Positions 1 to 64,000 of a stretch of 64,000 bases of DNA are shown here, piece after piece. Numbering within the stretch: position 1 is the stretch's first letter; each line of letters opens with the position of its first letter. The position numbers were made by a program, and so were the translations under genes. The stretch is taken from assembly GCA_937124585.1 (NCBI GenBank), contig CAKZKT010000116.1, positions 1 through 64,000 on the forward strand. The letters run 5' to 3'. Source of the stretch: an uncultured Anaerolineae bacterium (GTDB lineage Bacteria; Chloroflexota; Anaerolineae; CG2-30-64-16). The notes under the pieces were generated by a model that worked only from the letters and a program-made list of their open reading frames with translations, had not been told where the DNA came from and made no database searches.

Positions 1-3000
1 CATGTGAGAGACAGCCACGGCGGCCGAGGTGACGCAGGTCAGCACCGACGGCAAGACGCTCACCTTCCGGTTGCCCGATGACCAGCCCCAGGCGTAGACG
101 GTCATCTGGATCAAGACGCCCTACATGTTCCATGGCGTACCGGTCAAGCAAGATGTCTCGCTGAACGTGAAGCGCTTCCCCAGGTGGCGCGAGCTGAGTC
201 GCGCCACCGGGTTCGCCCCGTGCCGGTCGGCGCAGAGGGGCTTTTCGTCGGCTACGCGGGCACCGCGGTGACCCTCACGGGAACCGGCCTGCAGCCCACC
301 ACCGGCGCGCTGGCCGATCAGGTTTTCTTCGGCGCCACCCAGGCGCAAGTGCTGAGCGTGAGCGCCACCGCGATCAGCGTGCTCACGCCGAACGCGCCGG
401 CCGACCAGACGGAAGTGTACATCAAATCGCCCGAACACGGCGTGGAGACGCAGCGCCTGCCTTTTACCGTGTTGGGCAAACCGCAATTGACCGGCGTGAC
501 CCCGGCCAGCGCGCAACCGGGCTACATCTTGACGCTGCGAGGCAGCCAGTTCGATGATCAGGCAACCACGAAGGTCGAGGTGCGCGGGGCGGCCGGAGGA
601 AAGTACGCTCTGCTGCGGGATGTGTCGGCCGACACCATCATGGCGCAGATGCCGACCGTGGACTAACCCGGCGACTCGTTGAGCGTGCAGGTCTGGACGC
701 CGGCCGGCGTCTCGGAGGCCCGCGCGCTCGTGCGCGAGGCGGGCCTGGCGACGCCCGATCCGCCAGCGTGCCCCGCAGAGGCGGAGTTTCCCCTCGGCTT
801 ACCGTATCCTGGTGAATGAGGCCGCGAGCAGCCACAAGGTTTCCTTCGACGACGCCAACGCGTTCATCAACGGGACCGATCCCTTCGCGCCACCATACGA
901 TGAGCGGGACGCGGTGTACGAATGGGGCTGGCAGGAGAACGAGCAGTGAGCGTATGAAGTTGAACCGCAGAACAAACGCGGGCCTTTCTATAGCTACCAC
1001 AAAGGACAATACAACTACGACTTCGACGGCAGCCGGGGGCATCCGGGCACAGAGCGAGACATCATCATGCGCAATCACCGTCGTGGGCAACGGGGGGAAC
1101 GGCCTGTATCTGCACAACGGCGCCCGCTTCACAACCTTCACGGCCATCGCGGGGGACGACGACGAGGACAACTGGGACAACCAAAACGGCGTCGTGATCG
1201 AGGGTCCGACGACCAGCCACAACGAGGTCGGCAACGCCGACGTGCGCTTCCGCATCCCTGAAGCGGATGAATATCCTGGCAACAAGCAGAACGGGATCGT
1301 CATCCAGGACGGCGCCCACCACAACAAGGTCTACGGCGCGTATGGCAACGCCCAGTACGGCGTGGTGTTGCGGGGCGGCGCGCACGACAACACGGTGCAT
1401 TTTGAAATCAGAGAGAACCGGCAGCATGGGGTCCTGGTGGAGGACGCGCATGAGAATATGATCGGGGCTCTCGTCAGCGACAACGGTGGAGATGGCATCC
1501 GCATCGGCGCGCAGGCCGCCAACACCATCATCTTGGGCGATTTGCGCATCTATGACAACGGGGCCAACGGCATCGCTGTGCTGGGGACAGGCACTGTGAT
1601 CCGCGGCTCATACGGCCTCCAAATCGGCCAGACCTCCCAGTACGCGTCACTGCCCAACCAGGGCTTCGGGATCTTCGTGGACGGCGCGACCGACACCACG
1701 ATCACCAGCGTGGAAGTTGGCCGCAATGAGGCCGGCGGCATCCGCGTGCAGAACGTCAACCGGCCGGCCGCGGCCGCCGCAGCCGATCCCCTGATCACGA
1801 TCAGCAATGTCCACGTCGGCTACGAGAAGATCTACCCCGATGGGAAGCCGTCGTACTATCTGGGCATTGACGGCCTGCCGGGGGAGGGCGTTGATTTCGA
1901 GAATTGCACCGACGTGCGCTACGCGGCCCATGTCTACGGCCACCAGGTAGGGCTGCACATCGGTGGCCGGGCCCCTGCCCTGCCTCCGCCCGCTTCAACC
2001 TCAGCAGCGGCAGCGTGATTTCAAGCACGGAGACCGGCATCGAGTTATTGTACCTGCAAGACTCCGATGTCAATCTCTATGCGGCCCACAACGGGAACGA
2101 TGGCATTATGCTGTTCGAGGGCCGTAACGTGCGCTTCGTCGGTAATATGCATCCGACTTCGCTTTCTGACCTGAGCGCCATCCAGAACGGCGGCTCTGGG
2201 ATCTCCGTCGAGAAGTCCGAGAACGTCACCATCGGCCATGCAGGGCGAGGGTTCTTGGACAATGGGCAGCATGGCATCTCGATCGGGCCGGAGTCGCGTC
2301 ACATTGAGCTGATCGGCGTGCGCGCGTCCGGCAATCAGGGCGCGGGCGTCTGCATCGCGCGAGCAGACAACGTCAGGCTTTCGCCGGGAGGCAACGCCTC
2401 TGCGCGCATTGCCGGGAACCAGGCGGCCGGGATCGAGGTCGAGGACGCCGCGCATGTACGGCTGATCGCGCTCCCCGGCGAGGCCAACGACATCGGCCTC
2501 GGCAGCACGGTCGGCATCGAGGTGCTCGGCCAGGACAGCGACGACATCGCCATCTCCGGTTGGGCCATCTTCGAGAACCGCGAGGCCGGCATCCGCGTGG
2601 CAGACGCGACCGATGTGCTGATCGGCGGCTTCGGCGAGGGCGAAGGCAATTCCATCGGCGTGAACAAGAACGGCATCGTCGCCTCGGGCGCTGCCGCGCA
2701 GGTGACCATCGCCAACAACCACATCTGGCGGAACCAACCTTTGGCGCTGCTCACAGGGATGGACTGGCGGGCAGGCCCGGCGCAGTGCCTGCACCCGGCG
2801 GGTCCGACGCGGGGCCGACCGGCGTGGGCGTGGTCTTGGACGGGGGGATCGCGGGGGCCGTGATCGAGGGCAACCGGATCAACACCACCCAATCCCACGG
2901 CATCCTGATCACCGGCGCGGCGCAAAGCAATGTAGTTCGGGACAACACCATCACCAACAACGGCGCCGCGGGCATCCACGTGACGGGGCCTGGCGCTCCT

Positions 3001-3284
3001 ACAACATCGCGGGCCGTACCCTGGGCGCGCCGACGGGCAGCCGGGTGGAAGTCTACGCGGACGCGGCCGATGAGGGCGAGCGCCTTGTGGGTGCGACCGC
3101 GCTCCTCGGGGAGAAATTCTACGTGAGCGCCCTGGCCGCGCTTCCCGTAGCGGCCCAGAATGGGCAAATCACGGTCAGCGTACCGCCCGAGTGGCGCATC
3201 TCCCTGCCGTTGGTCGTCCGCGATTATCGGCCGCCAGTGGGGAAGCCTATGCTTTACCTGCCGCTGGTGCTGCGAGGGCCGTGA
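1..3284 (+). pseudogene. Decayed secreted TIG / parallel beta-helix surface protein (5'-truncated by window edge)
   Basis: The readable protein moves through all three forward frames. A TIG-like stretch starts near base 9 and hits TAG at 95-97. An IPT/TIG domain follows (184-663) and ends in TAA at 664-666. A segment from about 800 has TGA at 947-949. Beta-helix repeats then run in one frame from about 1070 to 1975, in a second from about 1975 to 2760, in a third from about 2815 to 2995 and in another from about 3045 to 3284. The repeats are rich in NGxxGIxV/DNxVxxN turns, typical of right-handed parallel beta-helices (PF13229-like). The tail reads YLPLVLRGP, a C-terminus common in Chloroflexota exoproteins. 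The rest of the window has intact frames, so true gene decay is more likely than general sequencing error. The 3' end overlaps convergent hemA by 31 bases. Confidence 0.7.
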
Positions 3285-4621
3285 TCAGTGCTCGGCGGTT
3301 GAGGGGGGCAGTCCAATCCAAATAATGTTTCTGCTAGTTCGGCGTATTCCTCTAGAGGGATGCCCAGAGGCGGCTCTTTGAGGCGAACAACGGGCTCGTG
3401 CAGCAGCTTGTTGGCGATGGCGCGGGCCATGGCGGCGATCATTTCCTGTTGCCGCGGGGACAGGTCACCGAGCTTGCGCAGCGTCTTCTCTACCTCGGCC
3501 TGGCAGATGGCATCGGCCCGCGCGCGCAGCGCCTGGATCACCGGGACGCAGCAGCGGGCAGACTGCCAGGCGCGAAAGCCCGCCAGCTCCTCCTGCACGA
3601 TCCCCTCGGCCGCATCGCGCACCGCAGCCGCCAGCGGATGATTGGCGCGCACGATGGCCTCCAGGTCATCAATGTCGGCCAGGCGCACGCCGGGAATCTC
3701 GGCGATCGCGGGGTCGGCGTCGCGAGGGACGGCAAGGTCGGCGACGAGGAGACGCGGGGACGCGGAGAGGGGGAGAGGTGAGGCATGCCGCCGTTCTAGC
3801 GCGCGTTCGACGTCGGCGGCGCGGAGGACCAGGTGGGGCGCGCCGGTGGAGCAGATGACGATGTCCGCCGCGGCCAGGTTCTCGGCCAACGCGTCGAAAC
3901 GGACCGCCCGACCGCCCAGTTTGGCGGCCAGCTGCTGCGCCCGGTCGAAGGTGCGGTTGGCCACCAGGACGCAGCGCAGCCCGGCGCGCACCAGCGCCTG
4001 GCCGGCGATGCTGCCCATCTTGCCCGCGCCGATCAGCAGCGCAGTGCGGTCGGCCAGCGGCCCGAACGCCGCCCGCGCCATCTCTACCACGATGGTCGCC
4101 ACCGACAGCGCCAGCCGGCCGATGTCGGTCTCGCTGCGCACCCGTTTGCCCGCCTGGGCTGCGAACCGAAACAGCGCCGACAGGACCGGCCCGGTCGTTC
4201 CGGCTGCATGCGCGGCCTCGAAGGCGTCCTTCACCTGGCCGAGGATCTCGTTCTCGCCGATCACCAGCGAATCCAGCCCGGCCGCCACCCGCAGCAGGTG
4301 GTGCGCCGCATCGTCGCAGCGCCGGACGTACAGGTAGCCGGCCAGGACATCCGCTGCGAGGCCGCTCCGGCCGGCCAGGTAACGCCGGATGATCGCCTCG
4401 GCCTCACCCCCGGCCCAGGCGTAGACCTCGGTGCGGTTGCAAGTGGAGAGGATAACGACCTCCGGCGCGCCATCGTCGCACGAGCAGACCTCTGCCGCCA
4501 GCAGGCCGCATAACTCCGTCAGCGCAGTGCCCAGACGCTCCGCGCCGAACGCCAGCCGCTCGCGCACTTCGACGGGCGCGATGGTGTGGTTGAGGCCGAT
4601 GAGGAGAAGGTTAGCGTTCAT
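3254..4621 (-). CDS. hemA: Glutamyl-tRNA reductase
   Basis: First committed step of C5-pathway tetrapyrrole synthesis: NADPH reduction of glutamyl-tRNA(Glu) to glutamate-1-semialdehyde. The 455-residue protein has the N-terminal GLNH motif, the catalytic cysteine in LSTCNRTEVYAW (Cys61) and a Rossmann segment LLIGAGKMGSIAG near residue 195. The C-terminal dimerisation helix is present. Cys61 lies about ten residues later than usual because of a small Cys-rich insert (AEVCSCDDG). A second insert, HASPLPLSASPR, is encoded by octamer repeats at 3751-3782. The ATG overlaps the stop of the upstream GNAT gene (ATGA), so the pair is translationally coupled at the tail of the dsr block. That position suggests a role in siroheme supply for DsrAB (inference). 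Confidence 0.95.
   Translation of the reverse strand: MNANLLLIGLNHTIAPVEVRERLAFGAERLGTALTELCGLLAAEVCSCDDGAPEVVILSTCNRTEVYAWAGGEAEAIIRRYLAGRSGLAADVLAGYLYVRRCDDAAHHLLRVAAGLDSLVIGENEILGQVKDAFEAAHAAGTTGPVLSALFRFAAQAGKRVRSETDIGRLALSVATIVVEMARAAFGPLADRTALLIGAGKMGSIAGQALVRAGLRCVLVANRTFDRAQQLAAKLGGRAVRFDALAENLAAADIVICSTGAPHLVLRAADVERALERRHASPLPLSASPRLLVADLAVPRDADPAIAEIPGVRLADIDDLEAIVRANHPLAAAVRDAAEGIVQEELAGFRAWQSARCCVPVIQALRARADAICQAEVEKTLRKLGDLSPRQQEMIAAMARAIANKLLHEPVVRLKEPPLGIPLEEYAELAETLFGLDCPPQPPSTDHGPRSTSGR
3751..3782. repeat. Octamer tandem repeat inside hemA
   Basis: Four 8-bp units, GACGCGGG GACGCGGA GAGGGGGA GAGGTGAG, lie in the hemA coding region. They encode a Pro/Ser/Leu-rich loop (HASPLPLSASPR) between two conserved segments. 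Their length and style match other octamer arrays in this window. Confidence 0.65.
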
Positions 4622-5232
4622 ACTTCGTACTTCACTGCGTATTGCGTACTGCGTGCTGTGTGATGCGTGTCATACTGAGCACCGCAGCGCGAAGAATCTC
4701 GTGCCGCATGGTGCGTGCAGGGTTCGGGCGCGCTGGGTGGGGTCAGGTCCTTGCGCAGGTGATAGACGGTGGTGCGGTCGGGCATCAACTCCGGGCCGCC
4801 GACGATGCGATAGCCGTTGCGCTGCCAGAAATGGATAGCCTGCGGGTTGTTGACCTGGAGGCCGGCCAGGATCGTGTTCACCTGCGCGTCGCGCCTGATC
4901 TTTTTCTCGATGGCCTCGAGGACCGCCTGGCCGATCCCGCGCCGGCGAAAAGGCGCGGCGATCATCAGGAGGGCGATATAAGCGGCCCGCGGATCGCCTT
5001 CGTAGTTGCGAGGAACATAGTCCACGATGCCGATCATGCGGCCGTCCATGATGTAGATGCCACAGTAACAGCCGCCGCAGGCTTGCGACAGCCCGATATC
5101 GCTCAAAACCATCGTCAGCGAGGCGTCGGGCACGGGACCCAAGGCCAGAAAGTCCTCGCACTGCCGGTACACATCCAACACGGCATCAAGGTCGTCGTCG
5201 GCTATCGGGCGGATCGCAAGATCGTCTGACAC
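4618..5232 (-). CDS. GNAT-family N-acetyltransferase with repeat-derived C-terminal tail
   Basis: A 204-residue acetyl-CoA-dependent acyltransferase. The acetyl-CoA loop reads RRRGIGQA (about residues 96-103), followed by the usual NNPQAIHFWQRNGYRIVG segment. The substrate is unknown. The conserved domain ends near residue 163. The last 35 to 40 residues (HHAARDSS..RSTQYAVKYEV) are read from the heptamer array at 4622-4670 and an adjoining dispersed sequence, so the original stop was probably lost when repeats arrived. It lies 9 bases after dsrN and overlaps hemA by four bases. Whether it takes part in sulfur or tetrapyrrole metabolism cannot be told from sequence. Confidence 0.85.
   Translation of the reverse strand: MSDDLAIRPIADDDLDAVLDVYRQCEDFLALGPVPDASLTMVLSDIGLSQACGGCYCGIYIMDGRMIGIVDYVPRNYEGDPRAAYIALLMIAAPFRRRGIGQAVLEAIEKKIRRDAQVNTILAGLQVNNPQAIHFWQRNGYRIVGGPELMPDRTTVYHLRKDLTPPSAPEPCTHHAARDSSRCGAQYDTHHTARSTQYAVKYEV
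4622..4670. repeat. Heptamer tandem array (TGCGTAY type) at the GNAT/hemA junction
   Basis: Seven 7-bp units (ACTTCGT, ACTTCAC, TGCGTAT, TGCGTAC, TGCGTGC, TGTGTGA, TGCGTGT). Read on the minus strand they supply the GNAT C-terminus. The same unit type recurs at 22028-22055. Confidence 0.75.
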
Positions 5233-5241
5233 AGGGCTTGC

Positions 5242-6855
5242 CTACTCTCTGGTCCTCATGACTGCGCTGAACTCTTGAGCGCGTCGGACCAGCCCCTCTG
5301 CCCACCCCGGTGCGCCTGCGGTGTACAAATGCGTGTACGAAGCCAGGACGTTGCGGTAGACCAGGCCATCGCGGCCGCCGCCGATGCCGTTGCCGCGATT
5401 CAGCCGATAGGCCGTGGACATGCCGGCGGACGTGCCAGGCACTTCGCAAGTGCCTGGCACGTGGGAGATCAGCCGCGAGTTGTGGAATTCGTGCCCACGC
5501 AACACGGTGCCGACGGGGAAGAACGGATTCGCCGTGTCCACGACCGCCTCGACGTAGCCATGTCCCTGCGGCCGGCCGGTCATCTCCACGTCGTACGGCA
5601 GCATGCCGGCCATCTCGGCCGACCGCTCGCCCCAGATGATGCGTCGCGCCAGGTACATCAGCCCGCCGCACTCGGCGTAGATGGGCAGCCCGGCCTCGGC
5701 CGCGGCCCGCACGCTCGCCCGCAGCCCGGCGTTGGCCGCCAGCTCCTCCATGAACATCTCCGGGAAGCCGCCGCCGATCACCAGGCCGTCCACCGGGGGC
5801 AGCTCGGAATCCTGGAACGCGTCCACGAACACCAGCGCCGCGCCGGCCGCCTCCAACGCCTCCAGGTTCTCCGGATAGTAGAAGGTGAAGGCACGATCGC
5901 GGAAGACGGCGAGGCGAATGGGTGAATCAACGAATGAGCAAATGAGCGAATCCTTCGCTGATTCGCCGACTCGCTGATTCGCTGATTCGCCGATTCGTGA
6001 TTCGCTGATTCGCCGACTCGCCGATTCGCTGATTCTCCGACTCGCCGACTCGCCGACTCGCTGATTCGCCGACGCGCTGCGCGCAATGGCAAGGATGGCG
6101 TCCAGGTCGAAATACCGCTCGGCCGCAGCGCGACAGGCGGCCAGGGCGGGGAGCAGGCCCTCGTCCTCGGCCCGCGGCACCAGGCCCAGGTGACGATCGG
6201 GGATGCTCAGCGCCTCGTCGCGGGGCAGCGCGCCGAGCACCGGGATGCCGCAATGATGCTCGATTGCGGCGCGCAGTTTCTCCTCGTGGCGACCGCGGGC
6301 GACGTTGTTAAGGATGACGCCGGCGATGGGCGTGCCCGGCTCGAAGGTCTGGTAGCCGTGGACCAGCGCGGCGACGCTGCGGCCCATGCGTGCAGTGTTG
6401 ACGACCAGCAGGATGGGGGCCTTCAGCGCGCGGGCGACCGCGGCGGTGGAGCCAAAGGCGTCATCACCTAACCCCCCGGCCCCCTTCCCTGCGAGAGAAG
6501 GGGGAGACGCGCTTCCCCCCTCTCCTGGCAGGAGAGGGGGGGCAGGGGGGATGAGGTGACCTATTCCGTCGTACAGGCCGTGATTCCCCTCGATGATCGC
6601 GATGTCGGCCCCGGCGACGCCGGACAAGAAAGCCGCGACCAACCGCTCGTCGTCGCCGCAGAAAAACGGATCGAGGGTGCGACACGGCCGGCCCGCGGCC
6701 TCGCTCAGCCACGACGGATCAATGTAATCCGGCCCCTTCTTGAACGGCTGCACGATCAACCCGCGGGCTGCCAGCGCCGCGCACAGCCCCAGGGTCACGG
6801 TGGTCTTGCCGCTGCGCCCCTGCGGCGCGCCGATTACAAGACGTGGGGTAGCCAT
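5242..6855 (-). CDS. dsrN: DsrN / cobyrinate a,c-diamide synthase-like siroheme amidase carrying three repeat inserts
   Basis: CbiA/CobB family: an ATP-dependent, glutamine-hydrolysing amide synthase. The N-terminus has the dethiobiotin-synthetase-type P-loop GAPQGRSGKTT. The C-terminal class I glutaminase domain has the nucleophile in AECGGLMYLARR. In sulfite reducers this family is DsrN, proposed to amidate siroheme, and the dsr context favours that over cobalamin synthesis. The start ATG at 6855 is 2 bases after the ferredoxin stop. At 537 residues it is longer than usual (about 450-460). The excess comes from three repeat-encoded inserts: a 32-residue Pro/Gly-rich one, a Ser/Glu/Arg octamer-encoded one (SASRRISE period) and a short hairpin-encoded one (VPGTCEVPGT). 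All leave the frame open. Confidence 0.8.
   Translation of the reverse strand: MATPRLVIGAPQGRSGKTTVTLGLCAALAARGLIVQPFKKGPDYIDPSWLSEAAGRPCRTLDPFFCGDDERLVAAFLSGVAGADIAIIEGNHGLYDGIGHLIPPAPPLLPGEGGSASPPSLAGKGAGGLGDDAFGSTAAVARALKAPILLVVNTARMGRSVAALVHGYQTFEPGTPIAGVILNNVARGRHEEKLRAAIEHHCGIPVLGALPRDEALSIPDRHLGLVPRAEDEGLLPALAACRAAAERYFDLDAILAIARSASANQRVGESASRRISESASRRISESRIGESANQRVGESAKDSLICSFVDSPIRLAVFRDRAFTFYYPENLEALEAAGAALVFVDAFQDSELPPVDGLVIGGGFPEMFMEELAANAGLRASVRAAAEAGLPIYAECGGLMYLARRIIWGERSAEMAGMLPYDVEMTGRPQGHGYVEAVVDTANPFFPVGTVLRGHEFHNSRLISHVPGTCEVPGTSAGMSTAYRLNRGNGIGGGRDGLVYRNVLASYTHLYTAGAPGWAEGLVRRAQEFSAVMRTRE
5430..5462. repeat. Perfect hairpin repeat (CGTGCCAGGCA family) inside dsrN
   Basis: Arms of 15 bp (ACGTGCCAGGCACTT and its complement) flank a CGC loop. 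The 33 bp equal 11 codons and sit in a variable loop of the glutaminase domain. The same family occurs in intergenic DNA near 29.6, 35.7-35.9 and 63.9 kb. Confidence 0.85.
5912..6078. repeat. Two-armed octamer satellite (GATTCGCY / GCGAATGA) inside dsrN
   Basis: About twenty 8-bp units. A short arm of GCGAATGA-type units turns at a CGAATCCTTCGCTGATTCG centre into a long arm of GATTCGCT, GATTCGCC and GACTCGCC units. Translated, the 24-base super-period gives an 8-residue repeat (RISESASR-like). An intergenic copy with the same inverted layout lies at 19277-19410. Confidence 0.85.
6464..6559. repeat. 96-bp palindromic G/C-rich element inside dsrN
   Basis: The element is bounded by TCACCT and AGGTGA. 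It contains two hairpins, the second with perfect 11-bp arms (CCCCCTCTCCT, loop GGC). Its 96 bp equal 32 codons, so the host frame is kept. A shorter relative lies in aroC (59234-59284). Confidence 0.75.
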
Positions 6856-6857
6856 CT

Positions 6858-7058
6858 TCACAAATCCAGCACCCAGATCGCGCCGTCCTCGCAGCTCGCC
6901 TCGCACGAGTAGCAGCCGATGCAGTCGCCGGGATCGCCCTGGAAAAAGGCATAGCGCCGGCCATCCTCATCCGCGATCGCAAATGCCTGGTTGGGGCAGA
7001 CCCGGATGCATTCGCCGCACGCGCGGCACTTCTCGATGTCAACGATGACGACGAACAT
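6858..7058 (-). CDS. Two-cluster [4Fe-4S] ferredoxin
   Basis: A 66-residue protein with two cysteine sets, CRACGECIRVCP and CIGCYSCEASCE, each suited to a [4Fe-4S] cluster. No signal peptide is visible, so it should be a cytoplasmic electron carrier. Its start overlaps the stop of the DsrE-like gene by one base, and it is followed 2 bases later by dsrN. It may carry electrons to or from the dsr machinery. The partner is not identifiable from sequence. Confidence 0.88.
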   Translation of the reverse strand: MFVVIVDIEKCRACGECIRVCPNQAFAIADEDGRRYAFFQGDPGDCIGCYSCEASCEDGAIWVLDL

Positions 7059-7432
7059 TAGAAGGTCAGCACCAGGTCTGAGGCCAGCCCCTGGGTGATC
7101 AGGAACGACGGGCCGACCAGGTTCTCGACCTCGTCAGTCAGGTCGTCCGGCGTCATGTCGCAGAGCTGGAGCGCGGCGTCGCACACGTAGAACGTCACGC
7201 CCGCGGCCAGCGTCTCGTCCACCCACTCGCGCATGGTCCGGCCGCCCTCTTTGGCGCGCACGGTACCGATCAGGTCGCGCTTGAGGAGCAGCGGCGCCTG
7301 CAGCGCGAAGCAGATGCTCGTCTGGTGGCCCTGGGCCGCAGCCTGCTGCGCGAACAGGAACGGGGCCGGGGTGCGCTGCGGCAACTCCGGCCCACAGGTG
7401 GCGACGATGAGGACTTTTTTGCCCGAATTCAC
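7058..7432 (-). CDS. DsrE/DsrF-like sulfur-relay family protein
   Basis: A 124-residue cytoplasmic protein of the DsrE/F-like fold. The start reads KKVLIVATCGPELPQ, and the region of the catalytic Cys reads FYVCDAALQLCDM. In this superfamily a Cys in this loop carries persulfide during sulfur transfer (TusD/DsrE) or is used in related peroxiredoxin-like proteins. No dsrF or dsrH partner is adjacent, so a full DsrEFH trimer is not indicated. It lies directly after the second dsrK (stop codon adjacent to its start) and before the ferredoxin and dsrN, consistent with handling of protein-bound sulfur. The exact role is unknown. Confidence 0.75.
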   Translation of the reverse strand: MNSGKKVLIVATCGPELPQRTPAPFLFAQQAAAQGHQTSICFALQAPLLLKRDLIGTVRAKEGGRTMREWVDETLAAGVTFYVCDAALQLCDMTPDDLTDEVENLVGPSFLITQGLASDLVLTF

Positions 7433-9049
7433 CTACATCTCCTCGTTCCACGTGATATACGGCCCCGGCAGGTCGGCCATCGCGTTGACCATCAGCTCCA
7501 CCAGGCCGCCGTACCAGATGCCGTGCTGCTCCCAGAGGTCGTAGTAGTTGATGGCCTCGCGCAGGGTGCCCTTGCAGTTGGAGCACGCCGCGATCACGTA
7601 CTTGCGGATGCCGGGGTCCAGGACGTCGCCGAACGCGTCGAGGATCTGCTTCACCTTCATGCGCGCCGAGACCGCGTTGCGCCACTGCGAGAAGTTCAGG
7701 GTGTCCATGATGGCGAAGCCGCTGCCGCCGCCGCAGCAGTAGTTGTGCACGCCGTGGGGCGCCATCTCGCGCAACGGCTGGCTGCAAACCGCCCTGACGA
7801 TCTCGCGCTGGGGCTGGACGATGCCCATCAGCCGGACGACGTTGCACGAGTCGTGCAGGGTGACCGGGAAATCGTTGCGGGATGGATCGAAGCGGATCGC
7901 GCCGCTGCGGACGATGTCCCACAGCAGCGGCAGGCAGCTCTCGCGCGGCCTCTCGGACACGCTGTGGTCGCCGGGCAGCACGCGGTCGGCGATCACACAG
8001 AGCGCCTTGTGCGCGTGGCCGCACTCGCCGACCACGATCTTCTTGACGCCCAGCCGTCGCGCGACCTCCACGTGTTGCAGCGCAATGCGCGCCAGCTCCA
8101 CGTCGTCGAACCAAACCGCGTAGTTGACCACATCGTAACCTAGCAGGTCGCTGCTCAGCGTCCAGTTGATGCCGGCGGCGTCGAACAGGATGGCGAACGC
8201 GGCCGGGTTCTCGGGCCACGAAATGAACTCGCCTGCGTTGTGGATCAGCAGGATGTCGGCGCCCTTTTTGTCCACCGGGATGGTGATCTTGCGGCCGGTC
8301 TTCTCCTCGATGATCTCCTCCAGGAACTCCACCGAGTTGCGGAACGCGGCCGGGTTCATGCCGGTGGAAGAGCCCGCCTGGAGGTGCTGCCGCGTGCCCT
8401 TGCGCAGCAGCTCGGTGGGCGCGATGCCCAGCTCCTGGCTGAACAGCTTGCGGATCTCGCGGGCGATCAGGGCGTTGTCAATGCCGGCCGGGCACACCTG
8501 CGCGCAGCGCCGGCAGATGTTGCAGCGGTACGACAGCTCCAGCAGCCGCCACACCGTCTTGAAGTTGACCTCGACGTCCGCGCCGATCAGCGGGCCGATC
8601 AGCTTGCCGGCCGGCGTGAAGTAGCGCTGATAGATGCGCCGCAGGATCTCCGAGCGGTAGGTGGGCCGGTAGATCTCCTGCCGGCCGCTGCCCAGGTAGA
8701 CGTGGCACGCCTCGGAGCAGGTCTGGCAGCGCATGCAGTAGTCCAGCGACAGGCGGAAGAGCTTGGCGAAGGTCCAGTTGGTCTCGGGGTCCAGCAGCTT
8801 CTCCAGGCCGGTCAGGAAGCCGCGCACCAGCCGCTCGCGCTCCTCCGGCGTCTTCGGCATGGGGATGTCGAAGTCGGAGAAGCCGTCCAGCGAGAGGTCG
8901 TAATTCTCCAGCCACCTGGGCCGGGGCGGCGTCAGCTCCGGCACGTCGCTCAGCGCGGGGAGCGGCATCAACTCATCGGCGCTAAGCGGGTTCAATGGTT
9001 CATCGGTCAGCCGGGCGATGTCCCGGAAGCGGATCGGTTGGCGGCTCAT
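7433..9049 (-). CDS. dsrK: DsrK-type heterodisulfide-reductase-like subunit (second copy)
   Basis: A 538-residue cytoplasmic FeS protein of the HdrD/DsrK family. Two [4Fe-4S] motifs (CMRCQTCSEACHV and CNICRRCAQVCP) precede a CCG domain. That domain holds the catalytic-cluster signature CCGGGSGFA, with further Cys-rich sites (HDSC, CSNCKG). DsrK is thought to reduce the DsrC trisulfide with electrons from DsrM. ATG 9049 overlaps the dsrM stop (ATGA) and has a good AAGGAG site. It differs clearly in sequence from the other DsrK at 19818-21266, so it is not a recent duplicate. Confidence 0.88.
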   Translation of the reverse strand: MSRQPIRFRDIARLTDEPLNPLSADELMPLPALSDVPELTPPRPRWLENYDLSLDGFSDFDIPMPKTPEERERLVRGFLTGLEKLLDPETNWTFAKLFRLSLDYCMRCQTCSEACHVYLGSGRQEIYRPTYRSEILRRIYQRYFTPAGKLIGPLIGADVEVNFKTVWRLLELSYRCNICRRCAQVCPAGIDNALIAREIRKLFSQELGIAPTELLRKGTRQHLQAGSSTGMNPAAFRNSVEFLEEIIEEKTGRKITIPVDKKGADILLIHNAGEFISWPENPAAFAILFDAAGINWTLSSDLLGYDVVNYAVWFDDVELARIALQHVEVARRLGVKKIVVGECGHAHKALCVIADRVLPGDHSVSERPRESCLPLLWDIVRSGAIRFDPSRNDFPVTLHDSCNVVRLMGIVQPQREIVRAVCSQPLREMAPHGVHNYCCGGGSGFAIMDTLNFSQWRNAVSARMKVKQILDAFGDVLDPGIRKYVIAACSNCKGTLREAINYYDLWEQHGIWYGGLVELMVNAMADLPGPYITWNEEM

Positions 9050-9969
9050 TTTTTCTCTCCTTCCGGGCTGATCATCTGGGCCTCTTCCAGCCACGTTTTG
9101 CCGGCCGCAATGTGCGGCGCCTGCCACTTCACCCGGTAGCCGAGCTGCCGGATCACCTGCCGATCCGCGGCCGAGCCTTTCGTCTTGAACGCGTCGTCCC
9201 ACAGCCCTTGATGGTAGAGGAAATACTTGATGACGTAGTGCAGCAGCTTGGAGAACGGCATGTAGACGACGAAAGCCCAGAAGAGCAGGAACGTCGCCAG
9301 GACGGCCCCGGACACGGCCGTGGGCTGGAAGGTCAGCGCGGCGCTCATATAGGCCCGATGCCCCGCCAGCGCCGGGTCGCCCGCCCACGAGATCAGGCCG
9401 GACACGAAGATGGCGGCCAGGAACGCCAGGTTGAAGTAGTCAATGGGCGCGGTGTAACGCGCCAGGTCGGGCGTGGTCGCGCGGCGGACGATCAACCCGG
9501 CGGCCCCGACCAGGCCCACGGCGCAGGCGACCACGAGCAGCGGCCCCGCGACCGCGGCCAGCAGGGCGCTGCGGGTCAGGCTTTGGACGATCAGCAGCAG
9601 CGCCCAGAGGACGAACAGGTAGATGCCCCAATGCAGCAGCGTGGAAAAGGCCCAGATGCCGTAGCGGTTGTGGCCGCGCACCTTCTTCATGGTCACGATT
9701 TCGGTGCCGATCTCGATGGCCTCGGGCGCCAGGAATTCGACGACCTCGGCCCAGAACGAGCGGCGCTCATGCTTCTTGGGCCAATCCACGTCCTCCATGT
9801 ACGAGCCGCCGTACTCGCGCCGGTCGCGCGCCTCATGCGGGATGGGGTAGACCTCCCAGCGCAGGCCCAGCGGCATGGAAGAGATCTTGACGACGCGGTA
9901 TACGGCGACCGCGAAGAAGATCACGACCGAGGCCCAGGCAAAGATGATGGCAAACCAGTGTAAGGCCAT
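9046..9969 (-). CDS. dsrM: DsrM-type membrane cytochrome b subunit (second copy)
   Basis: A 307-residue integral membrane protein of the nitrate reductase gamma/DsrM family, expected to bind heme b and oxidise menaquinol for DsrK. About six hydrophobic segments are visible. Histidines such as those in STLLHWGIYLF and SKLLHYVIKYF are likely heme ligands. A basic cytoplasmic loop with MKKVRGHNRYGIW separates the first helix from the core. Overlap with dsrK shows a DsrMK module. It is separate from the shorter DsrM (240 residues) at 21278-22000. Confidence 0.85.
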   Translation of the reverse strand: MALHWFAIIFAWASVVIFFAVAVYRVVKISSMPLGLRWEVYPIPHEARDRREYGGSYMEDVDWPKKHERRSFWAEVVEFLAPEAIEIGTEIVTMKKVRGHNRYGIWAFSTLLHWGIYLFVLWALLLIVQSLTRSALLAAVAGPLLVVACAVGLVGAAGLIVRRATTPDLARYTAPIDYFNLAFLAAIFVSGLISWAGDPALAGHRAYMSAALTFQPTAVSGAVLATFLLFWAFVVYMPFSKLLHYVIKYFLYHQGLWDDAFKTKGSAADRQVIRQLGYRVKWQAPHIAAGKTWLEEAQMISPEGEKK

Positions 9970-9990
9970 GGATGGCTCCTTTTTGGCTCA

Positions 9991-10022
9991 CACAAAGACG
10001 CAAAGGCACAAAGACCTAAACA
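9991..10022. repeat. Octamer array (CACAAAGA type)
   Basis: Four 8-bp units, CACAAAGA CGCAAAGG CACAAAGA CCTAAACA, fill the short gap between the radical SAM gene and dsrM. The stop codon of the upstream gene lies inside the array. Confidence 0.6.
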
Positions 10023-11137
10023 CCGAGCATCTTATAGCAGTGCTGGCACGGCTCGGGCGGCGGGGGCATAGCTGGCAGTTCCCCTTCGGCCACAGCGAAC
10101 AGCAGCGACGCATGCGCGCTGGTCTTGCGGCGCTGAAACGCGGCGCAGAACGCCTTGCGCGGCCGGCCCTCCCAGGCGGCCAGCAGCCCATCGCGCACAT
10201 CCCCGAAGCTGAGGGGGGTCAGCGGCCGGTCGGCCCCCTCGAAATAGCGCGGGGCCGGTTTTATCACAGGCATGCCGAGATACACACACGGCGTTACCTG
10301 GCCCAGGCTGTTGATGAACGCGGTCTCCGTGGGCTGCGCGTCGCACGCCATCACCGCGTCGCTGGCCGTCAACGGATAGGCCCGGAACTTGATGCCCAGC
10401 CGAGCAGCCTCCCGTTCAGCCTCGGCCACCAGCGCCAGGTGCGCCGGCTCGGGTGACGGCCCGAAGACGCGCAGGTTGTCCAGCTCCGGCGTGAACGCGT
10501 AGGTCAGGTTCGTCGCCACTGCTTCGTCGGCGCCCAGGTCGGCCGCCAGCCGCACGAACGCTGGCAGTTCGTGCATGTTGGGCCGCATCATCAGGTAATG
10601 CAGTTCCAGGTGCAGCGACGCCCCGGGCACGGCCGCGCGGCGCTCCGTCAAGCGGCGGACGTTGGCGACCAGCCCCTCGAAATTGGAGCCGATCCGCAGC
10701 GACTGATGCACCCCGGCGCTGGCCCCGGCGAACGACACCGAGAGCAGGTCCACGCCCTCGGCCAGGATGCGCGCCACGTTCTCCTCGGTGAGCAGGCCGC
10801 CGCAGCTGGTGAACCCCACCCGGCAGCCCGCCGCCTTCGCCAGCCGCACCATCTGCCAGAGGTCGCGGTGCAACAGCGGCTCGCCCCATCCCTGCAGGTA
10901 GATCAGCTCGAAGCGGCCCAGGTGCGGCCCGATGTGGTCGCGGAACACCTCCCAGGGCAGGTCGGCGTGCCGCCAGGCCGCGCCCAACGGCTTGTTGGGG
11001 CAAAACGAGCAGCGCATCAGGCACCGGCTGGTCACCTCCACCTGGAGGACCGGCCAGCGCGCCGCGCTCTTCTGCCGCCCCCGCAGCCAGGCGAGCAGCC
11101 GGTCAGGCCAGGAGGTGTGAGGAGCTGGGTTGCTCAA
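10016..11137 (-). CDS. Radical SAM protein with SPASM-like C-terminal cysteines
   Basis: A 373-residue protein with the radical SAM triad CLMRCSFC near residue 40, the GWGEPLL segment, and later cysteines (MACDAQPTET, VTPCVYLG, CQHCYKMLGV) like those of auxiliary-cluster SPASM domains. It should cleave S-adenosylmethionine to a 5'-deoxyadenosyl radical. The substrate is unknown. It lies between the toxin-antitoxin pair and the second dsrMK, in the same orientation. It does not show the AhbC/NirJ-type triad of siroheme-modifying enzymes, so a tetrapyrrole role is only a guess. Peptide or metabolite modification is equally possible. Confidence 0.78.
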   Translation of the reverse strand: MSNPAPHTSWPDRLLAWLRGRQKSAARWPVLQVEVTSRCLMRCSFCPNKPLGAAWRHADLPWEVFRDHIGPHLGRFELIYLQGWGEPLLHRDLWQMVRLAKAAGCRVGFTSCGGLLTEENVARILAEGVDLLSVSFAGASAGVHQSLRIGSNFEGLVANVRRLTERRAAVPGASLHLELHYLMMRPNMHELPAFVRLAADLGADEAVATNLTYAFTPELDNLRVFGPSPEPAHLALVAEAEREAARLGIKFRAYPLTASDAVMACDAQPTETAFINSLGQVTPCVYLGMPVIKPAPRYFEGADRPLTPLSFGDVRDGLLAAWEGRPRKAFCAAFQRRKTSAHASLLFAVAEGELPAMPPPPEPCQHCYKMLGV

Positions 11138-11202
11138 GATGCCTTATCCAAAATCACCGGTGATGACGATGTACTTTAGGCCCTCCCTTTAGCTAGGCCT
11201 AC

Positions 11203-11586
11203 TTAGCGCTGGCCTTGCTTGGGAATATACCGCACACCGGGAATGTGCTCAAAGTGCTCATCTTGTGTCCAAAGCGTCGCATCGTGAACGCGAGCGGTTG
11301 CCAGAATAATGCTATCGGCCATCGGGAGCCGGTACTCTAAAGAGACTTTGACGGCAGTCAACGCAAGCGGGACATCGAACTCGCGAACGCGTCCACGCAG
11401 CATCACGGCAACAGCTTGCAACGCCTCACTTTCGCTGCGTTGCTGCAAGACGCGTTTGAACACTTCGTACACGCTGATCACAGGTACGAGCAATTCAGAC
11501 GTGGCCTCAACCGCCGGCGCAAAGAAATCCGCATTCGGCCCATCGGCGAAATATTCAAGCCAGCCGGATGAGTCAACCACATTCAT
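11203..11586 (-). CDS. PIN-domain ribonuclease toxin (VapC-like)
   Basis: A 127-residue PIN-domain protein. Acidic active-site residues are visible: the N-terminal MNVVDSSGW Asp, a central Glu (EVFKR), the MADSIILATA Asp and the late LWTQDEHF Asp. PIN toxins cleave RNA when the partner antitoxin is lost. The start overlaps the antitoxin stop by four bases (ATGA), the standard layout of type II modules. It sits inside the dsr locus. Confidence 0.88.
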   Translation of the reverse strand: MNVVDSSGWLEYFADGPNADFFAPAVEATSELLVPVISVYEVFKRVLQQRSESEALQAVAVMLRGRVREFDVPLALTAVKVSLEYRLPMADSIILATARVHDATLWTQDEHFEHIPGVRYIPKQGQR

Positions 11587-11789
11587 AGCCGATCAGGCTC
11601 TCGGTCAATGTCAGTATCAATCCCTTTGAGAAAGCCGCGCATTTCTTGGGTTGGCCGGATAAGGATCAACTCAATTCGGTCTTCGTACGGGATCACCTGT
11701 ACTTTTTGGCCAGGACGGATCCCGAGAGCCTCACGCACCGCGCGTGGGATCACGATCTGGAACTTTGGAGAAATCGAGACTGCTTCCAT
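11583..11789 (-). CDS. AbrB/MazE-type antitoxin (VapB-like)
   Basis: A 68-residue DNA-binding protein with the SpoVT-AbrB swapped-hairpin signature (ISPKFQIVIPRAVREAL..PGQKVQVI). The C-terminal half (EMRGFLKGIDTDIDREPDRL) would wrap the PIN toxin. It is the first gene of the pair and likely autorepresses it. The upstream DNA (11790-11930) is partly AT-richer and holds a TGCATGCA palindrome, a possible operator. Confidence 0.88.
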   Translation of the reverse strand: MEAVSISPKFQIVIPRAVREALGIRPGQKVQVIPYEDRIELILIRPTQEMRGFLKGIDTDIDREPDRL

Positions 11790-11930
11790 GCTACCCCCTC
11801 TAACGATAAGCCTCTCGTCGCACGCAGTCCAATTCTAACATATATCGCTGAGAACTGCATGCAGTCCTGATCCGAGCCGGCTCGTTGGGAGATGCATGGT
11901 CATACTATCCACCACGACCGAGCCCACACG

Positions 11931-13574
11931 CTATTTGTACTTCACCGCGATCTTCTGCGCCGCGTCGAATGCCTGCGCGAACGCGGCCCCTGCCATCGCC
12001 CGGTTCACCGGCAGCATCGCCTTCGCCAGCGCCAGCGACGCCTCGGCCGGGGCCAGGGGGTCGCCACGGACACGGGCGGCCAGAGCCATGGACAGCGCGG
12101 CGTCGAAATCTTCCTGTGCCCCCGTTTTGGCCGCGATGTGGCGTAGCACTTCCGCCTTCTCTGCCTCGGTGGGCAGCTTGAGCAACGATTCGCGCGCCGC
12201 GGCGACGTCGTTGAGTGTCGCCGCGATGCGATCCGTCCGCAAGACGTAGCCGGCGTTCGGCATAGCTTTTCCGGCAGCAACCGCAGCCTCGGCCCACGGC
12301 CGCAGGGCAGGGTCGGTCACTTTGGCCAGCGTCGAGGCCGCCTGGCCGGGGTCAACCCGGGGCCACTCGGCGGCGATGGCAGCCAGGTCCACCTGGCCGT
12401 AGACGGTGCGGTTTTTCTCGGCCAACGCCTGGGCCTGGGCCATGATCTCGGCCGCGCGCGCCGGGTCCACCGCGGCCCATTCGGCCGCGATCAGGCGCAG
12501 CCCCCAGGCCCGCGACCGCACGGCTTCCAGCTGGGCGGCCAGCAGCGCGGCCTTCTCCTGCGTCGCGGGCGAGCCGATGCCGGCCTCCCACGCAGCCCAG
12601 GCCTGGCCCCACAGCGCGTCCGCGTATTCCTCGGCCTCGGCCGCGGCCTCTAGCGCGGCGTTTAGCGCGACCTCGCCCTGGGCCGGGTCGAGCTGCGACC
12701 ACGCGGCGCCTACCCGCGCTAGCATCCATGCGCGCGCCAGCGCCCGGTCGGCGGTGTCGGCCACGCGGCCGGAGGTGTCCAGTGTGGTCTGCACCGCCTG
12801 CTCCTCGGCGGTGGGGATCGCCACGACCGCGGCGGGCGTGCGGAACAGCGGCAGCGCGAACAACACGAACACCAGCCCCGCGACCGCAACAGTGCCCCAA
12901 CCCGGCCGTCCCTCGCGCCACCACGCCCGCGCCGCGGGCCGGAACTTCAATGTGTTGCGCAGCCCCCACGCCAGCGAGCCGAGCACGACCAACGTCACCA
13001 GGACGGCGAAGAGCAGCACCCGGTTGCGTTTGCCCGCATCAATCGCCTGGTTGAACGCCGTGAGCACCTTGTTGCCCTGGAAGCGCAGCGTCTGCGCCTG
13101 CGACGTGAATGCGTCCAGGCTGGTCACCGGTGCCTGCCGCAGCGCGTCGTAGCCCTGGCGGAACGCGGCCAGCCGCTTCTCCTGCGCCGCGACCGCGCCG
13201 CTGCCGGCGAACGTCCCGGCCCGCTCGGTGGCGGTCAACAGCTGCTCGGTGTAGAGCAGTTCCTCGCGATAGGCTTTCACCGCCGGGCAGGTTGCCTCCT
13301 CCGGCGGCCGCGCCTGCCACTCGGCCAGCTTGCCGGGCGCCGGATCGGCCGCGACGTGACAGGAGGCGCAGTAGTTGCCGGGCTGCAAGTCTTCCGCAGA
13401 GGCAGCGCCGCAAAAAGAAAGCAGCAGTACAAAACAAACGATGATGACAAATACCGGAGTCGAGGCTGCGCGCACCCCCCTCTTGGGGTTGGCCGGCAAC
13501 TTACATCGCCCGGAGAGACCGATCCCGGGTTGTTTGACTTGCATCCAAACGCTCGGTAAACGATGGATCATCAC
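11931..13574 (-). CDS. Membrane-anchored monoheme c protein with helical-repeat domain, function unknown
   Basis: About 547 residues. A long N-terminal signal region is followed by one c-type heme motif (NYCASCHVA), a helical linker, two membrane segments (about residues 187-207 and 230-247) and then a roughly 290-residue Ala-rich helical domain. That domain repeats the pattern AAEWA..DPARA, resembling a TPR/HEAT-like solenoid. I know no family with this order. GTG 13574 has GGAGG 6 bases upstream and overlaps the stop of the 53-residue gene; ATG 13571 is the alternative. Its place at the end of the MopB/FeS/NrfD run suggests a subunit or assembly/scaffold factor of that complex (inference). 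Confidence 0.75.
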   Translation of the reverse strand: MMIHRLPSVWMQVKQPGIGLSGRCKLPANPKRGVRAASTPVFVIIVCFVLLLSFCGAASAEDLQPGNYCASCHVAADPAPGKLAEWQARPPEEATCPAVKAYREELLYTEQLLTATERAGTFAGSGAVAAQEKRLAAFRQGYDALRQAPVTSLDAFTSQAQTLRFQGNKVLTAFNQAIDAGKRNRVLLFAVLVTLVVLGSLAWGLRNTLKFRPAARAWWREGRPGWGTVAVAGLVFVLFALPLFRTPAAVVAIPTAEEQAVQTTLDTSGRVADTADRALARAWMLARVGAAWSQLDPAQGEVALNAALEAAAEAEEYADALWGQAWAAWEAGIGSPATQEKAALLAAQLEAVRSRAWGLRLIAAEWAAVDPARAAEIMAQAQALAEKNRTVYGQVDLAAIAAEWPRVDPGQAASTLAKVTDPALRPWAEAAVAAGKAMPNAGYVLRTDRIAATLNDVAAARESLLKLPTEAEKAEVLRHIAAKTGAQEDFDAALSMALAARVRGDPLAPAEASLALAKAMLPVNRAMAGAAFAQAFDAAQKIAVKYK

Positions 13575-13732
13575 TCGCTGCCTCCGCCCATAGGGTGGCC
13601 GTCGGCCTCGGGCGGCTTCGGAGCCGAAGCGATCCAGTGCACCATCCGCACATAAGCGATCAGCACCGGAATGGCGATCAGACCGACGATGATCCCGCCG
13701 ACGCCGGCGGTGTCAATGATCCAATGAGCCAT
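13571..13732 (-). CDS. 53-residue single-pass membrane peptide
   Basis: Reads MAHWIIDTAGVGG, then a hydrophobic helix (about residues 12-33) and a polar Pro/Gly tail. GGAG lies 9 bases upstream of the ATG. It is tightly packed between the NrfD-type gene (21 bases) and the heme/solenoid gene (overlapping), so it is probably translated. Small one-helix subunits are common in quinone-linked membrane complexes such as alternative complex III. That role is inferred from position only. Confidence 0.7.
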   Translation of the reverse strand: MAHWIIDTAGVGGIIVGLIAIPVLIAYVRMVHWIASAPKPPEADGHPMGGGSE

Positions 13733-13752
13733 GGGAGGGTACTCCGTGTAAT

Positions 13753-15144
13753 CTACATCTGCGGCGCGGCGAGCAGCTCCGCAGCTTTGCGCTTGACTGC
13801 GGCGATGTGTTCGCCCTCCTCCACCTCCCAGACCGAGATAGCCGGGAAGATCTTGAAGAAGAGCAGGAACAGCAGCGCGAAAAGCGCCAGGGAAGCGGCC
13901 GTGATCGCGATCTCGGTGAAGGTGGGCGCGTAGATGGCCCGCTCGTAGCCCAGCGAGGGCCGCGTCAGGGTCGGCGCGATGATGGTGAAGCGCTCGATCC
14001 ACATGCCGACCGCGATGGCCGCCGACGCGATCACCGTGCCGACCGGGGTCCGTCCCCTGCGCCGGATCAGGATGGCGAACGGCACGACGAAGTTCAGGAA
14101 CACCATGGCGTAGAACCACGGCGCGTATTCGCCGCTCAGCTTGGCCTGCAGCACCTCCTGCTCGTGCACTAGCGTGCCGTAGCCCGTGGTCAGGTACTCG
14201 GCCAGGGTGAAATAGCCCCAGAACGCACTCATCACCAGCAGCAGGATGCCCAGGTAGTCGTATTGTTTCGGCCCGATCCACGGCTCCAGGTGCCAGGCCT
14301 TACGGATCAGCGTCATGAACAGGAACAGCGTGGCGATGCCGGAGAAGATTGCGCCGACGACGAAATAGGGTCCCAGGATGGTGCTATGCCACATGGGCTG
14401 CATGTTCATGCCGAAGATCCACGAGACCACCGTGTGCACCGAGACCGCGATGGGGATGATCAGGATCGCCATGATGCCGATGCCCCGCTCCAGCCGGCGC
14501 ACCTGCTCCGCGCTGCCGTGCCAGCCCAGGGCCAGGATGCGGTAGAAGTGATAGCGCCAGGTGTGTTGGAACGTTTCAACGTTCCAACGTTTCAACGTTC
14601 CAACGGCTGAAAGGGGCAGTTCTGGTTTCATCCGATCCCGCAGCCGCGCCAGGTCGGGGATCATGGGCAGGTAGAGGTAGAGCGTGCTGCTCAGCAGGTA
14701 GAGGCTGATGCAGGTCACGTCCCACAACAGAGGCGACTGGAAGCGGCCGAAGAAGATGACGTTCAACACCCGATCCAGGCGGCCCAGGTCAATCAAGATC
14801 TGTATGGCGCCCAGGATCAGCGCGAAGAAGGTGATCGCCTCAGCGATGCGGGTGATGGGCCGGCGCCACTCGGCCTGAGTCACGCGCAGGATGGCCGAGA
14901 TCAGCGTGCCCGCGTGGCTGATGCCGATGAAGAACACGAAGTTGGTGATGTAGATGCCCCAGTAGATGGGCCGGCTCAGCCCGGTGACGCCCAGGCCCAG
15001 CACCCACTGCCGCACCAGCGTGATCGCGCCCACCAAAACCACCGCCGACAGCACGCCGATCACCAACCAAAACTGCACAGTGGTGTGACGGAGAGGGTTG
15101 AGCACAGCCCTCTCCAGCTCTGTTTCTCGATGAACATTTTCCAT
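13753..15144 (-). CDS. NrfD/DsrP/ActC-type integral membrane quinone-interacting subunit
   Basis: A 463-residue protein with about ten membrane helices, the size of ActC/QrcD/DsrP rather than the shorter PsrC type. NrfD-family subunits exchange electrons between the quinone pool and an FeS partner. Starts considered: ATG 15144 has GGAG 8 bases upstream and is preferred over GTG 15153. A 13-residue insert (VGTLKRWNVETFQ) in a loop is encoded by five octamers. It follows the four-cluster FeS gene and precedes the 53-residue peptide. It takes the DsrP position of a DsrMKJOP-like order, but a molybdopterin-family subunit is also present upstream, making the complex unusual. Confidence 0.88.
   Translation of the reverse strand: MENVHRETELERAVLNPLRHTTVQFWLVIGVLSAVVLVGAITLVRQWVLGLGVTGLSRPIYWGIYITNFVFFIGISHAGTLISAILRVTQAEWRRPITRIAEAITFFALILGAIQILIDLGRLDRVLNVIFFGRFQSPLLWDVTCISLYLLSSTLYLYLPMIPDLARLRDRMKPELPLSAVGTLKRWNVETFQHTWRYHFYRILALGWHGSAEQVRRLERGIGIMAILIIPIAVSVHTVVSWIFGMNMQPMWHSTILGPYFVVGAIFSGIATLFLFMTLIRKAWHLEPWIGPKQYDYLGILLLVMSAFWGYFTLAEYLTTGYGTLVHEQEVLQAKLSGEYAPWFYAMVFLNFVVPFAILIRRRGRTPVGTVIASAAIAVGMWIERFTIIAPTLTRPSLGYERAIYAPTFTEIAITAASLALFALLFLLFFKIFPAISVWEVEEGEHIAAVKRKAAELLAAPQM
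14565..14604. repeat. Octamer array (GTTGRAAC type) inside the NrfD gene
   Basis: Five exact-phase 8-bp units: GTTGGAAC GTTTCAAC GTTCCAAC GTTTCAAC GTTCCAAC. They encode the loop RWNVETFQH and keep the frame. Confidence 0.8.
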
Positions 15145-15172
15145 CAATGACACTCCGCTCCCCGCTGCTCCC

Positions 15173-15228
15173 CTATTTCCTTGTTTCTTTGTCTACTTGT
15201 TTCCTTGTTTCCCTGTTTCCTTATTTCC
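15173..15228. repeat. Octamer array (TTGTTTCC type), nrfD/FeS junction
   Basis: Seven 8-bp pyrimidine-rich units (CTATTTCC, TTGTTTCT, TTGTCTAC, TTGTTTCC twice, CTGTTTCC, TTATTTCC). They fill the space between the FeS-gene stop and the NrfD start. The same unit recurs at 19755-19813. Confidence 0.8.
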
Positions 15229-15229
15229 C

Positions 15230-15916
15230 TCACCCCTGCTTCAAATAATACACCTTCGGCTCCGTCCCCATCTCCTCCAGCAGCCGGAAGGCGCGGGGGC
15301 TGCGGGACAGCTGGTAGACCAGGCTGTTCGGGTCGTCCAGGTCACCGAAGTAGCGGGCGTGACCGGTGCAGGTTTGCACGCAGGCGGGCTGATAGTCGGC
15401 CGCGTTGAAGGGCCGGCCTTCGGCCGCCGCCTTCTCTTTCGCGTGGCGCAAGCGCTGGATGCAGAAGGTGCACTTCTCGATGACGCCCTTGGGCCGCGGC
15501 GCGACCTCCGGATCGGGGTTCAGGTGCTCGCGCATTCCGGCCGGCCACTCCGGCGCATACCAATTGAAATAGCGCACCTGATAGGGGCACGCCACCGCGC
15601 ACATGCGACAGCCGATACAACGCTGGTAGTCCACCACGACGATGCCGTCCTCGTTCTTGTACGTGGCCTTCACCGGGCAGACGTAGGTGCACGGCGGCTT
15701 GTCGCACTGCTGGCAGGGCCGCGGCACCAACAGCACCTCTACTTTGGGGTACTCGCCGTGGACAAAGGCCAGCACCTCGTTCCATAAAATCGCCCGGTCG
15801 CGGCCGGTTTGATCGGGCCCGGCCGGCGGCGTGTTGTTCTCCATGCGACACGCCGCAGTGCAGCTCTGACAGGCGAAGCATTTGTCCAGATCTATGACCA
15901 TTCCCCAACGGGGCAT
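15230..15916 (-). CDS. Four-cluster [4Fe-4S] protein (DsrO/PsrB/QrcC type)
   Basis: A 228-residue protein with the four cysteine sets of CISM beta subunits: CFACQSCTAACR, CQQCDKPPCTYVCP, CIGCRMCAVACPYQ, and CTFC..CVQTC. It would form an electron wire between the molybdopterin-family subunit and the NrfD protein. ATG 15916 is chosen because GGAGG stands 5 bases upstream; the in-frame ATG at 15949 lies in repeat-like sequence. No Tat signal is seen, so if the mature complex is periplasmic this subunit would be carried across with the Tat-signalled partner. Confidence 0.9.
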   Translation of the reverse strand: MPRWGMVIDLDKCFACQSCTAACRMENNTPPAGPDQTGRDRAILWNEVLAFVHGEYPKVEVLLVPRPCQQCDKPPCTYVCPVKATYKNEDGIVVVDYQRCIGCRMCAVACPYQVRYFNWYAPEWPAGMREHLNPDPEVAPRPKGVIEKCTFCIQRLRHAKEKAAAEGRPFNAADYQPACVQTCTGHARYFGDLDDPNSLVYQLSRSPRAFRLLEEMGTEPKVYYLKQG

Positions 15917-16014
15917 GTGGGCCTCCGGGATGTCTATTGCGTACCGCATACTACCATACTGCGTATCATGGCGATCAGCGGATTTATGCAGTATGCAGTA
16001 CGAAGCTGTCTCCC

Positions 16015-18345
16015 CTACACCTTGTACACTTTCACGCGCGTCACGCCCTTGCTGGCGAGGAGCTGGTTGACGTTGGCGCCGATGACGGCTGGAGCCTGGC
16101 TGCCGCGGCCCCAGCGGATGGTGGTGCGGTGGCCCATGCCGGGCGGCATGTACACGGCGTTGGGCCATAGACCCTCATACAGACGGACAACGGCTTGTAC
16201 CCGGCCTTGAGGCGATTCCACCCAGACACGGTCGCCACTCTGCACGCCCAATGCCTTGGCCGCCCGCGGGTTCATCTCCACCCAGGCGCGCCACTTCATG
16301 TTGGCCTGTAGCCCGTAGCTCTCCTGCAGCGTGGGCACGATCCCCGGCCACGGCCGCGGGTGGGTGATCAGGCCCTGGGTGACCAGCACGTACGGGTATT
16401 CGGTCGCTGCGCCGGCCTCCGCGGGCACCTGGAAGTGGGGGAGGCACGCCAGGTCGGCCTTGGCCGGATCGCCCTGCCCGGCCACCATCGCATAGAGCTC
16501 GCGCGCGAAGAAGTCGAATCGGCCGTCTTTGGGCGCTTGCAACCGATCGCGGCCCACCACCTGCGGCCAGGCCCGGCTGCCCGGCTCTGCGTGGAAATAG
16601 ACCATCTCGGACCAGACGCCGTTCTCCCGGAACTTCTCCCAGTCGGTGTCAATGGCCGACAGGCGATGCTCGAAGAGCGTCTTGTAATCGGGGAAGGGCA
16701 ACGCCTGCGCCACGGGATCCCCCAACGCAGCGGCCAGCGCCAGCAGCACATCGCCCGGGTTGCGGGTGTCGTGGACCGGCTCGACCACCGGCTGGCGCAG
16801 CGACACGCCCGCATAGCCGGTGCCCTCCACGAAATCGTCCCCCCAAACCTCCAGGAAGGTGCTGGCCGGCAGGATCAGGTCGGCGTGCGCGCTGGTTTCG
16901 TCCGGCACCGAGGCGAAGCTGACCACGAACGGCACCTTCAAGAGCGCCTCGGCCATCTTGCCGTTGGCCGGATGCTCGTAGACCGGGTTGGTGTTGAGCA
17001 GGAAGAGCACGTTGACCGGATAGGGGGTGTCTGCGGCCAGGCGTTCGGCCAGCAACTCGGGCGCCAACGGCTCGAACGGGTTGTCGCTGATGGCGTCGAG
17101 CCGCGGTTGGGTCAGGGATGGGACGGTCGGCACGGCCACGAGAGGCCACGGCGTCAGCTCGGGGAAGCGCTGCACCAGCACGCCGCCGGCCACATCAATG
17201 GAGCCCACCAGCGCATTGAGCGCGTGCACGGCCAGGGCGTCGTAGAGCGGCAGGCCGTCCGGCTCCACGGGCATCACGGCGATGGCCGGCCGGTTGGTGG
17301 CGAACTCGCCGGCCAGACGGGCAATGTCGGCGGTGGGCACGCCGGTGATGAACTCGACGCGCTCCAGCGTGTATTTCTCCAACACCAGCCGTTTGAAGCC
17401 CATGTGCGACGCGCCCACCGCGTCGGTGAAGTCCTCGAACCCAAAGGTGAAATCCCGGACGAAGTCGGCGTCGTACAGGCCGCTGTTGATGATCACGTTG
17501 GCCATGCCCAGAGCCAGGGCGCCGTATGTGCCGGGCCGGATCGGCACCCACTCGTCGGCCTTGACGCCGGTGAGGGAGAGCCGTGGATGCACGGCCACGA
17601 ATTTGCCCCGGCGGGGTCGGCCGCGGCGCATGAAGGCCAGCGCGGCCAGCGCGCCGATCACGTGCCGGCTGGACTCGAGGTAGTTGCCGCCGAAGGCCAT
17701 GACGTAATTCGCGTTGTTCACGTCGTAGACGGGATAGCCGTTGATCCCCTGCGACAGAAACATGGCCATGCGGACAGCATGTTCGCCTGCGCTCTCCAGG
17801 AAGATGGTGTTCGGCGAGCCGTAGGCGCTCATGAAGCGGTTGATGACGCTGCGGAGCGAGCCGCGCGTGTCGCCATGCAGGAACGCGACCGTGTGCATCT
17901 GGCCGTCTGCGGCCAGCTCAGCCAGTTTGCCCGCCACCAGCGCCAGGGCCTCGTCCCAGGAGACCTCACGCCAGGTCGCCGAAGGGTCTGTCTTGCTGCC
18001 GGTGCGCACGCGCGGGCGCTGGATGCGTTCCGGGCTGTACAGCATCTCCAGCGACGCCTGGCCGCGCAGGCAGCACACGCCCTGGTTGACCGGGTGGATG
18101 GCGCTGCCTTCCACTTTGACCGCGCGGCCGTTCACCACGCGCACTTCCAGGCCACAGCCGGAGGGACACAGCGCGCAGGTCGTGCGCACCCGCTTCTCCT
18201 CCAGCGCCGACGCTGCGGCCGCGGGCATCCCGGCCCAGGGCTGGCCGGCATGATCCAGGAGTGACTGCGTGCCCGCGGCCGCAGCCACGGCTGCCGCCGT
18301 CACACCGGTAAGCTTGATGAAGTTCCGTCGAGAAAGATGGCTCAT
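16015..18345 (-). CDS. Molybdopterin oxidoreductase-family subunit (MopB), Tat-exported
   Basis: 776 residues. An N-terminal twin-arginine signal (SRRNFIKLTG) is followed by a [4Fe-4S] motif (CALCPSGC..VCCLRGQ), the bis-MGD binding core and a C-terminal MopB dinucleotide domain (ARAAKALGVQSGDRVWV). In the segment where many family members have the Mo-ligating Cys/SeCys (between YGSPN and YVMAFGGN) no cysteine occurs. Either another ligand is used or, as in QrcB and ActB, the cofactor may be absent. It resembles polysulfide/thiosulfate reductase-like and Qrc-like subunits, but the substrate cannot be assigned. It is followed by the FeS and NrfD genes and preceded by two cytochromes and a Rieske protein. 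Confidence 0.85.
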   Translation of the reverse strand: MSHLSRRNFIKLTGVTAAAVAAAAGTQSLLDHAGQPWAGMPAAAASALEEKRVRTTCALCPSGCGLEVRVVNGRAVKVEGSAIHPVNQGVCCLRGQASLEMLYSPERIQRPRVRTGSKTDPSATWREVSWDEALALVAGKLAELAADGQMHTVAFLHGDTRGSLRSVINRFMSAYGSPNTIFLESAGEHAVRMAMFLSQGINGYPVYDVNNANYVMAFGGNYLESSRHVIGALAALAFMRRGRPRRGKFVAVHPRLSLTGVKADEWVPIRPGTYGALALGMANVIINSGLYDADFVRDFTFGFEDFTDAVGASHMGFKRLVLEKYTLERVEFITGVPTADIARLAGEFATNRPAIAVMPVEPDGLPLYDALAVHALNALVGSIDVAGGVLVQRFPELTPWPLVAVPTVPSLTQPRLDAISDNPFEPLAPELLAERLAADTPYPVNVLFLLNTNPVYEHPANGKMAEALLKVPFVVSFASVPDETSAHADLILPASTFLEVWGDDFVEGTGYAGVSLRQPVVEPVHDTRNPGDVLLALAAALGDPVAQALPFPDYKTLFEHRLSAIDTDWEKFRENGVWSEMVYFHAEPGSRAWPQVVGRDRLQAPKDGRFDFFARELYAMVAGQGDPAKADLACLPHFQVPAEAGAATEYPYVLVTQGLITHPRPWPGIVPTLQESYGLQANMKWRAWVEMNPRAAKALGVQSGDRVWVESPQGRVQAVVRLYEGLWPNAVYMPPGMGHRTTIRWGRGSQAPAVIGANVNQLLASKGVTRVKVYKV

Positions 18346-18404
18346 CGCATCCGTTCCCCGTGCCGGATTGCCGGGCCCTCACAAACGCGCCCGACACAAC
18401 CCCG

Positions 18405-18773
18405 TCAGTTTCCTTCGAAAGAGCGCAGCCAGGCTCGCACGCGCTCGACCTGAACCGGCGCTGCTGTGGGGGGCACGGCCGGTGTCACCGTGCGCGGTAT
18501 CGCCACGAAATCAGCCGAGTTCACCTTCAGCCGCACGCCCAACAGGGCCAACGCATCGGCCAACGCCGGTACGGTGCCCGGCCGGCCGCTGCCCACCCAG
18601 GCCTGGCCGCGCGGGGTGCGCAGGCCGCCGCCCGACGGGCTGATGTGACACGACGCGCACGGCTCGCCGGTCTGCGTTGAATACTCCGGCAGCGCGCCGG
18701 TGGGCTGGCTGGCAGATAACAGCAGAATGATAGATATAATGACAAGCAAGCCGACCAACACACCGCGTCGCAT
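18405..18773 (-). CDS. Small monoheme c-type cytochrome
   Basis: A 122-residue exported protein: hydrophobic signal/anchor (about residues 4-22), one heme motif EPCASCHISPSGGG, then a Pro/Thr-rich C-terminal part. ATG 18773 is preferred because AGGAG stands 8 bases upstream; ATG 18779 and GTG 18803 are also in frame. The distal ligand is not obvious. It lies between the Rieske and MopB genes and is a plausible electron carrier for that module. Confidence 0.8.
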   Translation of the reverse strand: MRRGVLVGLLVIISIILLLSASQPTGALPEYSTQTGEPCASCHISPSGGGLRTPRGQAWVGSGRPGTVPALADALALLGVRLKVNSADFVAIPRTVTPAVPPTAAPVQVERVRAWLRSFEGN

Positions 18774-18799
18774 AATCATCGCTCCTGAATTCCTTACGC

Positions 18800-19255
18800 T
18801 CACGCCTCTTCCCCCACCACCACCATGTCACCATCCACCCGCACCGTGAATTGCTCCAACGGCAACGGCGGCGGGCCGGCCAGCACCTCCCCGAACTGAT
18901 CGAAGCGGCCGTCGTGACAGGGACAATAGAACTCCTTGGCCCCCTCCTGCCACTGCACCAGGCAGCCCAAATGCGTGCAGACCAGCGAGAAACAACGGAT
19001 GCTTTCCGGCGTGCGCACCACCAGCGCGGGCGTAGCGCCATAGGTGATCGGCCGCGTGCCACCCACGGGCAGCTCGGCCAGGGGGAAGGTCACCGGTTTC
19101 GTTTCGGCCGTTGATGTGCTCGGGAACAACAGCGATTGCACCGCAGTGCCGGCCCACGCCGCAGCCACCGCTGCCATCCCGCCCAGGATGAGCCTGCGGC
19201 GGGAGATAAACGGAGATGGCCCAGAAGGCAAAGATTTAGCCGCTTGTTCAGACAT
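18800..19255 (-). CDS. Rieske [2Fe-2S] protein with Tat-type signal anchor
   Basis: 151 residues. The twin-arginine segment SRRRLILGG and one hydrophobic helix are followed by a Rieske fold. The cluster ligands are in CTHLGC and CPCHDG, the full two-Cys, two-His set, with GRFDQFGEVLAGPPPLPL after it. Rieske proteins of this kind work in bc1/b6f complexes. No cytochrome b gene is nearby, so here it seems to belong to the MopB/FeS/NrfD module. ATG 19255 has GGAG 8 bases upstream. The neighbouring cytochrome genes point to a periplasmic electron chain. Confidence 0.92.
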   Translation of the reverse strand: MSEQAAKSLPSGPSPFISRRRLILGGMAAVAAAWAGTAVQSLLFPSTSTAETKPVTFPLAELPVGGTRPITYGATPALVVRTPESIRCFSLVCTHLGCLVQWQEGAKEFYCPCHDGRFDQFGEVLAGPPPLPLEQFTVRVDGDMVVVGEEA

Positions 19256-19276
19256 CACTAGAACTCCGAAGAAGGG

Positions 19277-19410
19277 AGCGAGTCGGCGAGTCAGCGAGTC
19301 AGCGAATCGGCAAATCAGCGAGTCAGCGAATCAACGAATCAATGAATCAACGAATCTTCGCCATTCGCTCATTCGCCCATTCGCCCATTCGCCCATTCGC
19401 TCATTCGCCA
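19277..19410. repeat. Two-armed octamer satellite (AGCGAATC / CATTCGCC)
   Basis: About sixteen 8-bp units. AGCGAATC, GGCGAGTC and ACGAATCA types run to about 19360, then the polarity flips to CATTCGCC units. This is the same inverted design as the satellite inside dsrN (5912-6078). Its right end supplies the last two codons and stop of the upstream diheme cytochrome gene. Confidence 0.85.
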
Positions 19411-19706
19411 GTTTCCACGATCGGATCAACCCCCACATACCCATGGCAGTTGTTGCAGCTCTTCACCGGCTCATGGCAATACAGGCAGTCGGTTTTGGCC
19501 AGATCGCCGCGGTTCACCATGTCCATGTGATGGGTCTGCCACCAATCCAGCGGGCTGTGATACTCCGGCGCCGGATAGCGCGCGTCAATCCGCACCGCCA
19601 GCGGCCCGGTCCCATCCTTCACCGGCTTCTCAGCCCAGGACGGATAGAAACCAACCACCAGCAGGACAATCACCACGACAGCGATGATGAGAAATACTTT
19701 GCGCAT
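19401..19706 (-). CDS. Membrane-anchored diheme c-type cytochrome in DsrJ-like position
   Basis: A 101-residue protein: one N-terminal hydrophobic anchor (residues 4-20) and two heme c motifs (TDCLYCHEP and KSCNNCHGY), plus extra histidines (THHMDM) that could be ligands. DsrJ is a triheme cytochrome with a signal anchor. This one has two CxxCH motifs only, so it is a DsrJ analogue by position rather than by clear homology. It follows dsrK and precedes the Rieske gene. Its C-terminus (VETGE) ends inside the octamer satellite. Confidence 0.82.
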   Translation of the reverse strand: MRKVFLIIAVVVIVLLVVGFYPSWAEKPVKDGTGPLAVRIDARYPAPEYHSPLDWWQTHHMDMVNRGDLAKTDCLYCHEPVKSCNNCHGYVGVDPIVETGE

Positions 19707-19716
19707 GAGTCGTTCT

Positions 19717-19813
19717 CGTGATACGTGATGCGTGATACGTGATGCGTGAAATCCGTGTTTCCCTGAGTTCCCCCAATTCCCTTGTTTCCCTGTTTCCTTG
19801 TTTCCCTGCTCCC
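19717..19813. repeat. Heptamer plus octamer arrays between dsrK and the diheme cytochrome
   Basis: Five heptamers at 19717-19751 (CGTGATA and CGTGATG alternating, last CGTGAAA). These are followed by TTGTTTCC/CTGTTTCC octamers, clearest at 19782-19805. Confidence 0.8.
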
Positions 19814-19817
19814 CAAC

Positions 19818-21266
19818 CTACAACTTCAACGCATTCCCCAGCAACTGAGCCACCCCGCCCACCTCCACCGGCACGCCCCAGTAATGCATGGACTCGGGCA
19901 GCTGGGCCTTGCAAATGGCGCAGACGGTGGCCAGGAAGTTCGCGCCGGTGTGCTTGACTGCCATCGCGCGCGGCTTGCCGCCGGCCATGCGGATGGGCAT
20001 GATCTCATCGGTGAGCAGGCCGTTGCCCGCGCCGCAGCAGAACGTCTTCTCGCGGATCGTATCGGCCGGCATCTCCACGAAGCGGTTGCAGCAGGCGCGG
20101 ATGATCTCGCGCGGCTCCTCGACGAGTTGGCCGGCACGGGCTGCGTTGCAGGGATCGTGGTAGGTGACGAGGTACTGATCGTTGGCGTTCTTGTCAATCT
20201 TGCCGTTGAGCGCGCCCCGACGCAGCATGTCCACCGTGAACTGGCTGATATGGTACGGGTAGGGCGGGTCGAACTCGTCCATCGGGCCCGAGAGCGAAGG
20301 CGTGAAGATGCCGGCGCGCCAGGCATGGCCGCACTCGCCCCAGATGATCGTCTTCACCCCCAGCATCCGCGCCGCGGTCAGGATGCGGTTATTGACCTTC
20401 TTCATGTTGGCGAAATTCAAGAAAAGGCCGAAGTTGCCGCCCTCGTTGCAATAGGTGCTGGTGGTCCAGCTGATCCCCAGGACATGGAACAGCTTGGCGT
20501 ACCCGATCATCGTTTCAGTGTTGGCGAAGTTGTCGGCCGACGGCGGCACCAGGAGCACCTCCGCGCCCTGCATGTCCACCGGGAACTTGATCGGCACGCC
20601 GGTTTGCTCCAGGACATCCTCTTCCAGGAACTCGCAGTTGTCCTTCCAAGCGGCGGGCGGGATGCCCAGGTTGTTGCCCGTATCGTAAACCTTGGCCACC
20701 ACCTCGGTGACGTACTTGGTGCTAACGCCGATCTCGGCCATGATCTCGCGCGCGGCGATGGTGATCTCGGCCGTGTCAATGCCGTAGGGGCAGAAGACCG
20801 AACAGCGGCGACACTCGGAGCACTGGTAGAAATAGGTGTACCAGAGCGCCAGCATCTCCTCGTCGAAGTCGGCGGCGTTGGCAGCCTGCGGCATCCGGCG
20901 GCCCAGGGGCGTGTAATAGCGGCGATAGACCGCGCGCAGCAGCTCGGCGCGGGCCACGGGCATGTTGCGCGGGTCGCCGGTGCCCAGGTAGAACTGGCAC
21001 TTGTCGGCGCACGCGCCGCAACGCACGCAGATGTCCAGGAAAACCCGCAGCGCCTTGTTGCGCTCCAGCAACTCACCCAGCTTCGCCACACCTCGCGCCT
21101 GCCAGTCGGGCAGCCGTTCGGTCGGCAAATCAATGGCGCGCGTGTCCTTCGGTTTGCTCGGCCAGCATTTCACGCCGACGGAGGCATCCTCGCGGATGTC
21201 CGGCGGTCGCAGGATGCCGTTGATGGGCGGGTCTTTGATGATCGGAGCTTCGTCGAACTTGGCCAT
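19818..21266 (-). CDS. dsrK: DsrK-type heterodisulfide-reductase-like subunit (first copy)
   Basis: 482 residues. Two N-terminal [4Fe-4S] motifs (CVRCGACADKCQFYLG and CSECRRCSVFCPYGID) precede a CCG domain with FCCGAGNG and CAICKAQLP. It should take electrons from DsrM and reduce the DsrC trisulfide on the cytoplasmic face. ATG 21266 is taken as the start; an in-frame ATG at 21293 overlapping dsrM is possible. It lies directly after dsrM in the dsrA-B-D-C-M-K order, so it is the canonical copy. Confidence 0.92.
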   Translation of the reverse strand: MAKFDEAPIIKDPPINGILRPPDIREDASVGVKCWPSKPKDTRAIDLPTERLPDWQARGVAKLGELLERNKALRVFLDICVRCGACADKCQFYLGTGDPRNMPVARAELLRAVYRRYYTPLGRRMPQAANAADFDEEMLALWYTYFYQCSECRRCSVFCPYGIDTAEITIAAREIMAEIGVSTKYVTEVVAKVYDTGNNLGIPPAAWKDNCEFLEEDVLEQTGVPIKFPVDMQGAEVLLVPPSADNFANTETMIGYAKLFHVLGISWTTSTYCNEGGNFGLFLNFANMKKVNNRILTAARMLGVKTIIWGECGHAWRAGIFTPSLSGPMDEFDPPYPYHISQFTVDMLRRGALNGKIDKNANDQYLVTYHDPCNAARAGQLVEEPREIIRACCNRFVEMPADTIREKTFCCGAGNGLLTDEIMPIRMAGGKPRAMAVKHTGANFLATVCAICKAQLPESMHYWGVPVEVGGVAQLLGNALKL

Positions 21267-21277
21267 GTGCCTGGTCC

Positions 21278-22000
21278 CTACCGCTTCTTGCATTTCTGCA
21301 CATCAAAGGGTTGATTGCGTGTCGGGCTGAAGAAGATGCCGCCGGCATGGAGCAGCTTGCTGAACGGGAAGTAGAGCATCAACCCGATCACGAGCAGGAA
21401 ATGGACGAGAAAAAGCGGATGCGCTGGAGGCGCCACCGGTCGCAAAGTCAACAGGCCCAGGGTGAACGCCTTGACATCCACCAGGTTCACGTGGAGCCAG
21501 TACTTCGTCAAGATGCCGGTGGCCGCAATCAGGCCCAGCAGGGCCAGGGCGAAATAGTCGGGCACGCCGGAGACATACAGCGCTCTGGGCAACGCCAGCC
21601 TGCGCCAAAAGAGGAACAGGATGGCCACCCCGAACACATAGCCCGCCCAAAGCGCCACCGACGACATCGCCACCGAAATCCCCGGCACCGGATAGGTGAA
21701 GTACCGCAGATGGCGGATCAGGATCACCCACAGCGCCACGTGAAACACCCAGGCGCCCGCCCACAACGCCTTGTCGGCCTTAAAGAGGGACGGGAAGAAC
21801 AGGACATCCCCTGCGACACGTGCGGCTGCGCCTGCGTCGGTCGTCGGCGCAGGGGTGAGGGCCGCCGGATATGGCATCGGCGTGCGCAGATAGCCGACCA
21901 AACGCCAGAGCAGGCCCAGCACAAACGTGACGCCGGCAAAATAGCTCAGGCCAATCAGCAAAGTCGCAAACAAAGTCCAAAGAGCAGCGGGTGTAGACAC
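21278..22000 (-). CDS. dsrM: DsrM membrane cytochrome b subunit (first copy)
   Basis: 240 residues with about five to six membrane helices and the NarI/DsrM pattern. Candidate heme b histidines lie in FHVALWVILIRHLRYF and HPLFLVHFLLV, and near the C-terminus in SKLLHAGGI. It is expected to oxidise menaquinol and pass electrons to DsrK. The gene is 11 bases upstream of dsrK and about 80 bases after dsrC; that gap is filled with heptamers. It is much shorter than the second DsrM. Confidence 0.88.
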   Translation of the reverse strand: MSTPAALWTLFATLLIGLSYFAGVTFVLGLLWRLVGYLRTPMPYPAALTPAPTTDAGAAARVAGDVLFFPSLFKADKALWAGAWVFHVALWVILIRHLRYFTYPVPGISVAMSSVALWAGYVFGVAILFLFWRRLALPRALYVSGVPDYFALALLGLIAATGILTKYWLHVNLVDVKAFTLGLLTLRPVAPPAHPLFLVHFLLVIGLMLYFPFSKLLHAGGIFFSPTRNQPFDVQKCKKR

Positions 22001-22007
22001 GGGGCAC

Positions 22008-22095
22008 TCCGTGATGCGTCATGCGCAGCGTACTGCGTACTACGTACTGCGACTGGACAGCTGGCCGCAAGGCGCAATACGTAATACGCAGTATC
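22008..22095. repeat. Heptamer arrays (GCGTACT type), dsrM/dsrC junction
   Basis: Four 7-bp units at 22028-22055 (GCGTACT twice, ACGTACT, GCGACTG). Inverted TGCGTAT/TACGTAT units follow near 22074-22092. Nothing else is seen in the gap. Confidence 0.7.
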
Positions 22096-22099
22096 CGAC

Positions 22100-22417
22100 T
22101 CACACGCAGCCGGTGGGCTTGGGCAGACCGGCGATTTTGCAAGCGCCCTTGGCCGGGCCACTGGGGAACAGCTCGTAAATCTCTTTGAGCGGAAAGCCGG
22201 TGTCCTTGCAGAGTTTGCGGATCATCGGCGCGATACCGAACTGCTGGTAGTAATCCCGCAGATAGTTCACAACTTTCCAGTGCGCTTCGGTCAGCTCGGG
22301 CACATCCTCGCTCTTGGCCAGAGCCGCTGCAACCTCCGGGCTCCACTTATCCGGTTCCTGGATGAACCCATCCTCGTCAACTTCGATTTCCAGTCCGTCA
22401 ATTTTGATGAACGGCAT
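22100..22417 (-). CDS. dsrC: DsrC sulfur-carrier protein
   Basis: 105 residues, the size of true DsrC. The C-terminal arm reads ACKIAGLPKPTGCV, with Cys93 and the penultimate Cys104 separated by ten residues. Both cysteines needed for the trisulfide product of DsrAB are therefore present, unlike TusE or RspA. The start ATG 22417 follows AAGGAGGG. DsrC is the substrate of DsrAB and then of DsrK, and the gene order dsrD-dsrC-dsrM-dsrK agrees. Confidence 0.97.
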   Translation of the reverse strand: MPFIKIDGLEIEVDEDGFIQEPDKWSPEVAAALAKSEDVPELTEAHWKVVNYLRDYYQQFGIAPMIRKLCKDTGFPLKEIYELFPSGPAKGACKIAGLPKPTGCV

Positions 22418-22433
22418 GGTCCCTCCTTGACGG

Positions 22434-22637
22434 CTACTCAGCCGTCCCCAATTTGATGAAAGTAGCACCGCCGAACGATTCGAACTCCAGCGTGCCATCG
22501 TTAACCATCTCGGTGATCGCTTTCTTGACGACGCGATGCTCGAGCCCCAGCCCGTCGGCAATGTCCCGCGCGCCGATCTTCTTCCGGCTGTTCTTTACGT
22601 ACTCGATGATCTTGGCCCTCAGTTCATCATCTGCCAT
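22434..22637 (-). CDS. dsrD: DsrD winged-helix activator of DsrAB
   Basis: A 67-residue winged-helix protein. The core RVVKKAITEMVNDGTLEFES matches the DsrD pattern VKK..T.LVND..LEY. DsrD has been shown to stimulate sulfite reduction by DsrAB and is used as a marker for the reductive direction. ATG 22637 follows GAGGAGG. It lies between dsrB and dsrC as in many sulfate and sulfite reducers. Slightly shorter than the usual 75 to 80 residues. Confidence 0.9.
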   Translation of the reverse strand: MADDELRAKIIEYVKNSRKKIGARDIADGLGLEHRVVKKAITEMVNDGTLEFESFGGATFIKLGTAE

Positions 22638-22775
22638 AGTACCTCCTCCCTCCACGGACTCCGGACTGACGATTGCGGACTACCGTCCCCGCAGCCCGGC
22701 GAAATGGGATTGCGAATTGATCGCGCAAAAGGCGCCATCAATCCGCAATCCGCATTTAGAACTCCGCAATCGCGC
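22638..22775. repeat. dsrB-dsrD spacer with GCGGATT-type short repeats
   Basis: This 138-base spacer holds repeated AATCCGC/GCGGATT and GGACTCCGGACT motifs on both strands. They again suggest 7-bp units. No open frame or promoter is evident. Confidence 0.5.
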
Positions 22776-23837
22776 TCACCACTTGAACGTCGGCGTGCTC
22801 CGATACGTCTCCGGCGCCAACGTGAAGTCGTCAATCAATTGCGGCTTGAACTCGATGCCGGCCAGGGTGAAGAAGCGCTCCCAGCCGATGCGATCAATCC
22901 ACTCGCCCATGCGCTCGTGCTTGCGCGCATGTTTGGCCCATGTCTCGATGATGTTCTTGACGGCCGCCGTGGTCTCGGGCCAGCGCGGCGGGTTGTTGGG
23001 CAGGTACGGGATCACCAGGCGGGAGAACTTCGGCGGCGTGCGCGCGCTGGAGACCTTGCCGCCCACCCAGATCGAGACGCCGTCGCCCACCGGATCGGCC
23101 AGGGGCATGCCCGGGCACATGGTGTAGCAGTTGCCGCAGTACATGCATTTCTCTTCGTTGACGATCAGCGACTTGGTCTTCGGATCGGGCCGGATGGCGC
23201 CCGTGGGACACGCCGCGATGACGTTCGGGATCTCGCATTTGGCGCGCACGACGTCGTGGTTGATCACCGGCGGCTTGCGATGGATGCCCAGGATCGCCAC
23301 GTCGGAGCAGTGCACCGCGCCGCACATGTTCAGGCAGCAGGCCAGGCTGACACGGCAGTACGCCGGCAGCTTCCAGTCCACGAAGTATTCGTACAGCTCG
23401 TCCATCACCGCCTTCACGATGCCCGAGGCATCGGTAGCGGGCGTGTGGCAGTGGATCCAGCCCTGCGTGTGGACAGGGTTCGTGATGGCATGGCCGGTGC
23501 CGCCGACCGGATAGCCGTGCTCCTGCAGATACGCGATCAGCGGCTCCACCTTGGCCTCGTCGGAGACCAGAAACTCGACGTTGTGGCGGCTGGTGAAGCG
23601 GAGATGACCGTCGCAGAATTGATCGGCGATGTCGCACACCTCCCGGATCCAGTCGGTGCTGACCAGCCGCGGGGAGCCCACGCGCACGGTCCACAGCCGA
23701 TCCCCCGATTCGGCCACATGGACCAGCAGGCCGGGCTTGATCCGTTCGTGATACTTCCACTGCCCGTAGTTCTTCTGAATGACCGGAGGAAGCATATCCC
23801 GGAAATATGGGGGGCCGAAATCAGTCCGAGTAGCCAT
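22776..23837 (-). CDS. dsrB: Dissimilatory sulfite reductase beta subunit
   Basis: 353 residues. Siroheme/[4Fe-4S] domain with [19 protein letters not shown], and an inserted ferredoxin domain with CPTGAIRPD and [16 protein letters not shown]. With DsrA it reduces sulfite by up to six electrons and loads sulfur on DsrC. ATG 23837 has GGAGG 8 bases upstream and overlaps the dsrA stop by one base (TGATG); GTG 23840 is the alternative. Length and motifs are complete. Confidence 0.97.
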
Positions 23838-25021
23838 CACTTCACCTCCTCAGGATCCCAGAAGTAGTACGGGTTGGCGCGCGGGGCCTTGACCATCTGC
23901 GGCACAGCCGGCAGGCCCACGGCCTTCAGGAAGTTGCGCATGCCCAGGCGGTTGATCAGCTCGCCCAGCCGCTCGCGCATCTTGCCGTTTTCATCCCACC
24001 ATTCCCAGATCTTGTCGAGCAGCTCCTTCAGCTCGGTATAGGGCGGCTCGATCTTCATGAACGGCACGATCACCCACGACAGCAACGCGCCGTGCACGAT
24101 GGGCGCCTTGCCGCCCACCAGGATCGTCGCGCCGCGCTCGACGCCGGGCCGCAGCGCCTTCGGCATCAAGTTGATGCAGTGCATGCAGCGGTTGCACTCG
24201 GCGTCCTCGATGGTCAACGTCTTGGTTTTGCCGTCCCACGTCATGCAGCGGGTCGGGCACAACATCACCACTTCCTGCACGATGTCCAGCCCGTCGTTGG
24301 CGTAGTTGGCCACCTCGACCGGGTCAATGCGGATCTTGTCCCGCCAGGTGCCGACGATGGCGATGTCGGAACGGGGCACGGCTGCCACGCAGTCGTTGGG
24401 GCAGCCGGAGATCTTCATCTTGGACTTGTATGGGAACATCGGCCGGTGGAGCTGATCCTGATACGTCATGGTCAGGTCGTAGAGCAGCTCCAGCGTGTCA
24501 ATGCAGGCCCATTCGCAGCGGCCGGGGCCGACGCAGCAGCTCGGCGTGCGCATGTCGGAGCCGGAGCCGCCCAGATCGAAGCCGATCTCCGCCAGATCAT
24601 CGAAGCAGGGCTGCAGGTGATCGGTGGATGTGCCCAACAGGATGATGTCGCCGGTCGCGCCGTGCATATTCGTCAGGCCCGACCCGTGCTTGTCCCACAC
24701 GTCGCACAGCTCGCGCAGCTTCTTGGTGTTGTAGAACCAGCCGGACGGCATGTTTACGCGCATCGTATGGAATTCGGCCACGGCGGGAAATTCCTCGGGC
24801 AGGTCGGAGTAGCGGCCGATCACGCCGCCGCCATAGCCCTTCACGCCGACGATGCCGCCATGCTTCCAGTGGCCGACCTTGTCCACATACGATCGCTCGA
24901 GCTGGCGCAACAGGTCTTTGGCGGCCTCGTTTTTCTCGGCCGCGCGTTTCATCTCTTTGACGAAGCTGGGCCAGGGGCCTTCTTCCAGCTCGTCCAGCAA
25001 TGGTGTTTCGCTATCTGCCAT
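23837..25021 (-). CDS. dsrA: Dissimilatory sulfite reductase alpha subunit
   Basis: 394 residues. The siroheme-[4Fe-4S] binding region shows [14 protein letters not shown] and [12 protein letters not shown]. The ferredoxin-domain cluster is partly recognisable as [16 protein letters not shown] with upstream LCPTRCM. Basic residues for sulfite binding are expected in [11 protein letters not shown] and YKSKMKISG. It is somewhat shorter than Desulfovibrio DsrA. ATG 25021 follows AAGGAGAG. It is the first of the core dsrABDC genes, 106 bases after yeiH with a hairpin in between. Confidence 0.97.
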
Positions 25022-25055
25022 GCATTCTCTCCTTGTCTACCAGGCAGCGAAGCAG

Positions 25056-25116
25056 AAGTCAGGTTCCAGCGGCAGGGGGCAGAAGATGCCTGTCTTCTGC
25101 CCCGGATGCCCTGACT
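25056..25116 (-). promoter_or_regulatory. Hairpin between yeiH and dsrA
   Basis: A perfect 11-bp stem (GGGGCAGAAGA at 25076-25086, loop TGCCTG, complement at 25093-25103) is extended by AGTCAGG/CCTGACT outside it. No T-run follows on the minus strand. A processing or stability hairpin separating yeiH from dsrA expression is more likely than a terminator. Confidence 0.6.
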
Positions 25117-25127
25117 CCCGATTTCGA

Positions 25128-26216
25128 CTACAGCTTGGCCGGGAAGAGCCAGCCGAAGATCGCCCAGGCGACGATCAGGGCCAGCACGGTGTTGAAAACG
25201 GTCACGATCAGGTAGACGATGATCGGATTCCAACCCATCTTCTTGATCTGGCCGACGCTCAGCTCCAGGCCCATGCAGACGAAGGCCAGGCAGAACGCCC
25301 AGTCCTTCATGGCCGTGATGGCCGCGCCCGGATCCTTAGCGATCCAGCCGAAGGTGAAGAGGAGAGAGGCTACGATGAAGCCCAAGACAAACTTGGGGAA
25401 GCGCTGCCAGATGACGGCGGCGCTTGGCCTCTCCTTCTTCCCTTCCACCACGACGCTGAAGTAGAGCGCCAGCAGGAACGCCACTACGCCGATAAGCGCG
25501 TTCTGCGTTTGCTTGACGATGCTGGCGATCTGCTGCGCGGTCTTGCCGTACATCGTGCCGGCGCCCACGACGGCTGCCGTGGTGTCCACATTGCCGCCGA
25601 ACCAGGCACCCGCGATCGGCTCGGGCAGGCCCATGGCGCCCGCCAGCAGCGGCGCAATCACCATGAGCGGCAGCGCGGTGATGATCACCAGCGCGGTGAT
25701 GTAGGTGATCTCCTCTTTCTTCGCGAGGACCGACCCTGCGGCGGCGATGGCAGCCGAAACGCCGCAGATGGCGATGGCCGTGGACATGACGGCCCGCAGC
25801 GTGTCGGGCAGGCCGTACTTACCGCTCAGCCACCAGCAGAAGAAGTACACGCAGGTCACCAGGATGAGCGCCTGGATGATGGCGCCGGCGGCCGCCGTGA
25901 CGATGGTTCTGAAGCTGATGGTGGTGCCCAGCAAGACAAGACCGACTTTGAGGAAGAGCTCGGTGCGAAAACCGGACTTCACCGCATCATAGACATTGGC
26001 CGTCTTCAGGATCCAGTTCAGAATCAAGCCTACGATGGCGGCCCAAAGAGGATATTCCAGCGCTCTGCCGGGAATGCCCAACGGCAGGCTCACCCCGTAG
26101 ATCTGGATTTTCAGCCAGCGGGCGATGAAGGCCAGGATGACGACAATGGCGAGACCAGCCAGGAAGCCCGCGTAGTTCGTCTGCTGTGCTTTTGCGGGCG
26201 CTTTTGCAGTAGTCAT
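25128..26216 (-). CDS. YeiH-family (UPF0324) putative sulfur-oxyanion exporter
   Basis: A 362-residue, roughly ten-helix membrane protein of the family annotated as putative sulfate exporters (PF03601). The N-terminal part runs LAIVVILAFIARWLKIQIYG, with family segments such as FRTELFLKVGLVLLGTTI, TAIAICGVSAAIAA and FGGNVDTTAAVVGAG. Beside dsrAB a role in sulfite or sulfate movement, or relief of sulfite stress, is reasonable, though transport has not been proven for most members. A 34-residue helix peptide upstream resembles the first helix of longer homologues. Confidence 0.85.
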   Translation of the reverse strand: MTTAKAPAKAQQTNYAGFLAGLAIVVILAFIARWLKIQIYGVSLPLGIPGRALEYPLWAAIVGLILNWILKTANVYDAVKSGFRTELFLKVGLVLLGTTISFRTIVTAAAGAIIQALILVTCVYFFCWWLSGKYGLPDTLRAVMSTAIAICGVSAAIAAAGSVLAKKEEITYITALVIITALPLMVIAPLLAGAMGLPEPIAGAWFGGNVDTTAAVVGAGTMYGKTAQQIASIVKQTQNALIGVVAFLLALYFSVVVEGKKERPSAAVIWQRFPKFVLGFIVASLLFTFGWIAKDPGAAITAMKDWAFCLAFVCMGLELSVGQIKKMGWNPIIVYLIVTVFNTVLALIVAWAIFGWLFPAKL

Positions 26217-26282
26217 GGTTTGTGCTCCTTCAAACTTCCTTGTGTGAAAGCGATTCGGACATCAGGCCTACCGGTGACTGGC

Positions 26283-26387
26283 CTAGAATTTCATCCACGA
26301 TGGCGCAATCACGCCCACCATGGCCAGGATCATCAGTCCAAATGCGATGATGACCGCGAGCCAATCCTCATTGATCTTCACGTTCAT
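26283..26387 (-). CDS. 34-residue single-helix membrane peptide upstream of YeiH
   Basis: Reads MNVKINEDWLAVIIAFGLMI and continues as a hydrophobic helix to the stop. GGAGG lies 6 bases upstream of the ATG. The NEDWLAV(I)I motif is what longer YeiH-type exporters show at their N-terminus. This looks like a separately encoded first helix, probably a small subunit of the transporter. It is the first gene of the dsr run. Confidence 0.75.
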   Translation of the reverse strand: MNVKINEDWLAVIIAFGLMILAMVGVIAPSWMKF

Positions 26388-26657
26388 GAGCATCCTCCTG
26401 CACGGTTGTGACTTGAGCAAATAGATGAGAAGAGATGAATGACGCCGCCTCTGTGCCGGCGGCCGGCAGCTGGCAGTTAGTCCCGGGGCCCTCCTTTCTC
26501 GAGACGAAGGGCGCGCCTGTGAAACCCGGCGCGCCGAAACGAGGCCGGTGCGAGCGCCCAACCGGCACGCCCTTCCCTGAGCCGAGGAGAACCCTGTCTG
26601 GACTGTATGTCGCCAGCGCGCCGGAAAGAGCGCATGGGCGTCTGACCTCGCTGTGCG
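26388..26657 (-). other. Long structured leader/intergenic region upstream of the dsr run
   Basis: No gene was found in these 270 bases. It contains inverted repeats, for example GGCGCGCC twice around a 10-base loop (about 26509-26534) and CCTTTCTCGAGACGAAGG just before. Together these could fold as an RNA leader of the dsr transcript. I could not match it to a known riboswitch and found no convincing minus-strand promoter. Confidence 0.4.
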
Positions 26658-26686
26658 TTGTCTCAGTAACGACTAAATTGTATAAT
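26658..26686 (+). promoter_or_regulatory. Sigma70-type promoter of the HEAT-like gene
   Basis: -35 TTGTCT (26658-26663), 17-base spacer, -10 TATAAT (26681-26686). Two direct repeats AAACCTTA start at 26712 and 26734 (22 bp apart) in the leader, a possible operator pair. Confidence 0.7.
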
Positions 26687-26829
26687 GAGGCGCAAAGAAG
26701 GGGAATAGGCGAAACCTTATCTTCGGCTAAGTAAAACCTTAGAGATGATCTGCGCAAATATCGTGCAAAGACAGTGTGATTGGCCCTGATGGGCAGGCAT
26801 GTGACATGGCGCGACGAGGACAGCAATCC

Positions 26830-27411
26830 ATGCGAGGTGACATCAAACAGCGGGTGAGGACATTACTGGCGCAGAACGATCTCGCGGGGATAGGCCCGCT
26901 GGCGGTTTCCCACCGTTCGGTGCTCAGCTATCTGACCGCGCTGACCTATGACGCCGATCCGGAGATTGCCGGCCGGGCCATCACGGCGTTCGGCGAGGCG
27001 GCTGGCGCCCTGTCCGACCGCGACGCCGAGTTCGTGCGCGGCCATTTGCGTCGCCTCTTCTGGCTGCTCAACGATGAGTCGGGTGGCATCGGCTGGCGCG
27101 CGGCCGAAGCGATCGGCGAGATCATCCGAGCACGGCCCGAACGCTTTGTCGAATTCATCCCCAATCTGGTGTGGCTGCTCGACATGGAGACGGAAGATGC
27201 CCCGCGCTTTCGGACGAGCATCCTGCGGGGCATTCTGCGCGTGGCCGAGGTCGCTGATCTGTCCGGTCGGGCCGATCTGGTTGCCTTCCTGGAGGCGCTG
27301 ACCGCGGCTCCCGATCCGGAGCAGCGCGAGCTGGCCGGCTTGTGTCTGCGTCGACTGCTCAGCGGCGCGATGGTGGCGTCCGAATCTCTCGATAGCGACC
27401 GACGAACATGA
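26830..27411 (+). CDS. HEAT-like repeat protein resembling the DVU0298 family of sulfate reducers
   Basis: A 193-residue helical protein. ATG 26830 follows GAGGA. The pattern includes DPEIAGRAITAFGEA, WLLNDESGGIGWRAAEAIGE and RFVEFIPNLVWLLDMETEDAP, the style of short HEAT-repeat proteins annotated in Desulfovibrio as DVU0298-like. The molecular role is unknown to me. It is divergent from the dsr run and has its own strong promoter. The family tends to be found in sulfate or sulfite reducers (from memory, not checked), so this placement is informative. Confidence 0.65.
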   Translation: MRGDIKQRVRTLLAQNDLAGIGPLAVSHRSVLSYLTALTYDADPEIAGRAITAFGEAAGALSDRDAEFVRGHLRRLFWLLNDESGGIGWRAAEAIGEIIRARPERFVEFIPNLVWLLDMETEDAPRFRTSILRGILRVAEVADLSGRADLVAFLEALTAAPDPEQRELAGLCLRRLLSGAMVASESLDSDRRT

Positions 27412-27778
27412 TGCCGAGCAGGATCAGGGCGATCACAGCAACCGCAGCGCCCAGCCAGGGAGCCCAAGTCTGGTTGCTGTGTCCCACCATGAGCCACACC
27501 GCACCGGCCAGCGCGGTCCAGCCGCCGGCCAATAGCCAGCGTTCCTGGAGCGCGTTCGACGCCGCAAAACCGAGCAGCGCCAACAGCGCGCCGGCGATGG
27601 TCTGGCCCGTCTGCGTGCCCAGGAAGATCCAATCGGCCCAGGCCGCGACAAAAAGCACGATGCCGATGGCCATCGGCACCACGGTCAGCAGCAGCAGGAT
27701 CTGGCGCCAACGGGGCATGGCCATCGTACGATCTGCCCGCGTCGCTGTGGATCGAGATGTTTTGCGTCTTCTGGACAT
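27359..27778 (-). CDS. Small hypothetical membrane protein
   Basis: 139 residues. A basic N-terminus (MSRRRKTSRS) and about four hydrophobic helices. Longer in-frame starts run into the repeat region and are unlikely. The 3' end overlaps convergently with the HEAT-like gene by 53 bases. No family recognised. Confidence 0.6.
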   Translation of the reverse strand: MSRRRKTSRSTATRADRTMAMPRWRQILLLLTVVPMAIGIVLFVAAWADWIFLGTQTGQTIAGALLALLGFAASNALQERWLLAGGWTALAGAVWLMVGHSNQTWAPWLGAAVAVIALILLGIMFVGRYREIRTPPSRR

Positions 27779-27901
27779 GAAAATTGCCTCAAGAAAGCCC
27801 CGGGAACACAAAACGCGTCCTGCCGGATGGCGTTTACCTGTCACAAACTCGCGGTTTATGCCACGTCCTGTATCCCAAACTGCGGCCTTTATCCGCCCAT
27901 A

Positions 27902-28240
27902 GGGCCGGTCGGAGACCGGCGTTACGCAGGCCCTCTGCCTCTCTGAGCCACATAGGGCCGGTCTCCGACCGGTCAGCGCCATGTAACGCCGGTCTTCGAC
28001 CGGTCAGCGCCATGTAACGCCGGTCTTCGACCGGTCAGCGCCATGTAACGCCGGTCTCTGACCGGTCAGTGCCATGTAACGCCGGTCTCTGACCGGTCAG
28101 TGCCATGTAACGCCGGTCTCTGACCGGTCAGCGCAGGCCCTTGAACGTTCGCGTCGGGCCGGTCGGAGACCGGCGTTACGCTGAGCCACGTCGGGCCGGT
28201 CGGAGACCGGCGTTACGCAGGTCCTCTGCTTCTCTGAAAG
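27902..28240. repeat. Array of CCGGTC-NNN-GACCGG palindromic repeats
   Basis: Nine copies of a short palindrome. Five are in a 31-bp tandem (27983-28131, unit TAACGCCGGTCTTCGACCGG plus TCAGCGCCATG). The outer copies (near 27903, 28157 and 28195) lie in opposite orientation, ending ..GACCGGCGTTACG. A flank GTTACGCAGG.CCTCTGC.TCTCTGA is also repeated at both ends. Two related palindromes lie at 55277-55320. The layout is REP-like; no protein is encoded here. The rest of 27779-27901 shows nothing clear. Confidence 0.85.
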
Positions 28241-28242
28241 CG

Positions 28243-29550
28243 TCAGGCCTGCATCAGCAACGGGATGGTCGCGTTGGCCCATGGCATGATGCCGACATGG
28301 CCAGCGGGCGGCAGTGCGATCAGGGCGTCGGCGACGGCCTGCGTCAGTTGCTCCTGTGCCGTCATGTCCGGCCGTTCTGCCACCGGGTTCAGCAACAAAC
28401 GGCGGGCGAAATCGGGCGCCATGTCGGTCACGAAGCGCAGCCGCACGCGACTGGCATCGCGCGCGATCTGCCAGGCCTTGTGCGGGCCGAGGCGATATCC
28501 CTCGCGTTGGTAGCGGGCCAGCACGGCCTCATGTGATGTCATGGCCGGGTCGGCCATGAACGCCTCGTACGCGGCGCTGCCCGTGCCCTCGGGGCAGGCC
28601 GCAGCCAGGATGACCGTGCCTCCCGGCCGCATGGCCAGGGTGGCATGGCCCAGCGCCTTCTGCGCCTGGTAGATGTTGATGTCCTTCGGATGGCCGCCCG
28701 GCGAGACGATCATCAGGTCGAACGGCTGTGCCACCGCCACCTGGAAAATGGCGCGCGCCAGGGGAATGCCCGCGCGCATCACACGGCGCGGATCGCCGGC
28801 CAGCGCGTGGACGATCTGCTTGTGGTCGTTCAGGATGACATTGAGCGCGAAGCCGATCCGCATCAGATCGCCGATCTCTTCGACCTCTTGCCGGGTCGGG
28901 TTGTCGTCATAACGGCCCAGCTCCGAGCCCGGTGCAGTCATCAGCGCGTGATTGGCGTTGATCGTGCTGCGGCCGGCCAGGCCGATCGCCGCGCTCTTCG
29001 CGCCGCCCGACCAGCCCATAAACTGGTGCGGTTCGATGTTGCCCACGACGATGCGCAGACCGGCCTCCATGAAGCACCGGTTGGCCAGCACCTCGACCCC
29101 GCGGCGGGTCCGGCCCAACGAGATCAGATCGGCCGCGTCGCAGTCATGGGAGATAACCGGATAGCGTGCCAGGATCTCGGCCGGGATGATCTGCGCGAAT
29201 TCGTCCGGCTGCATGGCCGCATGCGTGCCGGTGGCCGCGATCAGCGTGATGGCCTCGGCGGCCACGCCGAGCGCTTCCAGTTGGGTCAGCAGCGGCGGCA
29301 GCAGATATTGATGCGGCACCGGCCGCGTCTTATCGTTGACCGCGATGGCAACTGTCGGCTGTGGGCCAAGGTTGGCCACCAGCTCGGCCAGCGTTGGGCC
29401 GCCGACCGGCGCGGCGAGCGCCTGCATCACGGCCGCCATCTCATCGGCTGCGCCGGGTGTCTCTCGCGGCGTCAGGAGTTGTACGGCCAGGTCGGCAGGC
29501 AGCGAAAAAGTCAAGTGGGTTTTGCCGTAGGGCAAATGATAAGTGATCAG
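28243..29550 (-). CDS. LarA-family nickel-pincer hydroxyacid racemase (probable CTG start)
   Basis: About 435 residues of the DUF2088/LarA family, which racemise or epimerise 2-hydroxyacids with a nickel-pincer nucleotide. Signatures: NDKTRPVP, ATGTHAAM (catalytic His), SHDCD, GNIEPHQFMGWSGGAK (His and Lys) and NANH (His). GGGAGG lies 5 bases before CTG 29550, which gives LITYHLPYGK, the usual family N-terminus. The TTG at 29533-29535 has no fitting ribosome site. It is next to the sulfo-lyase gene, so racemisation of sulfolactate is an attractive guess; lactate or malate are alternatives. The larBCE maturation genes are not in the window. Confidence 0.85.
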   Translation of the reverse strand: MITYHLPYGKTHLTFSLPADLAVQLLTPRETPGAADEMAAVMQALAAPVGGPTLAELVANLGPQPTVAIAVNDKTRPVPHQYLLPPLLTQLEALGVAAEAITLIAATGTHAAMQPDEFAQIIPAEILARYPVISHDCDAADLISLGRTRRGVEVLANRCFMEAGLRIVVGNIEPHQFMGWSGGAKSAAIGLAGRSTINANHALMTAPGSELGRYDDNPTRQEVEEIGDLMRIGFALNVILNDHKQIVHALAGDPRRVMRAGIPLARAIFQVAVAQPFDLMIVSPGGHPKDINIYQAQKALGHATLAMRPGGTVILAAACPEGTGSAAYEAFMADPAMTSHEAVLARYQREGYRLGPHKAWQIARDASRVRLRFVTDMAPDFARRLLLNPVAERPDMTAQEQLTQAVADALIALPPAGHVGIMPWANATIPLLMQA

Positions 29551-29597
29551 AGGAACCTCCCGAACGGTCTACAACCATCCTGAAAAGTTCACCGTCT

Positions 29598-29633
29598 CAC
29601 GTGCCAGGCACTCTGCAAGATGCCTGGCACGTG
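29598..29633. repeat. Hairpin repeat (CGTGCCAGGCA family), larA-suyAB gap
   Basis: 12-bp arms ACGTGCCAGGCA and complement around CTCTGCAAGA. Lies in the 194-base gap between suyAB and larA. On the minus strand it could also act on the mRNA between the two genes. Confidence 0.8.
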
Positions 29634-29744
29634 GACACGCCCGAAATCAATTGGCTGCTCGGCCCGATTATAGCATGGGGCGGAAAAAGAGGACAATCTG
29701 GCTCTATCCCGCCCCTGCGCGCAGGACAGAGGGCGCCTGCGCCC

Positions 29745-31253
29745 TCATGCGCTCTCGTACAGCTTTGTCAGCACGAACTCGTTGTGGCGCAACGCTTCGG
29801 CCGCGGTCAGCCGGCCGCGGATCGTCTGCTCCAGCACCGCCATGGCCCGGTCGGCTGCCTGATCCAGGTTGATCTCCAGTCGCAGCAGCCCCGTCAGGTC
29901 CACGTCAATATGCTCGGACATCGTCGCCACCGTCAGCGGATTGGCGCACAACTTGATCACGGGTACGATCGGGTTGCCGATGACGTTGCCCTGGCCGGTA
30001 GGGAAGAAGTGCACCACCGAACCGGCAGCCGCGCACAGCGTCACCATCTCGGCCGCGGCCGATGAGGAATCCATGAAGTGCAGGCCCGGGCCTCTCGGCT
30101 CCTCGGCCTTGTCCAGGACGTCCACCACCTGGCAACGGCCCATCTTCTGGATATTGCCCATCGCCTTCTCTTCGATGGTCGTCAGGCCGCCGCGAATGTT
30201 GCCCTCGGTGGGCTGCGAGCCGAGCAGGTCTACGCCCTTGCTTTTCACCAGCACCTGGTAGTCGTTGAAAAACTTCATGAAGCGGTCGGCGACCTCCTGG
30301 CTGACGCATTGGCTGGCGATGACATCCTCGCCGCCGGTCACCTCGGTCGTCTCGCCGAAGATCAGCGTGGCGCCGGCCGCGGCCAGCCGTTCGAAGACGC
30401 GACCCACCGTGGGATTGGAAGCCAGACCCGATGTGGTGTCCGACTCGCCGCATTTGGTGCTCATCCAGAGGTCCTTCACCGAGAACGGCTCGCGCTGCAG
30501 CTCGCCGGCCCACTGCACGAACTCCTTGGCTTTGCGGCTGGCCATTTCGATCGTCTTCAGGTCGCCGTAGCGTTCGATGCTGAAGCCGGCGACCGGCTTG
30601 CCTGTCGCCGCGATCTCGTCCACGATGCGCTGCGTCCATTTCGGCTCGATGCCGATGACGACGCAGGCTGCCACGTTGGGATTGCGGCCCGTGCCGGCCA
30701 GCGTGCGGAAGGTCAGTTCGAGGTCGGCGCCGAATTGCAGGCGGCCGTAGTGGTGTGGTAGCGCCATCGTGCCTTTGATCAGGTAGGAGACCCCCTCGGC
30801 CGCCGCGTTGGAGATGTCGTCTACCGGCAGGATGATGACATGATTGCGGATGCCGAAGCGACCGTTCGCGCGGCGATAGCCCAGCAGCTTCATTTCCTCC
30901 GGCTTGCGACCGCCCAGCGAGAGCCGTTCGGCCGGCTTGCTGACGATCTCCGGCGCCACCGCTTCTTCCAGGCTCCAGCGCATCGTCTTGAGATTGTGGG
31001 TGTGGACATGGTTGCCCCGGCTGATCGACTGCACGACCTGACCGATGGGCCGGCCGTACTTCAGCAGTTTGTGGCCCACGGGCATATCGCGCAGGGCTAC
31101 TTTGTGGCCGAGCGGCACGTCCTGGGTCATCAGCACCGCGCCGACGGGCTGCCCCTCCAGCGTGACGATGCCGATCTCCTCCCCCGCCTTCAGATCGCGC
31201 ACGGCGACGCCGACATCGTCGTGTGTTTCGTGCATCAGGATTCCGTGTTCCAT
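29745..31253 (-). CDS. suyAB: Fused SuyA-SuyB: (2R)-3-sulfolactate sulfo-lyase (UxaA superfamily)
   Basis: 502 residues. The N-terminal SAF domain (about 1-95, ending [12 protein letters not shown]) matches SuyA; the rest matches SuyB. SuyB-like signatures: [87 protein letters not shown] and a C-terminus [10 protein letters not shown]. Altronate dehydratase UxaA instead has ECGGSDGLSG and STGRGTPYGG. The reaction would be 3-sulfolactate to pyruvate plus sulfite. SuyA and SuyB are usually separate; here they are one chain, as in UxaA. AAGGAG precedes the ATG. Confidence in superfamily is very high, and in sulfo-lyase over another sulfonate or hydroxyacid lyase fairly high. Confidence 0.8.
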
Positions 31254-31286
31254 GAGATAGCTCCTTGAGCGTGAATTTTGTGGTTT

Positions 31287-32540
31287 TCAATCGGCCCGGT
31301 CGCTGGCCCGAGCGTACCACAGCGTCGCGGTCAACAACACAACCGCGCCGGCGATGTACAGCCTGCCGATGCCGAACAGAAGGCCGGCCGAATAGGCCAA
31401 CGGTGGGCCGAGCGCCGAACCGGCGTCCGTTGCGGTCGTGTACGCGCCGACCGCGTGATGGGGATGCGCGACGGCCATGGCCAGGCCATTGGCGATTGCG
31501 CCCAGGGTGACGGTCAGGCCGGCGCTGCTGATGAAGACGGCGATCAGACAGAGCACCAGGCTCACGCCGGAAAGCTGCGTCACGCCGATGACGCCCGCCA
31601 GCAGCGCGGCGGCCAAAACCACCGCGGTGCGGCTATGTCCCAGCCGATCGGCTAGCGCGCCGATGGCCGGGCCGAACAAGATGTCCGACGTCCAGCGCAC
31701 AGCCAGTACCAGCCCGGCCACCGTCCCCACCCGCGCGCCCAGGCCGGCCATCAAGACGCCGCTGCCCAGACGGCTCGCCAGAAACAGCGACGCGGTCGAA
31801 ATCAGCACGCCCTCGACCATCGCGTAGATGAAACCGGCCAGCAGCGCCTGCCGGCCGGCCGATGTGCGTCCGAGTTCCTGCAGTCCGGTCAGCCATTGAG
31901 GTGAGGACCTTCCGCCGCGCGGTGCGGCCGCCTCGCCGGAGTTGCCCTGGCCGACCGGCGCGGTCCGGCGAGATGCAGCCGGCGTCGCCGGCCATCGGAT
32001 GGCCAGCGCCAGCGGCAGTGCCAGAACCGTAGCGCCCATGATCGCGTAGACGCCCGCGTGATAGCCGAAACGGTCGCGCAGATAGCCGCCGGCCACCACG
32101 CTCGCCGCGCTGCCCAGCCGGATGATCCCCCACAATAGCCCCATCAGCCGGCCGCGCTGATGCAGACCGCCGGTCCACACAGCCTGATAGCCGCCCTGCC
32201 GCAGCGCCGACCAGGCGATGCCCCAGCCCAAGCGCGCCGACAGGAAGACCGTAAAGCCTCGGCCCAGCGCATAGGCCGCGGTGGTGAGTAATGCCAGCAC
32301 AGTGGCGAATACGAACGGCCGCCTGGGTCCCCAGCGCGCGAACAGGTCGCTGGCCGCCGTGTTCGAGATCAAGCGCACCAACCGATTGGCGCTCAGCAGC
32401 ACCCCCACCAGCGGCAGCGCGATGCCCAGGTTGGGCGCCTCCAGCGGCAAAATGCTGTACAGATAGGAATCGCCGACGATACAAAGCGCGATCACCACAC
32501 CGGCAGCCAGTACCAGGCGGCCGGGGCGCTCAGCGTCCAA
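31287..32540 (-). CDS. Major facilitator superfamily transporter
   Basis: 417 residues with about twelve helices and MFS loops such as SNTAASDLFARWGPRRPF and FGPAIGALADRLGHSRTA. A TTG start (32540) overlaps the GH31 stop, so translation is coupled to that gene. It ends 33 bases before suyAB. The substrate is unknown; a sugar, a glycoside or an organosulfonate such as sulfolactate are candidates by position. The central loop (RRTAPVGQGNSGEAAAPRGG) is low-complexity. Confidence 0.85.
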   Translation of the reverse strand: MDAERPGRLVLAAGVVIALCIVGDSYLYSILPLEAPNLGIALPLVGVLLSANRLVRLISNTAASDLFARWGPRRPFVFATVLALLTTAAYALGRGFTVFLSARLGWGIAWSALRQGGYQAVWTGGLHQRGRLMGLLWGIIRLGSAASVVAGGYLRDRFGYHAGVYAIMGATVLALPLALAIRWPATPAASRRTAPVGQGNSGEAAAPRGGRSSPQWLTGLQELGRTSAGRQALLAGFIYAMVEGVLISTASLFLASRLGSGVLMAGLGARVGTVAGLVLAVRWTSDILFGPAIGALADRLGHSRTAVVLAAALLAGVIGVTQLSGVSLVLCLIAVFISSAGLTVTLGAIANGLAMAVAHPHHAVGAYTTATDAGSALGPPLAYSAGLLFGIGRLYIAGAVVLLTATLWYARASDRAD

Positions 32541-34620
32541 AGTGTCGCACCTCGCTCACCGGCGTCGGCACGGGCAACTCGTCGCTGTTGACGCGGACGT
32601 TGGGCCCCAGCGGCAACGCCGTGCCTTCTCGGCCGAAGATAGGAAGGCGATCCAGCGGCGCCACGGTCTCCATCAGTCGGGGCCCCTCGATCACCTCGCC
32701 GGTCCAGAAGTCGGTCCAGCGGCCCGCAGGCAGGTAGAAGCGGACATGGCCGCCCGGCTGCAGCACTGGCGCTACGAGCAATGCCGGACCGAACATGTAC
32801 TGCTCCTCGAACGTCCACGCGATGGGATCGTCGGGGAAGGCAAGCGGCATAGCGCGCATCACCGGCAGGCCGGTGGCCGAGGCCTCGGCCGCGCACTGTT
32901 CCAGGTAGGGCAGCAGGCGATAGCGCAACGCGAGCCACTCTTTGACGATGCGCTCCGCCTCCGCGCCGAATTCCCACGGCTCGCGCGGCGTTTGGCCGTG
33001 GAAGCGCGTGTGCGAGCTGAGCACGCCGACCTGCGTCGAGCGGATGTAGAACTCCGGCGTCGGCTTGTCGCCGTCTATCGAGGAAAAGCCGCCGATGTCA
33101 TGCGTGTGAAACGCCGCGCCGCTCAGCCCCCACGAGAGGCCCCCGCGAATGCTGCCGGCCAGCCCCTCCCAGTCGCCCTGCGGATCGCCGCCCCACTGCA
33201 CGGGGTAACGCTGGCTGCCGGCCCAGCCCGCGCGACCCCATACGAGCGGCCCGCTCGGTCCCCATCGGGCCGTCGCCTCGTACACGCACCGGTTGTAGAG
33301 CAGCGGATACGCGTTGTGCAGGCGCCGGCCGCTCTCGCCGTTGTGGGCTACCACCTCGGCCGGAATGTGTTCGCCGAAATCGGTCTTGATGACGTCCACC
33401 CCCGCCGCGAACAGCTCGCGGTGCTTTTCGGCCCACCAGGCATACGCGGCTGGATTGGTGAAGTCCAGCGCGGCGCTGGGCGGCAGGGGGGTGAGCACCT
33501 TGCCGAAGGTGCTCTGTTCCCAGCCGCGCACTGCGACAGAGCCATTGGTTTCCTTCAGCAAAAAGCCCTGTTCGGCCAGCCAGGGGAAGAGCGGCGCGTG
33601 GATCGAGATGTAAGGATATTCCCAGACGCAGAGGCGGAAGCCCATTTCGTGCACTTTTCGGCAGAACGCCGGCGGATCGGGATAGCGGTCGGCGTCCCAG
33701 ACGAACGCGAAGCGGGTGTCCACCTTCAGCCAGGCGCGGCCATCGAGGGTGATGACGTCGCAGGGGATGCCGCGCGCACGCAGGCCGGCCGCGGCCGTCA
33801 GCAGCTCATCGGCCGTCCGGTAGTAGCAACGGCTCATCCAGACACCGAAGCTCCAGCGCGGTAGCGCCGGCGCGCGGCCGGTCAGATCGGTGTACCGCTT
33901 GAGCAGCGCGGCCGGCCCTGCTGCCGCGATCAGGAAGAGGTCGAGCACGGAATCGGCCACCTGCACCGCGTAGGAGCGATAGGACCACTGCCCGTAGCCC
34001 ACGCCATGCCGGACGATCGCGGTGGTGTGCACGAAAACGCCCCAGCCGTGCGGGCTCCAGGCAAACGGCGTGTTTTTGTAGGAATCTTCGCAGTTCACGC
34101 CGAGCGCGTCCATCGCGACGGAGGTCACCAGCTGGCCGCGTTTGTTCAACGGCCCCCACTTTTCGCCCAGGCCGTAGACCGGCTCGCCGCTGCGCAGGCC
34201 GAAGGCCGCCCAGCGCCCCTCCGGCCCGACTCCGAACGGCGGCACGCGCCAGCCGCCGGAAATATGGCCGTCGGTCGTGGATTCAAGCACACTCCTGCCG
34301 TTTTTGACGAGACGAAAGCGCAGCGGTGCAGGCCAGAGCTCGATGGCCAGCCCGTCACAGGCAATCCGCCAGCCGGCGACGGGCTGTTGGGGCGCAAAAG
34401 GCCAGTCGGCGTCGGCCGGACCGACGGTCACCGCCGGGGCTTCGGGTTGAGCCGTCAGCACGCCGTAGTCCTGGCGATCGTCCACGCCGAATTTGAGCCG
34501 CACGATGTCGGCGGCGAAGAAGGTGACCTCCAGCGGTCCGGCGTCGGTCATGAAGCGCGCGCCGCCGGGGACATGCTCGATCAGAGCGAGGGTCTCGAGA
34601 CGATTAAGTTGCGGGAGCAT
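32530..34620 (-). CDS. GH31 alpha-glycosidase, YicI (alpha-xylosidase)-like
   Basis: A 696-residue cytoplasmic glycoside hydrolase. The nucleophile motif KTDFGEHIP and downstream WGRAGWAGSQRYPVQWGGD, GLSGAAFHTHDIGGF and LLSSHTRFHG follow YicI closely. The acid/base Asp is expected in QWGGD. An N-terminal beta-sandwich and a C-terminal sheet domain (FYLPAGRWTDFWTGE) are present. No signal peptide is seen. The motif is not the one I associate with sulfoquinovosidase YihQ (..DFGEYLP), so alpha-xylosidase or alpha-glucosidase activity is more likely. Coupled to the MFS gene. Confidence 0.9.
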   Translation of the reverse strand: MLPQLNRLETLALIEHVPGGARFMTDAGPLEVTFFAADIVRLKFGVDDRQDYGVLTAQPEAPAVTVGPADADWPFAPQQPVAGWRIACDGLAIELWPAPLRFRLVKNGRSVLESTTDGHISGGWRVPPFGVGPEGRWAAFGLRSGEPVYGLGEKWGPLNKRGQLVTSVAMDALGVNCEDSYKNTPFAWSPHGWGVFVHTTAIVRHGVGYGQWSYRSYAVQVADSVLDLFLIAAAGPAALLKRYTDLTGRAPALPRWSFGVWMSRCYYRTADELLTAAAGLRARGIPCDVITLDGRAWLKVDTRFAFVWDADRYPDPPAFCRKVHEMGFRLCVWEYPYISIHAPLFPWLAEQGFLLKETNGSVAVRGWEQSTFGKVLTPLPPSAALDFTNPAAYAWWAEKHRELFAAGVDVIKTDFGEHIPAEVVAHNGESGRRLHNAYPLLYNRCVYEATARWGPSGPLVWGRAGWAGSQRYPVQWGGDPQGDWEGLAGSIRGGLSWGLSGAAFHTHDIGGFSSIDGDKPTPEFYIRSTQVGVLSSHTRFHGQTPREPWEFGAEAERIVKEWLALRYRLLPYLEQCAAEASATGLPVMRAMPLAFPDDPIAWTFEEQYMFGPALLVAPVLQPGGHVRFYLPAGRWTDFWTGEVIEGPRLMETVAPLDRLPIFGREGTALPLGPNVRVNSDELPVPTPVSEVRHFGR

Positions 34621-34682
34621 GAGCGCATTTCCTGTCTTTGATCGTGAGAAGCAACACCCGGCGTCGCGCGCGCAGCGCGCAT

Positions 34683-35711
34683 TCAGCCGAGCAGGACCGG
34701 TTTGCCCGTCTGCATGGACTCAATGGCGGCCAGCGCCACGCGCAGCGCCGCGCGGCCTTCGGCGCCGCCGGCCGGCGGCGGCCGATCCTCCAGGATACAG
34801 GCGGCGAAGCTGGCGATCTCGCGCGCGTACATGTCCTCGTCGGACACGGCGATGGTCTCCCAGACGCCGCCTTCGCGCAGCCAGAGCGCCTCCTGATGGG
34901 TGATGCCATAGGTCAGGTGCAGCGCGCCGGCTGGGCCGAAGAGGATATCGGGTCCGCCGGGCGGGGTCACGCCGGGCGGCAGGCCCCACGAACAGACGAA
35001 CGTGCCCGTATCGCCCGTGGCATAGCGGACGATCACGGTGGCCGTGTCCACGGCGACCGTGGCGATGTGGGCGATTTCCGGTCGGCCTGCGGCCAGGCGA
35101 TGGCCCTGGGCGAACACTTCGACCGGCTCGGCTGCGAAGAGGAGCGACCAGCCATCGAACAGGTGGACGCCCATGTCAATGACCGGGCCGCCGTTGGCGT
35201 TGGCGTCGTGCATCTCGCGTTTGGGCCGCAGCTCGCGCGCATCCAGCGCATGATAGGCCAGCGGTCGGCCCAACCCGCCTGCGGCCAGCCATTCGGCCAC
35301 TCGCGCCTGCACTGGCGAGTAGCGCCGCATGAAGCCGACGCCGAGTTTGACCCCCTGGCGCGCGGCCGCAGCGATCATCGCATCGGCGCCGGCGAGTGTG
35401 AGCGCCATCGGCTTCTCCGACAGGACGTGTTTGCCGTGCTCGGCCGCGCAGATGGCTACCTCGGCATGGAGATGGGTCGGGACGCAGACCGAGACGACGT
35501 TCACATCGTCCCGGCAGATTGCCTCCCGATAGTCGAGATACCAGCGGTCGAGCCCGCACGTCGCGGCCAGCCGCTCGGCCCGGTCGGGCCGGATGTCCAC
35601 GACCGCGACGACGGCTGCGTCGGGCAGACGGTTCCACCGTGCGGCATGGATCGTGCCCATCGCGCCGCAGCCGACCACACAGACGCGCAGAGAAATCGAA
35701 TCGGATTTCAC
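34683..35711 (-). CDS. Gfo/Idh/MocA-family NAD(P)-dependent enzyme
   Basis: 342 residues. Rossmann motif VCVVGCGAMGTIHA, the EKPMAL segment (catalytic Lys) and NGGPVIDMGVHLFD (catalytic Asp and His). GTG 35711 is the likely start, since upstream in-frame sequence is made of hairpin repeats. A run of basic residues, ARELRPKREMHD, directly precedes the active-site motif and could bind an anionic group. Such enzymes oxidise sugars or hydrolyse glycosides by a redox mechanism (family GH188 includes sulfoquinovosidases of this fold). The substrate remains open. Confidence 0.82.
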   Translation of the reverse strand: MKSDSISLRVCVVGCGAMGTIHAARWNRLPDAAVVAVVDIRPDRAERLAATCGLDRWYLDYREAICRDDVNVVSVCVPTHLHAEVAICAAEHGKHVLSEKPMALTLAGADAMIAAAARQGVKLGVGFMRRYSPVQARVAEWLAAGGLGRPLAYHALDARELRPKREMHDANANGGPVIDMGVHLFDGWSLLFAAEPVEVFAQGHRLAAGRPEIAHIATVAVDTATVIVRYATGDTGTFVCSWGLPPGVTPPGGPDILFGPAGALHLTYGITHQEALWLREGGVWETIAVSDEDMYAREIASFAACILEDRPPPAGGAEGRAALRVALAAIESMQTGKPVLLG

Positions 35712-35733
35712 AGTCAAACTCTTCCTCTGTGCT

Positions 35734-35888
35734 ACGTGCCAGGCATCTTGCAGAGTGCCTGGCACGTGAATACAAACTCTTCCTTTCCTCTGTGCTACGT
35801 GCCAGGCATCTTGCAGAGTGTCTGGCACGTGAATACAAACTCTTCCTCTGTGTTACGTGCCAGGCATCTTGCAGAGTGCCTGGCACGT
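35734..35888. repeat. Three tandem copies of the CGTGCCAGGCA hairpin
   Basis: Copies at 35734-35767, 35797-35830 and 35855-35888. Each has ACGTGCCAGGCA arms around TCTTGCAGAG; the middle copy has one mismatch. They are separated by GAATACAAACTCTTCCTCTGTG-like spacers. They lie between the TIM-barrel gene stop and the Gfo/Idh start, where three consecutive hairpins may affect the transcript. Confidence 0.85.
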
Positions 35889-35902
35889 GAATACAGCGAT
35901 TT

Positions 35903-36664
35903 TCAGGCCAGCGTCCGGCGCAGGAAGGCGCGGCTCACGCGCGCGCTTTCGACCGGCGGCCGCTTCGTCTCGTCCTGTTCCACCACGACCCAGGGCAGCT
36001 CGCGGCCGCGCATGACCTCGATCACGCCGTGCAGATCCACGTCGCCTTCGCCCAGTTCCAACCATTCGCTCCCGCGCGTGTCCTTCAGGTGAAAATAGGC
36101 GATGCGAGGGAGAAATTCGCGCGCAACGGCCACCGGATCGCCGCCTCCGCGCTGCACCCAGGCCACATCCAACAAGAAGGAGACGAGGGCCGGGTCGGTA
36201 TGATCGCGCAGGAAGCGCAGCTCACGACAGTCCTGCTCGATTTCCCAGAAATGGTTGTGATAGGCCAGCCGCAACCCGTAACTCTGCGCCAGCTCGCCGA
36301 TGCGGTTGAGATTGGTCGCGGCCTGGGCCAGCTCCTCGTCCGACTTGCCTCGTTTCGGGGTGCCGCTGAAGCAGAAGTGAGGTGCGCCGGCCGCTGCAGC
36401 AAACGCCATTGTTTGCTCCAGCCGGGCCAACGCATCCCGCACCGCCTGCGGATTCCAGATCTCGCCGCCTACGTGGATGCCCGCCAGTGCCAGGCCATGG
36501 TCGGCGAGCAGCTGTCGAAACGGCGCCGGCTGGCTGATGTCCAGGTGCTGGGCGCCGATCTCGATCCCGTCATAGCCGGCGGCCTTCACATCTGCCAGCA
36601 CTGCATTGAGTCGTTGTCGGTTGGCCTCCGGCCCCCAGGGCCGGGTTTGAATGCCGATTCGCAT
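35903..36664 (-). CDS. Sugar phosphate isomerase/epimerase-like TIM-barrel protein
   Basis: 253 residues of the AP-endonuclease 2-like TIM barrel family (IolE/hydroxypyruvate isomerase type). Metal-site pattern: AYHNHFWE, LLDVAWVQ, YFHLKDTRG, GEGDVDLHG and VVVEQDET. Starts MRIGIQTRPWG. A typical partner of Gfo/Idh enzymes in sugar and inositol clusters. The exact substrate is unknown. Confidence 0.85.
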   Translation of the reverse strand: MRIGIQTRPWGPEANRQRLNAVLADVKAAGYDGIEIGAQHLDISQPAPFRQLLADHGLALAGIHVGGEIWNPQAVRDALARLEQTMAFAAAAGAPHFCFSGTPKRGKSDEELAQAATNLNRIGELAQSYGLRLAYHNHFWEIEQDCRELRFLRDHTDPALVSFLLDVAWVQRGGGDPVAVAREFLPRIAYFHLKDTRGSEWLELGEGDVDLHGVIEVMRGRELPWVVVEQDETKRPPVESARVSRAFLRRTLA

Positions 36665-36701
36665 CTGTCTTCCTCTCCGCGGACGTCGGATGTTTCATGC
36701 T

Positions 36702-37364
36702 TCACTCATATTCCGTTTTGTCCCAGAAGCTGCAAAACCGCTTCAGCCCCTCGTCGGTAAACGGATGCGCGAACGAATCTTTGAACACGGCCAGCCCCGC
36801 AGTGACGATGTCGGCGCCCGCGATTGCGGCCTCGACGATCTGGCGGCCGTTGCGCACCGCGCTGACGATGATCTCGGTCTTGAAGCCGTAATTGTCGCGC
36901 ATGGCCACCACTTCCTGGATGAAGCGAACGGTCTCTTCGCCGCTCGACTCCTTCCAGCCGATGAACGGCGAGACGAACGTGGCACCCAGGCGCATCGCCT
37001 GGAGCGCCTGGGACCCGGAGAAGACGAGGGTCAGGTTGACGCGAATGCCCTCCGCGCGCAGGCCGCGCAGGCCGCGGAAACCCGCCTCAGTGGCCGGCAG
37101 CTTGATGACGAAATTAGGGCTGATGGCGGCCAGCTTCTTGCCCTCGGCCACCATCTCACGCCAGTCGGTGTGATGGGGGTTGACCTCCACAGAAACCGGC
37201 AAGTCGGTGCCCTTCACGATCTCCGCGATCTCGCGGATGGTGGTCAGAAACGGTTTGCCCGCTGCCTGCACATGGCGGGGATTGGTCGTCACACCGTCCA
37301 CGGCGTACATGTCGAGCGCATACTTGATTTCATCGGTGATGGCGCTGTCCAAGAAGTATTTCAT
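36702..37364 (-). CDS. Transaldolase / fructose-6-phosphate aldolase-like protein
   Basis: A 220-residue protein of the short transaldolase (FSA/TalC) family. N-terminus MKYFLDSA, Schiff-base lysine in NFVIKLPAT, and SPFIGWKESSG. The motif after the first strand reads GVTTNPRH rather than the usual TTNPS, which changes the pocket that binds the acceptor or phosphate end. ATG 37364 matches the family start. It might act on an unusual ketose such as a 6-deoxy- or 6-sulfo-fructose (inference from the cluster and the changed motif). Confidence 0.85.
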   Translation of the reverse strand: MKYFLDSAITDEIKYALDMYAVDGVTTNPRHVQAAGKPFLTTIREIAEIVKGTDLPVSVEVNPHHTDWREMVAEGKKLAAISPNFVIKLPATEAGFRGLRGLRAEGIRVNLTLVFSGSQALQAMRLGATFVSPFIGWKESSGEETVRFIQEVVAMRDNYGFKTEIIVSAVRNGRQIVEAAIAGADIVTAGLAVFKDSFAHPFTDEGLKRFCSFWDKTEYE

Positions 37365-37419
37365 GAGTCTCTCCGCTATGATTTTGATCTCGATCTCAGA
37401 TCGCGTTTTTGCCGTCGTC

Positions 37420-37440
37420 AGGGCGAGGTTGCCTCGCCCT
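37420..37440. repeat. Short hairpin AGGGCGAGG-TTG-CCTCGCCCT
   Basis: 9-bp perfect arms in the gap between amidase stop and transaldolase start. A sister hairpin lies at 61908-61930, so this is a dispersed element, not only a terminator. Confidence 0.7.
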
Positions 37441-37475
37441 CCTTGTGACATGTTCAGAGCGCAGGAACCACGTCC

Positions 37476-38900
37476 CTACAGCTCGATGCCGACCGGCGTC
37501 CGTCGGTGCCAGTCGGTGGCCTGCTGGAAAGCATAGCCGACCCGCAGGATCACGTCTTCCCGGAACGGCTTGCCGTAGATCATCAGGCCGATGGGCAGGC
37601 CGTTGCGGGTGAAGCCGCATGGGACCGACAGCCCGCACAGCCCCAAGCCGTTGCCGATGGCCGTGTTGCGCAGGTAGCGAGTGTTGTACTGGACATAAGT
37701 ATCCAGGCTGGCATCGGCCTCGGCCACCGGCACGGCCGGGATCATGGTCGTCGGCACGAGCAGAGCGTCCACATCGCGCAGCGCGGCCACGGCGCGCGCG
37801 CGCAGATCGGGCAGCGCCCACTGTGCCCGGATGTAGTCGGCCGCGCTGATCTGCTTCGCTGCCATGATGCGAGTCCCGACGATCGGGTCGTAGTCGGCGA
37901 AATGGCGCTCGATCCGGTCACGGTGCACCGCGTACGCCTCGGCGCTGCCGATGATGCCGCGCGGGTTCAGCCGCTCGGCCTCGGCGGCTTCGGGAAATTC
38001 GATGCTCGTGACGTGCGCGCCCAGGTCGGCGAAGACCTCGCCACAGGCGCGCACCGCCGCGACGACCTCCGGATCGGCGCCGTCCCAGAAGGTGCTTTCG
38101 GCGAACGCGATGCGCAGCCCACGCACGCCTGCGCGCAGCCCGGCCAGTACATCCTGCTCGACGTGCACGGTGGACGGGTCGGCGGGATCGCGGCCGCGAA
38201 TCACCTGGTAGACGAGCGCGGCATCTTCCACCGAACGCGTCAGCGGCCCGACCGAATCGAGGGTGTAGCTGAGCGGGAAGACGCCGGCCCGGCTGACCTG
38301 GCCGACGGTGGTCTTCAGCCCGGTGATGCCGCAGAGCGCGGCCGGGATGCGCACCGAGCCGCCCGTGTCGGTGCCCAGCGCCATGGGTGCCAGGCCCGCG
38401 GCCACCGCCACCGCAGAACCGCTGCTCGATCCGCCCGGCACGTGGGGCGTTTCGTGCCACGGGTTGTGGGGCGTGCCGTGATGGTGGTTGATGCCCACTC
38501 CGCCGAACGCGAACTGCACGGTGACCGTCTTGCCGAGCAGGACCATGCCGGCCTGCGCCAGTCGTTTGACTACGGCGGCGTCTTCAGCGGCGATGTTATC
38601 GGCCAGCAGGTTCGAGCCGGCCGTGGTCGCCACACCGGCCACGTCAAACAGATCTTTCAGCGCGTAGGGGATGCCGTGCAGCGGGCCAAGCGAGCGGCCA
38701 GAGCGCAGGGCAGCCTCTGCGGCATGCGCTTCGGCCAGGCCGCGTTCGGCAAGCACCAGCCGAAACGCGCCAAGCCGGCCGTTTAGCGCCGTAATGCGCG
38801 CCAGGAAATGCTCGGTGAGGGCGACCGGCGAGAGGGCTCCGCTGTGGATCTGTCGCGCCAGCTCGGAGATGGTCTGATAATGCAAGGGGATTTCGTTCAC
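37476..38900 (-). CDS. Amidase-signature family hydrolase
   Basis: 474 residues. The Ser-cisSer-Lys triad is visible: Lys in YALKDLFDV, GGSSSGSAVAVAAG and TDTGGSVRIPA. It hydrolyses an amide or similar bond. It could be GatA-like, but no gatB or gatC is nearby, so a catabolic amidase is favoured. It lies between an ABC permease and the transaldolase and may act on an imported amide or N-acyl compound. Confidence 0.88.
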   Translation of the reverse strand: MNEIPLHYQTISELARQIHSGALSPVALTEHFLARITALNGRLGAFRLVLAERGLAEAHAAEAALRSGRSLGPLHGIPYALKDLFDVAGVATTAGSNLLADNIAAEDAAVVKRLAQAGMVLLGKTVTVQFAFGGVGINHHHGTPHNPWHETPHVPGGSSSGSAVAVAAGLAPMALGTDTGGSVRIPAALCGITGLKTTVGQVSRAGVFPLSYTLDSVGPLTRSVEDAALVYQVIRGRDPADPSTVHVEQDVLAGLRAGVRGLRIAFAESTFWDGADPEVVAAVRACGEVFADLGAHVTSIEFPEAAEAERLNPRGIIGSAEAYAVHRDRIERHFADYDPIVGTRIMAAKQISAADYIRAQWALPDLRARAVAALRDVDALLVPTTMIPAVPVAEADASLDTYVQYNTRYLRNTAIGNGLGLCGLSVPCGFTRNGLPIGLMIYGKPFREDVILRVGYAFQQATDWHRRTPVGIEL

Positions 38901-38980
38901 AGTGGTCTTTCTGTGTCTCTCTGTGATTGCTGTCCCGGCCTACACTCTGGCGGGGGCTGCGCTGCGACGCCGGTTGCGCA

Positions 38981-39859
38981 CTACCGGCCTCCAAAGCCGG
39001 TCATCGCGATGCCCTGCACGAAGTAGCGTTGCGCCACCAGAAACAGGGCGATGATCGGCGCCACCATGACGGTGCCCGCGGCGAAGACCAGCTCCCAGTT
39101 GGCCGCGTTGGAGTCGTTGATCGAGCGGATGCCTAGCGCCAGCGTCCATTTGTCCATGCTGTTGATGTAGATCAACGGCTCCAGGAAGCTGTTGTAGTGC
39201 TGGAGCAGGGCGAAGACGGCCACCGTGGCGATGACCGGCTTGCAGAGCGGCAGCAGGATCTCGGTGAGGATACGGATGCGGCTTGCGCCGTCAATCAACG
39301 CAGCCTCTTCCAGCTCCATCGGGATGCCGCGGAAGAACTGCTGGATCAGGAAGACGTACAGGGCCGTGCCCGCGCACCAGTACGGCACGATTAGCGGCAA
39401 CCAGGTGTCAATCCAGCCCAGGTGCTTGAAAATGATGAAGCGCGGAATCAGCGTCACCACTTCGGGCAGCATCATGGTGGCGATGAGCAGCGAGAAGAAC
39501 AGATCACGCCCCGGCCAGCGGATGCGCGCAAAGGCATATGCCACCATCACCGAGGAGATGACCGTGCCGATCACCGACAACGCCACCACGATGACCGTAT
39601 TCTCGGCGAATTTGGCGAGCGGAATCACCTGGAAGACGCGAACGTAGTTGCTCCATTGCGGGTCTCGTGGGATCCAGGTGATCGGATGCTGGAAAATCTC
39701 GGTAGAGGCCTTGAGCGACGCCGAGATCATCCACAGCGTCGGCACCAGAAACGTGACCAGCAGGAAGGTCATCAAGACCTGGAGCGCGATTAGCCAGAGG
39801 CGTTCCAGGAGTTGTCGGCGGGAAAACACCGGCTTGCGCAGAACAGCTGTGCTCGCCAT
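38981..39859 (-). CDS. Sugar ABC transporter permease (MalG type)
   Basis: A 292-residue, six-helix inner-membrane permease with the EAA loop MELEEAALIDGASRIRILTE, which contacts the ATPase. CUT1 subfamily. It follows the MalF-type gene by 9 bases. The ATPase gene is not in the cluster and probably is a shared MsiK-like protein elsewhere. Confidence 0.93.
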   Translation of the reverse strand: MASTAVLRKPVFSRRQLLERLWLIALQVLMTFLLVTFLVPTLWMISASLKASTEIFQHPITWIPRDPQWSNYVRVFQVIPLAKFAENTVIVVALSVIGTVISSVMVAYAFARIRWPGRDLFFSLLIATMMLPEVVTLIPRFIIFKHLGWIDTWLPLIVPYWCAGTALYVFLIQQFFRGIPMELEEAALIDGASRIRILTEILLPLCKPVIATVAVFALLQHYNSFLEPLIYINSMDKWTLALGIRSINDSNAANWELVFAAGTVMVAPIIALFLVAQRYFVQGIAMTGFGGR

Positions 39860-39868
39860 CGTTGTCTC

Positions 39869-40783
39869 CTATGCCTCGTAGTAGACCCAGCGATTGGACA
39901 GATAGAACTGGGCGATCGTGAAACCGACGATGATCACGAACAGTTCCCAGGAGAGGGCGGCGGCATAGCCCATGTTGAAGAACTGGAACCCCTGCTGCCA
40001 GATGTTCAGCACCACGAAAAGGGTGGCGTTCTCTGGCCCGCCATCGGTCATGATCTTGGCCGGAATGAAGGTTTGAAACGAATTGATGATGGCGATGACC
40101 ATGTTGTAGAAGATCAGCGGCGTCATCATCGGGATGGTGATGTGCAGCAGGCGTTTGAACGCGCCGGCGCCGTCAATGCTGGCCGCTTCGTACAGGCTCT
40201 GCGGGATGTTGCCCAGCCCGGCGATGAAGATCACCATCTGGCGGCCGATCATCCAGAACGACATAATAATGAAAGCCGGTTTCGCCAGGTTCACGTCGAA
40301 GAGCCATTTCTGCGGCGGAATGCCTACCCAGCTGAGCGCCTCGTTGAGGATGCCGTATTCGTAGTGGAAAACGCGCTGCCAGACGACCGCGCTGGCGACC
40401 AGCGGCACGATGATGGGCAGATAGAAGCCGGAACGGTAGAGATCACGGAACTTCAGCTTCTGGGTGAGCGCCAGCGCCAGGCTGAAGGAGATCACCAGCT
40501 GGAACGGCACCGCAATGAACGTATAGTACGCGCTGTTATAGAGGCTGAGGTTCGCACGCGCATCGCCGATCATCTTGATGAAATTTTGCAGTCCGATGAA
40601 ACGCGGCGGCGACAGCAGGTCCCACTTGTGAAATGAGAGCCAGATCGAATACAGCATCGGGAAGGCCGTGAAGGCCAGGAAGCCGATGATGAAGGGCGCG
40701 GCGAAAAAGTACCCGGCGGCCCATTCGCGCAGCTTGAGCCGGCTGGGCAATCGCGATCGCGGCATCACGGTGCTTGCGGCCAT
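39869..40783 (-). CDS. Sugar ABC transporter permease (MalF type)
   Basis: 304 residues with six helices. EAA loop SLYEAASIDGAGAFKRLLHI. ATG 40783 (MAASTVMPRS) has AAGGAG 8 bases upstream and is preferred over a longer in-frame start. Partner of the downstream MalG-type permease and of the upstream binding protein (CUT1 uptake system for oligosaccharides or glycosides). Confidence 0.93.
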   Translation of the reverse strand: MAASTVMPRSRLPSRLKLREWAAGYFFAAPFIIGFLAFTAFPMLYSIWLSFHKWDLLSPPRFIGLQNFIKMIGDARANLSLYNSAYYTFIAVPFQLVISFSLALALTQKLKFRDLYRSGFYLPIIVPLVASAVVWQRVFHYEYGILNEALSWVGIPPQKWLFDVNLAKPAFIIMSFWMIGRQMVIFIAGLGNIPQSLYEAASIDGAGAFKRLLHITIPMMTPLIFYNMVIAIINSFQTFIPAKIMTDGGPENATLFVVLNIWQQGFQFFNMGYAAALSWELFVIIVGFTIAQFYLSNRWVYYEA

Positions 40784-40853
40784 CGAGAATCTCCTTCGGG
40801 AACGTGCAACGTCAGGCGTCAAACGCGGCAGTCAGGGGCAAAGATCCATCTTT

Positions 40854-40902
40854 CACGCCTGACGCCTGACGCTTCATACCTCACACTTCACGCCTCACGC
40901 CT
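40854..40902. repeat. Heptamer array (CACGCCT/GACGCCT)
   Basis: Seven 7-bp units in perfect phase: CACGCCT GACGCCT GACGCTT CATACCT CACACTT CACGCCT CACGCCT. It provides the stop codon of the binding-protein gene. Confidence 0.8.
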
Positions 40903-42331
40903 TATTCGCCTCGTCGAGCATCTTTTGCAGTTCCGCGTCCACCTTGGGCAGCACCTCGGAAGCCTTCGCCTTGCCCGCGATCATCGGATCCCAGCCGATC
41001 GGCTTGATGACCTCGCTCCACATCTTGGAGCGCGGCACCACGCTGACCACGTCAATTTGCCCGCGCTTGAAGGCTTCGAGGAACGCCTTGCCGTTGGCGA
41101 CGCCATAGAGTTCCTTGATCTTGGGGATCCAGAAGCTCTCCACCAGCTTCGGATCGTTCGGGATGCGGCCGGTGGTCTCGGAGTAGATCTTGTTGCCCTC
41201 CTCGCCCGCCATGAAGGCCGCGAAGGCCCATGCAGCTTCCTGTGTTTCCGGCTTGCTCTTGGGAATCGCCAGGCCCTCCGACCAGCCACGATGCGGCCGA
41301 CTGGCATCCTTGTGCTTGGGCATCAGGACGACGTCGAACTCGACCTCTTTCTTCTGTTCGCGCAAGGTCGGGCTGTTGAGCTGGGTGAAGAACCAGGCTC
41401 CCTCATATTTCATCGCGCAGTTGCCGGTCTGGATCGTGTTCGCGCCGCCCGATTGATCGGCCGGAGTCGGCGCGATCTTCAGCGTATTATACACGTCATT
41501 GGCCATAAGCTGTACAATTTCGACGATTTCCGGTGTGTTGAACTGCGCCTTCTTCGGGTCTACGATGCTGTCGAACTCGCGCTTGCCGGTGCCGACGATC
41601 CAGCCGATGTCGCGGAACCAGCTGCCGTTGGCCTGCAGGCCGAACATCTTGTTCGGGCCGTCGGTTTTCGTCAGCTTCTTGGCGATCTCCATGAACTCCT
41701 CGAAGGTCCAGTCATCGGTCGGGAAGGGGATGCCGGCCTCCTGGAACGGCTTCTTGGCGTAGAACATGAGCATGGTGGCCATCTGCAACGGGATCAGGTA
41801 GCGCTTGCCTTTGCGCCGGGTGCTGACGTCCAGGCCGGCGATTCCCTCGGCATACGGCCCGGTCAGCTTGTCGCGACTGATCCAATCGTCCACGGGCACG
41901 AGCAGCCCCTTGTCGGCGTAGGTTTGCCATTCCCAACCCTGGAACGACGAGAGGTGGGGCGGCGTGCCGCCGGCAATCATGGTCTGGAGTTTCGGATAGA
42001 AGTTGTTGCCAGGGTCGGCGATGCTGGTCACCTTGACGGTGACGTTCGGGTTGCGTTCCATGTACAGCTTGTGGAGCTTCTCCCAGGCCGGGATGTCCGT
42101 GTTGTCGCCCCAGGCCAGGAAGTCCACCGTGATGGGCGCCTTTGCCGCAGGCGCAGCAGCCGGCGCTTTGGTCGGCTCCGGCGCGGCCGGCGCTTTGGTC
42201 GGCTCGGCCTGGGCCGGAGCAGCCGGGGCCGGCGCGGGGGCGGGCTGGGCGCAAGCCGCCAGTGCCATCGCCGTCATGCCTGAGCCGGCCAGCATCAGGA
42301 ACTGCTTGCGGGAGAGTTTTTTGCTCATCAT
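40895..42331 (-). CDS. Sugar ABC transporter substrate-binding lipoprotein
   Basis: 478 residues. Signal with lipobox (MALAACAQP), an Ala/Pro/Lys-Ala-Pro linker (EPTKAPAAPEPTKAP) typical of Chloroflexota, then an extracellular solute-binding protein family 1 domain (NVTVKVTSIADPGNNFYPKL, FMAGEEGNKIYSETTGRIP). It delivers a carbohydrate to the two permeases downstream. The start may be the first or second of the two adjacent ATGs (42331 or 42328). Confidence 0.92.
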   Translation of the reverse strand: MMSKKLSRKQFLMLAGSGMTAMALAACAQPAPAPAPAAPAQAEPTKAPAAPEPTKAPAAAPAAKAPITVDFLAWGDNTDIPAWEKLHKLYMERNPNVTVKVTSIADPGNNFYPKLQTMIAGGTPPHLSSFQGWEWQTYADKGLLVPVDDWISRDKLTGPYAEGIAGLDVSTRRKGKRYLIPLQMATMLMFYAKKPFQEAGIPFPTDDWTFEEFMEIAKKLTKTDGPNKMFGLQANGSWFRDIGWIVGTGKREFDSIVDPKKAQFNTPEIVEIVQLMANDVYNTLKIAPTPADQSGGANTIQTGNCAMKYEGAWFFTQLNSPTLREQKKEVEFDVVLMPKHKDASRPHRGWSEGLAIPKSKPETQEAAWAFAAFMAGEEGNKIYSETTGRIPNDPKLVESFWIPKIKELYGVANGKAFLEAFKRGQIDVVSVVPRSKMWSEVIKPIGWDPMIAGKAKASEVLPKVDAELQKMLDEANKA

Positions 42332-42482
42332 TGGGTCTCACTCCTTCGGTTGGTAGACTGAAAATTGGTAGCCTGGTAAATCGGTGATCGAGAAATGGCT
42401 TTCTTCTGTCGGTGCTCTCCAACGATCGGACGGGCGTTCTTCTTCTTTCTCACCTCCTTTGTTCTTCGCGGTCATGCCGTGT

Positions 42483-43826
42483 TCACGTCAACCGCAATAC
42501 CGGCAGCTCCAGCAGCTTCGCCAGAGCCAGCAGCTCGGCCACATAATCGCCGTAGGTCAACGCGATATGATGGTCGAGGCCGTTGTCCATGATCGTCGCC
42601 AGCACGTCGGCGGCCGGCCGGTCGAAGCGCAACACGCCCGACGTGCCGCTGAAGCTGAGCGGCGCACGGAGCATCTCGCCACGGCCGACCACCAGCGTGT
42701 AGCTGCCTTTCGCCTCTGTGAGCCGGGCGATGGTGACGCGGCCCGGCTTGAGCGGGAATTCCATCAACAACGACAGCCGGCGGTTAGAATGGATTGTGCC
42801 GCGCGGCCGGAACTCCGGATCGGCCATCGCCAGCGGCGCCTGTCCGCAGTGCCAGACGACCGCGTTGTCCGCGTCGAGGTCGAAGCCGACCACATCGGTG
42901 CCGAACGCCGGTTCGCCGCTCAGCCACTGCAGGATGAGCTGGGTGAGCGTGCCGTTGACGTCGGCCTCGCACGAACAGGGCGTCAGCCCATCGGTGAGCA
43001 GCGACATGGCGCCGCAGGCCGCGCAGCCCAGCTCGGTGAAAAATTCCGGCCAGCAGCGCACCGCCAGCGCCTGCAGCCCCTCGGCCCGCGCCAGGCGCCT
43101 CAGGCTGAGGTAAGCGGCCACGGTGCCACGCAGCGCAGGCTGATCGAGCGCGTCCAGGCCGTCCACGCGCCGTTTCAGCTCAGCGAGCGCGTGCTCCACC
43201 GCATCGTCGGCGGTCGTTCGCACCTCGGCGAAGAGATCGGCCAGCTCTGTGCGCACCACCTGGCTGCCGAACCGCGCGGCGAGCGCGTCGGCATCATAGG
43301 AACATGGCTCGAAGCCGATCGGATGGTCGCCGATGCGGCCGATGCGCGCCGAGCGCAGCAGCCGCTTGACCCGTCCCGCTCGCGCCAGGGTCAGCAGCGA
43401 GCGCAGCGCGGCCGCATCATCCGGCGCCGCGTAGAGCCACTCGTAGTGCACACCGGCCCGCGTCAGCGCGTGGCCGGCCAGATTGATGCCGCAGAAAGAA
43501 TTCAGCCGCAGCCGGCCACCGGTGCGCGCTTCGGGCACGGCCCACAGCAACAACGGCGCGTGGATCGCCTGTGCCAGCCGGACAACCACGCTGCTGTCGG
43601 CGAAGCTGGCCTGAAAGGCCACCAGCAGATCGAGCGGCGCGTCCCGGAGACCGGCGATCGCCGCCTCGGTCGCGGCCGCGTCCATGATGAGCGCCGCGGG
43701 ACCGCTGACCTGGCAGCCCGCGTCGATCAGTGCCTGCTGCAGCCGGCCGGCGATCTCGGCAGCCAGCGCAGTGTCAAATGTGGGGCGAGCGATCGGCGCC
43801 AGGCCGATGTGAAGTGTGGTGTCCAA
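42483..43826 (-). CDS. L-fucose/L-arabinose isomerase-like protein (first)
   Basis: 447 residues. The C-terminal half matches the fucose isomerase C-terminal fold: [37 protein letters not shown] and the final [20 protein letters not shown] (His-His near the metal site). These enzymes interconvert an aldose and a ketose. It has unusual extra cysteines (CAACG, CSCE). It differs from the second isomerase at 46907-48367. Located between ROK and the binding protein. Confidence 0.8.
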
Positions 43827-43844
43827 ATGATCGCCTTTCGTAGC

Positions 43845-45194
43845 TCAAGCGGCAACCTCCACCGGAGCTTGCTGCCGATAGAAGAAGGTATCGAGCGCCA
43901 GCGCTGCTGCGCCGATCACGCCGACTTTGCGGCCATAGCCGGTGACGCGCAGCGCCACACGGTCGCCCAGGCCGGCGAAGGCGCGACGGCGCATCGTCTC
44001 GCCGATGCGCTCCAGCATCAGATCGGCGCCGGCGGCGAACAGGCCGCCCAGGATGATCATGTCGGGGTTGACCAGGTTGACGATGTTGGCCAGGGCGGTG
44101 CCGATGTAAAAGGCTCGTTCGTCGAGCAGGCTCAGCGCCGCGCGATCGCCCGCGCGCGCGGCGGCAAAGATGCGCTCGATCGGGGTGTCGGGCGCATCGG
44201 CCATGACGCGCAGCTGGGCCGCTGCGGCGTCGCCGGGGTCCGCCGTTGGGCCGTTGCCAGCCAAACTGGCGGCCAGGATCGAGTCGGGCGCACGGGCCGC
44301 CAACGCACGTGCCAGGCGGACGATCTCCGGTTCCGATACGAGCGTTTCCAGGCAGCCGGTGTTGCCGCAGCGACAGGCCGCGCCGCCCGCCGGGATCATC
44401 GTCATGTGGCCGATCTCACCGGCGCCGGCCAGACTGCCGCGATACACGTTGCCATCCACGACGAAGCCGGCGCCGACGCCGACGCGTCCGTAGACGAACG
44501 CCAGGATGTTGACCCCACGGCCCACTCCGAACATCGCCTCGGCCAGGGCCATGGCGCGCACATTGTTGTCCACGAAGACGGGCAGGCCCAGGCGTCGCGC
44601 GAAGATCTCGCGCAGCGGCACATTGCGCCAGCCCAGGTTGGGCGCCAATACGTTGACGCCGTTCACCAGATCTACCAGGCCGGATGCACCGACGCCCAGC
44701 CCGACGAGTGCCGCGCGGCTGATGCCGGCCTGGCCGATCGTCGCGTCCGTCAGGGGGATCACCTGTTCGAGCAGCTCTGTCGCTGCGATGTCTGTCGGAT
44801 GCGACAGCACCTGGTAGCAACGCAAGCGGCCGAAGAGGTCGGTCACGCCGACGCGCACGGTGTCCACGCCGAAATGAATGCCAACCGCGTAGCGGGCGGT
44901 CGGCACGATGCTGACGAGCGTGGGCGGTCGGCCGGCGCCGGAACGGTTGTTGCCGTTTCGGCCTTCGGCATTGCCCTCCTTGCCCGTCTCGGCGACGATC
45001 CCCTGTTCCAACAGCTCGGCGATCAAATTGGTGATGGTTGTCGAGGAGAGACCGGTGAGCTGAGCCAGGTGCACGCGCGAGGTGGGCCCCTGATGCAGCA
45101 ACGTCAGCAGCACGGCGCGCAGGTTGTGTGATTTAATATTGCCGATGCTGCGTCCTGTGAGAGTGGGTCGTTGCAGGATATCTCGTTGCATCAT
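43845..45194 (-). CDS. ROK-family transcriptional regulator
   Basis: 449 residues. N-terminal winged helix-turn-helix (SHNLRAVLLTLLHQGPTSRVHLAQLTGLSS region), a Gly/Asn-rich linker (GNAEGRNGNNRSG), then a ROK kinase-like domain with the zinc motif CRCGNTGCLE. The start may be ATG 45194 or 45191. Such regulators repress sugar operons and sense a sugar. An inverted repeat in the upstream AT-rich region is a candidate autoregulatory site. Confidence 0.92.
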   Translation of the reverse strand: MMQRDILQRPTLTGRSIGNIKSHNLRAVLLTLLHQGPTSRVHLAQLTGLSSTTITNLIAELLEQGIVAETGKEGNAEGRNGNNRSGAGRPPTLVSIVPTARYAVGIHFGVDTVRVGVTDLFGRLRCYQVLSHPTDIAATELLEQVIPLTDATIGQAGISRAALVGLGVGASGLVDLVNGVNVLAPNLGWRNVPLREIFARRLGLPVFVDNNVRAMALAEAMFGVGRGVNILAFVYGRVGVGAGFVVDGNVYRGSLAGAGEIGHMTMIPAGGAACRCGNTGCLETLVSEPEIVRLARALAARAPDSILAASLAGNGPTADPGDAAAAQLRVMADAPDTPIERIFAAARAGDRAALSLLDERAFYIGTALANIVNLVNPDMIILGGLFAAGADLMLERIGETMRRRAFAGLGDRVALRVTGYGRKVGVIGAAALALDTFFYRQQAPVEVAA

Positions 45195-45221
45195 TGCCTG
45201 CCCGGATAGGCGCTCACGAGG

Positions 45222-45248
45222 ATTTATTCCTCAAGACAAGAAATAAAT
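45222..45248. promoter_or_regulatory. Candidate ROK operator
   Basis: Inverted repeat ATTTATT (45222-45228) and AATAAAT (45242-45248) separated by 13 bases, in an AT-rich patch just upstream of the ROK gene. NagC/Mlc-type ROK proteins bind similar TTATTT/AAATAA sites. The rest of the gap (45249-45359) shows no gene. Confidence 0.5.
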
Positions 45249-45359
45249 TAAGCTGATTATCGCGCAAAGAACAGCGTTTGTCAAGTCTCTCGACGGCTTT
45301 TCAAGGGTATTTATTTTGGTTTTGGATTAATTGGGAGAAACGGGATGATCTGCGTGCCG

Positions 45360-45398
45360 GGGGTTTCTGGCGGCGGCTTAGCCGCCGTCAGAAACCCC
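45360..45398 (-). terminator. Strong stem-loop after the class II aldolase gene
   Basis: 18-bp arms with one mismatch (GGGGTTTCTGGCGGCGGC and near-complement) and a TTA loop, 33 bases past the aldolase stop. No T-run, so a rho-independent terminator is not certain; it may protect the mRNA end. Confidence 0.5.
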
Positions 45399-45430
45399 CG
45401 GCGGAAATTGGTTGGAAGTCGGTTGCGGCA

Positions 45431-46189
45431 TCACACGCCGAGCTTTTGCCGACGATAGAGTTCATCGGGCCGGGTGTGGATACGGGCCACGTCTTTGTCC
45501 GAGAGGAAATGCGGGCCGCCGGCTGCGAAGGTGCCCAGCAGGATGCGCGCCGTCTTGACAGCCATGGCCGTGGTGTCCTCGACTTGTTGTGCCGTTTTGC
45601 CCAGGACGATCAGGCCGTGGTTCTGGATGAGGATGACGCGTGGCAGCTCGTTGCGTTCGTCAATGTAGCGGTTGATGCGCGCCCACGTCTCGCGCGCCAG
45701 CGGCACGCCCGGATCGGTGTACGGCACGAGCACCGGGGCGGGGCCGCACAGCACGATCTCATCGGGAAAGATGCGGCCGGCGTAGGCGGCCTCGAACCCG
45801 ACCGCGCAGGTGAGCGCGTTGACCGCCATGGGGTGGGTATGTCCGACCCAGTTGATGCCGGGCAGGCTCAGGCAGAGCGCGTGGAGCAGCGTTTCGACCG
45901 AGGGGTGGCCCGGCGCGTCGGGGTCTACCTTTGCCGCGGCCAGCCCGGCCCTCACCTCTGCGTCGGTCAGCCCTTCTCGCTCCATCAGGGCCAGCACGCG
46001 CGCGAAGGCAACTTGAACGAAGCCGCGCTCGGTGATCGTGCGCAGCTCGGTGCCGCTGGCTTTCACGTAAAAGCTGTGTTCATCCAGCCGCGCCGAGGTA
46101 TTGCCCTCGCCCAAGATGACGTAGTCGTTTTCGGGCCGGCCCAAGGTGTTGGACAAAGCGACCAGTTGTTTCAGAATGTCGGTGCTCAT
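45431..46189 (-). CDS. Class II aldolase/adducin-family protein (fuculose/rhamnulose-1-phosphate aldolase-like)
   Basis: 252 residues. N-terminal GEGNTSAR, zinc histidines in WVGHTHPMAVNALT and a later QNHGLIVLGKT. Family members cleave deoxyketose 1-phosphates to dihydroxyacetone phosphate and lactaldehyde. It lies 27 bases after the rhamnose mutarotase gene, which supports a deoxyhexose role. An SF-type substrate is possible but not indicated by sequence. Confidence 0.88.
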   Translation of the reverse strand: MSTDILKQLVALSNTLGRPENDYVILGEGNTSARLDEHSFYVKASGTELRTITERGFVQVAFARVLALMEREGLTDAEVRAGLAAAKVDPDAPGHPSVETLLHALCLSLPGINWVGHTHPMAVNALTCAVGFEAAYAGRIFPDEIVLCGPAPVLVPYTDPGVPLARETWARINRYIDERNELPRVILIQNHGLIVLGKTAQQVEDTTAMAVKTARILLGTFAAGGPHFLSDKDVARIHTRPDELYRRQKLGV

Positions 46190-46216
46190 AACGAATATCC
46201 TTTGCGTGTCAAGCCG

Positions 46217-46540
46217 TCAGTCCAGATGAAAGACTTCTTTCAGCTCGACCATCGCTTCATCGGCGCGTTTTCCGTCCAGCGCTTCGAAATAGGGTGCCAT
46301 GAACGCCTGCCAGCGGGCATTGACCTCTTCTCGGCTCATGCCTTCGAGGGAAGCCTGGAAACTCTCCGCGGCCTCGAAGTAACCGAAGAGCAAGCCATCA
46401 TCGCGCATAAAGAGCGAATAGTTATGCCAGCCATTCCGCCTCAGCGCGTCCAGCATCTCCGGCCAGACAGCCTCGTGATGCTTCTTATACTCCGCGATTT
46501 TATCCTGCCGCACCTTCAGCAGGAAACCAACACGCTTCAT
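46217..46540 (-). CDS. rhaM: L-rhamnose mutarotase
   Basis: 107 residues. Reads RVGFLLKVRQDKIAEYKKHH with the family pattern EVWPEML-like (AVWPEMLDALRRNGWHNYSLF) and LFGYFEA. It interconverts alpha and beta pyranose forms of rhamnose or related sugars. First of a pair with the aldolase gene. A ribosome site is present (GGAGGATAAATC). Confidence 0.92.
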   Translation of the reverse strand: MKRVGFLLKVRQDKIAEYKKHHEAVWPEMLDALRRNGWHNYSLFMRDDGLLFGYFEAAESFQASLEGMSREEVNARWQAFMAPYFEALDGKRADEAMVELKEVFHLD

Positions 46541-46620
46541 GATTTATCCTCCGAATGCTTTGATTTGAGTCTATTCAAAAACCGGAATGCCCACAGAGTA
46601 GAGCGAGGGACAACACGCAT

Positions 46621-46905
46621 GACGCGGACACTCCCGGAGGCCACGGATAACATGCGGCGCGCCCCCGCCGCCTCCGTGGCCTCCGTGCCCTCCGTGTCGG
46701 GCAAGAGACAACCAGCACGACACGGACACTCCCGGAGGCCACGGATAACGTGCGGCGCGCATCTGTAGCCTCCGTGGTCTCCGTGCCCTCCGTGTCAGGC
46801 GCGAGACAACCAGCACGACACGGACACTCCCGGAGGCCACGGATAACATGCGGCGCGCATCCGTAGCCTCCGTGCTCTCCGTGTCGAGCCCCCTCCGTGT
46901 CGGAT
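46621..46905. repeat. Three 98-bp tandem repeats containing CCTCCGTG 9-mers
   Basis: The motif GACACGGACACTCCCGGAGG starts at 46621 (one base different), 46719 and 46817, an exact 98-bp period. Each unit holds (CCTCCGTGN)n runs and a CGGAGGCCACGG complement. It fills the space between rhaM and the second isomerase gene. Confidence 0.88.
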
Positions 46906-46906
46906 C

Positions 46907-48367
46907 CTATCCCACCACCGCCAGCTCAATCTCCAACAGCTGCGCCAGCTTCCGAATTTTCCCCACCTGACGCCCAACCCCCAGCGCGCAGTGATGCGTC
47001 GGCCCCTCCTCCGACCAGCGATTCATGAACTCGGCCGGATCGAGGCCGAATCTGAGCCGGGAATTCGTATTGCCGATCTCCAACCGCGGGCCCGGCAGCG
47101 ATTCCCCTTCGGCCGCCAACATCTTGAGCCGCCCCTCGGCCGTCTGCGTCACCCCCAGGATCGTGATCGGCCCGGTTTTCACATTGAACTCGACCGAGAC
47201 ACCGTACCCGCGCTTGCCGTGATACAGCCCCAGCCCGCGCAGCACCGGCTTACCCTCGCTGATCGCAATGTGACCCGGCCCATCGTGGCCCATCAAGATA
47301 AAATCCTCGACGAAATCCATTGCATAGAACTCAGTGTAGGAACCGCCCGCGCCCATGCGATCCATCATCAGCATTGCCACGCACGTCTTCAGATCCCCTT
47401 CGCCGGCAGCCGGAATCCCGCGGCCGGTGAGCAACGAATTGCCGACGATCAGACTGGCGCCCAATTCCTCGTTCGCATTGCCATCCAACCCTCGATAATA
47501 GTAGGTCAGGCCGTCCAGATCGAAATCGGCTACCAATCGGTCCAGGCCGACCGCCACGCGTGCGGCCCAGCGTAGCGCCTCCTCCGTCACCGGCATCGAG
47601 ATCTTATCGCGGCCGGGCTGTGCGATCTCGAACACCTGTCGGATCTCCGCCACTTTCGCGGCGACCTCCTCCTCGGTCGCCGCGGCGACGCGCTGATGCA
47701 AATCGTCCATCTCCAACACTTCGACATGCGCGCCGAGTTGCGCGTGGTGCATAGTGAAATCGGAGTACATGTCCAGCATGCCGGGGTAAGTATGGCCGAG
47801 GAAGCCGATGCGGGCCGCATTCAGCGCCCGCTTGACGCGGGCCGCCGCGATCCAGTCAGCGATCTCGGCCCAGGCGCGGTCGAAGTAGCGACCGGCATAA
47901 CCGGCGATCGGATTCAGCAGGCCGCTGACGACATTGAAGGGAATGCGACTGCGCGCGAAAGCATTGGCGATCTCAGGCACGCAGCACGCAGAGCAATTCG
48001 CCAGCCATTCGCCGGTATCGGTATTCGGATAATCGAGCGCGGCCGTAGGCTGCAGGTTGAGAATCACCACGGGCGCCTTGCCGCGCTGCACCGCGGGCAG
48101 CACCTGCGACGAAGTCGCGTAGGTGCCGACGTAACAGATGATCAGATCAACCTGTTCGCCGGCGAACAGATCGCCGGCTGCCACAGCCGTCGGTGCGGTG
48201 TCCACCAGCCCGGCTGAGACGACTTCTGCGCCCATTTCAGCCAGTCGGGCCACCACCTGTGCTTGGTAGCCCTCCAGCCGTTCCTTCAGCCCTGCGAATT
48301 GCGGCCAATATGCCGCCAAGCCGATCCCGAACAAGCCGATTTTCGCCGCTGTTGCTTTACGCGTCAT
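46907..48367 (-). CDS. L-fucose/L-arabinose isomerase-like protein (second)
   Basis: 486 residues of the arabinose/fucose isomerase superfamily. Conserved pieces include YVGTYATSSQVLPAVQ, LGHTYPGMLDMYSDFT, GEGDLKTCVAMLMMDRM, GHDGPGHIAISEGKPVLRG and EEGPTHHCALGVG. Likely a metal-dependent aldose-ketose isomerase. It begins the carbohydrate run. The substrate is unknown (arabinose, fucose, rhamnose-type or a modified hexose). Confidence 0.88.
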   Translation of the reverse strand: MTRKATAAKIGLFGIGLAAYWPQFAGLKERLEGYQAQVVARLAEMGAEVVSAGLVDTAPTAVAAGDLFAGEQVDLIICYVGTYATSSQVLPAVQRGKAPVVILNLQPTAALDYPNTDTGEWLANCSACCVPEIANAFARSRIPFNVVSGLLNPIAGYAGRYFDRAWAEIADWIAAARVKRALNAARIGFLGHTYPGMLDMYSDFTMHHAQLGAHVEVLEMDDLHQRVAAATEEEVAAKVAEIRQVFEIAQPGRDKISMPVTEEALRWAARVAVGLDRLVADFDLDGLTYYYRGLDGNANEELGASLIVGNSLLTGRGIPAAGEGDLKTCVAMLMMDRMGAGGSYTEFYAMDFVEDFILMGHDGPGHIAISEGKPVLRGLGLYHGKRGYGVSVEFNVKTGPITILGVTQTAEGRLKMLAAEGESLPGPRLEIGNTNSRLRFGLDPAEFMNRWSEEGPTHHCALGVGRQVGKIRKLAQLLEIELAVVG

Positions 48368-48631
48368 CTCGCCGCCTCTTGCATACTCGATCTATGCAGC
48401 CTTTTGCTGGCAGCTTTTTCCGCACGAGTGCCGGATGCGCTCACCCTGGGCTGGCGCGTGGCCTTCTGTGACGTGAAAACGCCCGGTTTCGCCAGAGACC
48501 GGGCCCGATGGCCGCCTGTTGTGCCATGCAGTTTATACCATAAGCGGCGTTGCCGGACAATTCCACGCCCGGCCCCTGTAACCAACCAACGCGTCCAACG
48601 GTTCGTATCAGCCATCGCCTTGCCCACATAT
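48368..48631. other. Divergent intergenic region
   Basis: 264 bases between the isomerase start and the CBM48 promoter. One hairpin GCCCGGT..ACCGGGC (about 48482-48505) is visible. No gene seen. Confidence 0.4.
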
Positions 48632-48660
48632 TTGACTTTCCGCGTGAGTTCGGGTATAGC
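48632..48660 (+). promoter_or_regulatory. Sigma70-type promoter of the CBM48 gene
   Basis: -35 TTGACT (48632-48637), 17-base spacer, -10 TATAGC (48655-48660). Start of transcription about 45 bases before the ATG. Confidence 0.65.
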
Positions 48661-48711
48661 ACAACCAGGAGCAGATGCTCCGCCAGCCATTTGCATTCAG
48701 GAGAGAGCCAG

Positions 48712-49014
48712 ATGTTGAGAAAAGATCGCGTGGGGAGCAGCGCCTGGTGGTCGGTGACCTTCGAGATGCCCGGCGCCGCTGAGGCAGAGGCCTTGTCGGT
48801 AGTAGGCGACTTCAACCATTGGGACCCAGAGCGGGGCCGGATGAAATTGCGCAAAGACGGCATGTGGGCCAGGACGATCCGCCTCCAGCCCGGAACCTAT
48901 CGTTTTCGTTATGTCTCGGGTCGGGGCGTGTGGCACAACGACCCGGCAGCCGATGGCTATGAGCCGTCGGGATTGGGCGAAGACAACTGCCTGTTGGTGG
49001 TGGCGGCCGAATAG
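48712..49014 (+). CDS. CBM48 / AMPK-beta-like glycogen-binding protein
   Basis: A 100-residue single domain with VVGDFNHWDP and the LQPGTYRFRYVSG..WHNDPAADGYE pattern of carbohydrate-binding module 48. ATG 48712 follows AGGAGAGAG; upstream in-frame sequence lacks a better start. No catalytic part, so probably a stand-alone glycogen or alpha-glucan binding protein or a regulatory subunit. Confidence 0.9.
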   Translation: MLRKDRVGSSAWWSVTFEMPGAAEAEALSVVGDFNHWDPERGRMKLRKDGMWARTIRLQPGTYRFRYVSGRGVWHNDPAADGYEPSGLGEDNCLLVVAAE

Positions 49015-49083
49015 CCTCGGACCGGCCCGATGACCGCAGGCACCTCTGCAGGAAAGCCCGGTTCAACACAGCGACCTGTCCGA

Positions 49084-49133
49084 ACAAGCAGACGTCCCCG
49101 GCTTCTGACCAGAAGCCGGGGACGTCTGCTTGT
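49084..49133. terminator. 24-bp perfect palindrome between convergent genes
   Basis: Arms ACAAGCAGACGTCCCCGGCTTCTG-type (49084-49107) and exact complement (49110-49133) with a 2-base AC spacer. A second smaller hairpin GTCCCC..GGGGAC follows near 49142-49164. Likely bidirectional terminator; unusually long and perfect. Confidence 0.6.
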
Positions 49134-49177
49134 CAGAACACGTCCCCATCCGTGAGGGGGGACGGACCGCTTCATCG

Positions 49178-49924
49178 TTAGCGGCGTTGGGCCTGAGCAG
49201 CCACAGCCGCGGCTGCCTTAGCGGCCACCTCCGGGTCGCCCAGATAATAGTGTTGGATCGGCTTCAAGTTGTCGTCCAGCTCGTAGACCAGCGGAATGCC
49301 CGTTGGGATGTTGAGCTCAATGATATCGCTGTCCGAAATGTTGTCCAGGTACTTGACCAGCGCGCGCAGGCTGTTGCCGTGCGCCGCGATCAATACGCGC
49401 TTGCCCTCCTTGAGTGCCGGCACGATCGTCTCATGCCAATAGGGCAGGAAGCGGGCCACAGTATCCTTCAGACATTCGGTCAGCGGCAGCTCGCCGGGCC
49501 CCAGACTGGCATAGCGCGGATCGTTGCCCGGATAGCGCGGATCGTCCGGCGTCAGCGCGGGCGGCGGGATATCATAGGAGCGCCGCCAGATGAGCACCTG
49601 CTTATCGCCGAACCTGGCTGCGGTCTCGGCCTTGTTCAGGCCCTGCAGCGCGCCGTAATGCCGCTCGTTGAGCCGCCAGGTGTTGTAGATCGGAATCCAC
49701 ATCTGATCGAGCTCATCGAGCACAATCCACAGAGTGCGGATCGCGCGTTTCAGCACCGAGGTGTACGCCACATCGAAGACATACCCGTCTTCGCGCAACA
49801 ACTTCCCGGCCTCGTGCGCCTCGGCGATGCCTTTCTCTGAGAGGTCCACATCGGTCCAGCCTGTGAAGCGGTTCTCTTTGTTCCAGTCGCTCTCGCCGTG
49901 GCGAAGCAACACCAGTTTGATCAT
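49178..49924 (-). CDS. gpmA: 2,3-bisphosphoglycerate-dependent phosphoglycerate mutase
   Basis: 248 residues. Catalytic phospho-histidine in [18 protein letters not shown], then [12 protein letters not shown] and [15 protein letters not shown]. Interconverts 3- and 2-phosphoglycerate in glycolysis. Monocistronic. A small Ala-rich tail ends the protein. Confidence 0.97.
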
Positions 49925-50030
49925 CGGATTGCCTCCATCGTTCTCGAGAAATCAGTCCAAGCATTGTGTGCGCCTTCTCATTCGGATAACTCGGCGGCGC
50001 AGATCGCACAGCCTGCTGTGGCTGCAGCAG

Positions 50031-51305
50031 CTAGCCGCCCAACTCCACTGCCAGCACATCGTAATACGTTCCGGCGCCAAAACCGTCGAACAGCACATGA
50101 TCACCCGGCTTCAGGCCGGCAAGCTGGCGCAGAAACGCGATCATATTCGAGGCCGCGCTGACGTTGCCGAAGTCGCTGAGCAGCCAGGGCATCGGAATGC
50201 GTATCCCCTCTTTCCACAACTGCTTTTCTTTGAGCTGGTTGATCTTAAGATTCGCGTGATGCACGATCGCCACCGCGATGTCGCGGCCCGACATATTGCG
50301 CTGTGCCATCAGGTCGCGATAGGCCTGATACACCCCGCGCACCGCCTCGACGCCGTTGCGCACGAACAGCTTGACCATGCCCATCGGGCCGGCCATCAAC
50401 ACCGGCGCGGTGGGCTCCTCCGGTTCGTGCATCATCCCGGCCACGCGAATGCTCTGGTCGTCGGTCTCGATCACCTCGATCAGCGAATCATCGGCCCTGC
50501 GCTGGCGAGAGTGCGGATAGGTCATACGTACCTGCAGCACCCCTTCTTCGTCGTAGACCTCGCGCGTGTCGCCGACGAGAAATTTCATCGTACGGCCTGG
50601 GATCAGCCCCAACAGCCCTGCGCCGTTGCCGAAAAGTTGGATGGCCTGGCGGTCGCGCGCCAGGTGCAGGACACGGCTCAAACCCTCGATGCCGCCGACC
50701 AGCACCTTCTTGCCCACCAGGCGCTCGGCGATGTTTTGACGCAGGCTGCGATTGATGGGCAGGTTCGGATTGAGCGCCAGGTTCAGGGCCGCCACCGAGC
50801 CGTCGCATGCCTTGTGCACGCTCACCTTCAGCGCGCGGTCGGGCACGCCGGCCTCTGCCGCGATCCGCTCCACATAATCTGCGGCGGCCGGGATGCTGAT
50901 GCCGACCAGCACCGCCTCGATCTCGGAGATGGCCCACCCGCACGCTTGCGCAGCCGCTGCCAGCAGTCGCGCGCCGACGCTGACTTCGAGCCGGACATGC
51001 TCCTCTTCCGAGAGTTCCGGCACATGATGTCGGCTGATGAAACCCAGCTCCGCCAGGTTTAAGCGTTCTTCCGGCGTCAGCGGGTAACCCAGACGCTTTT
51101 CGATCAGCTCCGGCAGCGTCTGGTTATCATAGGCCACGCCCCACGTCCCATAGGCGCCGCCGATCCCCAGCGCCGGGTTCGTCACCTGTTCGATCCCCAG
51201 GGGGACACCTGGCCCGATTGGAATCTCTTCCACATGTACGTAGGGACGCTCAAAAAAGGAGGGAGCAGTTTTCAATTGAGCCTGCGAGGTAACGTTTTCG
51301 CCCAT
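50031..51305 (-). CDS. Beta-ketoacyl-ACP synthase III-like enzyme
   Basis: 424 residues, longer than typical FabH (about 320). Thiolase-fold triad: Cys in VHKACDGS, His in IVHHANLKIN, Asn in LSDFGNVSAAS. It condenses acyl-CoA with malonyl-ACP or acts on a specialised acyl chain. The N-terminal 60 residues extend beyond the core. No other fab genes adjoin. Confidence 0.82.
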   Translation of the reverse strand: MGENVTSQAQLKTAPSFFERPYVHVEEIPIGPGVPLGIEQVTNPALGIGGAYGTWGVAYDNQTLPELIEKRLGYPLTPEERLNLAELGFISRHHVPELSEEEHVRLEVSVGARLLAAAAQACGWAISEIEAVLVGISIPAAADYVERIAAEAGVPDRALKVSVHKACDGSVAALNLALNPNLPINRSLRQNIAERLVGKKVLVGGIEGLSRVLHLARDRQAIQLFGNGAGLLGLIPGRTMKFLVGDTREVYDEEGVLQVRMTYPHSRQRRADDSLIEVIETDDQSIRVAGMMHEPEEPTAPVLMAGPMGMVKLFVRNGVEAVRGVYQAYRDLMAQRNMSGRDIAVAIVHHANLKINQLKEKQLWKEGIRIPMPWLLSDFGNVSAASNMIAFLRQLAGLKPGDHVLFDGFGAGTYYDVLAVELGG

Positions 51306-51367
51306 CAGACGCCCTCTTCATAACTAACGATAAGCCGTCGGCCTGTGTGCACCGGATACATTCCCAG

Positions 51368-51441
51368 TACCCCCGGCAGGATTCGAACCTGCGGCCAAGG
51401 CGTTAGGAGTGCCTTGCTCTGTCCAACTGAGCTACGGGGGC
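51368..51441 (-). tRNA. tRNA-Arg (anticodon CCT)
   Basis: 74 bases. Acceptor GCCCCCG/CGGGGGT (first pair G-U), D stem GCTC, T arm GCAGG-TTCGAAT-CCTGC. Anticodon loop CTCCTAA, anticodon at 51405-51407 on the complementary strand. CCA is not encoded. Lower anticodon-stem pair A-C is mismatched. Confidence 0.95.
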
Positions 51442-51488
51442 GCGCAAATCGCCTTCAGAGACCCGAAGGATCGCCGTAATTATTGCTC

Positions 51489-51517
51489 ATTTTAGCATAA
51501 TTCGGGCTGCAGGCCAA
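51489..51517 (-). promoter_or_regulatory. Promoter of the tRNA-Arg gene
   Basis: Reading minus: -35 TTGGCC (51517-51512), 17-base spacer, -10 TAAAAT (51494-51489), about 40 bases before the tRNA. Confidence 0.55.
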
Positions 51518-51542
51518 AACGACCACACGTTCACGTGCGAGA

Positions 51543-51572
51543 TTGGCTTCTTCTGCCGCCGCGCGGTATAAT
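51543..51572 (+). promoter_or_regulatory. Promoter of the glycosyltransferase gene
   Basis: -35 TTGGCT (51543-51548), 18-base spacer, -10 TATAAT (51567-51572). GGAGG ribosome site follows just before ATG 51597, giving a short leader. Confidence 0.65.
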
Positions 51573-51596
51573 CCGGCCAGCACCGGAGGTGAACTT

Positions 51597-52430
51597 ATGT
51601 CTCAACCCGCCAAAGTTATCGTCGTGATGCCGGCCTACAACGCGGCGCGCACTTTGGAACGCACCTACAACGACATCCCACGCGAGATCGTGGATCGCAT
51701 CATCCTGGTGGACGATGTGAGCCGCGACGAGACCGTCGAGATCGCGCAGCGGCTTGGCCTGAAAGTTATCGTCCATATCCAGAACAAAGGCTACGGCGGC
51801 AATCAGAAGACCTGCTACCTGGAGGCGCTGCGCGACGGTGCCGATGTGGTCGTCATGCTCCATCCCGATTATCAGTACGACTCCCGACTCATTCCCGAAC
51901 TCATCGCACCCATCCTGGAGGGCCGGGCCGACCTGATGCTCGGCTCGCGCTTTTTGGGCAGCGGCGCGCTGGCGGGCGGCATGCCGCTGTGGAAATATGT
52001 GGCCAATCGCTTTCTCACCATCATCGAGAATCTGGTGCTGGGCCAGCAGCTCTCGGAGTGTCATACCGGCTTTCGAGCCTACAGCCGTCGCTTGCTGGAG
52101 ACCATCCCGTTTCTGCTGAACTCGGATAAGTTCGTCTTCGATACCGAGGTCATCGCCCAGACCGTGGCCTTCGGCTTCAAGATCGGCGAGATCGCGGTCC
52201 CCACGCGTTATTTCGCCGAAGCCTCGTCGGTGAATTTTCGCAACAGTGTCATCTACGGCCTGGCTACGCTGGCCACTATGGCGCGCTATCTGCTCGACCG
52301 CTGGGGCCTGCGCCGTTCCCCGCAGTTTCGTCAGACCCTCAGCGAGGTGATCAGCCGCTATCACGCGAATGAGATCTTCCGGCCGGCCGGCGCGGGCATT
52401 AGCCCGGCCCAGCCGCCGCCCGAGATGTGA
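51597..52430 (+). CDS. Family 2 glycosyltransferase (dolichol-phosphate mannose synthase-like)
   Basis: 277 residues. Starts [36 protein letters not shown] (DxD-like) and [16 protein letters not shown], as in polyprenyl-phosphate sugar transferases. No C-terminal membrane domain. ATG 51597 has GGAGGTG upstream. Overlaps or abuts the following large membrane protein, likely a cell-surface glycan or lipid pathway. Confidence 0.9.
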
Positions 52431-55273
52431 GGCGCCCGGCGCAGGCTGTGGACAGAGCAATGGACAATCTGACATCTGGTGCCGGTTCTGTGAAGCGGCC
52501 GCGGCGCGGCACACGATGGCCCCGTTTTGACCCGTGGCTGATCCCGGCGGCCGCGCTGGCTCTCATCCCGATCATCGCGATCACTGGCCCCGGCCTGCCG
52601 CGCACGGCTGACGGCTACGTGCACCTCCTGCGCGCCCTGGAGGTCAGCGAGCTGTTGGCCGCAGGCGTGTTTTATCCGAGCTGGGCCCCCCATTTTTATT
52701 TCGGCTACGGTTACCCTTTTTTTAATTTCTACGCGCCGGGCGCACACCTGGCAGCCGGCCTGTTGGCGCTGGCCGGGCTGGGCGTGCTGCGCGGGGTCGT
52801 CGCCCTGCAGATCGTCGCCCTGCTGCTCTACCCGACCGGCGCCTATCTCGCCGGTCGCAGCCTTTTCGCCGCGGTCTGGGACATCGCCGCGGCCCGGCCC
52901 GCCGCGCTGCTGAGCGCCGCCCTCTACCTGTACGCGCCGCTGCGCTTCCGCGAGCTGTTCACCCAGGGCAATCTGTCGCAACTGCTGGCGTTGGGGCTCT
53001 TGCCCTGGTGTGCCTGGCTGCTGGCCGAGGCCATCGTGCGCCGTGACCTGCGGTGGAGCGCCCCCGCAGGTGTCGCGCTGGCCGCACTGGTCTATGCCCA
53101 TCATCCGAGCGCGTTCTTGGGCTTTCCGTTCCTGGCGGTCTACGCCGTGGCTCTGGCGTTGACCGTCGGCCGCGCTGCAATGGAGCCGGGAAATGGACCG
53201 CGTGGCTGGTGGGCTGCGCTGGCCGCGTTCCCGATCGGCGTGCTGTTGAGCGCCGCGTTCTGGCTGCCCGCAGTGCTCGAGCTGCGCGAGGTGAACATCG
53301 CCGCGATCGAGACGGGCATGTTTAACGCGCGGCTGAATCTGTTGCTGCTGTCCGAGCTGCTGGCGCCTCCGGCCATCCTGGACGATGCGGCGCTCAATCC
53401 GCCGCAGCCCAACAGCCTGGGTCTGCTCCAGGCGGCTCTTGCGCTGGCAGGCATGGCTGTGACGGCCACCTGGATCGTGCGGTCGGCCGTTCACGCGGGC
53501 CGCGTGACGACCGCCTGGCGCCGCGGTGGGCTGCTGCTGAGCGCTGTGGCCGGTCTGCTCGTCCTCAGCCTGGCGCTGATGACGCCGGCCGCGGCGCCGG
53601 TCTGGGAGCACCTGCCGCTGGCGCGCTTCATCGCTTTCCCGTGGCGTTTGCTCGGCCCGGCATTGCTCTGGGCCGCGCTGTTGGGCGCGGCGGGGCTGGC
53701 CCTCCTGCCGGCCGGGGTGCGGTTGCCGGCTCTGCTGTGCTTCCTGCTTCTGGCACCGTTGAGCGTGGCGCCCTATCTGTTCCCGCGGCCATTTGTGCCG
53801 ACGGCCGAGCCGACCCTCGCCGATCTGGCGCGCTACGAGCTCGAGGGCGGCGCGCGCGCCACGGCCAGCGCCAACGAATATCTGCCGCGTTGGGTGCAAG
53901 ACCCCGATCCGCCGGCCGACCTGGCCGAAGCCCTGATCGCCGGGCAGCCGCTCGACCGGCTGGATCGGGCGACGTTGCCCGTCGGCGGTCAGGCGACGCG
54001 CTTGATAGCCGGGCCTTTGGAGGATCTGTATCGCCTGAGCCTGCCGCAGGCGGCCACATTGCGGCTGCGCCGCTTCTATTTCCCCGGCTGGCGCGCCTGG
54101 CTGGACGGCCAGCCCGTAGCGTTGGCCGCGAGCGCGCCGTTTGGTCTGATCGAGGTGGCCGCGCCGGCCGGCGAGCATGAGCTGCATGTACGCTATGACC
54201 TGAGCCCGGCGCGGCAGGCCGGTGTGTGGCTGACGCTGGTCGGGTGCGCGGCGGCGGCTGGCCTGTGGCAGGCAGGCCGTCGCGTGCCCAGGCCGCGCGT
54301 ATTCGCCCCGGCCGGCGCTGGCTGGCTGGTGACCACGGCCTTCATCTTGGCCCTCACCGCGCTCACGACCCTGTGGATCGGCCCGCGGACACGTTGGTTC
54401 CGGATGCGTTCACCGGCCGACGCACCGGCTGCTATGCAACATGCCGTCCACGCCCGTTTCAGCGGGGGTGTGGAGCTGCTCGGCTACGATTTGAACAGAC
54501 AGATGGTTCGCCAGGGCGATGTGCTGGCGGTGAGGCTGTACTGGCGCGCGTTGACACCGCAGCGCGAGAACCTGCGGCCTTTCCTGCACCTCGATGCCAT
54601 CACCGGCGCGCCGACCTGGGCGAATCAGACCAAGACGCATCCCGGCGACAAGCCCACTACGACCTGGGTGATGGGCTTCTATGTAGTGGACGACTACCAA
54701 CTGGCGGTGCCGGCCGACACGCCGGCCGTGGTCGCCGATTTGCGCGTCGGGCTGCTGGATGGCTGCGGCGAGCGGGTGTCATTGGAGGGCGGCGGCGACC
54801 AGGTCACTCTGGCCCGCCTGCATGTGCAGGAGCGGCGGCCGCTCTCGATGCAGAGCCGGCAAGGCACTGAGATCTACCGTCTCGGCGATGCGGTGCAGCT
54901 GGTCGGCCATGCCGTGGTCATCGGCGAGGCAACTGGCCAGCAGGTGCTGGATGTGATGCTCTACTGGCAAGCGCGTGCGGCTGTGGGGGCAGATTATACT
55001 GTGTTCGTGCACGTGCTGGACGGCAACGGTGAGCGCATCGCGCAGGGGGATGGACCGCCGGTCGGCGGCCTCTATCCGACCAGTGCCTGGCGGCCGGGTC
55101 AGCTGATCGCCGATCAGCGCCGTGTGCCGTTGCCGGCGGGCATCTCATCCGCCGGGCTGCGGGTGGCAGTGGGGCTGTACCGGCTGGAAGATGGCGTGCG
55201 GCTGCCTGTGGTGGGCCGCGATGGGACGCGGCTGGCGAATGATCAGATCATGCTGGCCGTGGCCGATCGTTGA
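52427..55273 (+). CDS. Large multi-pass membrane protein (GT-C / 6-pyruvoyl-tetrahydropterin synthase-related type)
   Basis: About 948 residues. Some ten N-terminal helices with the first outer loop containing [34 protein letters not shown], a Chloroflexota-typical pattern, and AYHHPSAF-like [13 protein letters not shown]. The C-terminal 400 residues form exported beta domains (two repeats, [13 protein letters not shown] and [13 protein letters not shown]). GTG 52427 overlaps the upstream stop (ATGTGA); ATG 52460 is the alternative. Resembles lipid-linked sugar transferases of the GT-C fold. The donor is probably made by the preceding glycosyltransferase (inference). Confidence 0.75.
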
Positions 55274-55276
55274 GTC

Positions 55277-55361
55277 GCGCGGTCGAAGACCGGTCACTGC
55301 GGTGGGGTCGGAGACCGGCGACAGCGACGGTTCGACGCTTGACGCTTCACGCTTCGCGTCA
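55277..55361. repeat. CCGGTC palindromes plus heptamer array
   Basis: Two GGTCGRAGACCGG palindromes (55281-55319), of the same family as the array at 27.9-28.2 kb. Heptamers follow: GACGCTT GACGCTT CACGCTT (55334-55354). Confidence 0.75.
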
Positions 55362-55688
55362 GGCCTTCAAGAATCCATGCTTTACCAGCCAGGCGCGCAA
55401 CTGGGCTTGGGTCGGCTCTGTGAGCACCGGGCCACGATCCACTCCGCGCGGCCCGCTGCCGGCCGGCAGCGCTGCGGGCGGTTCGATCGGGTCGAAGCCG
55501 GCATCGGCGGTCACCACGAAGGTCGGCACGCTTTCGAAGCCGGTCAACGCCCGCACGCGTGCCGCCGCGTCCGGGTTACGCGTGATATTGACATAACGAG
55601 CAGAGATGCCCCATTCGGCCAGCGCCTCTTGGGCATAACGGCAATCGGGACACCAGGTCGCGATGTAGACCACCAGTTGTTTGCTCAC
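55359..55688 (-). CDS. Glutaredoxin/thioredoxin-like protein with CPDC motif
   Basis: 109 residues. VVYIATWCPDCRYAQEAL is the redox motif; GFESVPTFVVT has the cis-Pro. GTG 55688 has AGGAG upstream and overlaps the preceding stop (GTGA). Has an extended C-terminal part (PRGVDRGPVLTEPTQAQL). Probable thiol reductase or redox sensor. Confidence 0.85.
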   Translation of the reverse strand: MSKQLVVYIATWCPDCRYAQEALAEWGISARYVNITRNPDAAARVRALTGFESVPTFVVTADAGFDPIEPPAALPAGSGPRGVDRGPVLTEPTQAQLRAWLVKHGFLKA

Positions 55689-56551
55689 GGCGTATCTCCT
55701 GATGAAGGCGGCAGGTCTTGATCGGGCGCTGCCGGAGCGATTTGGGCGTTCGGGGTTTCCTTCGGCTGCTGCGAGAGGAGGTCGTAGATATCTACCGGCT
55801 GTTCCTGGGCCGGCGCAGGCAAAGCGCCGAGCGCCGCAGGTTCCGTTATCGGCGGCGTGATGGAGGGCTCTGTCGGGCCGGTCGGCGTGGTCTCGGGCGC
55901 GGCCGGCGTGGGCTGGCTCACGGCCAGGAAAAGGAGCGCGGCGCCGCCAACTGCCAGCAATGCCGGCCACCATTGGGCTGCCAGTCCGGTCAGTTTCAGC
56001 GCGCTCGCCAGCGTCACGAGGCCGATCAGGAGAAAGGCGGCAGCCGGCAGGCCGGCCCAGCCGGTGTCTTGCTGGCCCAGGCGCAGCACGTAGAGCAGGC
56101 CGAAGATCAGGCCCAGGCCGAGGAGGAAGAGCGCCAGCCAGGTAGCATCATCGAGCCGGGCCTGAAAGCCGTTCAGGCCGGCCAACAGCGTGAGCACCCC
56201 GGCCGGCACCAGGGCCCACCAGTTGTCGTCATGTGTCAGCAGCACGGCCCAGAAGCCGAGCGCCACACCGAACAGCAGGGCGGCCGCCTGCCATTCTCCC
56301 AGGCTGATGCCGCGTCCGGCCAGCAGGATCAGGGCGCCTGCAGCGAGCAGCGGAAAGCCGGCGATAGCGCGCCAGTGGCGCTGGCGGTCCATCAGGAACC
56401 ACGCCAGGAATCCCAGGCCGATCAGAACGAAGATGCCGCCCCAGAGCATATCACCGAAGTCGCGGAAGACGCCGTTGTTTTTGAGCAGCAGGAAGGCGCC
56501 GGCGCAGAGCAGGAAGATTGCCCAGAAGAAAGGATGGCGGCGGATTTTCAT
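55685..56551 (-). CDS. Hypothetical multi-pass membrane protein with Pro-rich tail
   Basis: 288 residues. About nine helices (MKIRRHPFFWAIFLLCAGAF start) then a Pro/Thr/Glu-rich cytoplasmic tail (TPAAPETTPTGPTEPS). Similar to membrane proteins with LiaF-like or DUF5668-like first domain. ATG 56551 is taken as start. No function assigned. It is coupled to the glutaredoxin gene. Confidence 0.7.
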   Translation of the reverse strand: MKIRRHPFFWAIFLLCAGAFLLLKNNGVFRDFGDMLWGGIFVLIGLGFLAWFLMDRQRHWRAIAGFPLLAAGALILLAGRGISLGEWQAAALLFGVALGFWAVLLTHDDNWWALVPAGVLTLLAGLNGFQARLDDATWLALFLLGLGLIFGLLYVLRLGQQDTGWAGLPAAAFLLIGLVTLASALKLTGLAAQWWPALLAVGGAALLFLAVSQPTPAAPETTPTGPTEPSITPPITEPAALGALPAPAQEQPVDIYDLLSQQPKETPNAQIAPAAPDQDLPPSSGDTP

Positions 56552-56562
56552 GGGGGATATCC

Positions 56563-56928
56563 TCACGAAATGGAATCGGATGGATCGGTTGCGGCCGCAG
56601 CCGCTGATGGATGGGTCGGGGCCGCGTCCCAGCCATCGCGTCGGACCAGAAGCAGGCCCATGATTATCTGCCAGGTGAACGCCGCGCCGAGGAGAATCCA
56701 CAGGCCGCGTTCCCACCAGCGTGTTGCGCTCCAGGCCAGGCTGATGCAAAAGAGGATCAGGCCGATGTTGAAGGGGATCTGGAAGCGCGGCGATTCCAGG
56801 GCGTGGCGCACCTTGATCTGACGGCGATGGGCCCACCAGCGAAGGTGGCTCCACGCGGCCAGGGCGATGCTGAGGCCGATGATCCACAGCGTATTGCGGG
56901 CGACGCCCGGCCAGTCAATCAGCTCCAT
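56563..56928 (-). CDS. Hypothetical three-helix membrane protein
   Basis: 121 residues with three hydrophobic segments (NTLWIIGLSIALAAW, IPFNIGLILFCISLAW, LWILLGAAFTWQIIMGLLL). Family unknown. Sits between the HAD phosphatase (3 bases) and the preceding membrane protein gene. Confidence 0.7.
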   Translation of the reverse strand: MELIDWPGVARNTLWIIGLSIALAAWSHLRWWAHRRQIKVRHALESPRFQIPFNIGLILFCISLAWSATRWWERGLWILLGAAFTWQIIMGLLLVRRDGWDAAPTHPSAAAAATDPSDSIS

Positions 56929-56931
56929 GGA

Positions 56932-57594
56932 CTATCTCAGGTATCCTCGCGCGGTCAGCCAGGCGACGGCATCGCGCAGATCGGGCTCGAACACGACGTC
57001 GGCGCGCGCCCGCAGCAGCTCCGATTTCGGGTTGACGGCGATGCGTATCCCCGCGCATTCGAACAGTTCCAGATCGCCTTTGGTGTCGCCGGCCGCCAAC
57101 GTCTCTTCCGGCGGGATGCCCAACCGGGCCATCAGTTCGCGCGCGAATGCGGCTTTGCCCCCTTCGGGCACGTGATTGACCGATCCGCCGTCCAGGATGC
57201 CGTTTACTGCCGTCAGTTCGTTGGCAAGCGCCGCGTCGAGCCCGAATTCGGCCACGATCGGGTTGGTGTTGAGGGTGAAACCGGCGCTGACCAGGGCGAC
57301 GAAGACGCCATGCTGTTTCAGCGCGCGCAGCAACTCGGCCGCGCCCGGCAGGTAGGGATTCTCGGCCAATAGCTGTTGGATACGGGCAACCGGCTGGCCG
57401 GCCCACAGCGCAACGTCGCGGCGGAGCCATTCGCCGTAGCTGATGTGGCCGGCCAGGGCCAGCTCACGATGGGTTGCTGCCAGATGTTGCACGCCGAGCC
57501 GCTGGTGGATGTACTGGTAGGGCGACTCAGCGCGCTTCAGTGTACCGTCCACATCCAGGACGGCCAGACGGATGATCGGTGTACGGGCCTGCAC
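56932..57594 (-). CDS. HAD-superfamily phosphatase (HAD-IB, SerB-like)
   Basis: 220 residues. Nucleophile motif VLDVDGTLKR, motif II VALVSAGFT, and motif III/IV region AAGDTKGDLELFECAG. SerB-like phosphoserine or other phosphomonoester phosphatase. Followed closely by small membrane proteins, three bases after the acidic-protein gene. Confidence 0.88.
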   Translation of the reverse strand: MQARTPIIRLAVLDVDGTLKRAESPYQYIHQRLGVQHLAATHRELALAGHISYGEWLRRDVALWAGQPVARIQQLLAENPYLPGAAELLRALKQHGVFVALVSAGFTLNTNPIVAEFGLDAALANELTAVNGILDGGSVNHVPEGGKAAFARELMARLGIPPEETLAAGDTKGDLELFECAGIRIAVNPKSELLRARADVVFEPDLRDAVAWLTARGYLR

Positions 57595-57597
57595 CGG

Positions 57598-58089
57598 CTA
57601 TTCTTCTTCTATCTCGTCCTCGTTCGCTTCCCACTCGCTGATCATCCACGCGCTGGCGACGATCACCTGGCGCGTCTGGTCGCCTTTGCCGAAGGCCAGC
57701 GCCAGACCGCCTTTTTCGTCGGCCTGGGCGAAATCGAGCAGCTCGAGGTTGTCATCGGCCAGCTGGCCGATGGTGGTGTAGATCGCGTCCATGCCGGTAA
57801 TCGGATCGTCATCGGGATCAGGGTAGACCGACGCCACATACAGTTCGAGCGCCAACCCGCCCTCGAAGAGCAGATCTGCGTCGAAGAAGGTGCGGTTTTC
57901 CGGTGTCACTGGCTCCTCAGCCTCATCGTCGCCGAGGGAAGTATCCCACAGTTCGAGGCCGACGACGGGCAGGCCGACAAATTCATTGAGTTCGGCCTCG
58001 CGTTCGTCATCCAGTTCGGTGTAGAATTCATCTTCTTCGTTGCCCGGCTCGAAGATCTCGACGGGTTCATCTTTGTCGTTGTTCTTCAT
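57598..58089 (-). CDS. Acidic hypothetical protein
   Basis: 163 residues, very acidic (MKNNDKDEPVEIFEPG start, EDEIEEE end). CAGGAG before ATG. No motif recognised; may be a small cytoplasmic folding or regulatory protein. Confidence 0.7.
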   Translation of the reverse strand: MKNNDKDEPVEIFEPGNEEDEFYTELDDEREAELNEFVGLPVVGLELWDTSLGDDEAEEPVTPENRTFFDADLLFEGGLALELYVASVYPDPDDDPITGMDAIYTTIGQLADDNLELLDFAQADEKGGLALAFGKGDQTRQVIVASAWMISEWEANEDEIEEE

Positions 58090-58221
58090 GGTACACTCCT
58101 GGTGAAAATCAGCCGGACCCATCCGGCTGGCCGAAGCGCCGCGTCGCGTTGCGAGCATAGCACCAGGCACACCGCATCCTGGAGACGATCCACGCCATCG
58201 CCGCGGAACATTGATGCGTTC

Positions 58222-58250
58222 ATTATAGCACGGAACGGGCCAGGGGCGAA
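58222..58250 (-). promoter_or_regulatory. Putative promoter of the acidic protein/HAD operon
   Basis: Reading minus: -10 TATAAT (58227-58222), 17-base spacer, weak -35 TTCGCC. The rest of 58090-58423 has no gene; no plus-strand promoter for aroC was clear. Confidence 0.4.
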
Positions 58251-58423
58251 TTTAGGGGGCGCAGATGTGAGGCAAAATCAGGAGACCGCGCGCAAGCGCG
58301 GATGGGCGACTTTCATCAGCCGTGGCGACGCGGCCGGCATGAGCATCTGTTTGCCAGGTGTCTCCATTTCGTGCTACACTTTGCGGCGTCGCACAGAGAC
58401 ATCCTATCGCGCGAGCAGAGACC

Positions 58424-59647
58424 ATGAGCCCACTTCGCTTTCTCACCGCCGGCGAATCGCACGGCCCCAGGTTGACCGCTATCCTCGAAGGGATGGTCGC
58501 CGGGCTGCCCATCTCGGCCGGGGTCATTAACCGCGAGCTGACGCGACGCCAGCAAAGCTTCGGCGCCGGCGGCCGGATGAAGATCGAGCACGATACGGCC
58601 ATCATCACGGCCGGTGTCATGGCGGGCGTCACCACCGGCGGTCCGATCAGCCTGGAGGTTGCCAACTTGGACTACCGGTCGTGGGCCGATCGGGATATCC
58701 CGCCGATGACGATTCCGCGGCCCGGCCATGCCGATCTCACTGCCGCGATCAAATACGGCTATCGCGATCTGCGGCCGGGGCTGGAACGCGCCAGCGCGCG
58801 AGAGACGACCATGCGCGTGGCGGTTGGCGCCGTGTGCAAGGCTTATCTGGCCCAGTTCGGCATCACCGTGGCCGGCTACGTGACCGCGATCGGCGAGGTC
58901 GAGGCGACGCTGCCCGCCGATTTGCCCTATGCCGAGCGCTTCGCCCGCGCGGAGGCCAGCCCGGTGCGCTGTCCCGATCCGGCAGCCTCTGATACGATGG
59001 TCACACTGATCCGGGAGGTGATGCAGGCGCGCGACACGATCGGCGGCGTGTTCGAGGTCGTCGCGCTGGGCGTGCCGCCCGGTCTCGGCAGCCACGTCCA
59101 TTTCGACCGCAAGCTGGATGGCCAGCTGCTGGCCGCCCTCGGTTCGATCCAGGCGGTCAAAGGGGTCGAGATCGGCCCAGCCTTCGCCAATGCCCGGCTG
59201 CGCGGGACGCAGGTGCAGGATGAGATTGTGGTGACCTCATCTCCGGCCCCTCGCCTGGAGGGAGAGGAGGGTGAGGAGGTGAGGCAGCTGGGCCGCGCCA
59301 GCAATCGGGCGGGAGGCCTGGAGGGTGGCATCACTACGGGTGAGCCGATCGTGCTGCGCGCTGCCATGAAGCCGATTGCCACCACGCTGACGCCCCTGCG
59401 CTCAGTGGACCTGGCCACCGGCGAGCCGACCGCCACACGTTACGAGCGCTCCGATTTCTGTGCAGTGCCGCGCGCCGTGGTGATCGGCGAGGCGATGGTC
59501 GCCTGGGTGCTCGCCGACGCGCTGCTGGAGAAGCTCGGCGGCGACTCGCTGGCCGAACAGCTGCCGCGTTTTGCCGCACTGCGCCGCAGCCGGCTGGAAG
59601 ACCTACCGATGGACGGTGTGGCGTGGCGATTCGGGTATGAAACGTGA
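58424..59647 (+). CDS. aroC: Chorismate synthase
   Basis: 407 residues. FLTAGESHGPRLTAILEGM, RTPG-like region as GRGGRMKIE.. AGVMAGVTTGGPI, and SNRAGGLEGGITTGEPI with the GEPT..RYERSDFCAVP close. Converts EPSP to chorismate with reduced FMN. ATG 58424 is the family start. A roughly 17-residue insert (SSPAPRLEGEEGEEVRQLG) before NRAGGLEGG is repeat-encoded. First of the aroC-aroKB-aroQ run. Confidence 0.96.
   Translation: MSPLRFLTAGESHGPRLTAILEGMVAGLPISAGVINRELTRRQQSFGAGGRMKIEHDTAIITAGVMAGVTTGGPISLEVANLDYRSWADRDIPPMTIPRPGHADLTAAIKYGYRDLRPGLERASARETTMRVAVGAVCKAYLAQFGITVAGYVTAIGEVEATLPADLPYAERFARAEASPVRCPDPAASDTMVTLIREVMQARDTIGGVFEVVALGVPPGLGSHVHFDRKLDGQLLAALGSIQAVKGVEIGPAFANARLRGTQVQDEIVVTSSPAPRLEGEEGEEVRQLGRASNRAGGLEGGITTGEPIVLRAAMKPIATTLTPLRSVDLATGEPTATRYERSDFCAVPRAVVIGEAMVAWVLADALLEKLGGDSLAEQLPRFAALRRSRLEDLPMDGVAWRFGYET
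59234..59284. repeat. Palindromic G/C-rich element inside aroC
   Basis: Begins ACCTCATCTCCGGCCCC and ends GGTGAGGAGGTGAGG, arms of the same style as the 96-bp element in dsrN (CTCACC../..GGTGAG, CCGGCCCC). It encodes an extra loop with no frame break. Confidence 0.65.
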
Positions 59648-59722
59648 GGCGTCCGCGGCGTCGGTGACACATCACGTTCGATGCCCGACGCCTGACCTTT
59701 TATCGTTGCGGAGGAACCATCT

Positions 59723-61384
59723 TTGGCACATCCCAACATCGTTCTCACCGGCTTTATGGCCGCGGGCAAGACCAGCGTCGGCCGCGAGGTGGCCGTGCGA
59801 CTGGGCCGGCCTTTCGTGGATCTGGACGATCTGATCGTGGCGCGTGCCGGGAAATCCATCCCGGAGATCTTCGCGCAGGACGGCGAACCGGCCTTTCGGA
59901 CGCTGGAGGCCGCCCTGTGTCGCGAGATGATGGAGCCGTCCGGCCTGGTCGTCGCTGTCGGCGGCGGCGCGGTGCTCGATCCGGCCAATCGCGAGGCGTT
60001 GGCGGCCGGCGGGGTGCTGATCTGCCTGGACGCAGACCCTGAGACGCTCCTGGCGCGCATCGGCGACGACGACAACCGGCCGCTGCTGGCCGGCGGCGAT
60101 CGCGCCGGTCGCATCCACGCGCTGCTGGCTCAGCGTAGCCCGGCCTATGCCGCGATCCGCCATCACGTGGACACGACGTCGCTCTCTGTCGAGGTGGTCG
60201 CCGAACGGGTCATGGGCATCGTCGCCGGCCTGCCCAACGGCGGCCATCGCCTGATCGTGCAGTGCGGATCGCCCGCTCCGGAGGCGCCGCAGGCAGAGCG
60301 GCCGTCCGCGGCGCTCGCCTATGACGTGCTGATTGCACCGGGCCTTCTGGCTCAGGCGGGACGGCGTATCGTGGAGGTCGGCATTGCGCCAGGACGCTGC
60401 GCGGTGATCACCAATCCGACAGTGGCGGCCCATCATGCGCCGACCCTGATCGCTTCGTTGACCGCGGCCGGGTTCGATCCGGTCGTCTGCGAGATGCCCG
60501 ACGGCGAAGCGCACAAGACGCTGGCGACCGCCGCCGGCCTGTACGAGCGGTTGGCGGCGGCAAAGCTGGCCCGCAACGAGCCGGTGATCGCCCTGGGCGG
60601 CGGTGTGGTGGGCGATCTGGCCGGCTTCGTCGCTGCAACGTGGTTGCGCGGAGTGCCGTTCGTGCAGATTCCGACCAGCCTGCTCGCCATGGTGGATGCC
60701 AGCGTGGGCGGCAAGGTGGCGGTGGACCTGCCGCAGGGCAAGAATCTGGTCGGTGCGTTCAAGCAGCCCGCGGTGGTGCTGATTGATCCGTCGCTGCTGG
60801 CCACGCTGCCCGCCGCCGAATTTCGCGCCGGCATGGCCGAGGTGCTGAAGGCCGGCATCATCGGCGATGTCGGGCTGTTCGACAAGCTGACGCGCATCGC
60901 CGGCGCCGATCTTTTCCGTGCGCCGGAGCAGGGGGAAGGCTCCTCCCTGACGGCGATCATCGCGGACGCGGTGCGTGTGAAGGCGCGCATCGTGGCGCGC
61001 GATCCGTTCGAGCAGGGCGAGCGGGCCTGGCTCAATCTGGGCCACACCTTCGGCCACGCGCTGGAGCTGCTTTCGGGCTACACGCTGCGCCACGGCGAGG
61101 CGGTCGGCCTGGGCATGATCGCCGCGGCCGGGCTGAGCGCCGCGCTTGGCTTCGGCGCCGCAACGCTGCCCGCGCAGATCGAAGCCGCCGTGCAACACCT
61201 GGGCCTGCCGATCCGCCATGCGTTCGACCCTCACGCAGCGCTGGCGGCGATGGGCACCGACAAAAAGCGACGCGGCCGTTCGCTGCGCTTCATCGTGATC
61301 CGCCGCGTCGGCGAGGTCACGGTAGCCGAGGGCGTGCCTGAAAACGCGGTCATGGAGGCGCTGGAGCGGATTCGCGAAACGTGA
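59723..61384 (+). CDS. aroKB: Shikimate kinase-3-dehydroquinate synthase fusion
   Basis: 553 residues. Residues 1 to about 170: shikimate kinase (GFMAAGKTSVGREVA P-loop, VVAVGGGAVLDP). From about 190: dehydroquinate synthase (ALGGGVVGDLAGFVAATWLRGV, SVGGKVAVDLPQGKN, NLGHTFGHALELLS zinc site). TTG 59723 follows GCGGAGGA. Two shikimate-pathway steps in one chain, between aroC and aroQ. Confidence 0.95.
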   Translation: MAHPNIVLTGFMAAGKTSVGREVAVRLGRPFVDLDDLIVARAGKSIPEIFAQDGEPAFRTLEAALCREMMEPSGLVVAVGGGAVLDPANREALAAGGVLICLDADPETLLARIGDDDNRPLLAGGDRAGRIHALLAQRSPAYAAIRHHVDTTSLSVEVVAERVMGIVAGLPNGGHRLIVQCGSPAPEAPQAERPSAALAYDVLIAPGLLAQAGRRIVEVGIAPGRCAVITNPTVAAHHAPTLIASLTAAGFDPVVCEMPDGEAHKTLATAAGLYERLAAAKLARNEPVIALGGGVVGDLAGFVAATWLRGVPFVQIPTSLLAMVDASVGGKVAVDLPQGKNLVGAFKQPAVVLIDPSLLATLPAAEFRAGMAEVLKAGIIGDVGLFDKLTRIAGADLFRAPEQGEGSSLTAIIADAVRVKARIVARDPFEQGERAWLNLGHTFGHALELLSGYTLRHGEAVGLGMIAAAGLSAALGFGAATLPAQIEAAVQHLGLPIRHAFDPHAALAAMGTDKKRRGRSLRFIVIRRVGEVTVAEGVPENAVMEALERIRET

Positions 61385-61465
61385 AGTGTCATGCGTGGCG
61401 CGTCGTTGGGATGTCCGATCCGGTTTTCGGGTTTCGCGTTCTCATGTTTCACGCCCGAGGTCATT

Positions 61466-61897
61466 ATGCCAAACGTGCTCATCCTTCACGGCCCCAATCT
61501 CAACCTGCTCGGCACGCGCGAGCCGGGCGTGTATGGCAGGGTTACGCTGGCGCAGATCAATGCCATGCTGGAGGAGGAGGCAGCGGCGCGCGGGGTGACG
61601 CTGCGCATCCTTCAGTCGAACCATGAGGGCGCGCTGGTAGATGCGATCCATGCTGCGGTCGGCTGGGCTGACGGCATCATCATCAACGCGGGCGCGCTCA
61701 CTCACTATTCCTACGCGCTGCGCGATGCGATTGCCGGTGTCGGCATCCCGACCGTCGAGGTGCATCTGAGCAATATCCATGCCCGGGAGCCGTTCCGCCA
61801 CACGTCGGTCATCGCGCCGGTATGTCGTGGGCAGATCGCCGGCTTCGGCGCGCGCAGCTATCTGCTGGCGCTTTGGGCATTGCTCGAAGAGAAATGA
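61466..61897 (+). CDS. aroQ: Type II 3-dehydroquinate dehydratase
   Basis: 143 residues, trademark [37 protein letters not shown] and [20 protein letters not shown]. Removes water from 3-dehydroquinate. ATG 61466 is the family start; the gene is 82 bases after aroKB. Confidence 0.97.
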
Positions 61898-61907
61898 TCC
61901 GTCGTGG

Positions 61908-61930
61908 AGGGGCGAGGGAACCTCGCCCCT
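61908..61930. repeat. Hairpin AGGGGCGAGG-GAA-CCTCGCCCCT
   Basis: 10-bp perfect arms between convergent aroQ and the aldolase gene; sister of the hairpin at 37420-37440. It may work as a terminator here. Confidence 0.65.
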
Positions 61931-61956
61931 GGATGGATGGGGAATGACGCGGCGGG

Positions 61957-62976
61957 TCAGACGACCTCGATCTGGTCCCGACCGCCGTAGACCGCCCACC
62001 ACGGCGTCGCGCCGCGGGCCAACAGGGCATTGAGCGCCGCGATGTTCTGGACGCCGCGTTCGGCCAGCCAGGCGCGCAGCGCCTCGTAGCCCTGCCGGGC
62101 ATAAACGGTCACGCCATCCTGCCAGGTGGCGCGGCCGCACAGGATGCCCGAAAAGCGCGCTCCGGCCTCGATGGCCAGCTCCAGCGCCTCCCGGAACACG
62201 GCGTCGCTGACGCCGGCGCTCAGATAGATGAACGGCCGGCTTGCGGCATCGGCTGCTTCGCGAAAATGCGCCAGCGCCTCGGCACGCGTGCAGGCGGCCG
62301 TCCCTCCGAACGCGGCGGCCCCGGCCACGAATTTCATGTTCACTGGAACTTCGATCTTCAGCACGTCCGCGCCGTAACGCGGGTTGGAGAACTCGGCCAT
62401 GGCCGCGATCACTTTGCCCGGCTTGCGGCGGGCGAATTCCAGCCCTTTCTCGTCCAGGCCATCTTCGTAGCAGACGATCTCCAGAAAGAGCGGGATATCC
62501 ACGCCCGCGCACTCCGCGCCGACCCGTTCGATGAACGCCTGTTTGACGGCATTGATTGCGGGCCGATCATCGGGATCATAGTGCACGAGCAGCTTGATCG
62601 CATTGGCACCGGCCTCGGCCAGCCGGCGTACGCTCCACTCCGGCAGCAGGTCGGGCAGGCGGCCGCGTCCCGTTGTATCGTAGCCGCTTTTCTCGTAGGC
62701 CAGCAGCAGGCCGGTCTGCGGCGCTTTGACGGCAAGCGCGGGCAGGCCATGCTCGGGATCGAGCAGGATGGCGCTCGCGTGCGGGCTGAGCGCTTCGGTG
62801 ACCGCGAATTTGAAACGGGTCAGGTCATCCGCCGACGCCGCGGCCATCCCGGCGACCGTCAGCATCTTCTGGAGCGACCCACGCTGATCCATCGCCAGCG
62901 CCGCAATGACGCCGCGGGCATCGGCGCAGGCGTTGATCCCGGCAAATTTGCCGCGCGTGATGCGCACAACGCTCAT
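61957..62976 (-). CDS. Tagatose-1,6-bisphosphate aldolase-like (LacD family) class I aldolase
   Basis: 339 residues. Starts ITRGKFAGINACADARGVIAALAMDQRGSL, then LLDPEHGLPA, NAIKLLVHYDP (candidate Schiff-base lysine), EIVCYEDGLDEKG and VLKIEVPVNM. LacD family, which also includes 6-deoxy-6-sulfofructose-1-phosphate aldolase YihT. ATG 62976 has AGGAGA upstream. Monocistronic. The substrate is not settled. Confidence 0.85.
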   Translation of the reverse strand: MSVVRITRGKFAGINACADARGVIAALAMDQRGSLQKMLTVAGMAAASADDLTRFKFAVTEALSPHASAILLDPEHGLPALAVKAPQTGLLLAYEKSGYDTTGRGRLPDLLPEWSVRRLAEAGANAIKLLVHYDPDDRPAINAVKQAFIERVGAECAGVDIPLFLEIVCYEDGLDEKGLEFARRKPGKVIAAMAEFSNPRYGADVLKIEVPVNMKFVAGAAAFGGTAACTRAEALAHFREAADAASRPFIYLSAGVSDAVFREALELAIEAGARFSGILCGRATWQDGVTVYARQGYEALRAWLAERGVQNIAALNALLARGATPWWAVYGGRDQIEVV

Positions 62977-63013
62977 GGGAGATCTCCTGGTGAGTGTGAT
63001 GAAGTGGGGAACC

Positions 63014-63703
63014 TCAGCGAATGCCCGACGCGATTTCTTGCAGGGCATTCAGGTCCACCAGCACAACCTTGCCGCGTCGCGTCTTGATGAGCTCCTGGCG
63101 ACGAAACTTGCTCATCACGCGAATCGCCGTCTCGACGGTGGTGCCGGTCATGTCGGCCACATCTTGCCGGGTGAGCGGCATTTCGATCACGCGGCCCTCC
63201 GGTGCATCGGAGCCGGCGGTTTCGGCGAGCTTGAGAAGGACGCGGGCGATGCGTTGCTCGACGCGCTCGACCGCCAGGCTGCGGATCTGTTCGGCCGAGC
63301 TGCGCAGCCGTGAGCCCAGGTCGGCGATCACGGCGAGGGCGAACACCGGATAGCGATTGACCAGCGTCAGGCAATCGTTGCGGGTGATGACCAGCGCCAC
63401 GCAGGGCTCGATCACCTGTGCCGTGCCCGGATAGCCGCCGCCATCGAATACGGCCACAGTGCCCAGCAGGTTGCCGGGCCCGCACACCCGCAAGACGACA
63501 TCCTTTCCATCTGTCGAATGACGCAGAACTTTTACTTTTCCGCTGCGAATGATAAAAAGCGCTTCGGGCGCCTCGCCTTCCAGGAAGATGTAGTCATCCT
63601 TCTGATACTGGCGTTCGCTGAAAAGGTCAACTACCTTCTCCCAGTCACGCTCGGACAAGCCGGCGAAGACAGGCAGCGCCTGCAAGATGTCGCGCCGATC
63701 CAT
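63014..63703 (-). CDS. Crp/Fnr-family transcriptional regulator
   Basis: 229 residues. Cyclic-nucleotide-binding-like beta roll (KDDYIFLEGEAPEALFIIRSGKVKVL, VLRVCGPGNLLGTVAVFDG) and a C-terminal winged helix (LTRQDVADMTGTTVETAIRVMSKFRRQELI). No N-terminal Fnr-type cysteine cluster, so not a standard oxygen sensor. Could respond to a nucleotide, redox signal or NO/CO. A symmetrical site lies in its own promoter. Confidence 0.93.
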   Translation of the reverse strand: MDRRDILQALPVFAGLSERDWEKVVDLFSERQYQKDDYIFLEGEAPEALFIIRSGKVKVLRHSTDGKDVVLRVCGPGNLLGTVAVFDGGGYPGTAQVIEPCVALVITRNDCLTLVNRYPVFALAVIADLGSRLRSSAEQIRSLAVERVEQRIARVLLKLAETAGSDAPEGRVIEMPLTRQDVADMTGTTVETAIRVMSKFRRQELIKTRRGKVVLVDLNALQEIASGIR

Positions 63704-63756
63704 TCGCGTCTCCGTATCTCCCGATCCCAGTGAGACGATTGCTGATATACGTGAAT

Positions 63757-63809
63757 ATGACGCAGATCATAAACAATAAAATTATAACACGACAGGCCTG
63801 GACAGGCAA
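63757..63809 (-). promoter_or_regulatory. Promoter and Fnr-like box upstream of the Crp/Fnr gene
   Basis: Minus strand: -35 TTGCCT (63809-63804), 17-base spacer, -10 TATAAT (63786-63781). An Fnr/Dnr-like site ATGACGCAGATCAT (63757-63770; TGA-N6-TCA symmetry) lies just downstream of the expected start. This arrangement fits self-repression. Confidence 0.55.
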
Positions 63810-63876
63810 CTATGTGGGGTATATCACGAAAAGAAGCTCGTCGCGGCGGGCGGATTCGGTTGCCGCAACGCGGGCC

Positions 63877-63910
63877 GCGTGCCAGGCGTTCTCACCGGCG
63901 CCTGGCACGC
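63877..63910. repeat. Hairpin repeat (CGTGCCAGGCG variant)
   Basis: 12-bp arms GCGTGCCAGGCG and complement around TTCTCACCGG; sixth member of the CGTGCCAGGCA family. No gene was seen in 63810-64000. Confidence 0.75.
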
Positions 63911-64000
63911 GGCGCTGTTCATGCGCATCGGATCGGGACCGCGGCGGAAATCGGCTCGATCATCGGCCGGAGCCGAATCGTTTCCAGGCCGGCAAGAGCA

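Follow-up and report, generated by a model that had tools for sequence, protein, structure and literature searches.

The dsr Locus and the Genes Downstream of dsrK

The window, i.e., the whole stretch of 64,000 nucleotides that was analysed, is part of contig C116 from a 4.83 Mb genome of an uncultured Anaerolineae bacterium. By name, the relatives are MAGs of Anaerolineae and other Chloroflexota, and a scan of genome contigs returned only Chloroflexota as close relatives. The dsr operon on the minus strand starts with a Cons_hypoth698 gene, which encodes a putative exporter, and continues with dsrA, dsrB, dsrD, dsrC, dsrM, and dsrK (Table 1). DsrM and DsrK are both present and encoded by adjacent genes, DsrM scoring below the curated cut-off. 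DsrD, which is taken as a marker of reductive Dsr operation, is encoded beside dsrAB and is also present in the complete loci of relatives.

Downstream of dsrK, on the same strand, lie eight genes encoding, in this order, a two-heme cytochrome c, a Rieske protein, a monoheme cytochrome c, a molybdopterin-family protein (MopB), an FeS protein, an NrfD-family protein, a peptide of 53 residues, and a heme/solenoid protein. The spacing between neighbours ranges from a 4-base overlap to gaps of up to 145 bases. A sequence-only reading of this DNA had listed the same eight genes in the same order, and the analysis bears this out. The range that it gave, 13571–19706, takes in the first seven genes and leaves the heme/solenoid gene outside.

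Table 1. Genes of the dsr operon and of the module that follows dsrK, in window coordinates.
Feature	Position	Strand	Basis or remarks
dsrA	23837–25021	−	TIGR02064, 574.6 bits, over cut-off
dsrB	22776–23840	−	TIGR02066, 532 bits, over cut-off
dsrD	22434–22637	−	Pfam PF08679, 31.9 bits, over cut-off
dsrC	22100–22417	−	TIGR03342, 125 bits, over cut-off
dsrM, cytochrome b membrane subunit	21278–22000	−	NF038037, 150 bits, below cut-off of 300; PF02665 over cut-off
dsrK	19818–21293	−	NF045796, 520 bits (cut-off 400)
DsrJ-like diheme cytochrome c (DsrJ′)	19401–19706	−	NF038038, E 7.7e-5; N-terminal anchor, two CxxCH
Rieske [2Fe-2S] protein	18800–19255	−	PF00355, 44.6 bits, over cut-off; twin-Arg N-terminal anchor
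Monoheme cytochrome c (GEPCASCHISPSGGGLRTPRG)	18405–18779	−	Sequence and homologues
MopB	16015–18345	−	PF00384, PF04879, PF01568, TAT_signal
QrcC/DsrO-like FeS protein	15230–15916	−	228 aa, start at 15916; 16 Cys for four clusters
NrfD-family quinone-reactive membrane subunit	13753–15144	−	PF03916, 114.6 bits
Single-TM peptide, 53 aa	13571–13732	−	Kept in most dsr loci; follows NrfD in dsr-free relatives
Heme (CxxCH) protein, two TM helices, C-terminal alpha-solenoid	11931–13571	−	Orthologue alignment, AlphaFold2

Several other features surround the operon. After the module, a second dsrM–dsrK-like pair is found at 7433–9969 (DsrK2, 358 bits, below the cut-off), and DsrK-like paralogues in a downstream position are common to many related loci and to G019, a genome of a different Chloroflexota class. 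The region 7058–7432 encodes a lone DsrE-family protein (PF02635), next to which lie genes for a small ferredoxin and a CobB/DsrN-like protein; in other settings, DsrEFH proteins are associated with oxidative Dsr. Degenerate short repeats of the type GAATGGGCGAATGAGC or GGAAACAAGGAAACAGG occupy the intergenic gaps 19260–19400, 15160–15230, and 19720–19800, and the CobB/DsrN-like (dsrN/cobB) reading frame at 5242–6906 contains a similar one, SASRRISESASRRISES, that is read through. Between the module and a radical-SAM gene, a pair of small genes (11203–11789) resembles, by eye, a PIN toxin and an AbrB-type antitoxin. Upstream of dsr, the region 28243–31253 encodes a nickel-dependent malate racemase (LarAH5 family, over the cut-off) and a UxaA/galactarate-dehydratase-like protein. 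Since the family of the latter also takes in sulfolactate lyases, a sulfonate is a possible source of sulfite.

Conservation of the Module and Its Linkage to dsr

The gene order of the module recurs in some 20 further contigs, either complete or truncated where the contig ends, which rules out chance neighbours or an assembly artefact. With the window proteins as tblastn queries, the same order was recovered from G028 and from named contigs of Chloroflexota MAGs; it is also found in genomes whose MopB is 50–53% identical (family f118). The order holds across families, and incomplete examples stop at contig edges.

The linkage to dsr, noted in the sequence-only reading, held up among 396 Anaerolineae genomes. 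DsrA with at least 70% identity is encoded by 15 of them, all of which have MopB of the dsr type, and a 16th genome with such a MopB (G550) carries dsrK, dsrJ′, and the Rieske gene on the same contig. The Fisher p value for dsrA and dsr-type MopB is 3e-26, uncorrected for kinship across five families. DsrP over the cut-off was found in none of the 17 dsr genomes searched. G525, with a divergent DsrA (C155:9994–11127, 42% identity) that is possibly of the archaeal-like type, has no dsr-type module; an archaeal-like DsrA has been reported for Caldilineae J123 (PMC10504309).

G616 alone seems to break this pattern, since the module is distant from dsr in its assembly. The dsr stretch ends there at a 100-N gap right after dsrJ′, and the module starts right after another 100-N gap. 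Because the breaks fall at such gaps near the missing Rieske gene, the split is most likely a scaffolding artefact, so that G616 is dismissed as a case of the module away from dsr. None of the loci read has a Rieske/MopB set that lies apart from dsr and lacks cytochrome b, and the module is strictly dsr-associated in the genomes searched.

The MopB, FeS, and NrfD Proteins

MopB matches the QrcB model NF041783 with 329.6 bits, below the cut-off of 440. In an alignment with ArrA and PsrA, all four cysteines of the [4Fe-4S] cluster are kept, and the Mo-ligand cysteine is gone in every dsr-type member: its column holds no cysteine in any of them and is not conserved. Because this ligand is lost, MopB is probably a structural, non-catalytic subunit similar to QrcB or ActB1, and a catalytic molybdoenzyme (polysulfide, thiosulfate, or arsenate reductase) is ruled out. 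The Tat export proposed for MopB is backed by a signal match. Its place among QrcB/ActB1-like subunits accounts for the fold of MopB but not for the module. A tree of MopB places the dsr-type sequences in a single clade (19 of 19 rows).

The FeS protein falls below the cut-offs of both the QrcC model (NF041782, 269 bits vs. 400) and the DsrO model (NF045797, 186 bits vs. 200). Its 16-cysteine pattern is kept in all dsr-type members, which form one group in the FeS tree beside dsr-free relatives, apart from DsrO and ACIII (SH-aLRT 91).

Among solved structures, NrfD is closest to ActC (6lod_C, 211 bits); it reaches 110 bits with the DsrP model (cut-off 350) and 44 bits with the QrcD model (cut-off 570). 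The proteins called "DsrO-like" and "DsrP-like" in the sequence-only reading are this FeS protein and NrfD, and neither reaches the cut-off of the DsrO or DsrP model. At the positions of ActC His139, Ser164, and Asp169, dsr-type NrfD proteins have Asp, Ser, and Asp, respectively, and at Asp253 a hydrophobic residue (Ile, Leu, Val, or Met). The residues of the N-side half-channel are nearly all kept, as is the Glu394/Arg395 pair. The roles of these residues are taken from PMC8076601 and PMC13059093. The quinone-site Asp and Ser of NrfD lie 18 residues apart, the same spacing as between D120 and S138 of QrcD (PMC13059093), a match made by spacing. NrfD is ActC-like in sequence, with quinone-site residues as in DsrP and, apparently, in QrcD too. 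In three dsr loci (L066, L067, and L068), NrfD is of another subtype, which suggests exchange of this subunit.

The Cytochromes, the Rieske Protein, and the Heme/Solenoid Protein

The diheme cytochrome c aligns with three canonical Chloroflexota DsrJ proteins in hhalign (probability 93.9, E 1.5e-7, 55 columns). Of the three CxxCH motifs of canonical DsrJ it has two, the third being absent, and the first cysteine is missing as well; judged by these sequence features, it is a divergent, shortened DsrJ. A DsrJ family search across the genomes gave no match in any genome, with the controls likewise blank.

The Rieske protein has the boxes CTHLGC and CPCHDGRF, and its PDB matches are b6f/bc1 Rieske proteins. 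Its second box is without the Ser and Tyr that the canonical form, CPCHGSxY, contains and that raise the redox potential in bc1-type proteins. Throughout the dsr-type Rieske proteins, both boxes and both disulfide cysteines are kept, Ser is missing, and Tyr usually is. This loss is not dsr-specific, since the other Chloroflexota Rieske proteins examined share it. The dsr Rieske proteins were not recovered as one clade in the Rieske tree, in which a single clade is not rejected (p-AU 0.31).

The monoheme cytochrome c is the counterpart of the N-terminal half of a two-heme cytochrome c in dsr-free relatives; a longer relative in L113 carries PF13442. The heme/solenoid protein, whose gene overlaps that of the small peptide by a few bases, has neither a Pfam nor an NCBIfam match. 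In its aligned orthologues, YCxxCH and one further cysteine are invariant. The AlphaFold2 model is all-alpha and of moderate confidence (mean pLDDT 71.7), and a fold search with it returned generic helical repeats only (best E 0.015).

Relatives Outside dsr Operons and a Cytochrome b Form of the Operon

About 25 Anaerolineae genomes encode a MopB that is approximately 38–48% identical, in loci without dsr or DsrJ. In a common dsr-free form, the two-heme cytochrome c is followed by MopB, FeS, NrfD, a ferredoxin, and the small peptide; neither DsrJ nor a Rieske protein lacking cytochrome b was found in these relatives. Where a Rieske gene adjoins MopB–FeS–NrfD outside dsr operons (L057, L082, and L092), it has its own cytochrome b each time. 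In L082 (1069–10514), the neighbours of the Rieske–cytochrome b genes are two tandem FeS/NrfD sets, accompanied by MopB-like genes, and a 17-heme cytochrome. Only three parts of the module are dsr-specific, namely the two-heme DsrJ, the heme/solenoid protein, and a Rieske protein that lacks cytochrome b. The monoheme cytochrome c, MopB, FeS, NrfD, and the small peptide are not peculiar to dsr: they have a dsr-free relative that is common across Anaerolineae.

G019 encodes dsrABDCMK, DsrJ′, and a Rieske protein that are 44–81% identical to those of the window. The DsrK of this genome clusters with that of the module (100/100) and not with that of the Chloroflexota JOP operons. In place of MopB–FeS–NrfD, a cytochrome b6 (PF00033) and a subunit IV (PF00032, PEWY) follow the Rieske gene inside the dsr operon (L054:9681–10778); then come a CxxCH membrane protein, a separate solenoid protein, and a second dsrMK-like pair. 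The solenoid protein has a lipobox-like N-terminus, suggesting a periplasmic location. Taken from this one genome, the arrangement implies that DsrMKJ′, the Rieske protein, and the heme/solenoid protein are constant and the quinone core is variable.

Comparison with Known Complexes

As in DsrMKJOP, the genes for DsrM, DsrK, and a homologue of DsrJ follow dsrC in that order, and an NrfC-like FeS protein and an NrfD protein are present. In contrast to DsrMKJOP, its DsrJ has two heme motifs rather than three, QrcC-like and ActC-like proteins of another clade replace DsrO and DsrP, and a Rieske protein, a monoheme cytochrome c, MopB, the small peptide, and the heme/solenoid protein are added. QrcABCD shares with the module a MopB without Mo ligand, a QrcC-like four-cluster protein, NrfD, and the quinone-site Asp/Ser. 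However, the module has no QrcA and no multiheme gene in the operon, it does have Rieske and DsrJ, its subunits all score below the QrcB, QrcC, and QrcD cut-offs, and its MopB keeps the [4Fe-4S] motif, while QrcB has been reported to be without a redox cofactor (PMC13059093). The likeness to ACIII (ActABCDEF) lies in the ActC-related NrfD, the monoheme cytochrome c, and the separate B1 and B2 halves, as in Chloroflexota L061. Unlike ACIII, the module has a Rieske protein and replaces ActC His139 and Asp253; tblastn with Chloroflexota queries for ActA (the pentaheme subunit), ActD, and ActE found none of them in the dsr loci. Finally, the Rieske protein is of bc1/b6f kind in its boxes and disulfide cysteines and is followed by cytochrome b6 and subunit IV in G019, but the Anaerolineae dsr loci gave no match to cytochrome b.

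The nearest precedent is in cable bacteria, where dsrTMKJ are encoded together and the OP homologues and a tetraheme cytochrome elsewhere (PMC13047784): there, as in the module, DsrJ stays with DsrMK while OP is displaced. No Rieske protein or MopB is reported for that operon, in which it differs from the module. No Dsr-complex DsrK was found among PDB sequences. The mixture of DsrMKJOP, Qrc, and ACIII features with a dsr-linked Rieske protein, as described from the sequence alone, is supported by gene content and conservation. The literature searched, which covered few subscription journals, contains no description of a Rieske protein with dsrMK or DsrMKJOP, or with Dsr of Chloroflexota or Anaerolineae. 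All parts of the module are of known kinds; their combination is new within that literature and suggests a respiratory complex not previously described.

Proposed Function and Alternatives

Rieske/cytochrome b complexes are quinol oxidases. As MopB–FeS–NrfD occupies the place that cytochrome b has in G019, menaquinol oxidation is favoured, and the core probably does the same job. The preferred reading, on which we would put about even confidence, is a dsr-specific respiratory module that replaces DsrJOP beside DsrMK and whose core oxidises menaquinol on the P-side. MopB as a non-catalytic scaffold, the four-cluster FeS protein, and NrfD would form the P-side quinone-reactive core; the Rieske protein, two-heme DsrJ, monoheme cytochrome c, and membrane heme/solenoid protein would be electron carriers on the periplasmic side. 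Menaquinol would be oxidised with release of protons at the P-side, and electrons would pass from the FeS clusters of the core to the Rieske centre and hemes and on to DsrMK and/or periplasmic cytochromes, the DsrMK route running by way of the DsrM b hemes to cytoplasmic DsrK and DsrC. The sequences show which genes are present and in what order, their linkage to dsr, the loss of the Mo ligand, the retention of FeS, heme, and Rieske ligands, and the residues of the quinone site; the single physical complex, the direction of electron flow, and the energy coupling are what we infer from them. With a little less assurance, falling just short of even, the genes would specify a new complex, DsrMKJ′–Rieske–cytochrome c–MopB–FeS–NrfD, with an exchangeable quinone core: DsrOP, cytochrome b6/subunit IV, or an ACIII/Qrc-like core. 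No precedent is known to us for a Rieske centre that has an NrfD-type quinol oxidase as its partner in place of cytochrome b.

Some observations sit uneasily with menaquinol oxidation by this module. The G019 arrangement is known from one genome, the dsr Rieske proteins do not form one clade in their tree, and NrfD is of another subtype in three loci. The Asp and the hydrophobic residue at ActC His139 and Asp253 fit quinone reduction too. A Rieske centre is usually a high-potential carrier and, as such, an awkward donor for sulfite reduction.

The resemblance of the Asp/Ser site to that of QrcD makes the opposite direction a serious rival, albeit an unlikely one: in a menaquinone reductase similar to Qrc, electrons from hydrogenase or formate dehydrogenase would enter by periplasmic c-type cytochromes and flow through hemes, MopB, and FeS to NrfD, which would reduce menaquinone, and DsrMK would use the menaquinol. 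QrcB and QrcC are the best NCBIfam matches of MopB and FeS, and the Mo ligand is lost as in QrcB (PMC13059093). Nevertheless, hexaheme QrcA is absent, NrfD matches ActC far better than QrcD, and the Rieske protein and the G019 cytochrome b in the place of the core point to quinol oxidation.

Of similarly low probability is an oxidative or reversible Dsr, in which DsrMK would feed electrons from sulfur oxidation to menaquinone and the module would serve as the quinol:cytochrome c step toward a terminal oxidase. A Rieske centre would suit a high-potential acceptor, a DsrE-like protein is encoded nearby, and a heme-copper oxidase exceeds the cut-off in 13 of the 17 dsr genomes, including that of the window, but not in the other four. 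AprA, as expected of a sulfate reducer, exceeds it in none of the 17 (none in G000; G660 and G497 come near 400 bits, below it). The direction is still viable because chimeric Dsr systems are reported in Chloroflexi, with DsrMK and DsrN beside oxidative types in one assembly (PMC10504309). On the other hand, separate MopB and NrfD homologues beside the oxidase on contig C119 are probably an ACIII-like set for that job, and sulfite reduction is likelier than sulfur oxidation because DsrD is present and DsrL is reported absent from Chloroflexota (PMC10591310).

An independent, co-regulated quinol:cytochrome c oxidoreductase of an Anaerolineae ACIII-like family, placed in the dsr operon without contact to DsrMK, is improbable. 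In its favour, about 25 Anaerolineae genomes have the core (monoheme c, MopB, FeS, NrfD, and small peptide) away from dsr, and at three loci outside dsr operons MopB–FeS–NrfD adjoins Rieske–cytochrome b. Against it, the dsr-type form includes a homologue of DsrJ and a Rieske protein that lacks cytochrome b, it occurred in the sample only with dsr genes, and canonical DsrOP are missing.

Significance

The module bears on how DsrMK connects to the quinone pool and on the role of DsrJOP. With OP replaced in two ways and a form of J retained, what J does and what the quinone core does become directly comparable. If the complex is real, it would join a Rieske protein to an NrfD-type core and give sulfite-respiring Anaerolineae a mode of energy conservation of their own.

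Follow-up and report, generated by a model that had tools for sequence, protein, structure and literature searches.

In-frame repeat arrays in nrfD, hemA and cobB

The window, i.e., the whole 64,000-nt stretch from the genome of an uncultured Anaerolineae bacterium that was analyzed here, carries short tandem arrays inside genes and between them. The features considered are as follows:

3254–4621, minus strand: hemA (glutamyl-tRNA reductase), with GlutR domains
3739–3782, minus strand: imperfect octamer array, about 8 extra HemA residues (TRF, alignment)
5242–6906, minus strand: cobB-like gene with CbiA and GATase_3 domains (domain search)
5914–5953, minus strand: inverted arm of the cobB array, ends approximate and set by eye (TRF 5933–5951)
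5954–6079, minus strand: GCGAATCR octamer array, in the CbiA–GATase_3 interdomain linker (TRF)
13753–15153, minus strand: nrfD, carrying an in-frame AACGTT array insertion (PF03916, translation)
14565–14604, minus strand: AACGTT octamer array of GTTGGAAC/GTTGAAAC units, inside a 54-nt insertion in nrfD
15176–15228, no strand: TTTCCTTG octamer array separating nrfD from the iron-sulphur gene upstream of it (TRF)
19277–19356, no strand: AGCGAATC octamer array, left arm of an inverted pair (TRF, fold)
19357–19409, no strand: TTCGCCCA octamer array, right arm of the inverted pair (TRF, fold)
19717–19749, no strand: CGTGATA heptamer array (TRF)
19777–19808, no strand: TTCCCTGT octamer array (TRF)
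22028–22055, no strand: GCGTACT heptamer array (TRF)
40853–40902, no strand: TCACGCC heptamer array at a gene end (TRF)

The open reading frame at 13753–15153 encodes NrfD according to its Pfam match to PF03916 (E 9.6e-33). NrfD was matched in 30 of 60 genomes, the source genome included, and the best among the named matches were Chloroflexi/Anaerolineae MAGs. The nrfD array comprises 40 bp and encodes the peptide RWNVETFQH; its coding-strand sequence is GTTGGAAC GTTGAAAC GTTGGAAC GTTGAAAC GTTCCAAC. TRF reported it both as an octamer (period 8, 4.5 copies, 89% match) and as an exact 16-mer (2.2 copies), while the hemA array had a period of 8 with 76% match (3739–3776). The initial annotation had described exact 8-bp arrays in these two genes, at 14565–14604 and 3751–3782, respectively; exactness holds for nrfD when read as a 16-mer, but not as an octamer, and does not apply to the imperfect hemA array.

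Among 34 aligned NrfD rows, drawn from 44 matches with five duplicate loci and six weaker matches omitted, a long insert at this loop was present in three: the source genome, G004 (locus L067) and G005 (locus L068). The anchor-to-anchor length was 147 nt in the source genome, 135 nt in G005 and 294 nt in G004, compared with exactly 93 nt in five other relatives, one of which (G009, locus L070) belongs to the same family as the source genome. The repeats at the loop were AACGTT octamers in the source genome, GGTCAGC heptamers in G005, and, in G004, a different repeat within a 201-nt insertion, the repeat-like sequence CCTGAGCCTGCCGAAGGGG. Residues 179–195 of NrfD were predicted to form a low-confidence coil between two helices (predicted model, mean pLDDT 70.9).

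HemA, matched in 27 of 60 genomes including the source genome, was eight residues longer than in 18 of 22 relatives; its excess over the remaining ones was nine residues (L055), seven (L051) or five (L059 and L060). The earlier statement that the arrays add loops to conserved proteins was therefore confirmed, given the 54-nt in-frame insertion in NrfD and the eight residues gained by HemA over most relatives. The octamer array of the cobB-like gene, which the initial annotation did not contain, is larger (126 bp) than those in nrfD and hemA. A second CobB insertion (...AGKGAGG) was seen at approximately 6460–6560 on the minus strand, and its peptide matched several places in G009, with some further matches in G004, G007 and G040. 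With regard to the surroundings of nrfD, a minus-strand gene run at 7433–19258 encodes DsrK-, DsrM-, radical SAM, NrfD, QrcC-, QrcB- and Rieske-like proteins; the proteins scanned fell below their own NCBIfam cut-offs.

A genome-wide class of heptamer and octamer arrays

The source genome comprises 4.83 Mb in 164 contigs. When the nrfD region was compared with it, 23 matches were obtained, mostly onto the AACGTT stretch, and the repeat unit proved to be AACGTT followed by one or two bases, with heptamers and octamers mixed. The pattern AACGTT-N(1-2)-AACGTT-N(1-2)-AACGTT occurred 52 times in the source genome, 1–10 times in each of 13 out of 149 relatives, and not at all in the other 136. Similarly, 11-mers of the NrfD array reached 21.7 per 100 kb in the source-genome sample, compared with 0.8–4.8 in four relatives. 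A general over-representation of AACGTT was rejected, as 135 copies were observed in the source-genome sample against 122 expected, with the arrays counted in. In G013, 12 matches of the reversed control pattern (TTGCAA units) were found, which perhaps represent another palindromic-word family.

The excess of arrays over chance was assessed on 396,213 bp, made up of the window and 20 stretches, some of them picked for AACGTT matches. At a TRF score of at least 40, there were 16 period-8 and 14 period-7 rows, versus means of 0.3 and 0.0, respectively, in three third-order Markov copies. In a larger sample of 778,789 bp (the window plus 40 stretches, partly picked for AACGTT matches; 685 genes by custom gene calling, 88% coding), we counted 45 arrays of period 7 or 8, of which eight were located in coding sequences (CDS). 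The genes carrying arrays in this sample were hemA, nrfD, cobB, glyS, a PF00144 hydrolase, two family-2 glycosyltransferases and a 2-oxoacid dehydrogenase acyltransferase. In glyS, the array lies between the alpha and beta parts (site 1), and the beta part has a second, shorter insertion (site 2). Because most such arrays are intergenic, the copies in nrfD and hemA are instances of a genome-wide repeat class and are not private to either gene.

Further repeat words were GCGAATCR, GGARACAA, CGTGATR and GCGTCAG, and some 9-bp words exist as well. Matches to GCGAATCR arrays numbered 651 in G006, 71 in G004 and 39 in the source genome, and were present in 15 of 60 genomes including the latter; arrays of this word are common to the family. 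Array densities per 100 kb, biased upward in all five genomes by stretches partly picked for known matches, were 39.1 in G004, 7.6 in G007, 5.8 in the source genome (G000), 3.4 in G001 and 2.2 in G036, with Markov copies yielding 0 or 1 array. The G004 stretches L218–L237 held 135 arrays in 345 kb before merging, 49 of them in CDS, and by eye their repeat words grade into each other.

Shared sites and differing words in related genomes

All comparisons with relatives are between genera, since the genomes searched include no second member of the source genus. Across five genomes, 15 ortholog pairs carried arrays in both members, and the site was shared in 15 of 27 array tests, compared with a null mean of 2.6 and 0 of 2000 random placements. 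Sharing extended to five of six ortholog groups, with glyS contributing 10 of the 15 pairs. In these five groups, arrays of the two sampled genera occupy one site with different words. The cobB linker likewise holds repeats of other words, as judged by eye, in G004, G005 and G009.

At glyS site 1, a period of 7 or 8 was detected in all six scored family members (z 5.2–8.8, best of lags 5–12), and outside the family six of 23 other rows were periodic (z at least 4.5). The words at this site vary from genus to genus, G000 and G005 sharing one. At site 2, the family members G000, G004, G005, G007 and G009 carried arrays, as did G006 as far as a run of N; outside the family, arrays were present in G029 and, likewise as far as a run of N, in G021. 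None were found in the family members G001, G002 and G003 or in most other rows. A reading of the site-2 arrays as the mark of a single clade in the tree was dropped, as G006 and G009 are carriers and G001, G002 and G003 are not. The runs of N fall at the glyS arrays of loci L277 (G021) and L278 (G006).

The words at glyS sites recurred elsewhere in the same genome above shuffles in four of five genomes (G000, G004, G001 and G036), while in G007 recurrence was 2.7 versus 3.8 in shuffles; for the words of G000 and G036, recurrence was about equal in another genome.

These data bear on whether arrays grow purely locally, i.e., by slippage in place in unconstrained DNA, with no copying between loci and with the likeness of words due to composition and chance. 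Such growth would agree with the gradation of words into one another within G004 arrays, with the re-use of permissive sites by other words, and with the hemA repeat word, which had no other occurrence within the source-genome sample. However, it does not sit well with a word such as AACGTT at many loci of the source genome that is rare or absent in relatives, with the 651 GCGAATCR matches in G006, or with the recurrence of glyS words, and we regard it as unlikely.

The same-site, word-swapping behavior is the interesting part of the pattern. One tentative possibility, which we hold to be somewhat doubtful, is that occupied sites rather than words are inherited, and that concerted evolution acts genome-wide on arrays together with their inverted partners, so that the word at an orthologous site, even in glyS, may be swapped between genera while the arms stay complementary and the frame stays open. 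Independent insertion at permissive sites would equally give the same site with another word. If occupied sites were inherited, this would be satellite-like behavior scattered through the genes of a bacterium; if sites persisted while words turned over, it would constitute a dispersed bacterial counterpart of satellite evolution that repeatedly rewrites protein linkers. Site persistence with word turnover would also account for odd peptides such as RNVETFQH, NQRVGESA and KETRRQGDKE, and would explain some assembly gaps, since G006 and G021 have runs of N at their glyS arrays.

Placement relative to genes, inverted partners and folding

After merging, 39 arrays remained in the source-genome sample: eight in CDS, 28 in gaps between same-strand genes, and one each in a convergent gap, a divergent gap and at a contig end. 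Given 88.7% coding DNA, arrays are depleted from CDS (8 of 39; binomial p 1e-22). Among the 28 same-strand gap arrays, 21 started within 10 nt of the upstream stop codon and four ended within 10 nt of the next start codon, with median spacings of 3 nt from stop to array and 35 nt from array to start. In G004, 35 of 103 merged arrays were in CDS and 52 in same-strand gaps, 32 of the latter near the stop and seven near the start. A role as operon terminators is unlikely, since 28 of the 39 arrays lie between same-strand genes and only one between convergent genes.

Some arrays are followed by their own inverse, as at 19277–19356/19357–19409 in the window and at 13705–13754/13756–13805 in L151. 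These folded strongly (z −6.6 for the merged 19277–19409 and −10.9 for the L151 pair). Nevertheless, the median fold z was −1.4 for 39 array loci versus −0.76 for 40 control gaps; some arrays gave positive values, and several existed in a single orientation only, with positive z. The proposition that all arrays are hairpins was consequently rejected, with the median near that of control gaps and the arms unmatched in part of the glyS sequences.

The glyS arms were compared in 11 of the 12 periodic site-1 sequences (the periodic G027 sequence was omitted) and in five site-2 sequences. At site 1, the summed own-arm score was 124 versus 76.5 over pairings (P 0.00025), and at site 2 it was 78 versus 50.6, the best of 120 pairings. 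Taken singly, the own-arm match was not significant in four of 11 sequences at site 1 (G004, G006, G007 and G015) and in one of five at site 2 (G029), and the left arms of G000 matched the right arms of G005 better than their own right arms. The two glyS arms thus change together in part of the cases.

Position and pairing together raise the question of functional hairpins, that is, RNA or DNA structures placed behind stop codons in the manner of REP elements and serving, within genes, as pausing sites at domain borders. REP elements behind stop codons act in translation or mRNA protection. The closeness of arrays to stop codons in both genomes, the strong folds of the L151 and 19277–19409 pairs and the covariation of the glyS arms are all in line with such a function, but the DNA near stops is also the freest to change, the median fold is near that of control gaps, and several arrays have one orientation only and a positive z. 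Within genes, the arrays of glyS, cobB and the acyltransferase do lie between domains, whereas those of nrfD, hemA and glyS site 2 are not at domain borders. A general hairpin function therefore seems quite unlikely.

Reading frame and the question of a switch

In the initial annotation it was reasoned that, eight not being a multiple of three, only certain copy numbers stay in frame. This was borne out: with −2, −1, +1 and +2 octamers, NrfD (466 residues) ended at residues 225, 189, 189 and 197, and HemA (455 residues) at 355, 314, 363 and 322, whereas the frame of both stayed open with three octamers more or fewer. The further claim, that copy-number change could switch the genes off, has only this arithmetic behind it. 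As at contingency loci, a non-triplet unit of 8 bp lies within the reading frame; however, a run of several perfect units, which would be liable to slippage, was not found, the nrfD and hemA arrays matching at 89% and 76%, respectively, over 4.5–4.8 octamers.

A limited search for off-state, i.e., broken, genes at arrays found none. No array-split gene was revealed by Pfam domains on both flanks in 13 pairs (15 pairs scanned), and none was found among the 71 of 90 same-strand gaps with a homolog for at least one flank, a weak test based on 1,542 local proteins. When glyS was searched by reading through stops, matches came from 39 of 41 genomes, and none of those listed contained an internal stop. 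The split glyS matches of G021 and G006 were discarded as counter-evidence, since each coincides with a run of N at the array, where the frame cannot be judged. Relative to the 75 nt of the source genome, glyS site 2 differed by 9, 15 and 48 nt in G007, G004 and G005, respectively, of which only 48 is a multiple of eight; the divisibility of insert lengths by three follows in part from the selection of open frames. Glycyl-tRNA synthetase, another array carrier, is essential.

A phase-variable switch, in which octamer gain or loss in nrfD and hemA toggles the frame so that cells within the population differ in heme synthesis and in electron transfer linked to NrfD, is very improbable despite the 8-bp unit and the truncations caused by one or two copies, given that the units are few and degenerate, the carriers are housekeeping genes, the same arrays are mostly intergenic and no array-split gene was encountered in the limited search. 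If sites do persist through word turnover, this would caution against taking every in-gene repeat with a non-triplet unit for a switch.

Arrays as probably tolerated, fast-changing sequence

With a probability of roughly 0.7, we favor the reading that the arrays are dispersed copies of words of 7–8 (some 9) bp that undergo word turnover, partly in the form of an array plus its inverse, and are tolerated wherever reading frame and fold permit it. In appearance, they resemble tolerated genomic clutter that changes fast, not an on/off switch. The data themselves establish that the arrays are dispersed, where they are placed (behind stops and, within genes, in linkers or loops), that frames are open in the genes examined, that words at shared sites differ between genera, and that arms covary in some of the glyS sequences. 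Under this reading, arrays would accumulate in DNA that is free to change, i.e., just behind stop codons, and in linkers or loops if the frame survives. Words would grow through slippage within arrays, and template switching or conversion, between one array and another and between arms, might copy them or put others in their place, so that occupied sites could persist while the word drifts. Frame-breaking lengths would be removed by purifying selection, with frame and fold kept. The NrfD and HemA insertions would accordingly be tolerated loops without a needed function.

Comparison with known repeats

Cyanobacteria have short tandem or very small mobile repeats, the STRR heptamers and small mobile repeats reportedly described by Mazel in 1990 and Elhai in 2008. 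The present arrays share the features of dispersed short tandem repeats (LSSR/STRR), being tandem words within the 5–11-bp range, with one word at many loci and a mostly intergenic location. Long simple sequence repeats of 5–11 nt go back to Mrazek et al. 2007, as cited in PMC4679880. That article describes TAACTGA heptamer repeats in Beggiatoaceae, Cyanobacteria and Bacteroidetes, mostly just upstream of start codons. While that system, as presented there, has one word located mostly upstream of starts, the arrays studied here have several words, lie behind stops, partly possess inverted partner arrays and also occur inside conserved enzymes (PMC4679880).

PMC4692102 reports GGGAATC and GGGGA(C/T)T repeats in Xanthomonas and Nostoc, which resemble the present arrays in being genome-wide heptamers, enriched in non-coding DNA and in many cases near stop codons. 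Those repeats are described as G-quadruplex formers with strand bias, whereas our arrays were compared with them by placement and dispersal (PMC4692102).

The palindromic elements of Rickettsia (Ogata et al. 2000, reviewed in PMC2229807) are dispersed hairpin DNA found in frame in conserved genes and apparently tolerated. The present arrays are also dispersed and in frame in conserved genes, and some have an inverted partner and a strong fold while others do not. The Rickettsia elements, however, measure 105–146 bp with terminal inverted repeats (PMC2229807), in contrast to our variable arrays of 7–8-mers, in which a single site has different words in different genera; no defined length and sequence was found here, as lengths, 7/8-bp mixes and words all vary.

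As for the proposed copying between arms, quasipalindrome template switching is known to make the arms of imperfect inverted repeats alike (PMC7202029, PMC8604942); it is not known to act on dispersed octamer arrays, for which we merely propose it as one component of the mechanism. Our arrays have features in common with the TAACTGA, Xanthomonas/Nostoc and Rickettsia repeats and fully match none of them. The pattern is best read as a variant of heptamer repeats already known from bacteria and of Rickettsia-type protein-coding palindromes. No paper on such arrays in Chloroflexota was found in the literature searched, in which subscription journals were thinly covered.

Tandem repeats of longer units were also observed in the window. 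TRF reported a 31-bp unit, GCCGGTCTCCGACCGGTCAGCGCCATGTAAC, at 27957–28134 (5.7 copies, 96% match), a 58-bp unit at 35715–35895 (3.0 copies) and a 98-bp unit at 46609–46883 (2.8 copies); the last contains CCTCCGTG-type 9-mers.
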